Of a DNA stretch of 64,000 bases, positions 1 to 64,000 are shown one piece after another. The notes below the pieces were generated by a model. The model did no database searches and was not told where the DNA came from. It worked only from the letters and a program-made list of their open reading frames with translations. Source of the stretch: Morinoia aosen (taxonomy: Eukaryota > Arthropoda > Malacostraca > Amphipoda > Talitridae); assembly GCA_030386875.1 (NCBI GenBank), contig CM059571.1, forward strand, positions 24,050,355 to 24,114,354, in the 5' to 3' direction. The position numbers and the translations under genes were made by a program. Position 1 is the first letter of the stretch, and every line of letters begins with the position of its first letter.

Positions 1-3000
1 AGTCTCCATTGTACGAGCGCTGATTACACGGGATTCTTCAATGGTCTTGTTTGGGAACTCTACTCTAGGCACGACACAGTGTAATTAGGCCAGAAGACGA
101 TTGTTCGTCTACGACAGCCTCGATCATCCCAAGCACAGACGCCTGGCCATCTCCACTCATCCTGGAGGTGAGTTAGCCAGGCTCCTGGCACCGCTCCCTC
201 TTCAGGAGATATGTACGGCGCGAAATAAGCCATTCTTTATTATCAGAACAAAAAATTAAAAAAAACTCTTCTGAAGATTTACTTATTCCGACTTTTCTCA
301 ACATTTAATATATATAGGTTTATGATTTAAGGCAAAATAATCAGTATGGTGCACGTTACCTCAGTACTAATTTTAGCTGTGTATAAATAGAATTAGAAAT
401 TTTCAGAGCTCGAGATCAACCACATGCCACATGAACGTCGAAGAGCACCGGAGTTACAGATGTGCGACACAATCTCTATCTATCTAACAAACAACAGTTC
501 AGTAGCTAAAGCTAACAGAAACAACTTCACTCACAGATGAATTATTTGTGTCAGTGAGCATTCCCGATACAAAAAAATTAGGCGTAGAAGTAAACTGACG
601 GCAAATTGTGACTCGTCACTTCTCATGGCCACTCCAGCGGACAACATTTTTACAAATTAATCCAACTCAGCCCTCAGAGGAGCTAAGTTTTGGCGTCGAA
701 TTAAAGTTACGGTGCACTTGTGATGAGGAATTACATAGTGTGCTAAGGGAACAGCACATTTGAGCCTTAAATATGGACACTCAAACAGGAATGAAATACC
801 ATGAATGTAGTAATTAATAAGTGAACGTAAGTTCTGTCTGAGAGTCTTGATGCTAGCAACAACGAGCACGTCCTTTTGGCGACAGCGTTCCAGCGAGAGG
901 CATCCAGAAAGCGCCGAGACGAGACTCGAACACACACCCTTACTCAACTGCAGTCAAATAGGCACTGGCTGTCTGGCGAGCCGCGAGTGCCAGTCTGAAA
1001 CAGCCAACTGTCCCTGCGATTCTGACATTTTGTCCGAGCCTCACACGACTATCCGATGTTGCACCCGAGAATCATCAATTATTTACCTCACAATGAGTAA
1101 TAATTCCAATTTGACTGATTTTGTGAAAACGCGACTACACAAAATAAGCGTGAAAAATGTTTTGACGACCCTAATTGTCTGAATTGAATTGCACCGTTTC
1201 GGCGTATCGTATCATGTCAACTAGAAAAAAAAACACTTTATTTACAATAGAGGTGGTACAAAAGTACCATCGTTGGTTTTTTAATATCTTAAAGTTAACA
1301 CACTTAAATGATACACACACACGAGTATTGTAATACTCGAGTCACTAGTCGAAAAGGAATGATTGAGGGCAATGTATTCCTCATCTTGCTTAATCTACAT
1401 TTGATAATACATGTAGTGATAATTATAAGAGATAACACAATTTCATGGACGATGCATTTTCATTGTGGGGTGAAAACACTTTTGACAGTTTACATATACA
1501 TGACATAAAACTTCGCAGTTCTAGACGCCAGGAAACAATATATGAATCGCTTGATTCGGTCGATGTTAAAAAATGTCATTTTAAGGAAGCATGAAAAAAA
1601 AATATATATATGTATATATACATAAATTCTGTATATTTTGGTAGTAGTCCTTCCTTGATACAGGTTTCATTAAAAATAATGCCATATTGGTTATTAATAA
1701 TGGTTTTGTTCAATTTTTCTAGTTTTCGGAAGAGTTTACTTTGATCGGAATTTATTGAATTTAAAAGCTCGCCTAACGTTTTGTGATTAAAATACATAAA
1801 CATATATGTACTTATAAATATACATGTAAATTAATATATATATAAGAATGAGGACCACGAAAATTATAAGTTTTGTATTCCTAATTAAACAACTTTAACA
1901 TAACGGTCATTAGTTGATAAGCATTTTATTTAAATATTAAAGGATGATCGCGTAACAAATGTATAGTTTTTTACTTGAAGGCTTTACAATGATAAAGAGA
2001 TGACGGGTTAGTTAGCGTTACAAGTTGAGAGTGAACAGATAAAAGACCATCATATCTAGTTAAATTGCTAGTTGTCAGTTTAGTACACACATATGTGCAT
2101 ACATACACGTAAATAGATCACATACACATGCACACACATACCTACGCACATACTGACACCTAACTCGTAAGCATACACAAATACATTTCTATATGCATCG
2201 AGGCAATTACAATATATACGCATTTTATAAAAATGCTATGCGATGTTCTGAAATATAGGATAATGAAACATAGGATAACGAACTAAAGGAATTTCCTGAC
2301 AACTTTTCAGTATGTATTGCAGCTTACAATTTCGAATGAAGTATTGTACCGATGTTTAAATGAAATAAAATGATTCCCTGTTTAAAATCGAAGATATTTT
2401 AGCCGTGTACTGATATGAATCGTGAAAATAAATTTCAACGTACATGAACTAATTGACAATTTAACGAAACAAAATTGTCAATTAATTGAATAAATTATAC
2501 ATATGACTTGCGTAGTGGGCTTCATTCAAACAAATAAGCATCTTAAATAAACAGTTGTACAATGAACTAAGAAAATTTCAATTACCTATAGCTTTAATAA
2601 TAACAACACTCATCTGAAGTAAACTTGAATTATTCTAAGCATATGACAATAATTCTCTCTTTACCGTTCTCCTAACACTGATGAGAATGATTAAGCACTC
2701 CATACCTAAATAAGATAATCTAATCGATATTTAAATAAGAAACGCTGAACAGTACGCATAATGGCAGCAAATTTCCCAACATTACTTTCAATTACTTTGT
2801 TTCTATATTGAATAAATTTCATATTAAAATTCAGTCGCTTATTTTGAGTGGCTTTCTCGAATTAACGACATATGTGCGTCACGGAACTTTTGTGACAATA
2901 AAGACTGCCGTTGTTTTCGACGGGCAACGTACAGTAGGGGATACGAAGTATTTTTCTAGCTATTAAATATACTTATTCTGAAGCTATAAGATTACGTCCT

Positions 3001-5209
3001 CAGCACAGAGCTGCGGTTCAACTGCTACAATTCGCTAAGATTTATATATTCATCCCTGCTTCAATGCCTCTGCAGGCGTTCAGACCATAGGGACACTAGA
3101 TTTCACAATGAATCAGAAGTTGACAGACGGAGATGTAATAAGGCATTGTAGCTAATATTTTGATTTCGATTTGAAATATTGATGCACTTTATCGAACGTT
3201 AGCTGTGAGTAACTTTCTGATCGCAGGGCAAGATTTCGTAGCCGCTTCTGATTTACTGAACTACGACAAAAGATTTCCCCTTTGGGTAATTAAACTAATG
3301 CCATCGGGAGAAATAAATCATTCCAATTCTGAAAGCTTGGGTAGCCTTGTCTTGTTGTATGGTCTTAACTTCATTCGGAAGTTGTCCTAACTCATTAATG
3401 GGGAAATGAGAAGAAGTGTCTTCACTTCACTAAAAATAGTTTTAAAATTAATTATTGAACCAAGTTGAAGAAACGTCATCATTCTTGACGAAGAGAGGGG
3501 ATTTGTACCTATATTAACTGTGAAGGGAAGTTAAAAACCTACAGAACAAAATTATTCTTTTACCTCTTTTCTTTTCAACAAGTTTTAATCAGCTTTGCCA
3601 CAACTTTGCTAATCTTAATCTGCTCTCCTTACTAGCGAATTTGCCTCCTTGCCAGAGACACTTGGAGTAAATCAGCTCGCCCAGGATCCTAAATAGACTC
3701 TACTTCCTACCCAGTAAGTGGGGCCTCTTTAACAGTCTGGGCAAAGTTGCATCACGTATGAATTCTGTTGGAAAATAAAAATGCACTAATTAAATCATGC
3801 AGAGAATGGAGAACACGATAAAGGAAAAAATCGTGTAATTTATTTTCCAATCTGTAGAAGGACAAAGAAATGCAAAAGCTACTCAGAACTTGCAACATTC
3901 ACATTTTGCCAAAAAAAATTACATCGAATATTGTTTACTCTGTTATTTTAAACACCTTCTTTGTTGAATACTTGCGCAAAAGATGTATTTTAATTAATCA
4001 TCACTGTGACATTTATATTCAGAAATATTGCAGTAAGGGAGTTAGTTTCATAACGGCTATATTCTTAGAAACTCGACAGCAAACCAGAGATACACTCGTA
4101 TGAGACTGCACTAATTTCGGGTGTACACCTCACTATAATGACATGAAAATAAATTAATCAATTTTTCTCAAAAATTCCGTTACGAAGTCAGCTTTTATGT
4201 ATTTGTTTTCTGTTCACTGAGCTACACTATTATTTGGTACATAAAAAATTAGGAATAAAAATTTGAATTTGCGTAGTTATTCATATGAACTCAGAGTTAA
4301 AAATGAGCACATCATTCAGGCCAGCTGTACAATATTAAATAACTCGAACAATTTCAGGAAACTAATGTAAACATAAATACATCGCAGCCTGTGGGCTCAT
4401 GAGTCTAGAAAAATTTGAGCGACTTTAAATCTTTTTTCTGCCAAACGCATGTGTATTTTTACAATTCAGACAAAAGAATATAGCTAATATATAATACTCA
4501 ATAATATTATCAATGTGTGTGAAAGGCGTCTATGGCAACCTATGAGAAAATAAGCAAATTCTGAAGTGAATCACAGTAAATAAAAGCAAACTTGGATTTT
4601 GAACTTGGAACTTTTTAAGCTTATAAAGCAAACATGCTGGTATATAACTGAAAGTTTTCGTTTGACACAGTTTGACATTTTAGTCAACATTTTCTTAATC
4701 AGATGTCTCGTTGTTGTTAATGTCACCTTCATAGTAAAGGTTTACTGTTCCGTTTTTCTGTGGTGGAAAATAGTGATAAGAAACAATGTCTTGTTTATTT
4801 TGTTTTTATTTAGTTTGGCTCAACTTCTTTATTTTCTCACCTTTTATTTATCTAGTAATTTAAGAGCATGTTAGTTTCAGGCCTACTTATGTTTGAAGGC
4901 CGTGTAGATGGCGTATCGTAAATACTAATATGTGTGAATTTTAGGAATTTGAACCACCAAAAAGATAATAATTTTGAGTACTGTCTTTTGAATAATAAGG
5001 GTGTATTTGCTTATTTCTATTCCTCGTCAAGCAGTCATGGTAGTCAGCCTGAGCTTGAATTTAGCGCCGAATGTCAGAATTTTCTTCAGTATTTAGTATT
5101 TAGTGCATATAAATGTTCTAAAAGGAATTGGGTAGTAATCAGACAGCTCAAGAATTTTTAGGCTTATGAATAAATCATTTGAGGGAACATTAATTGTAGT
5201 CTAAATTGA
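1..5209. other. AT-rich non-coding region, no gene recognised
   Basis: I see no coding region with recognisable homology here. Short open frames (for example a hydrophobic one at 4599-4874) have no motif and look like chance. Simple-sequence stretches occur at about 1600-1625 (AT/GT) and 2078-2215. A GC-richer patch at about 880-1080 resembles nothing I know. This could be intergenic or intronic sequence. Confidence 0.6.
2078..2215. repeat. CA/CATA-rich degenerate microsatellite
   Basis: The stretch is dominated by interrupted cacaca, catacata and acacgta words over about 140 bp. It is a decayed simple repeat with no coding potential. Confidence 0.6.
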
Positions 5210-7790
5210 AGATAACTTTTTTCTATGAGAATAAATAATTGTTCAGTTTTAATTTCGGCTGCGTCATGCCAGGTTTCATTGTCGTATTGAATATACGGAT
5301 TGATCAGGGCGTTCTAAAGGATTTTCGTACCTCTTTCGGCAGTTTGACTCTGTGCAAAATTCCCATGGATACGAAGAATTTTGTACGTATATTTGTTGAA
5401 TAAAATTTTTGCGAGAAATGTTTCCTTGTCGAGTTATTCTCAGAAATTAGCAGTCGTTTGTTTTTTTTAATTTTTTCACTGCTTATCAATATAATCGGAA
5501 ATGGAGTTTCTTGTTATGCGAGAATAGTACATGCTTAGTTTTGTTGACGTTCATACTGATGCTAAATACAACGAACGAAGAGAAAAGCATTTTTAATTCC
5601 TGATATACTGTTTACCGCGTCTTTTGGGGGAAGCTTAATAACAATGTGCAGCCATATACGCGAACTTATGAACTGATAAAAGATGTTGATATCACAATAT
5701 CGTTGATAGAGATAAAAAATAGAAAAGGTCCGTGAGCAGATTTATGCGGGACTTCATGGGTTATATGTCTTGCTGCTTCAAAGTAGAAATGCCGCTTACT
5801 GCTATACATTTGGTTGGCAGCTTGAGGGGTAGGATTTGAACTATTCCTAAGGAAGTCCCCTTAGACTGAAACAGTATAGTTCAGACATAAGTATGTTGTG
5901 ATCTTCTCACAGTAATAAATTTTTAAGTCAAGGAAGATGGAGAGTTATGAGTTTCCCTCATCAATACTTGAATATAGATATTGTAAATGATTTTAAATGG
6001 ATTAATTCGTTGATTTTTGGGATTGAAACCCAAATTGCGTGTCATAGATAAAGGAATTACACATATTCTACGTAGGAAAAAATATAATTTGTTTAGCTTT
6101 TTTCAAACATCTTACTAAAGGTCATTATATATATATATATATTATATAATTACTCTACCTTGGTAAGATAGAGCAATTAATTAAATTAGTAAAATAGAGT
6201 AATTCAGTAGGAGTAATTTTTTCAAACATCTTTCTAAAGATCAGCAACGTATAAATTGTTCTTTAATTAATGGTGGAAGTTATGTCATCGCTTTTGAAGA
6301 TCGGAGTAACTCATACAACTTTAAATCAATTAGAAAAGGGGAAAAAATAAAATGGATATGTTCATAATGTCGACATGAATAGGGGAAACTAGAGGAGCTA
6401 TATTTTCGAGAACTTTAATTGAAAATGTATTTTTTCCCCTTGATTTGTTCTTTAGTGCATAAACGGACTCGAAAACCTCTTAAGTGTTTACTGTAGCTTA
6501 GAACGAGAGGGGGGTTTGATTTTAAGTCTGCAATGATACGTAATTAAAGGAATTATTTACACTTTTTCTGCTATATTTCCCCCGATACTAAGAGAGTAAT
6601 TACTGAAGATATCTGCGATGACTTCCATAACATAAACGACTACAGTAACATGTGCGAGAGTTTTTTGTTATCTGATGATTATTTTTCGGACTTTAAACAG
6701 AACACAAAAGATCCTCCATCTTTTTAGCATCATTTTCAAACTCGGGGAACTTTTCAAGGTAATAGTTTATTAGTTTACTTTTCGACGTTTTACTTCAGCT
6801 GGTGACATAATTTCTGAATCTTAGGCACATTTCAAGAGTAATGTTTCCTTCACGTCGTAAAATTATGAAAGTCGATCGTTTTTTTCATATTAGAAATAAT
6901 TTCTGTGGTTATCCTGGGTGTGCTTTGGGAGTGACTGTAAGGATTTTAAATGGACAGCATTGGATTTATGTCTTATTTAAATGTCTTGGTATATCAGTCA
7001 GTGATGGTTTTTCGACATTGGTCTTATTTAAAATGTGGTACAGGCTGGTCTCCCATAAAGTTTTAAGTGTGTCACTGAAGGTTAATGAAGTTACGCGACG
7101 GTACGAGAAGGTCTGGATTGCGATGAAATTTTTTCATGAAAGTCATTATTTTTTATTGGAATATAAGGAAATGATCTGATGTGTCCAAAGTTATCAGTCC
7201 GTTGAAAATACCTCCTTGGTACATTATAAACGTATTAGAGAGGTTAAGTCGGCAGATATTGTAGCTGGTATACTACACATCAGGGGGAAGAAGGATTTTG
7301 ATTGCATCAAACTTAAAAGTTTGCAGTTGTTTCGCAATTTTCTATGCTCAAACAAGTTCAGGTTAAAGCCTCCGCAAGTTTCGTCATGGTCGCTTTATTC
7401 AGATCTTGGTTGTGTTAGTTATTTCGCCAATGAAAGCCTCTTGCACTTCAGAGGTTGGCCTGTAAATTGTTCCTAATGATTGACCATTCATTGTATTTGG
7501 TTTTTGTTGCAGTGAAATGAGTTTCAACGCAGACAAGGTTAACTGTCTCTTTAGGAATAATTTTAGCATCCAGGAATGATTAAGTCTGCTTAAGATGAAT
7601 GCACTTACGCTACCATCACGTTTGTCATTTTTTCCAACACGATGGAATGGTCTGTTATTCGGTATGTTTTTCATGTTAATATTTGCGCCATTCAGCCAGC
7701 TCTCGGTGAAGCAGAGTACATAGAAATTAGAGTTTAACTTAGTAACTACGGAGTTTATTTCGTCTATTTCAGAGAAAATTCACAAACAAT
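5210..7790 (-). pseudogene. decayed non-LTR retrotransposon (endonuclease + reverse transcriptase)
   Basis: Read on the minus strand, conserved LINE motifs appear in the right order but in shifting frames with many stops. An APE-type endonuclease comes first: CFTESWLNG near 7690-7740, HRVGKNDKRDG near 7620, TIYRPTSE near 7460 and SDHFLIFQ near 7160-7195. Reverse transcriptase follows: QFGFQSQKSTN near 6030, SIFLDLK near 5925, VPHKSAHGPFLF near 5740, VNKTKHVLF near 5540, MGILHRVKLPKEV near 5340-5390 and NPYIQYDNETW near 5270. The order EN then RT and the wording of these blocks fit the Jockey/CR1-like group of non-LTR elements; the clade is not fixed. No 5' ORF1 or 3' tail was found. The copy is dead and old. 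Confidence 0.7.
6126..6150. repeat. TA microsatellite
   Basis: A short run of alternating T and A lies inside the decayed LINE. Confidence 0.6.
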
Positions 7791-10700
7791 GACATCATAG
7801 TAGACACATACCTTTTTCCATCTCTACTGGAGCATTGCTAAAATTTAGGTATGGACTGTTTGGTGTGAGCAGTGCTCAGAGTCGTTTAAGACAAGATACA
7901 TGGAGGTAAATAATATTACGAGGGAATTAAAAACTGGGAATATTTAGTTTCGATCAAACATCATCCGTGGCAATACACGAAGAGACGAAAGTAATGCTAC
8001 AAGTAGCAGACGCAACAAAAAATGATGCTTAAAATACGAGCAACGTAGGATACAACAGCAAAATAACTAAAATGATGTTCGTGCTCGTTCACTTGACTAA
8101 GGATGGTTTCTTCCGCCTAAGGACGCCAGCAGAGGCTTATCCTCGCGAGCGCAGTCAGAGGTCAGGTAGAGGAGGTCACGTATTTGCTCGACACATCCGG
8201 TGATCGGGACAGCGGTGTTGTATTCTGGATGTGATCATGACAGTTGTAGCGCTCCATTGCAAGAGTTTTCCCTTTAGCACGTAGTATTTCGGTGATAATT
8301 TAGCTGCTCGGATTTTTGACGTATGGAGAAGGAAAATAAAATAATGAATCACTCTAATCATATCGTTATTTCATTTTTAATGAAAATGTGCGATATTGCA
8401 TTTATGTAATATGAAAAAATTTTAACAGAATAAAGATACCCTGTTTTTTGGAAATCTGAGGAACAGTCTTGATGAGAACAGCAGCAATTTGATGGTTCAG
8501 TCAGTGAATACGCTGCTTTGACAAAATGTTTTCTATTTTTCTGATGTTTAGTGAAGAGAAATTCATACAAAAAGCACTTTTTAAAATCGAACAGGGACCA
8601 TGTAGCTTTAAATTTGGGCCCACCTCAGGTGTAAAATTTGTTTTTACCTCATATGATTTTCTAATCTTAAGTAGCTTATAATCTTTTTCCGTACTACATT
8701 TTTACCATACTTTTTAAATAAAGGCCTAAAAATTTTGTACGAGGAAAATACAGGTCATTATTTCGCATAAACATTTGCGTGTATTATCTACTTCAATTGT
8801 TCGTTCATTAATTTAACATTAAAACGCCGCATCAAATTTCTCTTCACTTATTATTGGTGAGGCCCAGCCCAATGAACTTGTTGAAAGCTTTTTCCACTTC
8901 TCGTGGATTCCTCTTTTTTCAATTTTTCTGTTTAGATCTTTTGCTAAAGCTTGGTATTTCTGAACAACAAACACGGGCACTAAGCAATGATTTTTTCACT
9001 CTAAGGTAACAAGCGAATTATTTCGTTCGTGCCATGTCATATTGAAGCTACGAATGCACTCCTCGTTCACTATATTCTCGCCTGCGATGTGCGAGTACAG
9101 GTCACTATACAACTGTTACTCTTCAAGAAAAGGAGCGCATTAAAAGTTAATCAGTTGAAAAGTACGTACAATTATACTGAGCTTATTGACAGGGATGTTA
9201 GGAGACTATGGTTGAAGTGAAGTTCATTGAATTTCTATTGAATAAAGGGATGGAAAATACCGCATGGTGAATGGAACTGCTTGAAGCGTAATCATCGTCT
9301 AGAGCTTAACTTGCTACACGCTCAGAAAAGTAGATAACGATTTTTAAGAATGACACTAGCTCTTCATGAAAGTGGCACTCACATATTATAACCGAACATA
9401 ACACGTAATGAGTAAGTGCAAAGATAGAATGATCAAAAGGCTAATATTCTTCAGCGTTATCAATAATATCCTGGTAAGTAGGAATGCAGGGGCGTTACAC
9501 AGGCAGTGCTGTTTAGAAGAGTTCTTTAAGGCTTGGTAAACTTTTTCAGGCTCAAGTACATCTTTGCGAACCTTGAGAACCGTCTTGAGAAGCCCTGGAA
9601 CATTCTGTGTGGACTCAGTACTTTCTTTGAGGTCGAAGTAACATTCCTGGAGAGCGGCAGATGTTCTCAGTTTCACGATGTTGAGTAACCAACATTGAAA
9701 GATAAGCACATTATGATGATATGAACCTAGATGTTACGAAGCAGGCAATTTTTTTGTCTGCGAATGATTGAAATTTGCGCCGCTTGATCGCGTAGACCAG
9801 ATGGTAGCCGCCAAAGTTCTGTCTTAGCTGGAATAGCTTCTTGACGCACAACTAAACATCAAATTTTCATGTTAACAGGTCATTATGAATGAACATACAT
9901 GAACACTATATCAATGTTTTGAAGGAAAATTAGACATCATTCCATGAGCCCTGACAATAAGCTGTGAACTACAATATGCATAGATATTTTAGTACCTCTT
10001 TGTCAAATAAAACAGCCTGCACTCTTTGGAAAGACGGAAGAACTTACATACTGTCAGCGTTCACGTATTTGCCTCCATTTTATAACCAGCGGCCGTGAAA
10101 TTCTTTAGAGGACCCTGACAGCGTACTCAAGCTTCTGCGTTACTTGAAATGTAAAAATTCTTCCACTGCTCATTTACTTTGTCTCAAGCCAAAGTAAGAA
10201 AATAATTACACTCAGTTCTCAATAGAAAAGTTCTCAATAAAAAATTGAGGAGAAGTGGGGAAATTTTTCACAAGCAAACTAATTAACACAGCCACGGAAG
10301 GAATGATGGCAGAACTTGAGCAGCGAGCTCTATTTTCAGCAGAGAACAGTATCTAAACGTTTCCACGTTTTCCTTTCCGTTTATATGAAGTTTTGGGTGC
10401 AGTATTTATTTGTTTTTCCAAGCTTGTGCCCAAATAAGAGAGAACATTTTTACTGTTTTGCTCTCATTCGTTTTCAACCACTCTCATGGAAATGAGAATA
10501 TTTGGTGTAGTGTTTCTGCCAATGAGATATAAGGAGCATTATTTTGAGGAATTTTAAAAACTAGTAGGCTGAGTTTATGTATCAACTTCCGAGAATAAAC
10601 AGTTCTTCCCGACACCAAACTAAGCTAAAATGAGCATTGTACATTGTAGTCTCTTTTTCAATGACGTTGCTGCGCTGAATATTTTAACGTTCTAGCAAGC

Positions 10701-11037
10701 AATGGTAAAAACTTAGCGAAACTTCTGAAACTAATATCGTACATTTCGAACATTTTCAAAACAAACTTATTCATGTACATTTCCTTAATTTCGAGATTCA
10801 AACCTTCAGAAAACACAGTTTGAAGTCGCAGCCCACGCGAGCTGCATCGAATGCTGATGCAACAAATTTCTGGCTCAACTTCTTTTAAATTGATGAATTA
10901 TTTACTTTCCAAAAGCGATGAATCAGTAAAATCGACGCTTAAAACTTTTACATTTGCCGGTGTTATATACAACAACTTGAGGCCCGAATAAGCTCAATGA
11001 TTTCTAAAGAATCTCACAGAAACATTTCCCTAAGATA
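7791..11037. other. non-coding region, no gene recognised
   Basis: No recognisable gene or clear mobile-element boundary was seen. A minus-strand open frame of 107 codons at 9386-9709 has no motif I recognise and no splice or promoter context. The part next to 7790 could include the eroded 5' end of the LINE. Confidence 0.5.
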
Positions 11038-11400
11038 TACCGGGTGTTACGTAATTCGTTGCACATATATTAATCATATGCAGGAAAACGCTAAATAAAA
11101 CGATATTCATGTGTGACAAAAATCCCAAAACTTTTTCGTTTTCGAGAAATGATACCCTAAAATAATTTAGGATTCCCGTAGGAATAGGCTGGAGAGCGCG
11201 CCAACAGCCTACGCAAGAAGTTAGATCTTACTCGCTGGCTGCATTGTAAGCCTATTCCTACGGAAATCTGAAATTATTTCAGGTCGTCATTTCTCGGAAA
11301 AGAAGAAGTTTTCAGGTTTTGTCACGCAATAAAATCGTTTTATTGAGCGATTTTCTGTCATATGGTTAAAATATGCGCATCGCATTACACAACAACCTAT
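11038..11400. mobile_element. foldback (long terminal inverted repeat) element
   Basis: Two arms of about 150 bp are inverted copies of each other: the left arm runs about 11038-11185 and the right arm about 11240-11400. Both carry the words AATAAAACGAT, CGAGAAATGA and CCGTAGGAATAGGC in opposite orientation, around a loop of about 60 bp. The left end starts ACCGGGTGTTACGTAAT; the right end is eroded. No transposase is encoded, so it is probably a non-autonomous DNA element. No target-site duplication was resolved because a SINE abuts the right end. Confidence 0.65.
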
Positions 11401-11696
11401 AGGTTAGGTTAGGTTAACATCGGCATCTTTGGGATGCTTTATTTCCAATCAAGCCTGATACATATGATCTTAGCATTGGTTTTTCAAATGTCTTATAACT
11501 AACCCTATATATAGGACACCATGACGGTTCCCCCGTAAAGCCGGTACCCATTTCCGACACCTGGGTCGAGTGGGGTACTGTGCTTGAGCTTTCCCTTGAA
11601 CCCAACGGGGAAAATCTCCGCGCCAGCGCTGGGTACGAACCCGCGACTTCCAGCATACAAGTTCGATCCCTTAACCGCTGTGCCACTGAGAGCACT
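11401..11696 (-). mobile_element. tRNA-derived SINE, copy 1
   Basis: On the minus strand the element starts at about 11696 with a tRNA-like head. The A box TGGCACAGCGG is at 11675-11685 and the B box GGTTCGTACCC at 11631-11641, 33 bp apart as in an internal Pol III promoter. A unique body follows, with AATAAAGCATCC near the end, then a tail of AACCT-type repeats at 11401-11417. It is about 90 % identical to the copy at 26547-26846. It could be transcribed by Pol III but encodes nothing; short frames through it are accidental. Confidence 0.85.
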
Positions 11697-11892
11697 ATAT
11701 ATACTTATATATAACCTAGAACTATCGTCCTAAATATACGGTGGACAAGTCAAATGATGCGTTTACCTTAGGGAATGGAAAACGGTTATTGTAAGGAATA
11801 AGAATGGTTTTAATGAGCAAATTCAAACAAGCATAGGTATGTATTTTAACATAAGTGCTCTATGGGGAAAATTTTACCACTTTTCCGAATAA

Positions 11893-11897
11893 GTGAG
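11893..11897. repeat. target-site duplication gtgag (left)
   Basis: It matches gtgag at 14337-14341 and flanks the LTR element on both sides, which fixes the element ends. Confidence 0.85.
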
Positions 11898-12528
11898 TGT
11901 CAGGCTATTGTCAAAAATGCCGACTTGTGCTTATATAATTTAACCGGAGGGAAAATAATTCTCCTCGCATAACTAAGCTCTCGTATCACAGATACTTGAG
12001 TAGCCTACTTCCATCACGATCCTTAAAATTTGAAAAAGAAAAAAGAAATACTGGAGAAGAAAAACTTCAAAGCTTGATTAGCTCGCAGCCAGAAATTCTT
12101 CGGCTCTAAAACTTCAAAGCTTGATTTTTATATCGGCTTAAATTTCAACTGCTGGAAAATAATTCGCCTCCTGAAAACCTGTGGGCAAGCCCCAACTAAT
12201 AAATTAAGTCGCCAAAACCTGACTTTCCATTTTCCCTGAAGATATCAGGAAGATCCTTCCGGGATAAGAAGACTCTGAAATTTCGGCTCCCAAGAAGGAC
12301 CAATCTAGTTTTCAATCGGGCTGAAACAGGACTAGCCCACCTAAATAATCAATTCGCTGGCTCCCAAAAAGGACAAGCAAAAATTGCAACTATCTACAAT
12401 TTGGCACCCAAAGAGGATATTGCCAAAACCAAATATCTAACAATTTGGCGCCCAATGTGGATACGCCACAACCTTACTATTTAAAAAAGTGGCGCCCGAA
12501 CAGGGACTGCCATACCTACTATTTAACA
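11898..12528 (+). repeat. 5' LTR of the non-autonomous element
   Basis: This 631-bp copy matches 13706-14336 apart from a T/C change near 12023 and an A/C change near 12486. Its last 170 bp are a row of PBS-like units (see 12357-12544). No TATA box or polyadenylation signal stands out clearly. Confidence 0.9.
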
Positions 12529-12544
12529 AAAGTGGCGCCCGAAC
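12357..12544 (+). repeat. tandem PBS-like 43/44-bp units in U5
   Basis: Units start at 12357, 12401, 12445, 12489 and 12532. Each opens with a PBS-like word: TGGCTCCCAAAAAGGAC, TGGCACCCAAAGAGGAT, TGGCGCCCAATGTGGAT, TGGCGCCCGAACAGGGAC and TGGCGCCCGAAC. Units closer to the working PBS resemble the tRNA-Lys complement better. The fourth unit holds an 18-nt match to the tRNA-Lys PBS, yet lies inside the LTR, as shown by the matching right LTR and the TSD. A more diverged word, TCGGCTCCCAAGAAGGAC, sits at about 12283-12300. Confidence 0.8.
12533..12544 (+). promoter_or_regulatory. primer-binding site, tRNA-Lys type
   Basis: TGGCGCCCGAAC lies 4 bp after the LTR end. It is complementary to the 3' end of tRNA-Lys, the primer known for several Gypsy-group elements and retroviruses. 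The match stops after 12 nt, whereas the copy inside the LTR extends to 18 nt. Confidence 0.75.
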
Positions 12545-12621
12545 TCAGCGACCCGAACTCTGGAAAGCTGCATCTAAGAAGGACTTTGAATCCTGAAAAC
12601 TCAAGAAAAATAACAAAAATA

Positions 12622-12758
12622 TAAAAAGGAACTTTGACTTCCTGAAGCAAAATAAAAAGGAACTTTGACTTCCTGAAGCAAAATAAAAAGGAACTTCGAC
12701 TTCCTGAAGCAAAATAAATAAAAAGGAACTTCGACTTCCTGAAGCAAAATAAAAATAA
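12622..12758 (+). repeat. minisatellite A, about 30-bp unit, 4 copies
   Basis: The unit contains AAAAAGGAACTTYGACTTCC followed by TGAAGCAAAAT. Copies two and three are near perfect; the fourth is preceded by a small AAAT insertion. Confidence 0.85.
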
Positions 12759-12763
12759 AAATT

Positions 12764-12937
12764 ATTACCGCCGGACGGGAAGCCAGTACCGACGAACGGG
12801 AAACTGTTACCGCCGATCGGGAAACTATTACCAACGAACGGGAAATTATTACCGCCGAACGGGAAGCCAGGACCGACGAACCGGAAACTATTACCGCCGA
12901 TCGGGAAACTACTACTGCCGAACGGGAAACAATTACC
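12764..12937 (+). repeat. minisatellite B, 21-bp unit, 8 copies
   Basis: The unit is close to ATTACCGCCGAACGGGAAAC plus one base. Units 1-3 resemble units 5-7, which suggests a later duplication of an 84-bp block. Because 21 is a multiple of three, a 7-residue repeat stays open on the minus strand; that frame is not a gene. Confidence 0.85.
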
Positions 12938-13143
12938 AAAAACTCAATGGCTTGTCAGCCCAAAAACTCAATGGCTTGTTAGCCCAAAAACTCAATGGCT
13001 TCTCAGCCCAAAAACTTAATGGCTTGTCAGCCCAAAAACTCAATGGCTTGTCAGCCCAAAAACTCAATGGCTTGTTAGCCCAAAAACTCAATGGCTTCTC
13101 AGCCCAAAAACTCAATGGCTTCTCAGCCCAAAAACGCAATGGC
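12937..13143 (+). repeat. minisatellite C, 24-bp unit, 8 copies plus partial
   Basis: Each unit contains CAAAAACTCAATGGCTTGTC and ends AGCC, with few substitutions. Twenty-four is a multiple of three, so open frames of 8-residue repeats run on both strands and are artefacts of the array. Confidence 0.9.
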
Positions 13144-13330
13144 GACCAGATCAACGATCAAGCAAGGCCCAGATCAGCGATCCACAATGGCGACCAGATC
13201 AGCGAGCGATCACAATGGCGACCAGATCAACGATCAAACATGGCGTCCTGATCAGCGAGCGATCAAGCATTGGTCAACTAGATCAACGATCAACATTGGT
13301 GACCAGATCAGCGATCAACAATGGCGACCA
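13138..13330 (+). repeat. minisatellite D, degenerate GATCA-rich repeat
   Basis: Irregular units share the words AATGGCGACCAGATCA and GCGATCA, with spacing varying around 40-50 bp. It runs on directly from array C. Confidence 0.75.
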
Positions 13331-13358
13331 TCGACTATATCTGCAACAAGCTGATTAA

Positions 13359-13586
13359 CTAAACCCACGACTTAAACGATGGGCCTTATACTTCAGCCTC
13401 TTCCAATTTAAATCGAAACATATTCCGGGAGCGGAGAACCATCTCGCCGACTTCTTGTCCCGTACTCCCAACCAACTAGAACTGGATTCAGCCTCTTCAG
13501 AAGAGAAAGGACCAGACTGTTCCTGTGCTGCATTTAAAAAAAAAATGTTTCCAATTCTAAAAAGAAATAGTCTTAAGTATTCTTAA
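13359..13586 (+). pseudogene. relic of pol, RNase H C-terminus
   Basis: The frame reads RLKRWALYFSLFQFKSKHI, then PGAENHLADFLSRTP, the typical end of Gypsy-type RNase H just before the integrase. A stop precedes it at 13356-13358 and the frame ends at 13584-13586. It is the only coding remnant left in the element and shows that the parent was a Gypsy-like pol element in plus orientation. Confidence 0.75.
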
Positions 13587-13705
13587 ATTAGTTAGACGAT
13601 TATATGTGCCATTGCATTAATTTATATTCTAAAAAGCACAATCGACATCTGGCTTAATAGCATGTTCGCGACATTACTTGCAGTAATGTCTTCTCAGTAA
13701 GGGCG

Positions 13706-14336
13706 TGTCAGGCTATTGTCAAAAATGCCGACTTGTGCTTATATAATTTAACCGGAGGGAAAATAATTCTCCTCGCATAACTAAGCTCTCGTATCACAGA
13801 TACTTGAGTAGCCTACTTCCATCACGATCCTCAAAATTTGAAAAAGAAAAAAGAAATACTGGAGAAGAAAAACTTCAAAGCTTGATTAGCTCGCAGCCAG
13901 AAATTCTTCGGCTCTAAAACTTCAAAGCTTGATTTTTATATCGGCTTAAATTTCAACTGCTGGAAAATAATTCGCCTCCTGAAAACCTGTGGGCAAGCCC
14001 CAACTAATAAATTAAGTCGCCAAAACCTGACTTTCCATTTTCCCTGAAGATATCAGGAAGATCCTTCCGGGATAAGAAGACTCTGAAATTTCGGCTCCCA
14101 AGAAGGACCAATCTAGTTTTCAATCGGGCTGAAACAGGACTAGCCCACCTAAATAATCAATTCGCTGGCTCCCAAAAAGGACAAGCAAAAATTGCAACTA
14201 TCTACAATTTGGCACCCAAAGAGGATATTGCCAAAACCAAATATCTAACAATTTGGCGCCCAATGTGGATACGCCACAACCTTACTATTTAACAAAGTGG
14301 CGCCCGAACAGGGACTGCCATACCTACTATTTAACA
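13706..14336 (+). repeat. 3' LTR of the non-autonomous element
   Basis: It matches the 5' LTR over all 631 bp with two visible differences, and includes the 18-nt tRNA-Lys PBS match at 14298-14315. It is followed directly by the TSD gtgag at 14337-14341. Confidence 0.9.
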
Positions 14337-14562
14337 GTGAGCAAATACGAGCAAATAAATAAAATCTATTTGAAACACTTATGGAGGTAGGAACTTCGTT
14401 TGCTCTCCATTTTTCAAAACACATTGTTTATAACTGATATTTATCCAAGATTTATTATTCACTATTGCGCACCGCCCGTCAAAAATGACGGGATTCAATA
14501 CCTTTCTTGAACAAAATTAATTGTCTAGATGTGGATGACAAACAAACATATCCATCCTAACA

Positions 14563-14640
14563 GTACTCGTGATAAAAAATATTCTTGTACTTGTGCACTC
14601 GTGAAACTCGTACCAGAGATACGGTCATTATAACTAGCCT
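14563..14640. repeat. dispersed repeat, copy 1 of about 75 bp
   Basis: It shares the words CGTGAT, AATATTC, GTGCACT and GTGAAA, then a near-palindrome ending GATACG, with 17522-17600 in the same orientation. Element type is unknown. Confidence 0.5.
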
Positions 14641-14779
14641 TATGAGTTGACAGAGAAATGGAAATAGCGGACTCCAAATAAGTAAACCAATGGTATTATT
14701 AGGTAGTAGCAGGACCCGTGGAAATTCCACGGACGGTGTCATCGTTAAGCTAGATGGACCCGCGAAAAAATCTCCCAAC

Positions 14780-14842
14780 ATTACCTAACCTATACTAACT
14801 AACCTACCCTTACCTTTCCTATCCTAACCTAACCCAACCTAT
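14780..14842 (+). repeat. degenerate CCTAA-type repeat
   Basis: Interrupted ACCTA, CCTAACCTAACCC and similar words resemble the complement of the insect telomere unit TTAGG. It is too short and diverged to be a telomere and may be the tail of an eroded SINE. Confidence 0.55.
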
Positions 14843-15594
14843 CTTGATAAAATATCAAACATGTCAATGCATTTAAATGCAATTTTCTAATGTTGCACTG
14901 AAGAATTCGGTATCCATGATACCGCAAACTCAGACAAAAGCGTAACGGTTATCAATCAAATAAGTATACATCCCATGTTTCTTTAGAAGCGGACACCAAA
15001 TAAATATATAAATAAATGTATAAATAAACACACAACAGGTATTATTAGATTATTTAGCGCTTGAACAACCATTAAAAAAGTGCAAGTTTTCTCTCATAAT
15101 ATGGTAGCAGTGCAAAGATTCTGGTATAGGCTTAACCGCATCATCATTTTTGATGTTTACATGGGAGAATAATGTAAAAGGAACCGCGTGCCACATATTT
15201 ATCCATAACTACCAGGATGTATTTTTATCACGATATATTTTAGCGGAATACAGTTTTATTTTGGCTATTCATAAGCAAGGAATAAACACATAATAGACTT
15301 CAATTATTTACTTCTATCACCACAGATAGAATTCAAGCACGCATGGTAGAAACTTTCCTCACAACTTACGGAAACTCAGTATCAGTAATTTGTTTTCAAG
15401 CGTAGTATAGGCAGCTGCAATAGGCAACAATTCGTGTTGAGGCAGAATGCTACACTACACTCGCCCGCACGGCTGTGTGTGTCGGTGTGCATCACGTTCC
15501 TGAGAGGAGGACGTGCAAGTGTCGCTCTGATTTGGGTGCAGGCAAGTGTTGAGCGAGTTTATGGGAGGGTCTGTTCGGTGCTTATAGCTATAGG

Positions 15595-15741
15595 TTCGCA
15601 ACTTATTTGTTGCCGAGAACTATTTGTTACTTATATCTTTATGTTGGGAACTTATTTGTAGCCGAGAACTATTTGTTGCTTATATCAATTAGTTGTGAGC
15701 TTATTGGTTGCCAAGAAATATTTGTTCCCTATACCTTTTAG
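15595..15741 (+). repeat. minisatellite, 49-bp unit, 3 copies
   Basis: Units at 15595-15643, 15644-15692 and 15693-15741 share ACTTATTTG, GCCGAGAACTATTTGTT and CTTATAT. The third is the most diverged. Confidence 0.8.
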
Positions 15742-17279
15742 AATATAACTTTCCAAATAAAAGATATGATCGTTTCGTCAACGATATATTTTCACGATAA
15801 GATCTTATCTTGAAGCGACAAAAACGTCGGCTGCTCTCTGTATATAAAACAATGTTTTTATTGGCCTCGGATAAGAACTGGTGACTCGTAGGTTAGTGTC
15901 ATGGGACTAAATGTTTTGACCTATCGTCTTGCTCCTGAGGTGCCTCGTTCAACTTGGTCAACAAGTAACTTGTATAAGTTCCTCCCATGCAGTAATTAAA
16001 TTTTTTATGTGTGAACATAGCAGTCCTATCTAGACACTTTAAGGTTTCTGCCGTTAGATTATGAATATTAACTCGAGTGATACATTTGGAAGATATCATG
16101 TGAACAATGTTATTGGCTTTTCCCTTAGAATCAATTTAAACCAGATGTTGACCTCAAGTCCATCGCGCCTCTTGCAATTTTGTTACCATTAGCCTCTTCG
16201 GCGGAGTTCAAATCGCTTTCCAATCAATCTCTTTTCTCTCATGCAGTCACAAAATGTGTGCAACTGGACTTTTTACATGAAAAACATAAAGCTGAGGTGC
16301 TTGAAGAGCGGGAATACTTAGCTTCATCTGATGATTTTTTTCATCTGAAAATTTTGGTGTGCTTCGAAATTTCGAATGCTGGAGCTCATGAATTAACTGT
16401 CACGTTATGTCAGTGATGAATGCCTCCGATAGCGCGTTTTGATTACTGCAGTCAATTCTGACGTGACATAATTCAATATCTTTAAAAAGAATTGCAAAAA
16501 CTCTTTACTCGTAAAGAATAGCAAAACGTGTGAACTTTTTAAAAAAAATTCGGAAGAGTGGTGTATGCAAAGACTCTCTTAAAAATTAGGCTGGCAACCT
16601 ATGCAAAAAAGATTCATAATTCACGAAGTATTCGAAGTTCGATACGTGTTTTAATCGATCGACCTCCCGCAGAGTAATGCCAATGCTGTGAAATTTTTCC
16701 CACCCACCATTCAGAACAAAAAAATAAATCGAAGGAATGAAGTCTACTACCGTTCATCTGCCCTAGGGCATAAAGCTTCCTCAGTTTCTAGTGCTCTGTT
16801 GTGTGTGAAACTCCCCCAGTGTATGCAAACACGAAAACGGTAAACGAATTCAAGGCCAACTAGTCACTCTGTTCCACACATTTGCCATCGTGAATTGAAT
16901 ACTGTTATATCTATTTTACAGTACTTATCTGTCAAAATGGACGAACTCCCGCGAGCCTCAAAACAGCTTACATGTACTCAGCATTCTAAATTCTGAGAAA
17001 ATGAACGTTCTACATTTAAGTTCGTTAATATTCTATTTGCATGCAGGCGTTTCCTTCGTTAGCGCAATTGATCTCGCATTTCTACATCACATTTCCGAAT
17101 AGATGTACTACGAAGAATGTTTATTTAGCCTGTATAGCACAATTGATCGTGGAACCACTTATGTTCCAGATTTTCGGTAGAATTTTCCTTAGGGTTTCCT
17201 AATCAATATATTCTTAAACAAAATTGTTCAAATCACAACATCGCCTTAGATAATTTCGTTTATAATGTACAAGCCAAAG

Positions 17280-17515
17280 GATCCCAGCACCACCGCACGG
17301 AACATCCTTTTCCTTTCATCCACCCGCCAACTCATCTTTTGACAACCCTCCTCTGCTCCCTAACCGACTCATTCCTAATCCTATCTCTTCTGTTACTCTA
17401 AACATACTCCTCAAACACTTCATCTCGAACACATCCAGCTTCTTCCTCTCACCTGCTCTCAAACCCCAAGACTCTGCTCCATACAGCAAAACTGGCACGA
17501 TTCACCGTTCAAATA
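17280..17515 (-). pseudogene. fragment of a LINE reverse transcriptase C-terminal region
   Basis: The minus-strand frame contains VLLYGAESWGLRAGERKKLD and FEMKCLRSMFRV. These are typical of the region after the RT domain in RTE/Jockey-type LINEs, where a YG-E-W motif precedes a C-L motif. Only about 60 codons survive. It may belong to the same broad family as the LINE at 45885-48705, but that cannot be shown here. Confidence 0.65.
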
Positions 17516-17521
17516 ATCCTA

Positions 17522-17600
17522 ATCCTAATAGTACCCGTGATTAAAATATTCCTGTTATCGTGCACTGGTGAAATTCGTATCTCAGATACGTTCATTTAAG
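17522..17600. repeat. dispersed repeat, copy 2 of about 75 bp
   Basis: It matches 14563-14640 in the same orientation with about 75 % identity, and contains the palindrome CGTATCTCAGATACG at 17576-17590. Confidence 0.5.
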
Positions 17601-17825
17601 CACAGACACGCACCAACCAAGCAAGCACTGTGTATTATTATATGATTGTTATTAGCCAAGATGTTTTTGAAAAAAACGTTGGATCTTTCCCTCACGATGA
17701 GCGGCATTTTCTAAACAGTAGATTAAATTCCCACGCAGTATTTTTTGGCTTAGAAATAAAAGTGAGCGGATGCCAGTTTCTTTATATCGTTTGATTTGTA
17801 TCTATGATACTAATCAAGCAAGCAG

Positions 17826-18543
17826 GTTCCCATCATCACTATTATAAAAGTAGCCGCGTCCGTCCGTCTGTGTGACCCCCTCTTCGAATCGATAGCTTTG
17901 ATAGCAACAAGGATAAAGCTTAAGAAATACAAGAAATCCTTCGATTGTATTAATTTCTGTGGCGATTCAATTCCCTTTCACTTGGATTATTAGGGTATCC
18001 AGAATACGCAATCGGCTTATTTTTACAAATATAAATTTTCTTAGTGGCTTTCTCTGTTGAAATTCAACATGTTGCTTTGATATTTTTAGTTGATAATGCG
18101 AAAAAAATGTTTTAAATTTGTTTGGCCAGTAACCTGGCTACCACTTTGTATAAAGCCAAAGATTTTGGAACTTGAGTAATCGTTTTCGAAATTTGGATTT
18201 TCTTGATAAGCTCCGTACAGATAATAGAAGGCATATCAGAATAAAATTCCGGCAAAAGAGGCCACCACGGACAGAAATGTGCCCAACAGCAAGAGAGAAG
18301 TAGCAAGACATCGACAGCAAGAAAAACGCCGAAGACGATTGGATGAACAACGCGAAATGGCAAGACGAAGCAACGATGCTCGCCAACGAGAAGCTAGAGC
18401 TAAATTGACCCTTGAACGGCGTTTAGAAATTCTACGGAATAATGCAGAGCAACACCGAGTAGCTAGAGAGAGCTTAACACATGAAACAAGCGAGGGAATT
18501 ATTCGGCATAACGCTGGACAACATCGAGTGGCACGAGAGAATT
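17826..18543 (+). pseudogene. Helitron-like relic, basic repeat ORF, 5' part
   Basis: From ATG at 18279 a frame encodes a very basic, Arg/Glu-rich protein with a repeated unit of about 20 residues: EILRNNAEQHRVARE, then GIIRHNAGQHRVARE. Such arrays of R, E, N and A precede the core of some Helitron-encoded proteins, and the leader at about 17830-17880 (TATTATAAAAGTAGC, then TCCGTCCGTCTG) resembles Helitron 5' ends; both points are from general knowledge. The frame is cut at 18543 by the Gypsy element, and related units resume at 27300. No Rep or helicase domain is present, so the assignment is tentative. Confidence 0.45.
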
Positions 18544-19266
18544 TGTTATATCCTACCTTTTCAAGATCGTTCGATATGATTAAATTTTCTCTTTTAGGAT
18601 AAATCGTTCGAGTGAAATAAATCTCTTTTCTCAATCTCAGTGAAATCTCATGATTGGCTTTCCAAATAAGGCGCAATTATAGTAGGCATTGAAACACACG
18701 TTATATGTGGCCACACAATTTACTGTTATAAACGGATATCACCAATATGCCGGGGATTTGTTAAAACCCGCAAACGTATTTAGCTACAAAGAGGTAATCT
18801 TACGCACACTCGTGTGAAGCGCTGGTGCAGGTTTCGTCGGATTCGAAGTAGCCTCGTTTACTTTATTTGATTAACCATTTGATTTAAACGTGAAGTCACA
18901 AGTGGAAATTTATACAATGGCAATGTCCAGTACGCCGAGCTGGACTCTATTTCAAAGACTCAAACAAAGACGGCGAATACGAGGACCTTCAGCTACAATG
19001 ACGCGTACTAGAATGATCCCTCCTGACCCTAAGTAGACTCTTAAATAGAAGCAGTTACCGCCGCTCATGCATGAACGTTAGGCAGCAGCTAACGGTTACG
19101 AAGGTGGCGGTTTGAGCAGACGCCGTCCCCTCTTTGCTGATCTGGCTTTCTACAGCTTTTCTGCTGAATTGCAAACGGTCTTTCAGGGCACAGAGTACGA
19201 GGCTCTTCCTCGCTGATGCAACCGTCGTTCGTGTATGGCGCGCCGTTACATAGAGGGTACATAACA
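18544..19266 (-). repeat. 3' LTR of Gypsy 1
   Basis: On the minus strand it starts TGTTATGTACCC and ends ATATAACA. It is about 723 bp and nearly identical to the right LTR once the SINE is removed. A purine tract, GACGTGGGGAGGA, lies just inside it at 19268-19280. Confidence 0.9.
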
Positions 19267-19267
19267 A

Positions 19268-19280
19268 TCCTCCCCACGTC
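19268..19280 (-). promoter_or_regulatory. polypurine tract of Gypsy 1
   Basis: The minus-strand purine run GTGGGGAGGA directly precedes the 3' LTR, where plus-strand DNA synthesis is primed in LTR elements. Confidence 0.65.
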
Positions 19281-20913
19281 GTTTTTAGTAATATCCTCCT
19301 GGATATTGTCGCAGTTGGAAGTATCCGTTTACTTGAAGTTTTGAGAAATCTCATCCTTCATTGCAAGGGAAGATTCAGACAAGCCAACGAGATTTGTGCT
19401 TCTGACGCACGCTGAAACGAAGATCTTAAACAAGCAATGATGAAAAGTCGATATCGGGATATCCTTATCCTTCTCCATCATCGAAGACCTTCTCCCGCGA
19501 CTGATGATATTCCTTGGAGGCCAATCCGAGGATATCTGGAGGTGAATACCGCCCAAAATATAAATATGTCGAGTGTAAACTCGATTTTGTCATTACTTCC
19601 GCATGCATGTAGTTATTTTGAACGTATTAGTGTTCAACGGTATCTTCTTAAATTTTTCTTTCCGCCTTAGCCGAATCCATGCTTTGGCGTATATCGAAAC
19701 GGGGGGGAAGCTTCACCCTCGCTGTGATGTCACGCCACTCTCCAAACTGTAGTTCCGTCGATAGTAGATTGCGCCACGTTCTCGTAGTCGAGGTAACCCT
19801 CACGCGTTGCATCCAGTCGCTCAGCCCTTTAACTCGCGTCGACCCTGTTGGTCGTAGTATTTACGTCCGAGTGAGTGCGCTGTCTAGCCATGCCATATCA
19901 ATGGAGCGCGGTGTTGCCAGATTTCTCGTAGACTGTGCGAACAGTGCGGTCCTGCCAGACCCGTGCCATGCACACGTCCCAGCCCAAGCGTAGCGCTTGC
20001 TCGCAGCAGCCGCTGTGAGCCTGCCATGACCTTGAGTCAGAGCAGCTGGGATGCTGGAGCAGCCACTGTTGTGTTCACGCACGCCTCTGTAGTGCTGGTG
20101 TCGCTGTGCAGCCGTATCACAACAGCCTTACGTATAGCTGCAACAACCGTATTGAATTAGTTTCTGGACATGGTAATTATCTCCCATGGATTCCTTTCAA
20201 GATTTCCCTCTTTGCAGCACGTCTACTTGCTTTAATTTCATCCACCGGCATGTACAATTGGTATATCATTTTATTCCTAACTCAAAAGGAATCCATTCGG
20301 AGAGTTTAATACGTAACGAAAATAAATGCAAGGTAAATGAAAATGATTAGAAACACACGATATGACATACAATATTTCAGATAGCCAGTGGGCTGTAAAG
20401 GAAAGTTCCCACGTATTAGCACGCATTCCTGGGGAAGAGCTATGAAAAGACATACGAACGGGTTACAAATTTGACATCGAGTAAAATTTCTATCTGATTA
20501 ATGAGCATCATCAAGGTAAATACATAAATTGGTTTATAAATCGACATTAATCATGTAATACATCCTACCCGCATTTCGCTGGAGAAATCATTTAATTTTA
20601 AGTCGAAGCACTTATCCTAAAATTGAAATATGAAAGAAATGTTAAACCCGAGGGAAATGATTAGGAAACATCCTTAACATTAAACATGATACATTTGGGA
20701 GTGAAATGAGATAATCATTATTGAAGTTTTGGGACGTGGAAAATCAGTTAATTCTAAGTCAAAGCACTTATCCTAAATTTGTAATACGAAAGAAATGTTA
20801 AACACAAGGGAAATGATTAGAAAACATTCTTAATATTAAACAGAGTACATCTTTAGAATGAAATGGAGCAATCATCATCGAAGTTTTGGGACGTCCTTGC
20901 GAGACACAAATAA
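19281..20913 (-). other. long 3' non-coding region of Gypsy 1
   Basis: About 1.6 kb lies between the integrase stop and the polypurine tract. It has no open frame with an envelope-like or other recognisable product. About 19680-20120 is clearly GC-richer than the surroundings, and 20585-20895 is a tandem duplication. An eroded third ORF or a captured sequence is possible. Confidence 0.55.
20585..20895. repeat. tandem duplication, 156-bp unit
   Basis: Copies 20585-20740 and 20741-20895 share AAGCACTTATCCTAAA, AAGAAATGTTAAAC and GAAGTTTTGGGACGT, with about 85 % identity. It lies just downstream of the integrase stop of Gypsy 1. Confidence 0.8.
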
Positions 20914-22608
20914 TCATACATAGTTTGGGCGTCTCGTCCGATTTCTCAGAGAGTACCTAGGAATCATTCCTTCATTTCTCTGGCTCGTGCTTTGCACTGC
21001 AGGAATGTCGTTCGTCTCTGCCCCTTGCAGTTCGTCTTTTTCTTCGTCGTTGTTGAAAGGGAAGGCCATGGCGTCGTCAAGATAAGCTCTTTTGACTCGG
21101 TTGAGGTGAACCTTCTGCTCTTTTCTGTCTGAGTAGAGGCCTTTGATAGTGATGTTATTTCCATGTCTAGAAGTAACTCTGTACGGGCCTCTGAACCTCG
21201 ATGGGAAGGCTCTGTCTTCGACACGCCCTGCTTCATTCCTCAACATGATAAGGTCCCCAGCTTGGACATCACATTCTTTGGCCGTTCGATTGTAGATCTT
21301 CGCCGCAGCTTGCCTGGCCGCCTCAGAGTTTTTTCGAACAGCAGCAAATGCTTTGGACAGTCGGAGCGAAACTTCTGTTGAATAATCTTGGTCACATGCG
21401 TAATTGATGGGCTGCTCCTTGAAAATGTCGTGGTAAGGAAGGTTAGCATCTCTACCGTAGAACAAAAAGAACGGCGTGTCTTTAATCGCAGTCTGATAGG
21501 AAGTATTTACCGCGAGAGTCGCAAAGGCAACGCTCTCGTCCCAGCTAAATTTATCTTCCGCGGCCAGGTGAGAAATTGCAGTTTTTAAGATGCCATTGAG
21601 TCTCTCACAGCATCCATTTGCCATCGGGTGGTAAGCAGTAGTCGTTTGTGATCTCGCTTTAAGATTCTTGCAGACGTCCTGGAATAACCTATTGGTAAAT
21701 TCGCTGCCTCTGTCACTGACGATCGTATTTGGGGCAGAGAATTTTCCGACGTATTGGACGAAAGCTCTGGTGACAGTATCAGCAGATTTATCTGTAAGGG
21801 GATAAGCATCAACATATCTTGTGAAATGATCCACGATTGTCAGGAGATATTTATTGCCATCGTAACTAACAGGCAATTCAACAAGGTCAACAGCAACTCT
21901 TTCAAGGGGGTACGAGGTTTCAGGAAATTTACCTAAGGGGACTTTAAATTGGCCCTGCCATTTCCTTCGTTGGCACTGCAAACATTTCTTCACGTGGTCT
22001 TTGACGTCACGAATTTGATTAATCCAGAAGAATTTATCTCTGGCACGTTCAAGAGTTCTCAGGAAACCCATATGAGCGGACAAATCGTTGTCATGGCTCA
22101 GCTTTAAAGCTACCTTAACTAAAGACTTAGGAATGACTATCTGTACATTACTTCTACCGTTTCTGCGCTTCTTTCTCGACAATCTACACAGGACATTGTT
22201 CTCATCAATAATATATTCGTCAATGTTTGAAATCTTAGTATCACCCAAGTCATTTCCAGTTAACAAGTTTCTTACACCAGACCAAAGTGAGTCCTTTTCT
22301 TGCTCTGAAACAACATCATCCAAGTTCAATTGCTTTGCCTCGACGGCAACACTCTTATCACGTTCACTATACACGGGTGGAGGGCACACGTCGTCGACGG
22401 GAACATCTGTCGCATTATTATTAGAACAAGGCTTAATTCTAGAAGGAACATCAGCATTAATTTTAGGATCATTCTTATTACTACAGTTGGACTCAGCAGT
22501 GTCACCGATAGCATTGACGATTCTTTCGGATCTAGACAAATAGTCGGGCAAGTGGTGTTGCGCTCCTGGCTTGTACCGAACAGAGAAATTATACTCTTGA
22601 AGAAGCAA
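20914..22608 (-). CDS. Gypsy 1 pol, 3' part: RNase H C-terminus and integrase
   Basis: This 564-codon frame starts with the end of RNase H (YKPGAQHHLPDYLSRS, residues 12-27). The integrase zinc domain follows with H172, H179, C209 and C212. The catalytic core has D241 in VAVDLVE, D299 in VSDRG and E335 in CERLN, a D-X57-D-X35-E layout. A C-terminal domain of about 100 residues and a basic tail follow. Integrase inserts the element cDNA into host DNA. The frame lacks its own natural start: it is the continuation of the upstream pol frame, separated by a frame change. The catalytic residues look intact. Confidence 0.93.
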   Translation of the reverse strand: MLLQEYNFSVRYKPGAQHHLPDYLSRSERIVNAIGDTAESNCSNKNDPKINADVPSRIKPCSNNNATDVPVDDVCPPPVYSERDKSVAVEAKQLNLDDVVSEQEKDSLWSGVRNLLTGNDLGDTKISNIDEYIIDENNVLCRLSRKKRRNGRSNVQIVIPKSLVKVALKLSHDNDLSAHMGFLRTLERARDKFFWINQIRDVKDHVKKCLQCQRRKWQGQFKVPLGKFPETSYPLERVAVDLVELPVSYDGNKYLLTIVDHFTRYVDAYPLTDKSADTVTRAFVQYVGKFSAPNTIVSDRGSEFTNRLFQDVCKNLKARSQTTTAYHPMANGCCERLNGILKTAISHLAAEDKFSWDESVAFATLAVNTSYQTAIKDTPFFLFYGRDANLPYHDIFKEQPINYACDQDYSTEVSLRLSKAFAAVRKNSEAARQAAAKIYNRTAKECDVQAGDLIMLRNEAGRVEDRAFPSRFRGPYRVTSRHGNNITIKGLYSDRKEQKVHLNRVKRAYLDDAMAFPFNNDEEKDELQGAETNDIPAVQSTSQRNEGMIPRYSLRNRTRRPNYV

Positions 22609-22658
22609 AGCCCACCTTGAAATACGGTGATTACCTGTTTTATTAGCAAAAATGAAAG

Positions 22659-24812
22659 TTAATTGGGGCGATGATCTGTCACCACGACGAACTCATTTAA
22701 GTACAGGTACGCATCATAATGCTTGATTGAATCGTGAATGGCAAGAGCTTCGAGTTCTGTTGCAGAATATTTAAGTTCGTTTCCCTTTAATTTCCGGCTA
22801 TAGTATGCCACAGGTAACTCGATGCCGTCGTGCATCTGAAGTAATGCTCCACCAATTGCAATGGCCGAAGCATCAGTGTGCAACACAAACTCTCTCTGAA
22901 AGTCAGGAAATTTAAGTATAGGCGCAGACACAAGTTTATCTTTCAAATCATCGAAAGCTCGCTGATGAACGTCCGTCCATTTAAATGAGTTCGTCTTTTT
23001 TGTTAGCTCAGTAAGAGGTGCCGCGATGTGTGCGTAATTTTGAATGAATTTTCTAAAGAATCCGGTTGAACCAAGGAACCTCTTTACCTCTTTAATATTC
23101 CTAGGTCTCAAAGCATCTGCCAAGGCCTGGACTTTCGCAGGTCGGGGGGTGAGTCCCTCCGAACTAACTTTGATTCCAAGAAAGGTTACGCTACTCGCAG
23201 CAAATTGGCATTTCTTGAGACTTAGTTTGAAACCTGAAGCAGCCGTTTGAAGCAACGCCTTACCCAAATGTTCGACATGAGTCTCGAAATTTTTTGAATA
23301 GATGATGATGTCGTCAACATAACAGAACAGAAATTTTGAAATGAATGGAGAAAAAGCCATATTAACTGCTCTTTGGAGTGCAGCTGCAGAAGTGATAAGA
23401 CCCTGAGGTGAACGGCAGTACCTGTAACTACCTGTAGGCGTTCTGAAAGCGGTAATATCACGGCTCTCTGGGGCCAATTCGATCTGATGATAGGAACTTC
23501 GCATGTCTAGAGTTGTGAACAAGTTTGAGCCCTTAAGACTTTCTAAGGTGTCAGTCATATTCGGGATTGGAAAAGAGTCCTTCCTACAAATCTTATTGAT
23601 AAGTCGGAAGTCAACTACGATTCGATGTGAACCATCACTTTTACGTACAGCTAAGATTGGGGAAGACCAAGGCGAAAAACTTGGTTCAATAACTTTTTGC
23701 CTAAGCATCTCCTGGACATGCTCTTCAACCAATTGCTTTGTAGCGTGAGGGACTCGATACTGCGGTGTATTGATAGGATTGTTTCCCTGAACGTCTAACT
23801 TATGCACAGCATTTCGCGCATGACCAATCTCGTCTCCAACCGCGAACGCATTCCTGTGTTTGTTAATTAAATTTACAAGGGTCGTTCTCTGATCTAAGTT
23901 CAAATGTGACAAGTCAACATCGTCAATCATCTGGTTGAATTCAGGTTCATTTCGTTTCTCTGCGACTGGCAACAGTTCACTGTTAGGCAGTAACTTAGAG
24001 TTGCACTGACTCAAGGGGCTTTCAGTCAGAGCGGGCGCTCGTCTGGCGTCATGCACTGTCGCCACGGCATCGTAGGCCTCGCGATGTGGCGGTGCTCTAG
24101 CATCACTCTCACTCTCGTCTGAGCCAGGCTCTGGGTCCTCAATGGCAACATCTAAACTAGCACAAATTTTATTTCTAGGCACAAGAACATTCTTATCATT
24201 ATAATTTACAAAGACTATTGGCACGGTACCATCACGGACAGTGGCTAACGTACGAGGCACTGCTATTCCTTTGCACGTAACGCTCTGTTTTAGAACGACT
24301 GTTTTTCCATTCATGTGCTTGGGAACTCTCAAATAGGAGTGACATAACGTGCCTCCTTCAACAGTCAGATCATGTGACATTCTCGCGACACTGAATGATG
24401 CATCCTCAGATTGTTTCACAAAATTTACTGAATTAGAAGCAGCAACTGATTGAAATGGGTAAATCCTATCATTAATTCTCACGTGACCTTTCTCGTGCTG
24501 ACTGTATTTTATTTCAACACCGAATCTCTTAAGGAAATCTCGGCCTATCAAGACAGCTCCGGGGAAGTAAGAATCTTCCACAATGATAGCGGAATGGCAA
24601 TACTCAACATCACCTAGTTTAAATTTCAAGTCAATCGTACCTCGAGTGTGGAGATTATCTCCATTAACAGAACAAAGAACTTTAGTGCATCGTTTAATTC
24701 GGGGTGGAGTTTGGAATAATTTGCTAATTACACAAGATTTCACAAGAGTCACGGAAGAGCCTGAATCAACGAAAGTTGAGCATTTTTTCTGTTCAACATT
24801 TAATAAAATCAC
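22659..24812 (-). CDS. Gypsy 1 pol, 5' part: protease, reverse transcriptase, RNase H
   Basis: This 717-codon frame has the aspartic protease motif VDSGSSVTL (DSG at 16-18). Reverse transcriptase spans about residues 345-540, with YVDD at 498-501. RNase H begins at about 640 with HTDAS (D647) and E686. It ends at a TAA at 22659-22661 inside RNase H; the sequence that should follow lies in another frame at 22608. The frame opens at the gag stop, where GTGA overlaps the two, so pol would need ribosomal frameshifting from gag rather than its own AUG. Confidence 0.93.
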   Translation of the reverse strand: MILLNVEQKKCSTFVDSGSSVTLVKSCVISKLFQTPPRIKRCTKVLCSVNGDNLHTRGTIDLKFKLGDVEYCHSAIIVEDSYFPGAVLIGRDFLKRFGVEIKYSQHEKGHVRINDRIYPFQSVAASNSVNFVKQSEDASFSVARMSHDLTVEGGTLCHSYLRVPKHMNGKTVVLKQSVTCKGIAVPRTLATVRDGTVPIVFVNYNDKNVLVPRNKICASLDVAIEDPEPGSDESESDARAPPHREAYDAVATVHDARRAPALTESPLSQCNSKLLPNSELLPVAEKRNEPEFNQMIDDVDLSHLNLDQRTTLVNLINKHRNAFAVGDEIGHARNAVHKLDVQGNNPINTPQYRVPHATKQLVEEHVQEMLRQKVIEPSFSPWSSPILAVRKSDGSHRIVVDFRLINKICRKDSFPIPNMTDTLESLKGSNLFTTLDMRSSYHQIELAPESRDITAFRTPTGSYRYCRSPQGLITSAAALQRAVNMAFSPFISKFLFCYVDDIIIYSKNFETHVEHLGKALLQTAASGFKLSLKKCQFAASSVTFLGIKVSSEGLTPRPAKVQALADALRPRNIKEVKRFLGSTGFFRKFIQNYAHIAAPLTELTKKTNSFKWTDVHQRAFDDLKDKLVSAPILKFPDFQREFVLHTDASAIAIGGALLQMHDGIELPVAYYSRKLKGNELKYSATELEALAIHDSIKHYDAYLYLNEFVVVTDHRPN

Positions 24813-25642
24813 GAGGGAAAAGCTTTTCGGTCGCTGTGAAAGTTTTTTGACTTTACTGCGGCGATGTCACCATTCTGATTCGGACGGCCATTGAATTTGC
24901 GTTGATAATTATTAAATGGGCGAGCATTTTTGTGTGAAGCACTTTGCCATTTGAATGGATTTTTAGGCTGGTACGCTCGCTTTTGTGGCGAATTGTATTG
25001 ATACTTCTCAACTACTGCATCACTCTCGTGAATTCGTCTTTTGCGGCTCAACAAAGATCTCTCTTCGATCAGAGATTCCTCAATTGATCTCGCTTTATCT
25101 AAGAGCTTGGTCACACTCTCAGGGTCAAAATCATGAGGTAACTTTTCACTGATCTTGGGATTCATATTTTTAACAATGGTAGGAATGAGGATTTTTTGTG
25201 TTTTGCTATCCTCGTAGTGCCATTCTGGACCGAATACGTCCTTCCAGCTAGCAAGAACGCGAGTTGCAAAGGCATTTACAGTCTCATCATTTTCTTGATG
25301 CAAATTAAATAGAATTTTGTGGACTGTCTTTCGGTAATTCATGGCTCCCTTGTAAACAGAAACAAGCCAAGTCTTGACATCTTCCAGTGTGATCAATTGG
25401 TCGGACTTGAGAACATAAGAATCCCAAGCCTTCCCAGTAAGAGCATTTTTCAAATAACGACATTGCAAGTCTTTATCATTAGTGTAAATGTCAACTCTGG
25501 TCTGGAAGTGTTTTAAAAATGAAGTTACACAGCCTTCACCATTAAATTTAGGCAGTTCAATTGCGTGATTTAAAGTGACAAAGCTACTTTGATTGTTCTC
25601 ACCATTGTTACTTTGATTACTTTCATTATCGTCCCCAGCCAT
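24809..25642 (-). CDS. Gypsy 1 gag
   Basis: This 277-codon frame starts at an ATG in good context (ACCATGG). It has the Gag capsid-like pattern FLKHFQTRVDIY, CRYLKNALTGKAWD and VNAFATRVLASWKDVFG. Gag packs the element RNA in a cytoplasmic particle. There is no CCHC zinc knuckle; the C-terminal 70 residues are instead rich in K, R, N and Q and could bind RNA. It ends at a TGA at 24809-24811, overlapping the pol frame. Confidence 0.85.
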   Translation of the reverse strand: MAGDDNESNQSNNGENNQSSFVTLNHAIELPKFNGEGCVTSFLKHFQTRVDIYTNDKDLQCRYLKNALTGKAWDSYVLKSDQLITLEDVKTWLVSVYKGAMNYRKTVHKILFNLHQENDETVNAFATRVLASWKDVFGPEWHYEDSKTQKILIPTIVKNMNPKISEKLPHDFDPESVTKLLDKARSIEESLIEERSLLSRKRRIHESDAVVEKYQYNSPQKRAYQPKNPFKWQSASHKNARPFNNYQRKFNGRPNQNGDIAAVKSKNFHSDRKAFPS

Positions 25643-26271
25643 GGTTTCAACTGATAATTAGGGCAAAATTGGCGAAGCAAAATAGATTCACAATGAACAC
25701 TGATAGCAATTTTAGAGTTTCAAATTAGAAGTTTAAATGCAATATTTCGTACAATATGTTTCCAAATACACAGACATAATTGAGTTTTTTCGCACAATAA
25801 GTTTCCAAATGCACAGAAATAAATGAATCGCCAATAGCATCAACAACAGTAATAGAAAATAGGGTCATAATGTGGATAAAATGGGGTTTTGAATAGGCAC
25901 AATAATCATATTAGAAAGGTAAATGGGTTAAATTACGCAATGGGAATGAGACAATAAATGGGTAAAGCATCAAAATAGTAAATATGGTACAAGTTCACAC
26001 GAAATTTTTAGAAATAAATCAATACACTGACACAAGGTGCAAATAATGACAATAAATCACATGGGAAATACACAAGTAAATCAATACAATGACATAAATT
26101 ATGTGAATAGAATGGGTACAATGATGAGTGAAATAAACTTCCGAATCATGTTGCCATTCATGTTACGTTAAACATCTAATTTTTTTTTAATAGGTAGCGT
26201 GGCAACAGCGGTCTCTTGCGGAGACGTTAAGTTTTAATGGGTTATGATCCCACACTCGCTGCCCACCATTT
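25643..26271 (-). other. 5' leader of Gypsy 1
   Basis: This AT-rich non-coding stretch lies between the 5' LTR and gag. Adjacent to the LTR, the minus strand reads AAATGGTGGGCAGCGAGTG (26253-26271), where the primer-binding site should be. The primer tRNA could not be assigned. Confidence 0.6.
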
Positions 26272-27299
26272 TGTTATATCCTACCTTTTCAAGATCGTTC
26301 GATGTGATTAAATTTTCTCTTTTAGGATAAATCGTTCGAGTGAAATAAATCTCTTTTCTCAATCTCAGTGAAATCTCATGATTGGCTTTCCAAATAAGGC
26401 GCAATTATGGTAGGCATTGAAACACACGTTATATGTGGCCACACAATTTACTGTTATAAACGGATATCACCAATATGCCGGGGATTTGTTAAAACCCTCA
26501 AACGTATTTAGCTACAAAGAGGTAATCTTACGCACACTCGTGTGAAAGGTTAGGTTAAAGGTTAACGTCGGCATCTTTGGGATGCTTTATTTCCAATCAA
26601 GCCTGATACATATGATCTTAGCATTGGTTTTTCAAATGTCTTACAAGTAACCCTATATATAGGACACCATGACGGTTCCCCCGTAAAGCCGGTACCCATT
26701 TCCGACACCTGGGTTGAGTGGGGTATTGTGCAGGAGTTTTCCCTTATACCCAACGGGGAAAATCTCTGCGCCAGCGCCGGGATACGAACCCGCGACTTCC
26801 AGCATGCAAGTCCGATCCCTTAACCGCTGTGCCACAGAGAGCACTGGTGAAGCGCTGGTGCAGGTTTCGTCGGATTCGAAGTAGCCTCGTTTACTTTATT
26901 TGATTAACCATTTGATTTAAACGTGAAGTCACAAGTGGAAATTTATACAATGGCAATGTCCAGTACGCCGAGCTGGACTCTATTTCAAAGACTCAAACAA
27001 AGACGGCGAATACGAGGACCTTCAGCTACAATGACGCGTACTAGAATGATCCCTCCTGACCCTAAGTAGACTCTTAAATAGAAGCAGTTACCGCCGCTCA
27101 TGCATGAACGTTAGGCAGCAGCTAACGGTTACGAAGGTGGCGGTTTGAGCAGACGCCGTCCCCTCTTTGCTGATCTGGCTTTCTATAGCTTTTCTGCTGA
27201 ATTGCAAACGGTCTTTCAGGGCACAGAGTACGAGGCTCTTCCTCGCTGATGCAACCGTCGTTCGTGTATGGCGCGCCGTTACATAGAGGGTACATAACA
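26272..27299 (-). repeat. 5' LTR of Gypsy 1, interrupted by a SINE
   Basis: It matches the 3' LTR at 18544-19266 on both sides of a 300-bp SINE plus TSD. Seen differences are few (for example near 26304, 26408 and 27186), so the element is fairly young and the SINE younger. Confidence 0.9.
26547..26846 (-). mobile_element. tRNA-derived SINE, copy 2, inside the Gypsy 1 LTR
   Basis: It is flanked by gtgaa at 26542-26546 and 26847-26851, a clean TSD, since the uninterrupted LTR has only one gtgaa (near 18813). On the minus strand it has the A box TGGCACAGCGG, the B box GGTTCGTATCC and a tail of AACCT-type units. The head begins at 26846. Confidence 0.9.
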
Positions 27300-27430
27300 A
27301 TTTCAACTCAAGAAAGATGGGGTGAAATTCTTTAGACTAATGCCTAACAGCATCGACTTGCGCAAGCGAATTTAAATCAAGAAAGAAGGGATGAAATTCT
27401 TCAGATTAATGCTGACCAGCACGTGTGCAC
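27300..27430 (+). pseudogene. Helitron-like relic, 3' continuation of the repeat ORF
   Basis: Directly after the Gypsy TSD, the words STQERWGEIL, QHRLAQANLNQERRDEIL and NADQH match the repeated unit ending at 18543, with two internal stops and a frame change. This shows that the Gypsy element split an already repetitive, possibly already dead, ORF. Confidence 0.55.
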
Positions 27431-29783
27431 TATTTGTTATAACATTGAAGAAATTACTCACAAAAATATATGAATTTTATTCATTTATTCAAGGAGAGAC
27501 GTACGTAGCGTTTCATATAAAAGGCATGATTACTAGCAGATTTCAAACACTTCATTCATTTGCAAAGGATTCCAACGAGTTTCCTTACCTCTACCTTTTC
27601 AATTAGAAACTGAGTGTAGGACATTGGTGGTTAGCTTTGTTATATCTGCACAACTGCCGGAAGCCCTATTCAGGCAGTGAATATTTAAAATTTGCCCAAA
27701 GTTGAGGAACTCAATTTTATTATGTGAAGGTTGAAGAGCAAGGAAATTAAAGAGGTCACCAGCGCGTGGGGACGCGCGTTGAATTTCAATGATTTGCAAT
27801 CTCAGAAGGAGTTGAAGGCGGTGTTCGGATGCTCTACGGCATCAAGTTAATCAAACAGTTTGTTCATAAAAACCACAATGCGAACCATCACTTGGGGAGA
27901 ATGAGAGAATAGACTATCTCGCCTTTGGGTTTATTAAGGTTGAGGTGGAAGGCTGACGGGCGAGGCTTGATGCTCAGTTCGCGAGACGTTCTTGGGAAGA
28001 GTCCGAGTCGGTTGAAGAACTTCAGGCGGTGCGCTTCCAGCTCCGGCTTGTGGAAGCGTGTACTGGAGTGTGAAGTTTACTGAGGTGTTAAGTGTGGAAG
28101 GTTCCTACGCTAAGTGGGAAAAGCTTAACGGTTGGGTAAACTCGGTAGGAATGAAGGCTCTCGACTCAAATAGTCTTAACTGGAGATTTTAGAGGCTTAG
28201 CTGCAGGGATGCAGGCCTTCCAGGTTAGTAAATTTGGAGAGGAGGAGGAGGAGGTAATCTCCTTCTAATTTTAATGCAGGGTGGCTGCAATTAAGAGGTT
28301 AGGGTTTGGCTCCTTAACGTGTTTGCGAGTGCGTGGAATGTGTGGTCCTGTAGATCCTGTGAGGGAACATCGAGCTGGATAAATTTGCACGATAACGAAC
28401 CTATTCATACACATGTGCAAGACTGCTGCAATCTGCTGCTTACAAGAAGAACAACGGCAGAAGTCTAGTGCTAAGGTCAGTCCGCAGCTCCAGCGCCCGA
28501 GTTGCAGCCTGAATCATCTTAACACCCAGAACCGGTATTCAAGACCAACTGCTCATAAGCTCTATCTTGATATCACAAGCAGTAACACAACTGAGTATTT
28601 AATCTAAATGAACTAACAACTAGAGGTAAAATAGCTACAGCACTGAGGTAATTCAATAATGTACACAAAAATAAGGGAATCTTAGACACCAAATATGAGA
28701 AAAGGTGAGGCCTCTTATTCTCTATAATTCAGATGAGCAAGAATTGCTTCTAGGCGCAATGGAGTAACTAGCAAAATACATATAAAAAGGCACAAGTAAA
28801 AGCAAATTCCAATTGGAATCAAAGTCAAAAGTGATTGAGGAAAAGTTAGTAAACGCTCAATTAAATTCATGGAAACAATATTGAACTCAATCTTAAATGA
28901 TCTTTGTGGACGGCAAAGTGTCCTAAAAACAATATAGCTCAGCACTGATCTAACGAGCTAATGCCAATATCGTACAATAAATGAGAGTACAATAAGATTA
29001 ATTTAAACAATTTAAACAATTTATTTACCACAGGTGAGACAGAGATAGAATGTTTCTTAACTAGTACAATGGTCAAATTTGAGTATAGCTACCTGTGGGC
29101 CCGAATAAGTTCAGTGACTTCTAGGGCATCCTACCATCAAGGTTAGTCTTAAGAGTACAGTAATGTTTAACCTAATTCACTTAAACTAGAGACGCATTAG
29201 ACTGATCAATGAGATAATTAACCCGAAATTAGAGACTTCATTTCACAATATAGTTCATATGAACTAGATTTAACAGTATATTCGACAAACGATTCAAGAA
29301 CAGACTGAAGATCGGCGAAATTAACCAAAGCAAATTACATTATTAGGACCAGTTATGTAGGGGACAAGGTTTGACTCTGTGATCTTACACGACTAGTAAT
29401 CTGATAGGAAGTGAGACTCAAGATTTTTTTTGAATACCTTATAAGAATTACTTTCACGGATCTCCGCAGGTATTGAGTTCCGAGACTAGCAAAAACAAAG
29501 GGAAAACAACAATGACAAAGATGACGCAGTAAGCTTGAACAACTTGTGCCTAACTAAACACTGGCACAGATAAAAACAGAGGATGTTCCTAAGTTACTAA
29601 TATATTGGAGTCTCTAGGTTCATCTATGCAACTGATTAAAGGAGTAAACTCTAGCTTAACACTTAACATTTAACATCACGATGTGCCATCTTAGCCACCC
29701 GTTAGAGGGTAGCGTAGAGAGGAGCCACTTGCTCTGTTCTACACTCTACATATTCTACACTTTTCACACACTCCATCTCGTCA
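27431..29783. other. non-coding region, no gene recognised
   Basis: A GC-richer stretch at about 27900-28330 includes a short GGA-repeat near 28240-28256. No frame carries a recognisable motif. It may hold eroded repeats. Confidence 0.5.
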
Positions 29784-30056
29784 CTGTGGCCGAGCAGTTA
29801 ATGGGACGACACGAGAAGGCCGACACGAGAAGGTGTCGGCGGTTCGAATCGCGGCGCCGCGCGATGATTTCTCGTCGTTGGGAAAAGGGAGAACTCAGGC
29901 ACAATTCCCCAATCTACCCAGGTGTCTGAAAGGGGTACCGACTTGACCAGGGGTAACCGTAATTATTGTGTCCTGGTGTTAGTTATAAGGCATTTGAAAA
30001 ACCAATGTACAAGATGATATGTACCAGGCTCGATTGATGGGAATAAAGCATCCTTT
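29784..30056 (+). mobile_element. tRNA-derived SINE, copy 3, different head
   Basis: The head GTGGCCGAGCAGTTAA and the B box GGTTCGAATC resemble a tRNA-Leu/Ser type with a long variable arm. The body (CCCAGGTGTC, GGGGTACCG, GGCATTTGAAAAACCAATG, AATAAAGCATCC) matches SINE copies 1 and 2. The head contains a 14-bp tandem duplication (CGACACGAGAAGG twice). The AACCT-type tail of the other copies is absent. Confidence 0.8.
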
Positions 30057-30445
30057 GAATATTTGAGGGAGCAAATTGCGACTGAGCACCTGCTCTCTTT
30101 ACTTTTAACTCTAAGTTTCTCACAAGACAAGTCTCACTCCGACCTAACTTACTCCACAAAACACTCCTCACTACGTCTCTCTGTATCACGAGATATGGGG
30201 GCCCCTTGTTAACTTTTATTAACAAGGGAATCTCGGATTGGAGGAACGACTCACTTCCACGCAAAATATGAATGATATTGCTAATTGTACGAGTGTCATA
30301 TACGATACAGCGTTAAACCCAACAATACACTACAATAACCTGGAAAAATAAAATCATTACGAGTTATCAACAAGCTTCGTTCCCAGACTGACTTACCACT
30401 CAAAAATCGTAAATAAAACCGCTTCTAGAGTGTTACTAGCCCATG
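30057..30445. other. non-coding region, nothing recognised
   Basis: No motif-bearing frame was seen in this stretch between the SINE and the TIR element. Confidence 0.5.
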
Positions 30446-30841
30446 TTTGGGGTACAAAACACACTGAAAGACTATCCAAAATTAACTCACAGGAATTGCA
30501 CTCTAATATTCAATCGAAATGCAGAGAACTCTCAATTACAGTTTGATCTACGTTAATCAATGACACTGTTGAAACTTTAATATTGGCCGGCCAATTGGCT
30601 ATCTTTTGGAATCACTACCATCAGCTATTTAAATATGGAATTAGGGGACCACAAATTTTAACACAACTTTTCTCAACCTATTAATTCGTTGCAAAAACAA
30701 ACCTTGTTTTATCAATTGTTTGGGGTACAAAATACTCTGAGAGACTATCCAAAATTAACTCACAGGAATTGCACTCTAATATTCAATCGCTATGCAGAGA
30801 ACTCTCAATTACAGTTGGGCTAGAGTGTTTTGTACCCCAAA
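30446..30841. mobile_element. small TIR element with internal partial copy
   Basis: TTTGGGGTACAAAACAC at 30446 and its inverted copy ending 30841 form 18-19 bp terminal inverted repeats. A second left end lies at 30719, and the 99 bp after each left end (30446-30545 and 30719-30818) are about 95 % identical direct copies. So either a full 122-bp element (30719-30841) lies beside a truncated sister copy, or one element carries an internal duplication. There is no coding capacity and no TSD was resolved. Confidence 0.6.
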
Positions 30842-31160
30842 ATATTAATGGCAAAGGATGCTGACAATGTTAAATTATTTTTGTTACATAAAAGCAGGTT
30901 TATAGGTTGCTTAGGCAGGTTTCTCATATGCTAATTGCCAATTCCATAATTATTTGAGCATTCTAATTTACATTTTCTGGTATAAATGAATATTTTAGCT
31001 CTCGCAGCATATACTGGTGTGACAGTTCAAGTGTAATTCCATAAAGTACTGAGCGGAAGGAAAGTCCCGATGCTTTTATAGCCCTTTACAAATGCCTCCT
31101 ATGCAAGGCATTGATTTCACATATATGTTTACAATCTTTCATAACCATGAAATGAGATAC
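30842..31160. other. non-coding region, nothing recognised
   Basis: AT-rich sequence up to the BEL/Pao LTR, with no feature I can support. Confidence 0.5.
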
Positions 31161-31727
31161 TGTCCCGCCGTCCGACATTACGGCGAAACTTCCAGAATTA
31201 ACTGGCACCAAAGACATAGTTTTACCAACTGGCCTTAAGGAGGTCAGGGTACGCTGCAAGTAAAACGCTTTTTATGACAAATGGTAACAAAAATAAGAGG
31301 CTCACCTGAAGATCTTCGAAGATAATGTTTCAGGCGAACACCTCTTCAATTAAGCCGGCTGTCTAGGGCTGAATGCCCCGGAAGCAGGGGTCGGAACAGG
31401 TCAGAGCACGCATAGACACATGCGCTCACGACCAAGTCTTGTCAGTGTCTGAGGTGGCAGCCCGCGGCGGCTTTCACCTCATCTTGCTCGAATCCATCGA
31501 TAGGGGTTCGGATTCGCTCAAGAAAACAAGATGAACGAATCATTTATGTTCATGATGTTAGTCGCCAGGAACGTGAAGCACTCCCACCATAGCCCAGGTT
31601 TGTCCTAAATTGTTAGCGTTTTACTTTTTAGGCATGTTTTAATATGACAAAGCCTTTGTCCTTTATTATGCAAGATGTTGGGTGACTTGCAGGACTTTAG
31701 CAATGAGCAATGGCTGGATTTGCGACA
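31161..31727 (-). repeat. 3' LTR of BEL/Pao element
   Basis: On the minus strand it runs from TGTCGCAAATCC to GGCGGGACA. It matches 39123-39689 apart from roughly a dozen substitutions. Confidence 0.9.
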
Positions 31728-31883
31728 CAATCCCGGCAAAGAAAAGAAACGGAGTTTTCTAAAGAAACTTCCGTTACACAAAAACATTTACATATTAAAG
31801 TTTCTTTCCAGCGAAAGCGTGGAAAAGACATTCATATATTTTATGCGCATTTAAATTTTATATCAAATAATTAGGAAAGGAAA

Positions 31884-33977
31884 CTATATGTGACCTTTCT
31901 TGATCAAATATGCCAGCTTACTACGTTGCCGGCTCGCTGCCTTCCTTTTGGGCCGGGCAACAGACGCAGCTTCGGGTTCCTCGGACTGGGCCGAGGAGTC
32001 CGATTCAGAAGAGAAAGAAGAAGAAGAAGAAGAATGCTGATCTCTAGGGCGCTCAAGAGAAATAGAACTACCCTCACGAGAAAAGGAACTCTCGGGAGGC
32101 TCGAAACGAGGATGCAACTCCTCACTCGAACTCCCCTCTACGCTTTCCCACCCCTCCTCTGAAGCAGTAGTATAAGTAGCCAACTCCAGAGGGTATAGCA
32201 GAGAAATTTTAACGGCAGTTTTAGAGTTGTCAGCTTTAACTATTCTAACAACACGGACCTTGCCATCGCGTCCAGGCAGCAGAGCGATGATGCGAACTAA
32301 GGTCCAAAACGGTCTAGGTCTTACAGGATGCCTAAGCAGGACAACCTGACCCACAGATAAAAACTTATTATTGAGAGGTAGAGATCTAAGCGGATAAGGA
32401 CCGCGCAAAAAAAGTAAGTATTGAGTATACCAGAGCTCCCGGAACTTGGCCACCATCACGTCGCGCCGCTCTAAGGCTGAGAGCAAATGCTCCCGGCGCT
32501 CACCGTCTTCGGTTTCCATGTCCGGAATCTCATCTGACAAGATTAAAGAATTAGAGGTAGGGTACAGTTGAAGGAATTGGATAGGCATAATAGGCAAGAT
32601 AGTGTCCCCCGTCTCAGTGTAAGAAAGAGGACGCCGATTGAGATTAAGGGTAATATCAGAAATGGCAGTAAGGAAGGAAGAATATAGATAGGTACTGCGA
32701 CCAAAAAGTTTGTACAAGCAATCCTTAATGGATTTGAACAAACGCTCCCAGATCGCTCCAAATTGAGGACTATAGATCGGGATAGTTTTAAATTTGACAT
32801 TGAAAGTACGAAAACGATCTTCATACAAAGAAGAAGTTAAAACTTCCGACAGAAGATCAGGAGCCGCTAAGAAAGTTCTAGCGTTATCGGAATACACCGT
32901 ATTAGGAACGCCCTTTTCGTTTGTGAAACGAATGAAGGCGAAACAAAATTCTTCCAACGTCATGGAAGGAAGAAGCTCGATATGAATAGCTCTAGTTTGG
33001 AAACAAGTGAATAATAATAGATATACCTTTTGTTTATGACCAAAAGGATCTAATACCCAGAAATGGGCAGAAAAGTCCATTCCCGTTGTGGCGAAAGGCC
33101 TTACAAAGTTTACACGAGTGTCAGGTAAGGCAGGAGGATCAGGATAGGAGAAGGCTTTTGCGTTTACCCTTTTGCAAACTATGCACTTGGATAACACGCT
33201 ACGAACAACACGCTTACAGCGCGGTATCAAGTAACCGTCCAGTTTGAGCTTCTGCACGGTGGTGTCCATACCTTGATGATTTAAAATTTTATGCGTATGC
33301 AAAATTAACAGATTTGTCAAATGAGAAGAGCTAGACAACAGAATAGGATTTCTAGTGTTATAATCCAACTCTTCAGCGGCAACACTACGGCTGCTAGATC
33401 TAACTAAGCCGTGAGAGTCAAGAAACAGGTTAAAGGATCTGACCAGCAGAGGCGGACGAGGACTTTTGTTTGTTAAGGCCTCGATCTCGTCTGCGAAATG
33501 CGCTTTTTGCATAGAAGAAATAAGATACAGAAATGCTCGCAGTTTAGCCTTACCCCGCTCTGCACGCCTAAAAATAGCGACAGCTCTAAATACTTTCTCC
33601 ATCGTACCCAATAGTTTGGGATAGGTGGAAAATCGCTCAAGCTCCACAATCAAAGCTTCACGTGGGGGATCAATATTAACTGCGATACATGCATCAGAAA
33701 CGAATTGGTACGGAATGCAACCCAAGTGTCCCTTGGGCCATTTATCTCTACTTTCTCTTATCCAAGAAGGACCTTCTAACCATAACATTTTACTTTCTAA
33801 AAACTTAGTAGCTTTGACACCACCTGTCAGCATGTCTGCCACGTTGAACATAGTGGGAACACACTCATAGCTGAAGGAAGCCAAAGTTTTACATTCTAAA
33901 GTCTTACGCATGGCTTCTACGTCTTTTAGTCTATTGCTTCCAAATACATTTTTTCGTGGAGGTTTGCCGCTCAACAA
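31884..33977 (-). CDS. BEL/Pao pol, 3' part: RNase H end and integrase
   Basis: This 697-codon frame is the same frame as the upstream RT ORF, from which one TAA separates it. After RNase H-related sequence, the integrase zinc domain has H229, H234, C265 and C268. The catalytic core has D301 in TGMDFS, D364 in VYSDNA and E411 in GAIWERL. A C-terminal domain follows (VGQVVLLRHPVRPRPFWTLV), the region annotated as DUF5641 in BEL elements. It ends in a Ser/Glu-rich then basic tail. There is no natural start codon of its own. Confidence 0.92.
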   Translation of the reverse strand: MLSGKPPRKNVFGSNRLKDVEAMRKTLECKTLASFSYECVPTMFNVADMLTGGVKATKFLESKMLWLEGPSWIRESRDKWPKGHLGCIPYQFVSDACIAVNIDPPREALIVELERFSTYPKLLGTMEKVFRAVAIFRRAERGKAKLRAFLYLISSMQKAHFADEIEALTNKSPRPPLLVRSFNLFLDSHGLVRSSSRSVAAEELDYNTRNPILLSSSSHLTNLLILHTHKILNHQGMDTTVQKLKLDGYLIPRCKRVVRSVLSKCIVCKRVNAKAFSYPDPPALPDTRVNFVRPFATTGMDFSAHFWVLDPFGHKQKVYLLLFTCFQTRAIHIELLPSMTLEEFCFAFIRFTNEKGVPNTVYSDNARTFLAAPDLLSEVLTSSLYEDRFRTFNVKFKTIPIYSPQFGAIWERLFKSIKDCLYKLFGRSTYLYSSFLTAISDITLNLNRRPLSYTETGDTILPIMPIQFLQLYPTSNSLILSDEIPDMETEDGERREHLLSALERRDVMVAKFRELWYTQYLLFLRGPYPLRSLPLNNKFLSVGQVVLLRHPVRPRPFWTLVRIIALLPGRDGKVRVVRIVKADNSKTAVKISLLYPLELATYTTASEEGWESVEGSSSEELHPRFEPPESSFSREGSSISLERPRDQHSSSSSSFSSESDSSAQSEEPEAASVARPKRKAASRQRSKLAYLIKKGHI

Positions 33978-33992
33978 CCAAGCTAGGGTGAC

Positions 33993-35474
33993 TTAAGAGT
34001 CTGTTAACATTATTACGCTAGAGACTTTATAAGGGAAATTAACATCACATATTAGAGATACAAGACATTGATAGGCAAGAAATACGGCTAAAAGTTCAAG
34101 AGAAGGAAGAGTTCTTTGGCGAGGAGGCGAAACCTTAACTTTGGAGAACAGAAGCGTACTGCGTTCCTCTTGGACGCCGTAAATACAGGTACCAAAGGCG
34201 CTAGCACTAGCATCACAAAACACAACAAGTTTAGCATTTTTGGTTTCGTCCAAATTCATTCTAGGGAACTCGAAATTACTCAACTCAGAAAACTCCTGAC
34301 AATAATCACGCCAGTCCTTGCATAACTCGTCTGGAACATTTTGATCCCATCCCAGCCTCAAAGGCGTCAACCTACGTAAAATGAGTTTACCACGTACCGA
34401 ACAAGGAAGCAAAACCCCTAATGGGTCATACAGTGACGCAACTTCAGACAATATGCTCCTGCGCGTTTTACAGGAAGAATCCAAACTTTTCACGGACAGA
34501 GAAAGAAGATCAGAGGAAGAATTATAGTTATACCCCAGCACTCTGGAGTGCACTTCGGCACTACAAAGAGCAGGGTCAATTTGCGAAAGAAGTTCAGAAT
34601 TATTGGATTGCCATTTGCGTAACGGAAACCCACTCTCCTCAAAGGCTCGGTTAGCGCGATGAAACGTGCTAAGCGCAAGCGCAGGACTATTAGTTGTAAA
34701 GACTAAGTTATCGACGTACAGCTTATTTGCCATAACGTCTCTAATTACTAAATCAGTTAAAGTATAAGCATGAAGTTTAAGAAGATAATTAAGAATATAA
34801 GGAGATGCAACTAACCCGAACAACAACGTTGTGTATCGGAAGTACTGAAATTTGCCATCCTTGTAAAGGACAAAGCTAAATTGATTTCGGTCAAATTCAC
34901 AGGCTAATTTTACCTGAAGGAAAGCTTTAAAAATGTCAGAATGCAGCACTATGGAGTTAGTTCGAAAATACACCAAGAGACCCAATAAATTGTTCATGAG
35001 ATTAGGACCTACATACGAGGCTTCATTCAGACTTGGCAACTTTCCGACCCTCAGAGAGCAGTTAAAGACAGGGCGAATTTTAGAGGTTTCGACATGTTCA
35101 CGCACGACTGGCCGGTGCGGAATCCATTTATGCACTCGCACATCCAAGGATTTGAAAGGCAAAGGTTCTATTATCCCTAATTCGAGTTGCTCAAGGAAAA
35201 CATCATTATACTCCTTCTCAATCCCCCTACGAGCATTATCAGCTGCAACTTTACGTGCAAGATACCTTGCTAGCCCGAAACTATGGGGAACTTTAGCTAA
35301 CAAATTACGATTCCACGGCAACTGGATTGAATACCGTCCTTCCGCATAAATGACACTACTTTTGAAATCCTCCAATTCTTTGTCATACTCTTTCTCTTTA
35401 GAGGGCACCCCTATGAACTCCAAGTCCAAAAGTTGACCTGCTTGCACATCACATTGCTCGGTAACGTCCAACAC
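33993..35474 (-). CDS. BEL/Pao pol, middle part: reverse transcriptase and start of RNase H
   Basis: In this 493-codon frame, RT spans about residues 85-290, with D180 in LHSDIFKAF, LLFGLVASPYIL, and YVDN at 253-256 in place of YVDD. I recall YVDN in some BEL/Pao elements, so it need not mean inactivation. RNase H starts near residue 425 (VVFCDASASAFG) and reaches MLTDS before the TAA at 33993-33995. Upstream, a run of seven A at 35499-35505 marks the place where the frame departs from the protease frame. Confidence 0.92.
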   Translation of the reverse strand: MLDVTEQCDVQAGQLLDLEFIGVPSKEKEYDKELEDFKSSVIYAEGRYSIQLPWNRNLLAKVPHSFGLARYLARKVAADNARRGIEKEYNDVFLEQLELGIIEPLPFKSLDVRVHKWIPHRPVVREHVETSKIRPVFNCSLRVGKLPSLNEASYVGPNLMNNLLGLLVYFRTNSIVLHSDIFKAFLQVKLACEFDRNQFSFVLYKDGKFQYFRYTTLLFGLVASPYILNYLLKLHAYTLTDLVIRDVMANKLYVDNLVFTTNSPALALSTFHRANRAFEESGFPLRKWQSNNSELLSQIDPALCSAEVHSRVLGYNYNSSSDLLSLSVKSLDSSCKTRRSILSEVASLYDPLGVLLPCSVRGKLILRRLTPLRLGWDQNVPDELCKDWRDYCQEFSELSNFEFPRMNLDETKNAKLVVFCDASASAFGTCIYGVQEERSTLLFSKVKVSPPRQRTLPSLELLAVFLAYQCLVSLICDVNFPYKVSSVIMLTDS

Positions 35475-35487
35475 GGAAGAACATACT

Positions 35488-36192
35488 TTAGGAGTTCCAA
35501 AAAAAGGTCTTTAGAGTGCTACGGTAACGATTTTGGTTTAATTTACATTTAGACTTTTTTCTTTTGGGTTTTGATTTGTTTGCGATAGCAGGAGAAGAAG
35601 AAGTTTTACTCAAATTAGTATTAGCAGCCTTGGCAACAGAAGTTGACGAGCAACTGTCTATCGTCTCAGCTTCAGAGGCAACGACATGAGACAGAGATGA
35701 CTTATAACATTTTAAGTCCCCGAAAGGTAGGAACCCATTAGAAACGCGCATGACCTTATAGTCAGCAACGTGTTGCAACTCAAGAACCCTGAACGCTTGA
35801 AGAGCATCGACACCTAAAATGCCGTTGACTTGGATTCTATCCTCAATTATTTCCGGAAAGGAAGTGGACAACGGAAGCTTAGTTTTGAACAGAGCAAGTT
35901 TAGATTGCAAACCTTTCATTCCCATCTGCAGGTTTAAGTTCTGCATGGCGAAGACATCAAGCTCGTACTTCTCACTGTCTGGAAGCACGAGTTCAATGTT
36001 AATTTGCTTACCCCTTAACGGGACAGAAGCGCCTACAGTGTTAACAGTAAGTTCCTGCAAGTCAACTGTAGAACAATCAGGGATTACAGTAGCTAAGTCG
36101 ATAAGCGACTTTTGGCTACCCGTATCGATTAAAAAATTAATTCTTCTAACTACCCCGTCATACTTAGTAGAAAGAGCTACGAGAGGGCACAT
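35488..36192 (-). CDS. BEL/Pao protease region
   Basis: This 234-codon frame has the aspartic protease motif INFLIDTGSQKSLID near residues 19-33 and a GILGVDAL-type second motif near 125. This is the DUF1758/A17-like pattern of BEL elements. It cuts the element polyprotein. Its frame differs from gag by a shift near 36205 and from RT by a shift near 35500. The upstream shift could be natural recoding, the downstream one looks like damage. Confidence 0.85.
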   Translation of the reverse strand: MCPLVALSTKYDGVVRRINFLIDTGSQKSLIDLATVIPDCSTVDLQELTVNTVGASVPLRGKQINIELVLPDSEKYELDVFAMQNLNLQMGMKGLQSKLALFKTKLPLSTSFPEIIEDRIQVNGILGVDALQAFRVLELQHVADYKVMRVSNGFLPFGDLKCYKSSLSHVVASEAETIDSCSSTSVAKAANTNLSKTSSSPAIANKSKPKRKKSKCKLNQNRYRSTLKTFFWNS

Positions 36193-36206
36193 CCGGAGAC
36201 GTGCCT

Positions 36207-37355
36207 TTAACCGTCATGAGGAGGCGGCAGCAAGGGTAGAGAATGCAATTTGGGACACAACGGGCTAACATGAGTGTTAGCTTTGCACAAAGAGCAAGAA
36301 AATGGAAGACCCTTAACTTTTGCAGGGCACTCTGAGTTTAAATGTTTGCTACTTAGACAAACGGTACATAATTGTAACTCACCAACTCGTTTCACGCGTT
36401 TTACGTGAGTGTCAAACTTCTTACAAGAAAAGGACAAGTGGCCAGTTTGATTACAGAAACGACACACCTTAACACTGGGCAACTTATCGAGCACAGGAGA
36501 AGGTCTATTTTTATCCCTAACTTCTGCTCGGGTTATTCCCCCCACCCTCTCATTTCGGACGGGAAGAGATAGTTTAGGTTTATTTTTTGTTTCTGAAAGA
36601 GAAAGCACCTGATTTGCATTCTCAAACATTTCTAAGGAAAAGAAACTCGCTTTAAAATAGCGAAGGAGTTCTAAAAGAAAAAAATCAGGAAGTTTAGTTT
36701 TAATAATAGAAGAAAACAGTAGGTTGCCAGACTTCTCGCTACAGAAGTCTAACCCCAGCTTAGATAGCTCAAGGACCCGAAACTTAACCTTAGAGAGGAA
36801 AGACCCTATTTCAGCTAAGCTTTGAACACCAGGACAGCTGATTAACTCGTCAAGAGCTATAGAAATTAATTTGTCAGCATTTAGAAAATCTTGCTTGAGT
36901 AAAGCCCAAGCAGATCGGAAACTAGACTCTTCATTAGGAAGACCCTCAACAAGATTGAGAGCCCTCCGTTGAAGCTGATTCTTCAAAAAGATGAATTTTT
37001 GCCCCTCACTCATATTAGGATAAGCTTGAAGGGCATTAAGAAAAGACTCTTGAAAGTGAAGAAAGGCAAAAGGACAGCCCTCATTGTCGCTAAACTTCTT
37101 CAGCGTCAACTGAGGGGCTCTAAAAATATTCAAAGGAACATCCGAAATTGAAACCTTATTAGGCACAGAAGTAGGAAGGGTATCACTCAAGTTTGACACC
37201 TGGGAAGTTGAAATAGAATTTTTAAGTTCAGCTAAAAGCTCTATCACCTGCACCTCATACTCGGCTCGCCTAGTAAGTTCCTCATCAGACACTTCATCAA
37301 TATCAGAAGGTATAGTAGAGGACAGTTGTCTATAGGCCTGTAGAAGGCCACTCAA
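36207..37355 (-). CDS. BEL/Pao gag with three zinc knuckles
   Basis: This frame of about 382 codons has a Gag-like core (LKKFSDNEGCPFAFLHFQES, then LPNEESSFRSAWALLKQDF). Three C-X2-C-X4-H-X4-C knuckles lie near its end: CRFCNQTGHLSFSC, CTVCLSSKHLNSEC and CSLCKANTHVSPLC. These bind the element RNA. The true start is unclear: the first codon of the frame is not ATG and the frame stays open a little further upstream. Confidence 0.88.
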   Translation of the reverse strand: MSGLLQAYRQLSSTIPSDIDEVSDEELTRRAEYEVQVIELLAELKNSISTSQVSNLSDTLPTSVPNKVSISDVPLNIFRAPQLTLKKFSDNEGCPFAFLHFQESFLNALQAYPNMSEGQKFIFLKNQLQRRALNLVEGLPNEESSFRSAWALLKQDFLNADKLISIALDELISCPGVQSLAEIGSFLSKVKFRVLELSKLGLDFCSEKSGNLLFSSIIKTKLPDFFLLELLRYFKASFFSLEMFENANQVLSLSETKNKPKLSLPVRNERVGGITRAEVRDKNRPSPVLDKLPSVKVCRFCNQTGHLSFSCKKFDTHVKRVKRVGELQLCTVCLSSKHLNSECPAKVKGLPFSCSLCKANTHVSPLCPKLHSLPLLPPPHDG

Positions 37356-39122
37356 CTGAGGAACGGCTTCCAGACGGAAAGCTAGGTCACAGCCAGGAGA
37401 CAGAACTTTTTTTGCGAATAGCAGTTATACTACATTTTAAGCCCCGCAATTTTATGCCTAGGGCTGCAGCATTACTATTTTCACACATTATGATAAAAAA
37501 TGCAATTATTAGGCTTATCAGGAAAACTGTTATCTAAAATATAGGTCTACACTTATCAAGTGGACAGATTACATCCCTTTAGAAACATGGAAAAATACTA
37601 ATGACACAGAAAAATACAAAAAATTTCAATCACCCCACCAGGCACTTTCAAATTCACAACATTTTTTTTTTGTTTTACATTTACACTTTACGGTTACACA
37701 AAATTCAGAATTTGCCTTAAATATTTCAGGCTTTACACTTACACAAATTTATACGAGTGTACAAAAAGGGTTTAGACAAGGTAAAAAAGGCTAGAACCTT
37801 TAAACGCAAGACTATGTTAGGGTTGGTGGTTTTGAACGTCCAATCCTAATCTTTGTACTCGATAATGCTTTTCGAAATAGTAAGAGAGGGATAATAATGC
37901 ATGGGATAACTCAGCTTGGTTTTTGCTTTATCGAGGGCGCCGTGATGACCGATGGCGTGCTTGACTTCGGACGATCTTTTCTTAGATGGGACTTCTTCGT
38001 GCAGGCGAGGTCCGGCGAGCGATGACGTTGGTCAGGGGTAAGTGAGTGTGTTTGTGGAGATTCAAGGTCTGTTTAATCTTAGTGACTGACAGAATATCAA
38101 TTTACTCGTGACGTGATGATGAGTCACTATTTAAGAGATTTAGACTTTAGAATAAGTCTCCGATGTGAAGAAGCAAGTTGTCGTTTGAGCGGGGAGATTA
38201 ATTTTCCATTTGTAGTAATATACTAGGCTCTACAAAACTCCAACAAGTGGTTGCAGTTGAGAGATGACAAAAGGTCAGAAACGTCTCACGTCACAATTAG
38301 GCAATTTACGTGGTGTGGTGGTGTACTCTATGGTTTAGTGAGAGATAATTTTCCACGTCAATTTAACTTGTAAAGCTCAAGTGAATGTCCAGGTTAAAGG
38401 CCCAAGGAATTGTGTTGTGGCGTTTGGGTGCGGTCGAGGAATAAGAACGGTGTAACGCAAGCTAGAAAGGCACGAGAGAGAGTGACGCCTAAGAACCAAG
38501 CATTCCGCGCTCGGTATTGCCAGTTCTAGAGGCTTAAAACTCGAAAATGTCGATCGTTATTTCATCTCTCATGCATTTACACAAAAACTTTAAGGATTAC
38601 TAATTATAAGTAGAAAATTATAAATAATAATTTAGAGTAAGATTTCTAATGGCAATACTTATGCTATTTAAGTGCGAATGAAAAATTTTATAATTTTGCG
38701 CTTTTGTGGCTACTGCTACAGCTAGCAACTACCACCTTGCCTAAAAATACAACACAGGTATCACTCAACGCAACTTAAAACTAGTGAGATCCGACAACCG
38801 ACCCCGGCTATCCGGATAGCACAGCGACAGCACAATTGAATGAAAAATAGGATGACAATTTATTAAAAAGGAAACGAAAATATGCAAAAAGAAGAAGAAA
38901 AAAAATAGATGCCAGGATTTTATCCTGTCGAACTCCAGCCAAGCTCTAACGTCGAAAAGACGGCACTATAAAAAGCCGGCTGAATTGACGCCCAGTCAAA
39001 ACTGCTTTCAGCAGCGTTTAAGACAATTTATATTTTAAATGAAAAAGAGATATCAACTTCGAAAGAAGATGATAAAATTTAACCTTGAAAAAGGTGAATC
39101 ATTATCTTCGAAAAAAGAACTA
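37356..39122 (-). other. 5' leader of BEL/Pao element
   Basis: This leader of about 1.77 kb between the 5' LTR and gag is non-coding. The minus strand next to the LTR reads TAGTTCTTTTTTCGAAG, in which I do not recognise a primer-binding site. A CGAAAAGACGG-rich stretch near 38940-38970 has no known role. Confidence 0.6.
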
Positions 39123-39689
39123 TGTCCCGCCGTCCGACATTACGGCGAAACTTCCAGAATTAACTGGCACCAAAGACATAGTCTTACCAACTGGCCTTAA
39201 GGAGGTCAGAGTACGCTGCAAGTAAAACGCTTTTTATGACAAATGGTAACAAAAATAGGAGGCTCACCTGAAGATCTTCGAAGATAATGTTTCAGGCGAA
39301 CACCTCTTCAATTAAGCCGGCTGTCTAGGGCTGAATGCCCCGGAAGCAGGGGTCGGAACAGGTCAGAGCACGCATAGACACATGCGCTCACGACCAAGTC
39401 TTGTTGGTGTCTGAGGTGGCAGCCCGCGGCGGCTTTCACCTCATCTTGCTCGAATCCGTCGATAGGGGTTCGGATTCGCTCAAGAAAACAAGATGAACAA
39501 ATCATTTATGTTCATGATGTTAGTCGCCAGGAACGTGAAGCACTCCCACCATTGCCCAGGTTTGTCATTAATTGTTAGCGTTTTACTTTTTAGGCATGTT
39601 TTAATATGACAAAGCCTTTGTCCTTTATTATGCAAGATGTTGGGTGACTTGCAGGACTTAAGCAATGAGCAATGGCTGGATTTGCGACA
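39123..39689 (-). repeat. 5' LTR of BEL/Pao element
   Basis: It matches the 3' LTR at 31161-31727 over the full 567 bp, differing for example near 39210, 39258, 39405 and 39554. Confidence 0.9.
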
Positions 39690-39805
39690 AACCAAAGGTG
39701 TGTTAGTTAAAATTTATTTGTTTCTACTTCATTTCTGTTAAAGGCAATGTGGTGTTCTCCCTCAGGCTACTTTACCGTCTGGGCAGACTATGAATATCTA
39801 AAGAC

Positions 39806-39836
39806 TTCGTTAGTACCTGAGGGAGGTACTAACGAA
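39806..39836. repeat. perfect hairpin, 13-bp stem
   Basis: TTCGTTAGTACCT and its exact inverted copy are separated by five bases. It lies in the 177-bp spacer between the BEL/Pao element and Gypsy 2. Confidence 0.75.
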
Positions 39837-39866
39837 CCCGACAGGGAAAGAAAATGCAACTGGAAT

Positions 39867-40280
39867 TATTATGGTGTGGATAGCCCTACACTAGAGCACA
39901 GCATAGGTTCCACATAGACACAACATAGTTATAGTACTGAACAAATAGACAATGCTATGACACAGCAATTTAGGTAAATAGTTCACTCACCTCTTGGATA
40001 CCTTAACTTAATACTCCATTTTCAATACTGTGGCTAGCAAGAGTAGAGTGGAGATAGACGGGAAATATATAGAATAGAGTAGAATAGAATTAGTACATTA
40101 GTTCAGAACTTAAGAAGTTAGATACCAACCACAGTAGGTAATTATATACACACTCGGTCAACATGTACTTGTTGTTGAACCCGAGGCCAAGAGCAGACTG
40201 ACTTGCGAGTGTTGCTCTCTCGAGCGTTGCCAACTTATGGTCTCTCTAACTAGAACTTACACTACTCGCTATATTACACC
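39867..40280 (-). repeat. 3' LTR of Gypsy 2
   Basis: On the minus strand it runs from TGTAATATAGCG to CACCATAATA, and carries one extra AC relative to the right LTR. Confidence 0.9.
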
Positions 40281-40293
40281 CCTCCCTCCTTAA
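40281..40293 (-). promoter_or_regulatory. polypurine tract of Gypsy 2
   Basis: AAGGAGGGAGGGG on the minus strand directly abuts the 3' LTR. Confidence 0.8.
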
Positions 40294-40344
40294 TTAGAAA
40301 CCCTCCCCCTGTATCCCCAGTCCCCTTATTCCAAATAGTCAATC

Positions 40345-41916
40345 CTAAAGGTCCATTCTCACCACAGGCTTCCGAGCCCGGGTAGACCTGCGTGAGATGT
40401 TAGCACTTGGAGGCTCGTGCATCCTAGCCTCCTGGGTGGGAGTCGGGTAATCAGGTGTTCCGGTGTCAGGTTCATTGGTCGGAGGTGGTGGGTATGAATT
40501 TTGAGCAGGTTGTGGAAACACGACGGTCTCCTCCGTAGGTTGTTCCAAGGGTTCAGGGATGGTGTTCGAGCAGGTAATAACTTGGTCCTGGTGTCGACGA
40601 ACGACCTCTCCCCCCTTCAGTTGGCACTTGTAGGATACCTGGCCTGTTTTCTCAATGGTGGTAGCAGGGGTCCATTTTGGGGAACCCGGCGTGTATTGAC
40701 GGACCATCACAGGAGACTCCGGCGGAATATCAACCGCGCGAGACCCTGGGTGGTATCTTTTCTGAGCGTCCTGGCGTTGAGCAACTTTGGACGCGATTGC
40801 TTCTGACGGCCAAAGCAGATCAAGACGAGAGCGAACTTTTCTGCCTAACATCAGTTCGGCGGGCGTAACACCTGTTGTCGTGTGGGGTGTCAGCCGATAG
40901 TTGAACAGAAACCTGTCTAGTGCTAGGCGTAGGGGTTCCGTTGACTTTCGTATATTCTTCTTGAAAGTTTGTACCATGCGCTCTGCCAGTCCATTAGTTG
41001 AAGGGTGGTATGGTGCGCTCGTAATATGTCGCATACCACATGCCTTCACAAATTCTTGGAATTCAGCCGATGTGAAACACGTTGCATTGTCAGAAACAAT
41101 TGTTACTGGAAATCCAAATGTCGCAAAAGTGTGTTTCAGGCACGAGATCGTTTCGCTAGAGGTTGTAGTAGATGTGGGAAAAATTTCAACCCACTTAGAG
41201 TGTGCATCCACGATCACTAGATAGTATTTTCCATCCATTGAGCCCGCGTAGTCAATGTGTATGCGATGCCAAGGCTTCACAGGCCATTCCCACGGATGGA
41301 GTTCAGCTTTCGTTGGTGCAGCTCGAGTGCTCAGGCACTCGCTGCATGACTTAGTCGTTTCTTCTAGATCTTTGTCCAGCAGCGGCAACCATACATAGCT
41401 GCGAGCTAACTCCTTCATCCTGGATGATCCAGCATGGCCAGAGTGCAGTTCGTCCACAATGGCTTGTCTGAGAGCTTGGGGTACAATCATTCTTGCTCCC
41501 CAGAGCACACAGCCATTTTGTGTGGACAATTCGTCTCGCCTCCTAGTATACGGAGCGAGATCAGGGTCACCAATTACCGTCGAAGGCCAGCCTACTTGGC
41601 AGTATTTGTATACCTTTGAAAGTACTGGGTCCCTTAGGGTGCCGTCGCGGATGTGGGTGCTGGTGACTGGAGCTGACTCAAGGAAATTTACTAAGGACGT
41701 CCATTCCGCAGGAATAGGTGTGGCTTCCTCGGGAGTTGTCAAAGGTAGACGACTGAGAGCATCAGCTGTGCCCAACAGCACGCCGGACCGGTGACGCAAG
41801 GTGAACTTGTAGGACTGCAGTAGTAAAGCCCACCTTTGAATGCGCCCGGATGCTATCGGAGGAATGCTTCTACCCGGATCAAATAGTCCTAACAAAGGTT
41901 TGTGGTCCGTAACCAC
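40345..41916 (-). CDS. Gypsy 2 pol, 3' part: RNase H end and integrase
   Basis: In this 523-codon frame, VTDHKPLLGLF at the start and GTADALSRLP near residue 50 close RNase H. The integrase zinc domain has H157, H161, C191 and C194. The core has D222 in HIDYAG, D276 in VSDNA and E312 in LAERM, so the last spacing is D-X35-E. The Pro- and Arg-rich C-terminus has no chromodomain that I can see. It is in the same frame as the upstream ORF, separated by one TGA. Confidence 0.93.
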   Translation of the reverse strand: MVTDHKPLLGLFDPGRSIPPIASGRIQRWALLLQSYKFTLRHRSGVLLGTADALSRLPLTTPEEATPIPAEWTSLVNFLESAPVTSTHIRDGTLRDPVLSKVYKYCQVGWPSTVIGDPDLAPYTRRRDELSTQNGCVLWGARMIVPQALRQAIVDELHSGHAGSSRMKELARSYVWLPLLDKDLEETTKSCSECLSTRAAPTKAELHPWEWPVKPWHRIHIDYAGSMDGKYYLVIVDAHSKWVEIFPTSTTTSSETISCLKHTFATFGFPVTIVSDNATCFTSAEFQEFVKACGMRHITSAPYHPSTNGLAERMVQTFKKNIRKSTEPLRLALDRFLFNYRLTPHTTTGVTPAELMLGRKVRSRLDLLWPSEAIASKVAQRQDAQKRYHPGSRAVDIPPESPVMVRQYTPGSPKWTPATTIEKTGQVSYKCQLKGGEVVRRHQDQVITCSNTIPEPLEQPTEETVVFPQPAQNSYPPPPTNEPDTGTPDYPTPTQEARMHEPPSANISRRSTRARKPVVRMDL

Positions 41917-41931
41917 AGTGAAATCCTGTCC

Positions 41932-42876
41932 TCACAGGTAGCAATGAAATTTTCGAAGTGCGAGCACCATAGCTAGGGCTTCTTTCTCAGTTTGAGAGTA
42001 GTTGCGTTCTGTTGCTGTTAGAGATCGGGAGGCAAAATAGGCGGGGCGTTCAATCCCATCAATAAGGTGACACAGCACCGCTCCCACACCATACGCACTA
42101 CTGTCCGCCACTACCACTATGGGTTTCTGAGGGTCAAAATGGACTAGAGTCTGAGAGTCCAGAAGGGCTTGTTTAGATTTCTGGAAGGCTCTCTCCTGAC
42201 TTGCATCCCATTTCCAAGGGGTTTTGTCTCTCAGTAAGGTATTTAGGGGCTCCAGCATAGTTGCAGATGATTTTAGAAATTTCCTATAGAAATTTAGCAG
42301 CCCAAGGTAGGCTCTCAGTTGAGTTACATTAGTAGGAGCTGGTGCATTCTGGATTGCTGCTACCTTCTCTGCAGTGGGGTGCAATCCATCCTCGTCAATT
42401 TGGTATCCAAGGTAGGATACCTGTGGCACTCCAATTTGGCATTTATCCATTTTCAGTTTTAGTCCTGCCTCCTGTAGTTTAGATAAGACTTGATAGAGAC
42501 GCTTGCTGTGCTCTTGCTCATTAGTGGCACTCACCAGGACGTCATCCAGGTAGCAGAACACTCCTGGGAGGCCCTGCAATAGTCCTTCCATGGCACGCTG
42601 AAAGATTCCAGGTGCGGACGCAATTCCGAAACTGAGACGGTTGTAGGCAAATAAACCTCTGTGGGTGTTTATTACCGTGAGTTCCTTGGAGTCTTCATCC
42701 AAGGGTAGTTGAGCGTATGCCTGAGACATATCTAGCTTGGAGTATATAACTCCTCCTGCTAACCCGCTAAATAGATCTTCCACTCTGGGTATAGGGTAGG
42801 TATCAAGCCTAGTGGCTCTGTTGACTGTTAATTTGTAGTCCCCACAGATGCGGATGCTTTGATCAGCCTTGAGCAC
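41932..42876 (-). CDS. Gypsy 2 pol, middle part: reverse transcriptase and RNase H
   Basis: In this 314-codon frame, RT has IRICGDYKLTVNR near residue 10, SKLDMSQAYAQL near 47, and YLDD at 109-112. RNase H starts at about 255 with VVVADSSAYGVGAVL. The frame is continuous with the gag-PR frame before it and the integrase frame after it, apart from TGA codons at each junction. It therefore has no start codon of its own. Confidence 0.93.
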   Translation of the reverse strand: MLKADQSIRICGDYKLTVNRATRLDTYPIPRVEDLFSGLAGGVIYSKLDMSQAYAQLPLDEDSKELTVINTHRGLFAYNRLSFGIASAPGIFQRAMEGLLQGLPGVFCYLDDVLVSATNEQEHSKRLYQVLSKLQEAGLKLKMDKCQIGVPQVSYLGYQIDEDGLHPTAEKVAAIQNAPAPTNVTQLRAYLGLLNFYRKFLKSSATMLEPLNTLLRDKTPWKWDASQERAFQKSKQALLDSQTLVHFDPQKPIVVVADSSAYGVGAVLCHLIDGIERPAYFASRSLTATERNYSQTEKEALAMVLALRKFHCYL

Positions 42877-42894
42877 AGGGACGATCGCCGCTGC

Positions 42895-44361
42895 TCATCT
42901 CGAGTATTGTACAGGGGTGAGGATACCTTCCTGCACCAGTCTATCAAGTTCTGCCTCCACCTTTGGTCTCAGTGTGTAAGGCACGTTCCTGGCCTTACAA
43001 AACTTTGGTGGTACGGCTGGATCCACTTCTATTTTGAAATTCCTTCCCTTAAAGCAACCTAGACCTGGTTGAAAAAGGTCGGAGAATTTATTTGCTAACT
43101 CTTCAGGGCAGGTAGTCAATTTGTTGACATTATTTGATACTATAGTTAGCCCGAGGGAATCAATCAGGTCCCTACCCAGCAAAGCTGGCCCCTCCCTGTC
43201 TACAATCACAAAAGTTGCTAGTTGAGGAACCATATTACCAGGTTCACGCTGGATGTTAGCCCTAATCTCCCCACAAATCACTAGGGGTGTTCCCCCATAA
43301 GTCCTAAGCTTAACATCAGAAGGTCTCAGCTCGGGTCTTGACTTAGCTGGTATTTTAGAGTAGGTGGCCATTGAAAGGATAGACCTGGCAGCACCTGTAT
43401 CTACCTCCATCTCTAATGGCACACCATTTAGTAACAATTTTATTTTGATTGGGGGTTTCATTTCCTCGGCTATTGAGAAAATCTCCCCATAACAGCCTAG
43501 ATTAGCAACTGGATAGTCTGCACAGGTTGCATTGTTAGTTCTATTAGGGTTAGGGTGGTGTTCCCTCCCCCTTTTCTCATGCATAGCATGCACAAAATTA
43601 TTTTTGTTGCCTTTAGCAGAATTTTGATTTTTCACTTTAAAGCAAAATTTCCTAAGATGGCCTTTTTGGCCACAACCATGACAAACACTGTCTTTATAGG
43701 GGCAATCTCTACGCCAGTGCAGATTACCACAGCCGCTGCCTGCTGATTTGGGGCTAGCTTGAGCCTGAGTTTTGCCCTGAGGCTTAATAGCAGTTTGCTT
43801 TACTCTATGCTGGCCCACATTTAGTATGGAATTAGGTTCCCTAAACACAACCGTCTCCCTCAGTTGAGTTTCTTTGGCAGTTGCCAGATCCACGGCTTTT
43901 TTCCATGTGAGGTCTGCTTCATTAAGCAAACAATTTTGAACATCATTACTGGCCACACCCAGTATTAACCTATCTAGCAACGTTTCTTCCAGAACTTCCT
44001 GTTTGAAATTACAGGTGTCTGAAAGGGCCTTTAAGCTAGCCACAAAATCAGCAATGCTCTCCCCTTGTTTCTGGTTCCGCTTATGGAACCTAAACCTTTC
44101 AAAGATCTGGTTGCGTGTCGGCTTAAAATGCCGTCTTAACGCTTCCATGATCTCCTCATAGGTAGCATCTAAAAGTCTTTTAGGTGAGAGTAGGTCTTTG
44201 GCTAACCTAACAATTTTAGGACCCACCAGAGCAATAAATGTTTTAGCTTTATTTGAATCTTCCACTTTATTAATACTCAGGAAGCAGTTTAGCCTGACTT
44301 CATATTCTGGGAATTCTTCCTCTAAAGGATTGAATTCTCCCACTGAGCCTAGCATTGGCAT
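42895..44361 (-). CDS. Gypsy 2 gag, protease and start of RT
   Basis: This 488-codon frame starts at ATG. The Gag core spans about residues 1-175 (FERFRFHKRNQKQGESIADF, LIRLILGV-like DRLILGVAS). A degenerate Cys/His motif at about 210-220 is followed by a standard knuckle CHGCGQKGHLRKFC at 227-240. The protease has EVDTGAARSILS, with DTG at 321-323. RT begins after residue 440. It stops at TGA 42895-42897 early in RT. Gag and pol share one frame, so no frameshift was needed in the ancestor. Confidence 0.93.
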   Translation of the reverse strand: MPMLGSVGEFNPLEEEFPEYEVRLNCFLSINKVEDSNKAKTFIALVGPKIVRLAKDLLSPKRLLDATYEEIMEALRRHFKPTRNQIFERFRFHKRNQKQGESIADFVASLKALSDTCNFKQEVLEETLLDRLILGVASNDVQNCLLNEADLTWKKAVDLATAKETQLRETVVFREPNSILNVGQHRVKQTAIKPQGKTQAQASPKSAGSGCGNLHWRRDCPYKDSVCHGCGQKGHLRKFCFKVKNQNSAKGNKNNFVHAMHEKRGREHHPNPNRTNNATCADYPVANLGCYGEIFSIAEEMKPPIKIKLLLNGVPLEMEVDTGAARSILSMATYSKIPAKSRPELRPSDVKLRTYGGTPLVICGEIRANIQREPGNMVPQLATFVIVDREGPALLGRDLIDSLGLTIVSNNVNKLTTCPEELANKFSDLFQPGLGCFKGRNFKIEVDPAVPPKFCKARNVPYTLRPKVEAELDRLVQEGILTPVQYSR

Positions 44362-44578
44362 TTTTACCCAGCTTTACAGCTAATTGTCAGATATCTACCT
44401 GAAATAGTAGTAGCAACAATATCAGTTGCAAGAGTAGCCAATTCAAGAGACTGTAATAATACACCTTGTTAAAAAAAAATCAGAAGTTTACAGCATCAAT
44501 ACTCTAGTCACTGAATAATAATATAAATTCTGAGTTCCTTCATTAGTCTAGCCTCTCCCAATAGTTCTACAAAAAAAA

Positions 44579-44591
44579 ATCCTCGTCGCCA
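44579..44591 (-). promoter_or_regulatory. primer-binding site of Gypsy 2
   Basis: TGGCGACGAGG follows the 5' LTR by one or two bases on the minus strand. It starts with TGG as expected for a complement of a tRNA CCA end; I could not assign the tRNA. Confidence 0.7.
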
Positions 44592-44592
44592 G

Positions 44593-45004
44593 TATTATGG
44601 TGTGGATAGCCCTACACTAGAGCACAGCATAGGTTCCACATAGACACAACATAGTTATAGTACTGAACAAATAGACAATGCTATGACACAGCAATTTAGG
44701 TAAATAGTTCACTCACCTCTTGGATACCTTAACTTAATACTCCATTTTCAATACTGTGGCTAGCAAGAGTAGAGCGGAGATAGACGGGAAATATATAGAA
44801 TAGAGTAGAACAGAATTAGTACATTAGTTTAGAACTTAAGAAGTTAGATACCAACCACAGTAGGTAATTATATACACACTCGGTCAACATGTACTTGTTG
44901 TTGAACCCGAGGCCAATAGCAGACTGACTTGCGAGTGTTGCTCTCTCGAGCGTTGCCAACTTATGGTCTCTCTAACTAGAACTTACACTACTCGCTATAT
45001 TACA
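44593..45004 (-). repeat. 5' LTR of Gypsy 2
   Basis: This 412-bp copy differs from 39867-40280 by about four substitutions and one 2-bp indel, which implies a fairly recent insertion. Confidence 0.9.
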
Positions 45005-45884
45005 AATAAATGTCGTTCTATTAGGAATATCATCGACAGTAATGGCATTCGAGGAAAATATTGCTGTCAGGTAGTAATGCACCAAGAGACGTTTTGGAAG
45101 ACCGTCAGGCAATGTGGAGTGGCAGCGCTGATGGCGTTAGTGACCATTGAGTGCAAAGCGACGGTAGAGGCAGTTGAGGCTGCAGCTGGCGGAGCGTCTT
45201 CTGTGTGTGTTGTGAAGATCGGAATCGCGGTGAGAAGACTGGCCGAGCTTCTACTGCACCACGTTATATAGGGCATGATGAGTGCAGTAACGTGCTGAGC
45301 ACGCGTCCCAATTCGTTGGTGGGTAGTTAGCGCCTCGAAACTCGCCTCTGCGTGGAGTGGCACCTCGAACCCCGACGTTGCGGGGGGGGGGGGGCACCTC
45401 AAAGCTCGCTGCTGCGTAGGGTGTCACTTCAAAGCCCGTCGTTGCGCGGGGTGGCACCTCGAAGCTTGTGTGGTGGTGCACAAACAAACGGTTTGGTGAG
45501 ACCACCATAGTAGATCATTTGCGCTTCAACTTCACAATGTCCCGTGAATTTCTTTATAGCAAAAGCAGTTTTAAACTCAAATAGTAAAATATTTTCGTGC
45601 ATAAAAGTGCTACCTAACGTCATGGTATGGTATTACAATTTTTATTTTATTCAGTACCAGGATTGATTGGTGAATGCCTTCATAAAATTTTCTAAGCGAA
45701 AGTGACTATCTCTGTTAAGTATTTCTTATATGAAATTCCTCCTCCACGTAGAGTATATATATTGGATTCCCTGTTGCTTGAAGTTTTGAATGAATTCTGA
45801 ATTTGAAGTGTAGATCGAAATTCGTTATCTTACCTATTCTTATGTCCGAATTGCGGAAATATGTTCGTTAGTTCGTTTGGCGTT
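45005..45884. other. non-coding region with a GC-rich minisatellite
   Basis: Apart from the tandem repeat at 45331-45478 no feature is supported. Long minus-strand frames here run through the repeat and are not genes. Confidence 0.5.
45331..45478. repeat. minisatellite, 30-bp unit, about 4.6 copies, with G13 run
   Basis: Units contain GGGTGGCACCTCGAAGC then CGTCGTTGCG. The third unit carries a run of 13 G at 45382-45394. Confidence 0.75.
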
Positions 45885-48113
45885 GAAGGGTGAAGGTGCA
45901 GTCCAACAGGCCAATTCCAGTTCGAAATGAACCTGAGAGTGAAGATCTGTTAGTAATAAAGTGTGAAAGAATGCATGCCAGGGAATGTGTTATTGTGATT
46001 GTATGTTATATGACAACTGATGGGATTTTAGCCCATCAAGAAAATATAAAAAAGTATGAAATATTAACAAGAATTGTGCGAGAACACTGCAGGTGCCCTC
46101 TGATTGTGATGGGCGATATGAATGGCCATGTTGGTATACTTGGTGAGCCTGTGAATGCAAATGGACAAAAATTGATTGATTTCTGTGATGAGAATGAACT
46201 TGAAACCTGAGTGTCACAATAGGAAATGGCTTGCATACATGGCAAAGCAGGGAGTGTAAAACTGCAATTGACTATATGATAGCAAATAGTAGAGCAAGAG
46301 TATGTGTCAAAGAAATGTTTGTAGATGAAGATGATTTTGATATTGATAGTGACCATAAAATGCTTGTGCTAGAATATAATTGGGGTGGAAAGGAGTCAAT
46401 GCAGAAGGCCAGCAGAGTAAAAGAAAATTGGCATATAAAAATGGCAAACTGGGAAGAATTTAGAAATGAATTGAGGAGGTGTAACTGAAACAGATGTGGA
46501 AATGTAAATGACCTAATTGGGGAGATTGCAAGAACCTTGTATGATGTGGCAGAGCAAAAGATTGGTAGAATGAAATGCAGGAAAAGTACAGGGAATGCTA
46601 GGTTTTTTACACGTGAGATAAAGGAAGAACAAATGAAAAGATGGACTTTGAATAAGAAACAAAGAAATATGAGGAAAATGTACGAAAAATGCAGAATTAC
46701 TGAGGATGAATGGCAGAGTGAATGGAATGAAGTCAAGGACCAGCAGAAGAAAGTAAAAAGAATGATTAATGAGGCTAGAGTTAAAGAAGAGAGACACCAA
46801 GTTAAAAATCTTAGAAAAAAAGCTCCGGATGGAATAAAAGATTGGTATAGGTTTATACAAGGTAATGATAGAGGTAGGTGAAGTTCAAGTCAACAAATTA
46901 ATAGTAAATGGTTGCAGTATGCGAGTTAGGGTGCAAATAGTGAAAGCAGTTGAAGAATTCTGGGAGGACATTGGTGGAATGAATGAGCAGGGAACAGATG
47001 ATGAACGTGTAAATTTTCTGATTGATGAACATGTTCTGCAAATGGAAGACAGAATCACTTGTGAAGAGATGGTAAGTTTTTTGAAGAAAGTGAAAAATGG
47101 AAAGGCATGTGGCCCTGATAGGATCCCATAAGAGTTTTATAAATGTGGAGGAGAAAATGTAGTCAGTATGTTGAAATGTTTATTTGATAAGATATAGAAG
47201 AGTGAAAGAGTACCGGATGACTGGAACAGGTGTAATGTAGTTCTGTTGCATAAGGGTGGAGTATGAAAAAACTTAAAAATTACAGACCAATTGCACTGCT
47301 GACACTGTATGTAAGATCTTTTGTGGTATTTTGAACGAGAGAATGAAAAATTTAGTTGAGGAATTAGGAGTCCTGGGAGAAGAACAAAATGGTTTTAGGC
47401 AAGATAGACATGGGGAGGATAATCTGTTTGTGGTGAGTGAAGTAATTGAGCAAATGAGGAAGGATGACAAGAAGGTATAATTAGCATTCCTGGATATTGA
47501 AAAGGTGTATGACAGAGTGGATTGGGTTAGGCTCTTTGAAATTTTGAGAAAAGTCTGGTTCAGCAGAAAAATAGTAAAAATTGTACAAAGTCTGTATGAG
47601 AACACAAGCGCTATCTACAGGTTAGGAAATTTGGAAACAGGGCAAGTGGGGAGTGTTAGAGGAGTCAGACAGGACTGTACTCTGTCTCCCCTGTTGTTTG
47701 GATTGTACAGAGAAGAATTAGCAGTTTGACTGAGAATGGGTGGCTTAGGACTGAAAGTTGATAATGAGAGACTGAGCTGTTTGTTGTATGCTGATGATGT
47801 GGTTGTAGTGAGTGAATGTGGACATGAACTGCAAAGGATGCTTGACATTGTGAATGGATATAGTACAGATTACAAGATGAACTTTGGTGCCAACAAAAGC
47901 AAGGTTATGGTTATAAAGAGTGATGAGACTGATAGAGACAGACTGTGGAATATTGGAAAAATCAGAATAGGTAGAACAAAAGAATACAAATATCTAGGTT
48001 GTATGATAGGTGAAGATGGATGCACTAGAACTAAGGATGAGAAAGTGGCAAAAGCAATGCAGTGGAGTGGACGGTCAAGTAGTGTGGCCAGATACAGAGC
48101 AAACAAGTATGAA
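45885..48113 (+). pseudogene. decayed non-LTR retrotransposon (endonuclease + reverse transcriptase)
   Basis: The endonuclease is seen in PLIVMGDMNGHVGILGE (near 46095-46150), IDYMIANSRARV and SDHKMLVLEYNW (near 46350-46380). RT follows: GKACGPDRIP (47100), NYRPIALL (47278), NGFRQDRHGEDNLF (47390), AFLDIEKVYDRVDW (47485), GVRQDCTLSPLLF (47660) and YADDVVVVSE (47790). Several stops and frame changes (for example at 46208, 46486, 47129 and 47728) make it dead. A MITE at 48114 splits it, and the frame resumes at 48661. The clade is uncertain; the 5' and 3' ends were not found. Confidence 0.85.
48106..48113. repeat. 8-bp target-site duplication agtatgaa (left)
   Basis: It is repeated exactly at 48661-48668 on the other side of the MITE. 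Confidence 0.9.
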
Positions 48114-48660
48114 GGTAAATGTGTAGCGTTGGTCAGTAATCGATTTTCCACTTTTCGGTGTCTAATCGTAGTTAATTAGATCGAAATAAACAAGTTTTCT
48201 TCTATGCACTTTCCGTCGTAAATGAATATTTTACACGTTATAGCGGTAAATTACTGACCGCAACTCCAGTGTTTGAAGCGGGAACTAATTCAAACAGCAC
48301 GTCAGACGGCAACACTGCAATGCCGTCTCGCTTCTAGTTCGATCGTCATCAAAGACGAAACCAAACCTACCGCTATACCTCGTTAAATACTCGTTTGACA
48401 AAAAAAGTGTATAGGAGAAAAGTTGTTCATTTCGGTGTTTTTACCATGATTCAAGCAACAAAAATTGAAAATCAATGAGTAGCTGTTTATTTGAGCGCAT
48501 TCGTCATCATAGACAAAACTAAACTTACCACCATAACTCGTTGGATACTCATTTACGACGGAAAGTGCATAGAAGAAAACTTGTTTATTTCGATCTAATT
48601 AACTATGTTTAGGCACTGAAAACTCAAAAATCGATTACTGACCAACGCTACACATTTACC
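48114..48660 (+). mobile_element. MITE family X, copy 1
   Basis: This 547-bp element starts GGTAAATGTGTAGCGTTGG and ends with the inverted sequence, giving long terminal inverted repeats of about 110 bp. The exact 8-bp TSD agtatgaa fits superfamilies that make 8-bp duplications (hAT, P, Merlin); the termini do not decide which. It has no coding capacity. It sits inside the LINE reading frame. Confidence 0.9.
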
Positions 48661-48705
48661 AGTATGAATGTGTGAGAAGAATGTGGAAGTATGTTGCTGT
48701 ACCAA
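48661..48705 (+). pseudogene. LINE continuation after the MITE
   Basis: From the right TSD copy the frame reads CVRRMWKYVAVP in line with the LINE frame that stopped at 48113, which shows that the MITE inserted into an open stretch. The palindromic repeat begins directly after. Confidence 0.65.
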
Positions 48706-48820
48706 TAAAGGTTTCTAATGACGTCCGTTTACATCAGCTCCAAGATGGTGGCCGCCATCTTGGGTACCGGGTGGCCGCCATTGGAGATGATGTAAACGGA
48801 CATCACTAGAAACCTTTATT
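48704..48820. mobile_element. 117-bp palindromic foldback element
   Basis: Arms of about 50 bp (AATAAAGGTTTCTAATGACG to CCGTTTACATCA, and its inverted copy) surround a core with three GGCCGCCAT-type words. It looks like a very small non-autonomous DNA element; no TSD was resolved. Confidence 0.65.
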
Positions 48821-49018
48821 TATAATTTACACTAGAAGAACTGTGGCTCCTCCTCACGACCCAACCTCTTTACGTTTGTAATAGGGGATTAGCTTCCATC
48901 ATTAATTAAATTCTGCTTGGCGCGCTCGCTTCCTTTTGGCACGCGAAAGCCAATTTCAAAGTTGAATAATTCTAAAATAATGCATTTGCAAGCAGAATGT
49001 CATTCTTGTAAAACATTT

Positions 49019-49566
49019 GGTAAATCTGAAGGATATGTCAGTTATCGATTTTTCACTTTTTGGTGCCTGAACCTAATTAATTGAATCAAGATAAACAAGT
49101 TTTCTTCTATGCACTTTCCGTCTCAAATGAGTATTTTACGATTTATAGCGCTAAGTTTAGTTTCATCTTTGATGACGAATGCGCTGGAATAAACAGCTAC
49201 TCATCGATTTTCGAATTTTTGTTGCATGAATCATGGTAATAACATCGAAATAAACAACTTTTCTTCTATACACTTTTTTCGTCAAATGAGTATTTAACGA
49301 GGTATAGCGGTAGGTTTGGTTTCGTCTTTGATGACGATCGCGCTGGAAGCGAGTGCGCATTGCAGTGTTGCTGTCCGACGTGCTCCTCGAATTACTTTCC
49401 GCTTCAAACACTGGTGTTGCGGTAAGTCATTTACCGCTATAACTAATAAAATACTCATTTGAGACGGAAAGTGCATAGAAGAAAACTTGTTTATTTCGAT
49501 CTAATTAACTATGCTTAGGCATCGAAATTTACAAAATCGATAACTGACATATACTTCAGATTTACC
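49019..49566 (-). mobile_element. MITE family X, copy 2 (opposite orientation)
   Basis: This 548-bp element starts GGTAAATCTGAAGGATATG with an inverted copy at the other end. It is flanked by the exact 8-bp TSD aaacattt (49011-49018 and 49567-49574). The interior matches copy 1 in reverse orientation (for example the CTTTGATGACGA and GGTATAGCGGTAGGTTTGGT words). Confidence 0.9.
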
Positions 49567-49780
49567 AAACATTTTTAAATGGATTCCTTTAGTGATTCTT
49601 TGGAATAAAATTTTCAATTTTGGTGGATCACCTAAACTGCATATTGACCTTATAATCTATTATTTTTGTTTCAGAGATCTATCCTATTTTATAAACTTTC
49701 TTCCTAAGTTACTGTTTCTATGGCACAGTGGTAACAAACTTTGTATATAGATTTTTTGTCCTCTAATTTGCATGTTTAAC

Positions 49781-49999
49781 CCTTAAACGTCCAAATTTTT
49801 GTACTCATATTACAGTTAACACAACCACTGGCGCTGGCATCAGACAGTCACCAATATCAGGATGAGATAGGAACTGCCACTCAGCAGAGAACTTCAAAGA
49901 ACACAATAGGGAACTAATTGAACAAGAAATAAAATATATTGAAGGTATTTTATAATTATAATTTAGAAGGTATAAATAAACAGCTTAGACGTTAAAGGG
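49781..49999. mobile_element. piggyBac-like MITE flanked by TTAA
   Basis: TTAA at 49777-49780 and 50000-50003 flank a 219-bp sequence with ends CCCTTAAACGTC and, inverted, CCCTTTAACGTC. TTAA targets and CCC-starting ends are typical of piggyBac-group elements. No ORF. Confidence 0.75.
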
Positions 50000-50003
50000 T
50001 TAA

Positions 50004-52596
50004 TGGTGACTTCATATTTCTTCTATTTGAAAGTTTTTTGTTGTTCCTAGAAAGTCTTTCGTTATCTAGTTTTCACTATAAAATATTGTGGGTTAGCTGA
50101 TCAATAAAAATTGTGAGTTTTATTAAGTTGATATTTAAGACAGATGTTTTAGCAAGTGTGGATTTATCAAATATGTTGCAGGCTTATATAAGCCAGCAAA
50201 CATGGCCATAATGCTGTCCACTTGCCACGGTCTCCACCGTGGGATGGGCAGTTTTGAGGGCTGCCCTCGTCTTCACAAGACAAACTGTTCCAAAAAAATA
50301 CGATATACAACTCTTATCAGAGCAAATCTGTATTATTTTTTTATCTATTGAATGTACAAAAGGCACACTAATGAATTGTTTAGGCTGTTGATTACTTTTA
50401 AGTAAATCTTAAATTCCCCTGAAAGTGCTATCTTCAGACACTAGGGCTAACACATTTTTCTTATATTTTATTTTATACTGAAAAATCATTGGAGTTTTTA
50501 TTCTGTGATTCCTTAAAGCATCTGAAAGGAAATTTAAAACCTTTTCATTTCATTTGGAAAAATATAAAAGTTTTAGGGAGAGAGGAAAGGTGAATGAAAG
50601 TATTGGTTACAGAGGCCATGTTAATTTTAGCAGTAACTTTTTATGCAGACTGAGCTGTGTTGGCAGCAGCATCACCATGATGGGAAAATCAGTTAATATA
50701 TGCTGAAAAACTCAATAAAATTTACTGAGCTAAGCAACTCACTCATAAAAGACATTTGGGAAAGAACTGATCATTTTGTTATTTGTTGTAAATTTATTTT
50801 CAAGATGAAGATGTTGGTCAGAATCTTCTATTATTCAACATCAATTGTAATCAAAACTTAAGTGCCTAAATAGAATGAAAATAAACTAGTATTTTCTATG
50901 ATTTATGTGACACATTAACCGCCATAGGTTAAATTAAAGTTCAATATTCAACTAAAATTTGAAGTCGATTGTTTTGAGCAATTTTGAAAATGGCAAACAT
51001 TATGTGGATCAGGCCTTTATTTAGCTTTGATTAAGTATTTATAAAACTTTAGTTTGTGATGACAGGTCAGTCTGCAGCATTATGAAAATTCCCTCCGTGT
51101 ACCACCGGTGGTACATGTGGCGGTTAATGTGTTAAAAAATATATATAAATTACTGAATCTAAAGTCACAAAAGATGAAAAATTTCTTAAGAATAAAAACA
51201 GTTGAGTAATTATCAAAAGGTAGATTTTACTTAGAACACTAATCTTAAAATGTATACAGAACTAGTAATGAATAGTGCTAAAGCAAAGAAATTGTTGATT
51301 ATGGAGCATCTTAAGATAGAATGAACCACCTACAGGAGTCAATAGAAGAGTAGGACTAGCCTCTTATATAAAAAATTAAGACCATGCAGTGGCATGCTTG
51401 GAGCCAAGAATCTTGGTTGCTGGCTCAGGAAATTTTGGCCGTCAAAATCTTGGTCATCAATTTCGTGTTATACTTGGGCCTTTTCATGAAAATTGAAAGT
51501 GCTATTAGGCTTTGATTTGTGTTACATGCATTATTACAAAACCTGAAGACTTTGTGTACTTGAGCCCTGTTTCCATTCATTGCCTGTGTGCCTTTAATTA
51601 TGAAAGTCATAGGGATAAATTTATCACATCTTAATTGAGTGGTTTCATGTTTTACTTATTTTAATGCTAGGAATCAAAGGGGATGAAGCATTTCTATCAC
51701 ATCTTTAACGAAGAATATTGTATTCTTTATTCATTGATTTTTTATATTATATCAGTGTGTGGTTAATGCTTTTCAAAAATTGCTAGTTTATTTAGAAAAT
51801 GGGATGTTCTTTGCCTTACTTGTGAGCAGTTGTTATTCACAAAACTTTATCTGAAACTTTCAGTCTCAGTGCAATTTATACCTCATTGGGGCTGAAATCT
51901 CTATAATTGAGAAAAGCATTATAATATAGTAGAATGAATGTATGTAAAAGTATTTGAAACATTTACCTGTCTCCTATGTATTCCTTTTGTTTTGATATGA
52001 AGTTAAAGTTGAACAATTAGTTGTTGATATTTTTTTTTAAATGTAAAAAAATTATATGATGAATTTCAGCAGTATGCTATTAACTGTCTAATAATATTAT
52101 TGTAGCATTCCCCCTCAGATACTCATGATAGCATTTAGACTTTGATCTCTATAATTTACCATTTTTCTTGTTGATGCCTACTCCTATGATGTTTTTGTGA
52201 GCAAGAAATGCTTCTCAAGTCTGCCAGCACCAGTAGCTGCTTACTAAAATCCAGGTAGGTGCATAAGAGCCTGCTTTGAGGTAAGCTGCTTCTGTTTTGT
52301 AGTGTTTGTTTAAATATCTAGTTATTTAATTCTGCTCTTAGTTGCAAATAATATTTGCATGTAAGTCTAATTGCCATTTCTAATAATATAACTAGCAAAA
52401 TTACTTAAGAAAAGAGATACCGATGAATTTGCAATTTATTTATTATAAATTTACAAGAATGTTTAAATAAGAAGAATGTTAAGATCTTTACTGCATTCTT
52501 TACAAGAATGTTTCGATATATACTGCTCTGGATTTATTGCATTTCTTATGTATGCACTTATGATGTTATAAATCCTCATTGTCCTTGTGTGTGCAG
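50004..52596. other. AT-rich region upstream of the DHHC coding exons
   Basis: Apart from the MITE at 50910-51132 nothing is recognised. A 5' untranslated exon and the promoter of the DHHC gene may lie here or further upstream, but no reliable promoter signal could be picked out. Confidence 0.5.
50910..51132. mobile_element. MITE with 15-bp perfect TIRs around TTAA
   Basis: ACACATTAACCGCCA at 50910-50924 is exactly inverted at 51118-51132. The right arm also carries an 18-bp perfect palindrome TGTACCACCGGTGGTACA (51098-51115). TTAA inside both ends suggests a piggyBac-like origin, but whether TTAA is the TSD or part of the TIR is unclear. Confidence 0.7.
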
Positions 52597-52731
52597 AAAT
52601 GGCTCCCAGCTCTTCATACTTGTCAGGGCCTTGTTCCTGGTGCCTGAGACTAGCAAAGTGGCTCCCTGTGGTCTTCATTGTGGCCATAGTAGTGTGGTCT
52701 TACTATGCCTATGTCATCCAACTTAACATAT
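52597..52731 (+). CDS. DHHC gene exon 1 (start codon, TM1)
   Basis: The exon follows a pyrimidine-rich acceptor (gtgtgtgcag), so there is probably an intron in the 5' UTR. ATG is at 52599 and the donor is gtgagt at 52732. It encodes a short Cys-containing N-terminus and TM1 ([20 protein letters not shown]). It ends in phase 1. A start further upstream in a joined exon cannot be excluded. Confidence 0.9.
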
Positions 52732-55700
52732 GTGAGTTCCACACTAATATCTCAGTAACGAGATTTCTGTTCAAGGGCAAGCATGTTTTCCATGCAGCAG
52801 GTGTTGGTGTGGCTTAAATTTCTTTCTTTTAAGTTCTTATTTAATTGTGATTGTTCTACTTCATATTACCCCTCAGGGCCATGGGATAGGCAAAAGGTTT
52901 AGGTTAGTCAAGTTTGTCTGTCTATGGTTGGCTATGGTGCCTATAAGGTTACTGCACCTGTACATAGATCTTTGGGACTTGAGTCTTTTATCTGCATTTT
53001 GCTTGTTTCAGTATTTATGTATTTATGGTTTTCTCTTCTTTGTCAAGTTCACCCATTCTGAATGGTTCCCTCTTTTTCGCTCTCTTAACTGCCTTTGTTG
53101 TTTTAGGGGCCTTAAAAAAATGAATTAATATTGATTATGGTGTTTTACGTTATTCAAGTGCTTGACTTTGCCACTGGTTTCAACAATAAAAGCTGGAATA
53201 ATTTTTTATCAATGTAATTTGAAGGGCTTATTTAACTTTTAATTTACTTTCTATTCCTTGTGTAGAACAGTTATCATAGCTGTTATTTTTCCAAGTATGT
53301 ACTACATTCTGTTAACTAACATGCTACTACTTTCTTTTACAGTGACCATAGAGAGCATTGCACAGAAAAGTGAGTACATCTGAGTGACTTGTTGTCATTT
53401 TATAGATAATCCTATCAAATTACAATTTGTTCTTTGGTTTTAGCAATTAATGCTTTTCATATGATTCTCCTAGCTTTTAGTTTTCTGCTCGTATAAAATA
53501 ATAATTTATTGCAACTTAGAGATAATTTTTCCCTTTGTTTAAAATATTGATGTTTTTCACTCATGAATAATTTAGCATTACATCTTGGAAAATTCAGTAA
53601 GTATTAGAAAAGTAGAAGTAAAATTCCCAAACTCAACTGGAGTAGCCAAACTTAGCTGGTCTGAAGTAGGTATCCATCACTGTAAAAGCAAATTCATAAA
53701 AAGTGATATGAGAATATGTTGTCTGATAAGTATCATGGCTACTTAGATCAGAGCTATTGGCTGTACAATATCTATTGACCAGCAAATGAGGGAACATTTT
53801 TTGCATTTTAATTGCTACTCTGACATGTCTGGAACTGTCTTGCATACATATGTTCTGCAGTTTATTATAAATATAGTATTTTATACAGATTCATGAGTTT
53901 ATTTAGTCTGAAAAAGGGCTAAAATTGATTTTATTTCAGTGCTTGTTATATGTTTAATGAGTATTCATTCCTAAATTTTTGTTAAGTAATACATTGTCTT
54001 TATTGACTAGAGCTTAGGATAGAGACCACTTGTGTTGACAGATTTTAATCTCATTTAATGGGCTTGGCCTTAATTGTAAAAAAATTTCCATCATTTGATC
54101 AATGAAAGTATTGAAGGATAAAATGCGCAATTCAAAGTATGATAGAAACTAAATGAACACATCATATTCCGCTTCTCTGTGTGCAATATCCTGATGCTGT
54201 TGTTTTAAGCAGTTATTTTAAATTTTTTGTGAAGGGTGCAAGTAGAAGGCTGTAGGGCTTCCTTGCATTCTAATTGCATTGCCCCTCAGGGGGATACAAT
54301 TATTGTATCTATGGGAATTAGCACTCCCAGGGGGACAATGTGAGGGCCCGAGCTGAAGGTTAGGTAGGCTTTCTTTTTTGTTAAAATGGAATAGGATTTT
54401 GTTTTGTTACGGACCATCTTTTTTCGGTTCACTGCTGTCCTGTTTTTCATCACCTTCTACTTTCTTCTTCAACTTTGATCTTGTTTCATGAACTTCTTTC
54501 TCATCTTACTGTTTCTATGACCTTTCTGCATAGATTCCCCATTCTCTCGTCTCCATACTAAATGGTGCCTTCCTCCTTCCTCTCTTCGATACGCTCTTTT
54601 TTTGTAGCGGTTAGGGAGGCTTAAACTAACTTATAATCTAATCTAATCTAATTGCATTGTTAACCCTATAAGAATCAGATTTTTTGGGTCATGGACGAAA
54701 TATTACGGTAATTTCTCTTAAATTTTCATGCATTAAACCCGAAAAATGTTATCATTCAGCATTCAGAAAAACATGCGAGTGATTTCTCCTCGATATCCTT
54801 CAGAAAGGATGGTAATTGATGTAGGGTTAAATGATTTACACAAATAATTCTTCTAGCTCCTGAATTATTGAATGCAAGTTCTGTCTTAATGTTAATTTTG
54901 TTCATATTATATGGTGGTAGAGCATACCTAAGAGACGGGATGATGTGACCACTCAGTGCATATGTCACTTAATGATTGAGTGTGAGAGCTGAACGGCGCG
55001 GTGTTGCGTGCAGCGCTGTACCTGCTGGTGTACCACGTGCTGCTGGCTCTCTTTGTCTGGTCCTACTGGCAAACAATCTTCACAGAAATTGGCATGGTCC
55101 CCAAGCAGGTCAGTGCATTGAATGCTTCTGTGTGTTCTCGTGTGAAGCTTGTTCTGGTGCCCAGTGTGGATATTGACAGTTTTAGCAAGTGTATTGAATG
55201 TAATCATTGATGAATATTTGCAGGAGTCGTTAGTTTTTGTGATCAGTACGTGGTAGTGTTTGTGGAGGAATATGTTATTAGTTAAAATACTGACTTCCTC
55301 ATTAATGGATTTTTTTGAGACATATTAAATTGTTATTGATTTATCTCGTGATAATGAATACTTTCATTCTTATGAAATATGTTTCTGTTTTCTTAATACT
55401 GTAGCAATTTTTAGCAATTTCCCTGATACTGTAATTTAAAAGTAAAATAATATCTATAACATCTTTTAAATTACAGTATTAGGAAAATTGCTGTATATAC
55501 AGAGTGAAATCATTGGGTGTCATTCCTCATGTCTCTACAACTATGATTAAATTTTTTTTAGAGTGGAAATATTTTTTTCAAATTAGAGTGGAGAACTATC
55601 GATGACTTCAGTTTTGGAGCAATGCTTGCAATACTGTCTCTGAACGAGTTTTTCCAGGAGATATTTCTTGTATATTATCTTTTAAAATATTTACAGTGAT

Positions 55701-58700
55701 ATGTTTGCAAAAGATACTCAATGAATTCAATTTATTTTCATTGATTATTTACTGGAAATATTTAATGAACCTCCTAAGAACCAATGTATTTTGTTCTCAG
55801 AACTTGGTAGTATTTTGGCATGCGGCGCCTCAATGATGAGTTTTCGTGTTGCAGTTCCGGCTGCCGCCAATAGAGCTGGAGGCGTACGAGTGCGCGCCCA
55901 CAGAGGGCGACAGGAGGGAGGTGCTGGAGCGCTTTACTGCCAAGCACGGTCTGCCCGTATCCAACAGAACCATGACTGGAGGTAGGCCAAGATATGCCTT
56001 AAAGTTTTTGAATAATTTCTCTGAATATGACGATGTCTGCCTGTTTACCTCAGCTATAACTTGGCTCTTTGTCTGTGCAATTGTGGGATGCAATCATTCC
56101 CTTATTTTTGTTTTGTAACGGCCTATTCTGGTAGTCTTCCATTTTTTATTTTTGACATTACGAGCCTGAAAGAAAATTTTTGTTTTGTGTGTATTTTGAT
56201 GAACGTGAATATTGATAATAAACCTGTATAAGCATGCTATTAACATTGGGAAGTCACTTGGGTTAAATTTAATTTGGTCACTCTGCAGTGAAGTATTTCT
56301 GACAATTTGCTGTGCATGACACACTTATATTAACATCAGCTCTCCCTGTATTCTTTGCAAATTCTTTGATTGTATAACTTTGTACATGTGCGTAAAAAAG
56401 CTGAAATGAAAACCGTTGGTCAAGGAAGAACTTAAGACTGTGCATTGGTACACTTCTGCACATTGTAGTCTACAAATCAAAAAATGATCTTTTTCTATCA
56501 TAAAGTAAATCAAATCGTTCAATTTTCAACAAAATTTTTACAAGGATTTCCCCTTGGCATTTCGAGTGTTAAGCTTTTCGATGATGATGGCAAGAGGTGA
56601 AAAATAGTGCCTGAATGTGTAAGCATTTCAACAACTTTATTGTTGATGTAATTGGAATTTTGAGCTGTGTTTTAAGGTCAAGAGTACGCCTATTTCAGAA
56701 AACGTTACAAACAGAACATCTAAACAGAAAAGAACTAAGTTTGTTGGTTGCCAGAAAATCAACTATACAAAGAAATGAATGGGACAAGGGTGTCTGGCCA
56801 CAATTGATTTGTTAAATTATTATTTTACTGCAGAATATGAGTATCTTGACTGACTAATTTCTTCTAAAACGTCAGGAACTGCAAGAATCTATGTAATGTA
56901 AACACACTTCGATCGGCACAATGATAACCTCTCGAAATTTTATAGGAGATGGATGTGCACTGAATATCTGCCATAAATTAGACAAATCCAAAGCTATTGG
57001 AAAGAAATTTTTTAAACTTCGTAATGAAGGATTAACATGTAGGCAAGTTGCTCATTGTGTCAAGGTTCCATACACAACAGATGATTTAACAGTTCGGAAT
57101 CACAAAGAGATTCGAGACAATCTCCAAGAGTCGGAGCTACTTGCAAGATCACGAGCCGCTCTCGACGCTATATGATGTGCAAGGTGTTGAGAATCCATGA
57201 CCAGTCATGCTTACATACAGAAAGAACTCAAGTTATAAGGATTTCATTTCAGTCTTAAAAACGTTAAAAGAGAATTACCTTCATTCCATAAAAAAAACCT
57301 CATTTTCTTACAACGAAAGATGTGAAGAACCATTTAATGTTTGCCTGAGATCAATTTGAAGAAGGATTTAAGTTTTGGGAACTGGGTTGCAATGAAGCTT
57401 GTCATGTGTGAGCTCTTTGGTTTCTGTCCCTCTGACCCCGTTTTGTACGTCCACTAAAAAGGTCTCTCTGGTCGAGTATTGAGTCACTACTATAGGTAGC
57501 GACTCTGGGTGATTTTGGACAGCTGCAACTATTCGGGCCAATAACTCCTCTGAGGTATTGAACGACGCGTCAAAGAATTTTTTTTGGGGGGGATTTTTGG
57601 GTGTAAATAGGAACCACCTAAGAACACCATCCCAACAGTCAAGCGTAGAAAAGGCCACATCATGGTGTGGGTGCAAGTGAGTTTCATATCATTGATGGAA
57701 AAATGACTAGTTCCCTGTACAGACAGATAAATACTGGAGCAGAAGCTGCTTCTGACCGCAAGTGGATATATCAGCAACACAATAACCTCGAACATACCGC
57801 AAAGTCATTAAAAGGATGTTTTGAACCAGAAAATAAGTGTCCTTCTAAGACCTAGTCAATCACACGACCTCAATCCCTATGAAAATTTGTGGCGAGTATT
57901 AAAAACTACGATGTACAAAAGGACCTTGATAAACTTTGCTTAGTTGAGGATCATCTGCATGCAAGAATGGACTGAGGTACAGGAAACAGAGTGCCAAAAA
58001 TTAGTATCCAGTGTCTACAATCGTCTTTGTGCTGTTACAGCAAATAAAGGTCACACCGTTTAGTTGACTGGTTTTGATTTGACACTCCATTTAGTTGACT
58101 AAAGAATTGTTTTTAGTTTTGTCAAAGTATTTTTATTCCATATATGTTTTACTTGATTATGTGGCTAACAATAAACTTTGATCTCTACAGCGTAGGTATT
58201 GTGATAAATAAATGGTCTCCGAATTTCCTGCACTCATTACTCCAAACCAGATATCATCAAAAGTGGAGTTGCGCCAATACTCACGTCTAGGCACTGTACA
58301 TATTACAACAGATTTTAACCACTCAGAAAAGTGTTTGATATGTGACATAGTACCTTGCTAAGTTCATAGATTATTGGTTTCAATGGGAAAGACGGCAATG
58401 AATTCGTAAATTTCTGTTGCGCATCTTTTATTTGCAAACATATTCTATGAAAGCTAGGAAAACCTGAATAAAGATTTTAGCTTACATGAGATAATTCATG
58501 AAGCTGCACTGACATTTATAAAAGCAAAGATGTCAATTAGTGAAGAAATACAATCTCGGTACAAGCGTAGTTTTGAAACTTTCTGACGCTCGCAAGAAGA
58601 TAGGGCACTATATTAAGTGTGATGACGTCTTCACCAGTTTCCTGTAAGGTAAGGAATTATTGCAGAGGAAACGAATATCAGTTGAAGCCATTAAACTTGT

Positions 58701-61433
58701 TTGTGTTTTTTCATTGTGTACAAACACTTCCTGAATATTTCAATATTATAACTCAACTGAAGAAATAGAACAAAGGATGCATTTCTGTAAATCACTTTTC
58801 AAATGCTTGTTTGAAAGTATTTTTATAATCCTGTGCTAGCATTCTTTAGAACACAACCATTCTACCTGTGAGAATTAGTGCTCTGAGGAGGAAGATGTGA
58901 GGTCGTCAGCTAAAGATTAGGTAGGCCTTCATTCTGCTGGAATAGAATAAAGTTTTTTAGTTTAGTATTTACCATCTTTTTTGGTTCACTTCTGTCCTGT
59001 TTTTCAGCATCTACTACTTTCTTCTTCAACTTTTGTCCTGTTTCAAGAACTTCTTTCTCTACTTACTGTTTCTATGCACCTTGTGCATAGATTCCGTATT
59101 TCCTGACCTTCGTATTACGCGTTTTGAGGAGGAAGATGTGAGGTCGTCAGCTAAAGATTAGGTAGGCCTTCATTCTGCTGGAATAGAATAAAATTTTTTA
59201 GTTTAGTATTTACCATCTTTTTTGGTTCACCTCTGTCCTGTTTTTCAGCACCTACTACTTTCTTCTTCAACTTTTGTCCTGTTTCAAGAACTTCTTTCTC
59301 TACTTACTGTTTCTATGCACCTTGTGCATAGATTCCGTATTTCCTGACCTTCGTATTACGCGTTTCCTTACCTCCTTCCTCCCTTTGAAATGGCTTTGTT
59401 GCGGTTAGGGAGGCTTAAACTAGCTTATAATCTAATCTTCTAGTCCTATTACTGTTTGTACATGTGTGTAATTAATATGAATGGTATTCTTCTCTATACA
59501 ATGCTGGTCATCACTCTTCTACCACTCTAAAAATATTTTGAAAATTATATTTCCAGATATTTATTTTTCCATTCATATCAATGACATCTTATTCTGTTTT
59601 AAATTGAATTTATTCTGTTTTAAATCTTGATCTATGTTTGACTTTTTTCAGAGAAAAAACAGTTTAACTTGTCGAGGCTTTTAGTTTAGCTTCATATTTC
59701 GTTCCCATCTATTCAATCTGATGTGTTGGGTACTTTAACTCTTTTTTGTATAACAGCTCATTTCAAACCAGTACTTGCACGTCTCTGCAACCTAATACAT
59801 GGGTTTATGCATCACCAGACATTCGGTACTGCGAGAAGTGCTGCCACATCAAGCCTGACCGGTGCCACCACTGCTCTGTGTGCGGAGAGTGTGTGCTCAA
59901 GATGGACCACCACTGTCCGTGGGTGAACAACTGCGTCTCTTTCAGCAACTACAAGTTCTTTGTGCTGTTTCTGACCTACGCCTTCCTCTATTGTATCTTC
60001 GTGGCGAGCACCACTCTGGAGTACCTCATCCTCTTCTGGAAGGTGTGCATCCTCTGTTTTGATGTGTTAGAGTTATGCTCCTTCTAAACGAGCCATGATA
60101 ACGTGTGTTTGCATATGTGTAGGTACTGCTAATTATTCCTTGGAATATCATAATATAAAATGGTTCTCGGAATTTTTTTCTCTATTACTCTTTTGAGCCA
60201 TGGGAGCCAAGCTGTTGAAAGTGTATGAAGAGATTAGTTAGAGGTGTTGCCATGTATTCTTTCTTGATGCGCCATGACGAAAGTAGGCTGTGACCCTCCT
60301 GTTTTCTCTCAGTCTGACTTGCACGGGGCTGGCAAGTTTCACATCTTGTTTGTGTTCTTCGTGGCGGTCATGTTCGCCATCAGCCTCGTGTCCCTGCTTG
60401 GCTATCACATCTTCCTCATCCTCAAAAACAGGTCTACTATTGGTAAGTAGCTGTTGTTTGTGTAGGTGGTGCACGCTGTCTCAGCGCGTTTAGATCATTT
60501 AACGGTGGTAATGTTAGAATGTATTTTGAACATAGGTATATAGGTTGAATTGTGCTAGTACAGCAATAGAGGATACTGCTACTCTTGGTAACAAAATATA
60601 CCAATTTTATGACTGAAAGGCATGGTTTATTTCAACGTACTTGACCGTCTCACCTGTTATGGTAAGATATTTAAGTTGAAGCATTATTGATGAGGTTTTT
60701 ATACCTTGTTTGTGTCTCTTTATACGTGAATCAGCCTCTAATTTAGCTGTGAACTCATGAAGAAATGTTCATGTGTAACTTTAAAACATAACATAAATAT
60801 AAGAATATGATCAGAATAAACGGTTTAAAATATACTGAATAAGTGACGTTTTTAATTTCAGTTAGGATTCAACAACAAATTTCTTCAAGCAGACTGCGCC
60901 ATGAGAAAGAATTTGAAAAATAGAAGTTTTTTTTGCCGGTAATTCTCTCCTAATGATGCAGTAATGAGAGTTGTCCTTGAGCGCCTCTGTTTGTAAAATG
61001 CTCCTGCCGATGCTCGTTTGTTGGATTACTGAGTTCTTCACGAGACTATGGTCTCTCATTACTCGATAGTGTCTCTAGGTTCTCTCACGGGGGAATAATT
61101 AGTGCTTGTTGCAGGAGCATGCGAGTAAAATCTCATTTTTCACATTTTGTGTTTCAAGTTTTCAATATTCCTTTTTAATAGATGCAGACCATTTCAACAT
61201 CAAATGCAAAATCAAAATTATTAGTTTCCACTTTCATCTGCCATGTTTTCTTTGTGACCATGTGCCGTCTTTACTTAGCTTGTTTGGTCAACAGAGTCAT
61301 TCCGTGCTCCTATATTCTACATCAACCACTCGTGGTCTCAAGACAAAGAAGGCTTCAGTTTGGGCGCGTACAACAACTTCGTAGAAATATTCGGCGACAG
61401 CAGACGTCACTGGTTCCTGCCCGTCTTCACAAG
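52597..61433 (+). CDS. DHHC palmitoyltransferase, ZDHHC2/15/20 type (3' end outside window)
   Basis: Seven coding exons: 52597-52731 (ATG at 52599), 53343-53369, 55014-55108, 55855-55981, 59819-60042, 60313-60442 and 61295-61433. All splice sites are AG/GT and all phases agree, giving 291 codons plus two bases before exon 8. The enzyme attaches palmitate to Cys of target proteins through an acyl-Cys intermediate in Golgi/plasma-membrane systems. Four membrane segments lie at about 20-40, 54-76, 171-200 and 209-236. The Cys-rich domain spans 131-178, with DHHC at 157-160 (nucleophile C160) and Cys/His ligands at 132, 135, 145, 146, 149, 152, 159 and 166. The TTxE position reads STIE (243-246). 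Exon layout and loop sequences match the ZDHHC2/15/20 branch rather than other DHHC groups. One oddity is S168, where family members usually have Gly (NNCVGFSNY). The C-terminal tail is missing here. Confidence 0.95.
53343..53369 (+). CDS. DHHC gene exon 2, 27-bp micro-exon
   Basis: The acceptor is ttttacag and the donor gtgagt. It encodes TIESIAQK plus split codons, the short luminal loop after TM1, matching the family pattern in which an E-K pair precedes TM2. Phase 1 in and out. Confidence 0.85.
54280..54655 (+). repeat. dispersed repeat family Y, copy 1 (intron 2)
   Basis: It shares GAATTAG-GCTC, GGTTAGGTAGGC, CTGTCCTGTTTTTCA, ACTTTCTTCTTCAACTTT and GCGGTTAGGGAGGCTTAAAC with 58862-59445. 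It ends in a CTAAT-type tail (54636-54652), as SINEs or LINE 3' ends often do. Its start holds the palindrome GATACAATTATTGTATC. Confidence 0.7.
54664..54826. mobile_element. possible piggyBac-like MITE flanked by TTAA
   Basis: TTAA at 54660-54663 and 54827-54830 flank 163 bp whose ends are CCCTA and, inverted, CCCTA. The inverted repeat is only five bases long, so support is modest. Confidence 0.45.
55014..55108 (+). CDS. DHHC gene exon 3 (TM2)
   Basis: The acceptor is gcgtgcag and the donor gtcagt. It encodes [20 protein letters not shown], then [11 protein letters not shown], the second membrane segment and start of the cytosolic loop. It ends in phase 0. Confidence 0.92.
55413..55492. 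repeat. hairpin with 30-bp arms in intron 3
   Basis: AGCAATTTCCCTGATACTG onward to AATTTAAAAG is repeated in inverted form with few mismatches around a 20-bp loop. Confidence 0.65.
55855..55981 (+). CDS. DHHC gene exon 4 (cytosolic loop)
   Basis: The acceptor is tgttgcag and the donor gtaggc. It encodes the cytosolic loop from [15 protein letters not shown] to [10 protein letters not shown], which corresponds to the segment ending in a K-LPVYTRT-like motif in relatives. It ends in phase 1, and the next codon joins exon 5 as Asp 128. Confidence 0.92.
56921..58060 (+). pseudogene. Tc1-like transposase relic in intron 4
   Basis: An N-terminal helix-turn-helix-like frame ([20 protein letters not shown], then [11 protein letters not shown]) runs at 56921-57175. 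After a damaged middle, Tc1 DDE blocks follow in shifting frames: [38 protein letters not shown] (57770-57820), and [17 protein letters not shown] (57852-57905). The Asp expected in the QQDN motif is His, and several stops occur, so it is inactive. Terminal inverted repeats were not found. Confidence 0.8.
57375..57600 (-). pseudogene. possible antisense transposase fragment inside the Tc1 relic
   Basis: The minus-strand frame [20 protein letters not shown] then [10 protein letters not shown] resembles the C-terminal tail of mariner-type transposases (E-L-RI-AA pattern before a Cys-rich end). It lies where the Tc1 middle part should be, which would fit an insertion. Similarity is weak and by eye. 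Confidence 0.3.
58862..59445 (+). repeat. dispersed repeat family Y, copy 2 with 241-bp tandem duplication
   Basis: Units 58884-59124 and 59125-59365 are nearly identical (GAGGAGGAAGATGTGAGG through CTTCGTATTACGCGTTT). After them comes the same 3' end as copy 1, GCGGTTAGGGAGGCTTAAAC then a CTAATC tail. It lies in intron 4, about 370 bp before the catalytic exon. Confidence 0.8.
59819..60042 (+). CDS. DHHC gene exon 5 (catalytic DHHC domain, TM3)
   Basis: The acceptor is atcaccag and the donor gtgtgc. It encodes [20 protein letters not shown], then [15 protein letters not shown] and TM3. All zinc ligands and the catalytic Cys160 are present. Ser168 replaces the usual Gly after NNCV. It ends in phase 0. 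Confidence 0.96.
60313..60442 (+). CDS. DHHC gene exon 6 (TM4)
   Basis: The acceptor is ttctctcag and the donor gtaagt. It encodes the luminal loop and TM4 ([20 protein letters not shown], then LGYHIFLIL), up to the STI of the TTxE-like motif. It ends in phase 1. Confidence 0.94.
61295..61433 (+). CDS. DHHC gene exon 7 (TTxE end and C-terminal region)
   Basis: The acceptor is tcaacag and the donor gtgaga. It encodes the Glu of the TTxE-like motif, then [20 protein letters not shown] and [20 protein letters not shown], matching the aromatic C-terminal motif of the family that packs near the membrane. It ends in phase 2, so a further exon is required downstream. Confidence 0.94.
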
Positions 61434-62084
61434 GTGAGACATTAGTCTCGTCATTTATTGATGCTTCTCTATTATGGTTTTGCTTCAGTATGCTTCAGCT
61501 TCTAAGTATGATTTCGTGCTCACTTTATCACTATTGGTTGCTAGGGCAAGCTCACATCACGTGCTGTGACACAACTGGAGGCCTCAGAAGCCAGCGCCAG
61601 GCATGACTTGTGTCAGATCTCGTGGCTTGTGCGGAGGCGGTAGGCTGCCTCCGTTGGTGGGCTTGGCTCTTTGCAGTGCGCTTTTTCGTAACCAAAACCC
61701 CTAGGGTTGAATTTTTTTCACATTGAATTTTAAATTAAGAACACACAGCATCTGGTGACACCTTAGGGTTGCCGGATGCTGAGTAGTATTAGTGGTAATT
61801 TTATTTGAGAAAAGCATAAACTGGGGATTTTAGATGGAAGGAAACGTGTTTTGACAACCCTAGTTCACCGCACCCAGTATCGGCCTCACCACGGTCGTGT
61901 GACGTGCAGTTTGTGTGATCGTGTCTTTTTAGATCGCACATCTGCGGAATCATCAATTCCTTCCTGGCACGTCACATCATGGTAGCTGTCTCTGACGGTG
62001 TCATTTTTTTTATTCTTATCGATTTTGATGCAATATTTCTAGGCTTCTAATCCTCTGAAGTTAGTTACTTCTTAAGGTTCCTCG

Positions 62085-62525
62085 GAAATTTCTCTTTTTC
62101 TTCTGTTCAGTCCTCTCTTTCTTTCGTTCATTACTCTTTTTCTTTTGTTCAGTACTCTCTCTCTTTTGTTCAGTACTCTTTTTTTTTTGTTCAATGAACT
62201 CTCTTTTTCTTTTGTTCAATGATCTCTTTTTCGCTTGTTCAATGATCTTTCTTTCAATTTTCTTCAATGATCTTCCTTTTAATTTTCTTCAATGATCTTC
62301 CTTTTTATTTTGTTCAATGATCTCTCTTTTACTTTTGTTCAATGATCTCTCTTTTACTTTTGTTCAATGATCTCTCTTTTACTTTTGTTCAATGATCTCT
62401 CTTTTACTTTTGTTCAATGATCTCTCTTTTACTTTTCTTCAATGATCTCTTTTAATTTTCTTCAATGATCTCTCTTTTACTTTTCTTCAATGATCTCTCT
62501 TTTACTTTTGTTCAATGATCTCTCA
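62085..62525 (+). repeat. pyrimidine-rich minisatellite, 25-bp unit
   Basis: The unit TTCAATGATCTCTCTTTTAC plus TTTTG repeats about 15 times, most regularly at 62330-62430. In the gene transcript it is pyrimidine-rich. The Lys/Glu/Arg-rich minus-strand frame across it is an artefact. Confidence 0.88.
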
Positions 62526-62589
62526 TTCAGGTAACTTTTTTGTTTAGTTATGTTTTTCTCGCTCTGTGCTCTTTATCTCATTCTGTGAG

Positions 62590-62840
62590 TATTATTTTTG
62601 TTTAGTGATCTCTCTTCTCTCAGTGATCTCTCCTTGCTCAATGATCTTTGTTCACCCAGGGACCTCTCGTTGCTCACCAGTCTCTTTTTGCTTACTGATC
62701 TCTCTTTAGTCCCCGATCCTCCTTTGCTCACCAATCTTTTTCGTTCTGGGATCACTTGCTTTCGTTGGGCGATTTTTCTTTTGTTTAATTGTCTCTTTTC
62801 AGTTGAGTGATCTTTTTCGTTTGTGATCATTTTTTTGTTA
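62590..62840 (+). repeat. diverged continuation of the 25-bp minisatellite
   Basis: TGATCTCT-type words spaced about 20-30 bp apart continue with heavy divergence after the regular array. Confidence 0.6.
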
Positions 62841-64000
62841 TGTGATTTCATTTCTGTTTTTTGCTTGGTAATTTCCAGTTGTACAGTGATGTTTATTTGT
62901 TCTTCAATATCTAAGTCATTCAGAAATCTTTAATGGATTCACAATAGTCTTTGTCTTCCGACAATGTTGATACACAGGAGCATATCTGTTTACTTATGGT
63001 CACTCTACGGCTTCCTTGACACTCTTGAGGTCTTGTGCTGCCTTGCCAGAAAATGATTATTTTCTTATTTTTTCCCTTCACGCTTATGCCAAAAAAATTT
63101 GCAGCAGTTCCCGGGCTTTCAGAAATAGCTAAAATGTTTAATGAAGGTGATAACATTTTCGCCTTTCGCGCGCTTCTATTCTTCATCTTGCTGCACATGC
63201 TTCATTTTTAAAGAGCAAGAGTGCTCTGCATTGAGGGAATGCAGCATTTCTTAGTCAATGAAGTTATTTCCATGCTACATTTCTTATTGTTTACGTGTGT
63301 TCTCTATCGATCATGAGCAGCTGGACAGAGTAACTGAAGCGTTATTTTTGCATAGGATAGCCCACGTCGCTCTATTGTGTGATCCCCGTTATTGCTAAGT
63401 CTAGATATCGCATACTGATGCAGCGGTTCTGTAGTCAAACGGGGATTTGTGGATGCTTATTGTGCCAGACAAGAGCACTTCTAGGTTGAGGGTTTGTGTT
63501 GCACCGTGGCTGGTCGCCTAGCTGCGCATCGTACCGGCCACAAAGCTTCCACAGACAAAACGCAAAGTTCAGTAATGGAGGCTTTTGGAGATGCAAACGA
63601 TCCTTCATTTACACACTTTTTTGTTGAATGCAAGCAAAAATGAGTGCTGTTTTTTACGCCAAGTTTTAAGTTTGCAGGTTGGAGAAAACCATGTTTATAT
63701 TTATTTTACCTCATGTGGTTAACGAATGAACTTTTGATTGTTTTGACGCACATGCTAGCCAATTGCTTCATTGTATTAAGTTTCGGGGAACTAAAGTTTT
63801 GCACTAGGTACTTTTCTACATCTGGTGTTCACCTGAGCTCGGTTCGTTTGCCTCTTTCCTTAATGATTCTCCGCCGAGATGAGCGAGTGGTTTTGTGCAG
63901 GTGATGTGGGCGTTTGCCTCTATTTTCTGGGCTGAAAGTTCGAACAGCGCGCCTTGCGCTGTGACGGCTGCAGCAATTGTTTGTGCTCTTCATTTGGTTA

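Follow-up and report, generated by a model that had tools for sequence, protein, structure and literature searches.

U5 regions made of primer-binding-site modules and LTR ends that vary by whole modules in retrotransposons of Morinoia aosen

Introduction

How does an LTR come to contain, close to its own 3' end, a faultless copy of the primer-binding site (PBS) that should lie outside of it? In reverse transcription U5 ends at the tRNA primer, and the length and ends of LTRs are usually taken as constants of a family. The window that we analysed, a stretch of 64,000 nucleotides from the amphipod Morinoia aosen, holds an element whose U5 carries a series of PBS-like words, one of them matching a tRNA-Lys perfectly. 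The comparison of this element with its relatives in the same genome shows that here LTR length and LTR ends shift instead by whole modules, apparently with the choice of primer, in young copies of a single genome.

Results and discussion

An LTR retrotransposon with PBS-like words in its U5

The element has the attributes by which an LTR retrotransposon is recognised: direct LTRs with TG...CA ends, which differ at 2 positions (631 bp each), a TSD (gtgag) and a PBS at 12533. Its features are given below in the positions of the window; scores are matches to the complement of the 3' end of tRNA-Lys(ttt) or tRNA-Lys(ctt), hereafter Lys-ttt and Lys-ctt, and L-numbers designate other loci of the genome.

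11893..11897, plus strand: 5' TSD, GTGAG
11898-14336, plus strand: window element, 2,439 bp, LTR retrotransposon with LTR pair and TSD
11898..12528, plus strand: 5' LTR, 631 bp, TGTCAGG...TTTAACA
~12285-12315 and ~12316-12357, plus strand: two strongly decayed PBS-like modules, seen by eye and not scored as PBS by the tools
12358..12401, plus strand: module 1, word TGGCTCCCAAAAAGGACA, 12/18 to Lys-ttt
12402..12445, plus strand: module 2, word TGGCACCCAAAGAGGATA, 12/18 to Lys-ttt and Lys-ctt alike
12446..12489, plus strand: module 3, word TGGCGCCCAATGTGGATA, 14/18 to Lys-ctt and 11/18 to Lys-ttt
12490..12532, plus strand: module 4, exact 18-nt tRNA-Lys(ttt) PBS, tail TGCCATACCTACTATTTAACA (end of the LTR at 12528) and AAAG spacer
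12529..13705, plus strand: internal region without long ORF, largely minisatellite arrays (periods of 31, 21, 24 and 25 bp)
12533..12550, plus strand: working PBS outside the LTR, 12 nt exact and then TCAGCG, 13/18
13325..13705, plus strand: what is left of an autonomous relative's 3' end, 85% to L012 6236-6619 (element orientation)
13706..14336, plus strand: 3' LTR, 631 bp, same four modules, words at 14166, 14210, 14254 and 14298
14337..14341, plus strand: 3' TSD, GTGAG

The two decayed modules (12285..12357) have counterparts with clearer words in other copies. No ORF of at least 180 aa is found within 11898-14336, and neither Rfam (gathering threshold) nor ARAGORN gives a match in the window. 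The 40 nt upstream of 13706, inspected by eye for a polypurine tract, show no clear purine run. Several minisatellite arrays fill the interior of the element at 12621-13330. One frame of 13325..13705 resembles by eye the C-terminus of RNase H. As these last 381 internal bases are so similar to the end of L012 and the remainder is mostly minisatellite, we read the window element as a probable non-autonomous derivative of autonomous relatives.

PBS-like words follow each other in register at 12358, 12402, 12446, 12490 and 12533, with spacings of 44, 44, 44 and 43 nt. The initial annotation had put five units of 43/44 bp at the end of the LTR: the five words and their register stand, but only four modules are inside the LTR and the fifth PBS is just outside. 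The fourth word, TGGCGCCCGAACAGGGAC, scores 18/18 and is the exact complement of the 3' end of the host's own tRNA-Lys(ttt). The host genome has 26 places with the 3' end of tRNA-Lys(ttt) and 25 with that of tRNA-Lys(ctt), and ARAGORN reads the anticodons ttt and ctt in one example each (L106, L107). Within the window, 18/18 matches to Lys-ttt are limited to 12490 and 14298, one in each LTR, the next best being the 13/18 of 12533. Since the TSD gtgag is present at both ends of the element, the module at 12490 lies inside the LTR and the PBS at 12533 outside of it, which bears out the earlier reading of the fourth unit as an 18-nt tRNA-Lys match within the LTR.

The similarity to the tRNA had also been said to rise step by step toward the working PBS. 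The scores contradict this: in order they are 12, 12, 11, 18 and 13 of 18, and the working PBS (13/18) matches Lys-ttt less well than the word inside the LTR (18/18). Across the 69 loci with a recognised leader (see below), the mean Lys-ttt score is 14.3 at the working PBS (n=69) and 17.0 at the word just upstream, or -1 (n=69), a value biased by the fact that 60 of the 69 loci were mostly picked for an exact word at -1; further upstream it is 12.1 at -2 (n=59), 11.7 at -3 (n=42) and 11.9 at -4 (n=29). Mean scores in nine loci that were not picked for tandem PBSs are 15.0, 11.2, 11.9 and 11.9, from the working PBS upstream, and the exact Lys-ttt word stands at -1 in 0 of 9 unselected loci with a leader. 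A steady gradient of PBS-likeness with module age, absent in the window and across loci, was rejected.

Taken by their scores, the two oldest words of the window do no better than the best background 18-mers, 12/18 being also reached at 40560, 41551 and 60407 (minus strand). Shuffles of the last ten bases give p 0.026 for the word at 12358, 0.686 for that at 12402 and 0.148 for that at 12446, so that module 3 does not beat shuffles in these bases despite its 14/18 to Lys-ctt. The case for these older words of the window rests on their register and on their relatives. In other copies, some older words, TGGCGCCCAACGTGGATC, match the Lys-ctt complement at positions 1-15 and do beat shuffles (p 0.002). 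Compared with shuffles, 9 of the 26 distinct words found at -2 or beyond attain p 0.05, and only 4 of those lack the GAA of Lys-ttt; decay has gone too far in many older words for individual proof as PBSs. An order in which Lys-ctt would be the older and Lys-ttt the younger primer was dropped, since decayed Lys-ttt-like words, GGGCCGAACAGGACTCGCC, are also seen by eye upstream of Lys-ctt-like words.

Related loci in the genome

We searched the genome of the window itself (1.99 Gb, 29 contigs) with four patterns, each accompanied by its reversed version as a control. TGGCGCCC stands 15-40 nt downstream of the exact 18-nt word at 94 places, several of them in one array (reversed, 0). TTTAACA followed after 1-5 nt by a 12-nt PBS word was found at 345 (reversed, 0); the exact word followed by TTTAACA at 104 (reversed, 0); and a Lys-ctt-like word behind an AACA end at 31 (reversed, 0). 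Tandem words are a minority, as they make up, by eye, 23 of the first 100 listed places with TTTAACA and a PBS, in 11 groups 42-45 bp apart. The viral contigs of IMG/VR contain 0 matches to two 12-nt PBS words 20-50 nt apart.

The sample used below totals 98 sequences including the window, and its counts leave out L001-L008. It is dominated by 75 loci (L009-L068 and L089-L103) that were picked for tandem PBS words through the search for the exact word and TGGCGCCC; L104 comes from 40 scored out of 1,208 candidates, and L069-L088 and L105 from the listing of TTTAACA with a PBS word. The last PBS is followed by a recognised leader in 69 of the 98 sequences, and none was recognised in the other 29. 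Long stretches were available for 21 of them (L009-L028 and the window), 15 of which have an LTR pair; no pair was used from L009, L010, L011, L017, L018 or L019.

LTRs end at different modules

A perfect 5-bp TSD with TG...CA ends was found in 14 of the 15 paired elements, L025 being the one that fails, and the 14 TSDs are all different. About 30 positions per side were searched for lengths of 4-6, with TG and CA required, for which we calculate a chance expectation of roughly 0.02 TSD per element. The TSD of L013 is weaker evidence, because the same satellite repeats surround this element on either side. The repeats of L013 are at 1-841, 3488-5237 and 5668-7800 and comprise the satellite of both flanks and, further downstream, a second array with a period of ~77 bp.

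In 14 of 14 TSD-bounded elements, the LTR ends 3-4 nt upstream of a PBS. Which PBS this is differs among them. Eight (L012, L013, L016, L020, L022, L023, L028 and the window) have an LTR that ends after at least one exact Lys-ttt module, as read in the 5' LTR; in six (L014, L015, L021, L024, L026 and L027) the LTR stops short of the first of two tandem PBSs, and a PBS-tail-PBS arrangement follows. This 8:6 split is no population rate, given that the presence of tandem PBS words was the criterion for choosing the 20 long loci. The module arrays of L012 and L014 are nearly identical and their leader is the same, and yet their LTRs end one module apart, with 0 mismatches within each LTR pair.

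The initial annotation had proposed to compare module number and TSD-defined ends among copies. Just as TSDs place the LTR end at different modules, module number varies, with 1 to 5 words in the 14 TSD-bounded elements and 7 and 16 in two solo LTRs. With a strict word pattern, which by eye misses a decayed word in L022 and in L024, we count one word per LTR in L021 and L027, two in L015 and L024, three in L014, L022 and L026, four in L012, L016, L028 and the window, and five in L013, L020 and L023. The solo LTR L048 (833 bp, TSD GCCAT) has 7 TGGCNCCC words and the solo LTR L046 (1,452 bp, TSD CTCAG on both sides) has 16; L053 shows GGCGG and GGTGG at its two flanks.

Within an element, word numbers of the 5' and 3' LTRs are equal in 12 of the 12 cases counted, 7 of which have no LTR mismatch; L024 and L026, in which the start of the 3' LTR was not located, are outside this comparison. 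One of the first eight LTR bases differs between the 5' and 3' LTRs of L022 and of L027. The LTRs of L022 have 11 differences, and its word is exact in the 5' LTR only.

One-module steps, exchange between LTR bodies and apparent rewriting of the PBS

Arrays also differ from each other by single modules. In an alignment of 17 sequences, L074 corresponds to the window array minus module 4 and shares its leader. L056 has one module more than L084, upstream variants and leader being common to both; its extra module is not a doubling of the end of L084, because its tail, GGCCCTAACAAATATTTAACAATT, differs from L084's own tail. A perfectly doubled module is present in both LTRs of L023. Two or more modules are present in 59 loci. 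The last tail and the one before it are at least 90% alike in 4 of these (L023, L029, L068 and L104), whereas in 14 the last tail has a counterpart at least 90% alike among the module tails of a different LTR body (shuffled tails give a mean of 0.13 and at most 1, over 100 shuffles). As the comparison with other loci is a best-of-many against one neighbour, only the 0.9 threshold and the shuffle control count here. Fresh self-duplication is a minority route. The earlier proposal, in which a downstream shift of the LTR end turned old PBSs into U5, is kept in its core idea and corrected in two respects: movement need not be downstream only, as there are elements of nearly identical array whose LTR stops one module earlier, and fresh duplication is not the main route.

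Leaders and LTR bodies, the latter assigned by short signatures, are combined in several ways. Body A is found with leaders I1, I2 and I3 (23, 12 and 3 loci) and body B with I1 and I2 (15 and 6), while C occurs only with I3 (4), D only with I2 (5), and one unassigned body with I3. Body-A copies are 96-100% like the window over the last part of the body, which runs from about base 164 or 190 of the LTR, as against ~68-90% for the upstream parts. The LTRs are mosaics, in which a 3' body part has probably spread recently over several upstream types, as this part is nearly identical in copies with diverged upstream parts (L009-L068 compared with 11898-12272).

PBS words and tails are likewise combined. 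The exact Lys-ttt word is found on the tail of an older module (at least 90% alike) for 9 of 74 distinct tails, against 0 in 30 shuffles. Seven of these cases are informative (L015, L038, L043, L044, L064, L066 and L099); L029 and L096 were left out because the older word is there the same word with one base changed. Two consecutive AATGTGG-type modules occur in 0 of the 98 sequences, and for this reason L015 and L099 are more easily seen as a Lys-ttt word put on module 3 of another element than as rewriting in place. At the working site, the paired leaders CAGAAGGACTACG / CAGGGACTACG and CTCAGCGACCCGAAC / CAGGGACCCGAAC suggest that the PBS has been rewritten. The pair CAGAAGGACTACGAATCC and CAGGGACTACGAATCC (L062, L066 and L076, with near variants in L077 and L100) looks as if a tRNA copy had replaced 18 nt, and so does the pair CTCAGCGACCCGAACTC and CAGGGACCCGAACTC (L047, L097).

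How the choice of PBS could set the LTR end

A reading that brings together the modules, the alternative LTR ends, the one-module steps, the exchange between bodies and the Lys-ttt words on old tails is that the PBS used sets the end of the LTR, and that modules are duplicated or captured during strand transfer. We consider this reading probable as a whole. In this group of Ty3/gypsy-type elements U5 is an array of modules. Each starts with a PBS word of ~18 nt, continues with a tail of ~20 nt whose end can serve as LTR terminus (often ...TTTAACA), and closes with 2-4 nt of spacer. Since LTRs end where the tRNA primer sits, an RNA with at least two PBSs can yield different LTR ends. Priming at a downstream PBS would make the upstream module part of each LTR in the resulting copy, and the LTR would grow; priming at the upstream module would leave that module outside, and the LTR would shrink. 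This alternative use of PBSs is well supported.

For the origin of new modules, the order of events and the strand-transfer step are what we infer from the arrays. Modules may arise through tandem duplication or, seemingly more often here, through recombination at the shared PBS word. In such a capture, plus-strand strong-stop DNA, whose last 18 nt are a copy of tRNA-Lys, would land on a PBS-like module in the minus strand of another element. With this landing site in place of the true PBS, the product would read LTR-PBS-tail-PBS-leader, as seen in 6 of the 14 elements. If the following round of copying then started from the last PBS, the module would be absorbed, which gives the form of the 8 of 14. 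Capture would need a minus strand extending beyond the PBS into U5, such as one copied from a second RNA. A minus strand of this kind is unusual. Gene conversion at the DNA level could be another route for the movement of modules, and plain tandem duplication seems to occur as well (L023, L089, L046).

Other explanations

Modules might instead be kept as RNA hairpins of U5 that serve packaging, dimerisation or the hiding of spare PBSs: TGGCN...N'GCCA would close the word, and the last PBS, without a GCCA partner, would stay open. Such an explanation is compatible with the choice of PBS rather than exclusive of it, and we find it doubtful. Modules give better folds in their first 26 nt than their shuffles do (z averages -1.90 for 40 Lys-ttt-type modules and -1.76 for 40 older ones), against a mean z of -0.05 for the working PBS with its leader (22 distinct sequences); however, the modules are related and not independent, the shuffles are single-nucleotide and the TGGCGCC word is palindromic. 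Base 5 can pair with the base before GCC, as A-T, T-A or G-C, in 45 of 65 distinct older GCC modules, but by our own arithmetic base counts alone lead to ~37 of 65, and 20 of 65 do not pair. There is no GCC at that position in 25 of 161 distinct modules, and 6 of 14 elements were primed at a PBS followed by GCC, which should have been closed. Hairpins as the reason why the last PBS can win are suggestive only.

It is improbable, in our view, that the array is an ordinary minisatellite, in which a 43-bp stretch including the PBS and the LTR end changes in number by slippage or unequal exchange, and the choice of primer is irrelevant. Perfect or near-perfect tandems do exist in L023 (two), in L089 (a run of near-identical 42-bp modules) and in L046 (alternating dimers), and the interior of the element is itself rich in minisatellites. 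Yet slippage alone does not give LTR ends that lie 3-4 nt before a PBS in 14 of 14 elements and at different modules of nearly the same array. The ratio of tails alike within a locus to tails matching a module of another body (4 against 14 of 59 loci) and the exact Lys-ttt words on old tails also speak against it.

Gene conversion between genomic copies after integration, rather than reverse transcription, could also have moved the modules. The mixing of tails and leaders among LTR bodies, and the contrast in body A between the last part of the body (96-100% alike) and the upstream ones (~68-90%), are what it would produce. Against it, arrays differ between an element's own LTRs in 0 of 12 elements, 7 of which lack any LTR mismatch, and equal arrays in both LTRs are expected if the array is fixed during reverse transcription. 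We regard conversion as an unlikely explanation of the whole. An artefact of assembly or alignment, to which short tandem repeats are prone and for which a single assembly was examined, is hardly credible in view of the many unlinked loci, the exact TSDs, the agreeing LTRs and the 0 matches for each of the four reversed control patterns.

Returning to the choice of PBS, a more far-reaching form of this explanation can be sketched, which is tentative and which we hold to be possible rather than probable. The LTR boundary would not be fixed for a family but would shift in both directions along a tape of modules written by tRNA, modules would be handed from element to element at the PBS word in the second-strand transfer, hairpins would shut spent modules, and the array would record which tRNA-Lys species primed which ancestor.

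Relation to known elements

L012 has a single frame of 1,569 aa with the order protease, integrase, RT, RNase H, and L024 has the same order over two frames, the protease matches of both being just under the Pfam cut-off. The RT-RNase H of L012 is of the Ty3/gypsy type, its best solved relatives being 7q5b_A (Ty3 Gag-Pol) and 4ol8_A. Among 5,020 related proteins, the best 120 have 30-65% identity and, where the organism is given, come from a pseudoscorpion, bivalves, echinoderms and a nemertean. Gmr1-like elements are described, in the available parts of two papers, by an integrase upstream of RT (PMC3587641, PMC8220671). With their integrase upstream of RT-RNase H, L012 and L024 have a gene order of the Gmr1 type; the window element keeps only the end after RT. 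U5 arrays of PBSs are not mentioned for Gmr1-like elements in those same parts (PMC3587641, PMC8220671).

In its size of 2,439 bp, its LTRs, PBS and TSD and its lack of a 180-aa ORF, the window element is also similar to TRIMs and other non-autonomous LTR elements, and it shares its 3' end with autonomous relatives. To our knowledge, a U5 made of PBS modules is not a known feature of TRIMs. The accessible text of PMC4558846 does not mention it for them, and PBS modules in LTRs are equally absent from the portions at hand of PMC3601003, PMC11302176 and PMC12371157. A literature search covering mainly open-access papers returned, in the texts it could reach, no LTR described with PBS modules. 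The kind of element is already known; the behaviour of the LTR is the new part.

The nearest likeness described, as far as the available part of the source goes, is that of HIV-1 in culture, which carried multiple PBSs, some of them for tRNA-Lys3, while a mutated PBS reverted (PMC1084362). There it is a laboratory anomaly, and that part of the report contains no absorption into the LTR, no series of modules and no genome-wide record (PMC1084362). In HIV and SIV, according to the accessible sections of PMC4549124, the plus-strand PBS is copied from the tRNA and the minus-strand PBS from the RNA, and the progeny can adopt the tRNA sequence. Our paired leader variants look alike, but the retroviral rewriting described in those sections concerns a single PBS in one place (PMC4549124), whereas here 18-nt words are also found on tails of old modules inside U5.

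These elements offer a natural counterpart to the multiple-PBS viruses from culture. Primer selection and strand transfer of the Ty3/gypsy type may become readable from genomic copies, with no need of a culture system. Tools that find or date LTRs may misplace the ends of such families or split them.

Other repeats in the window

Several other repeats surround the element. A dispersed repeat of ~300 bp is present at 11401-11696, 26547-26845 and 29835-30053 (minus strand), in copies 76-94% alike; it is SINE-like, with tRNA-like box A and B words seen by eye on the minus strand, and one of its copies interrupts an LTR of the element at 18542-27301. This element, on the minus strand, is by eye of the Ty3/gypsy type and has LTRs ~99-100% alike, three long frames and a 156-bp tandem duplication at 20580-20894. 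Also on the minus strand are a BEL/Pao-like LTR element at 31161-39689 (class by eye from the frames), with 567-bp LTRs (98%) and four long frames in 31884-37424, and a further Ty3/gypsy-type element (by eye) at 39867-45004, with 412-bp LTRs (99%) and three long adjoining frames. Inverted and direct repeats of ~110-145 bp, and one of 571 bp (76-88% alike), at 48114-49575 resemble a degenerate foldback element. A 241-bp unit forms a near-perfect tandem (~99%) at 58884-59365 and is 78% like a copy 4.6 kb upstream (54296-54644), and a pyrimidine-rich minisatellite with 16 copies of a 25-bp unit lies at 62134-62524.
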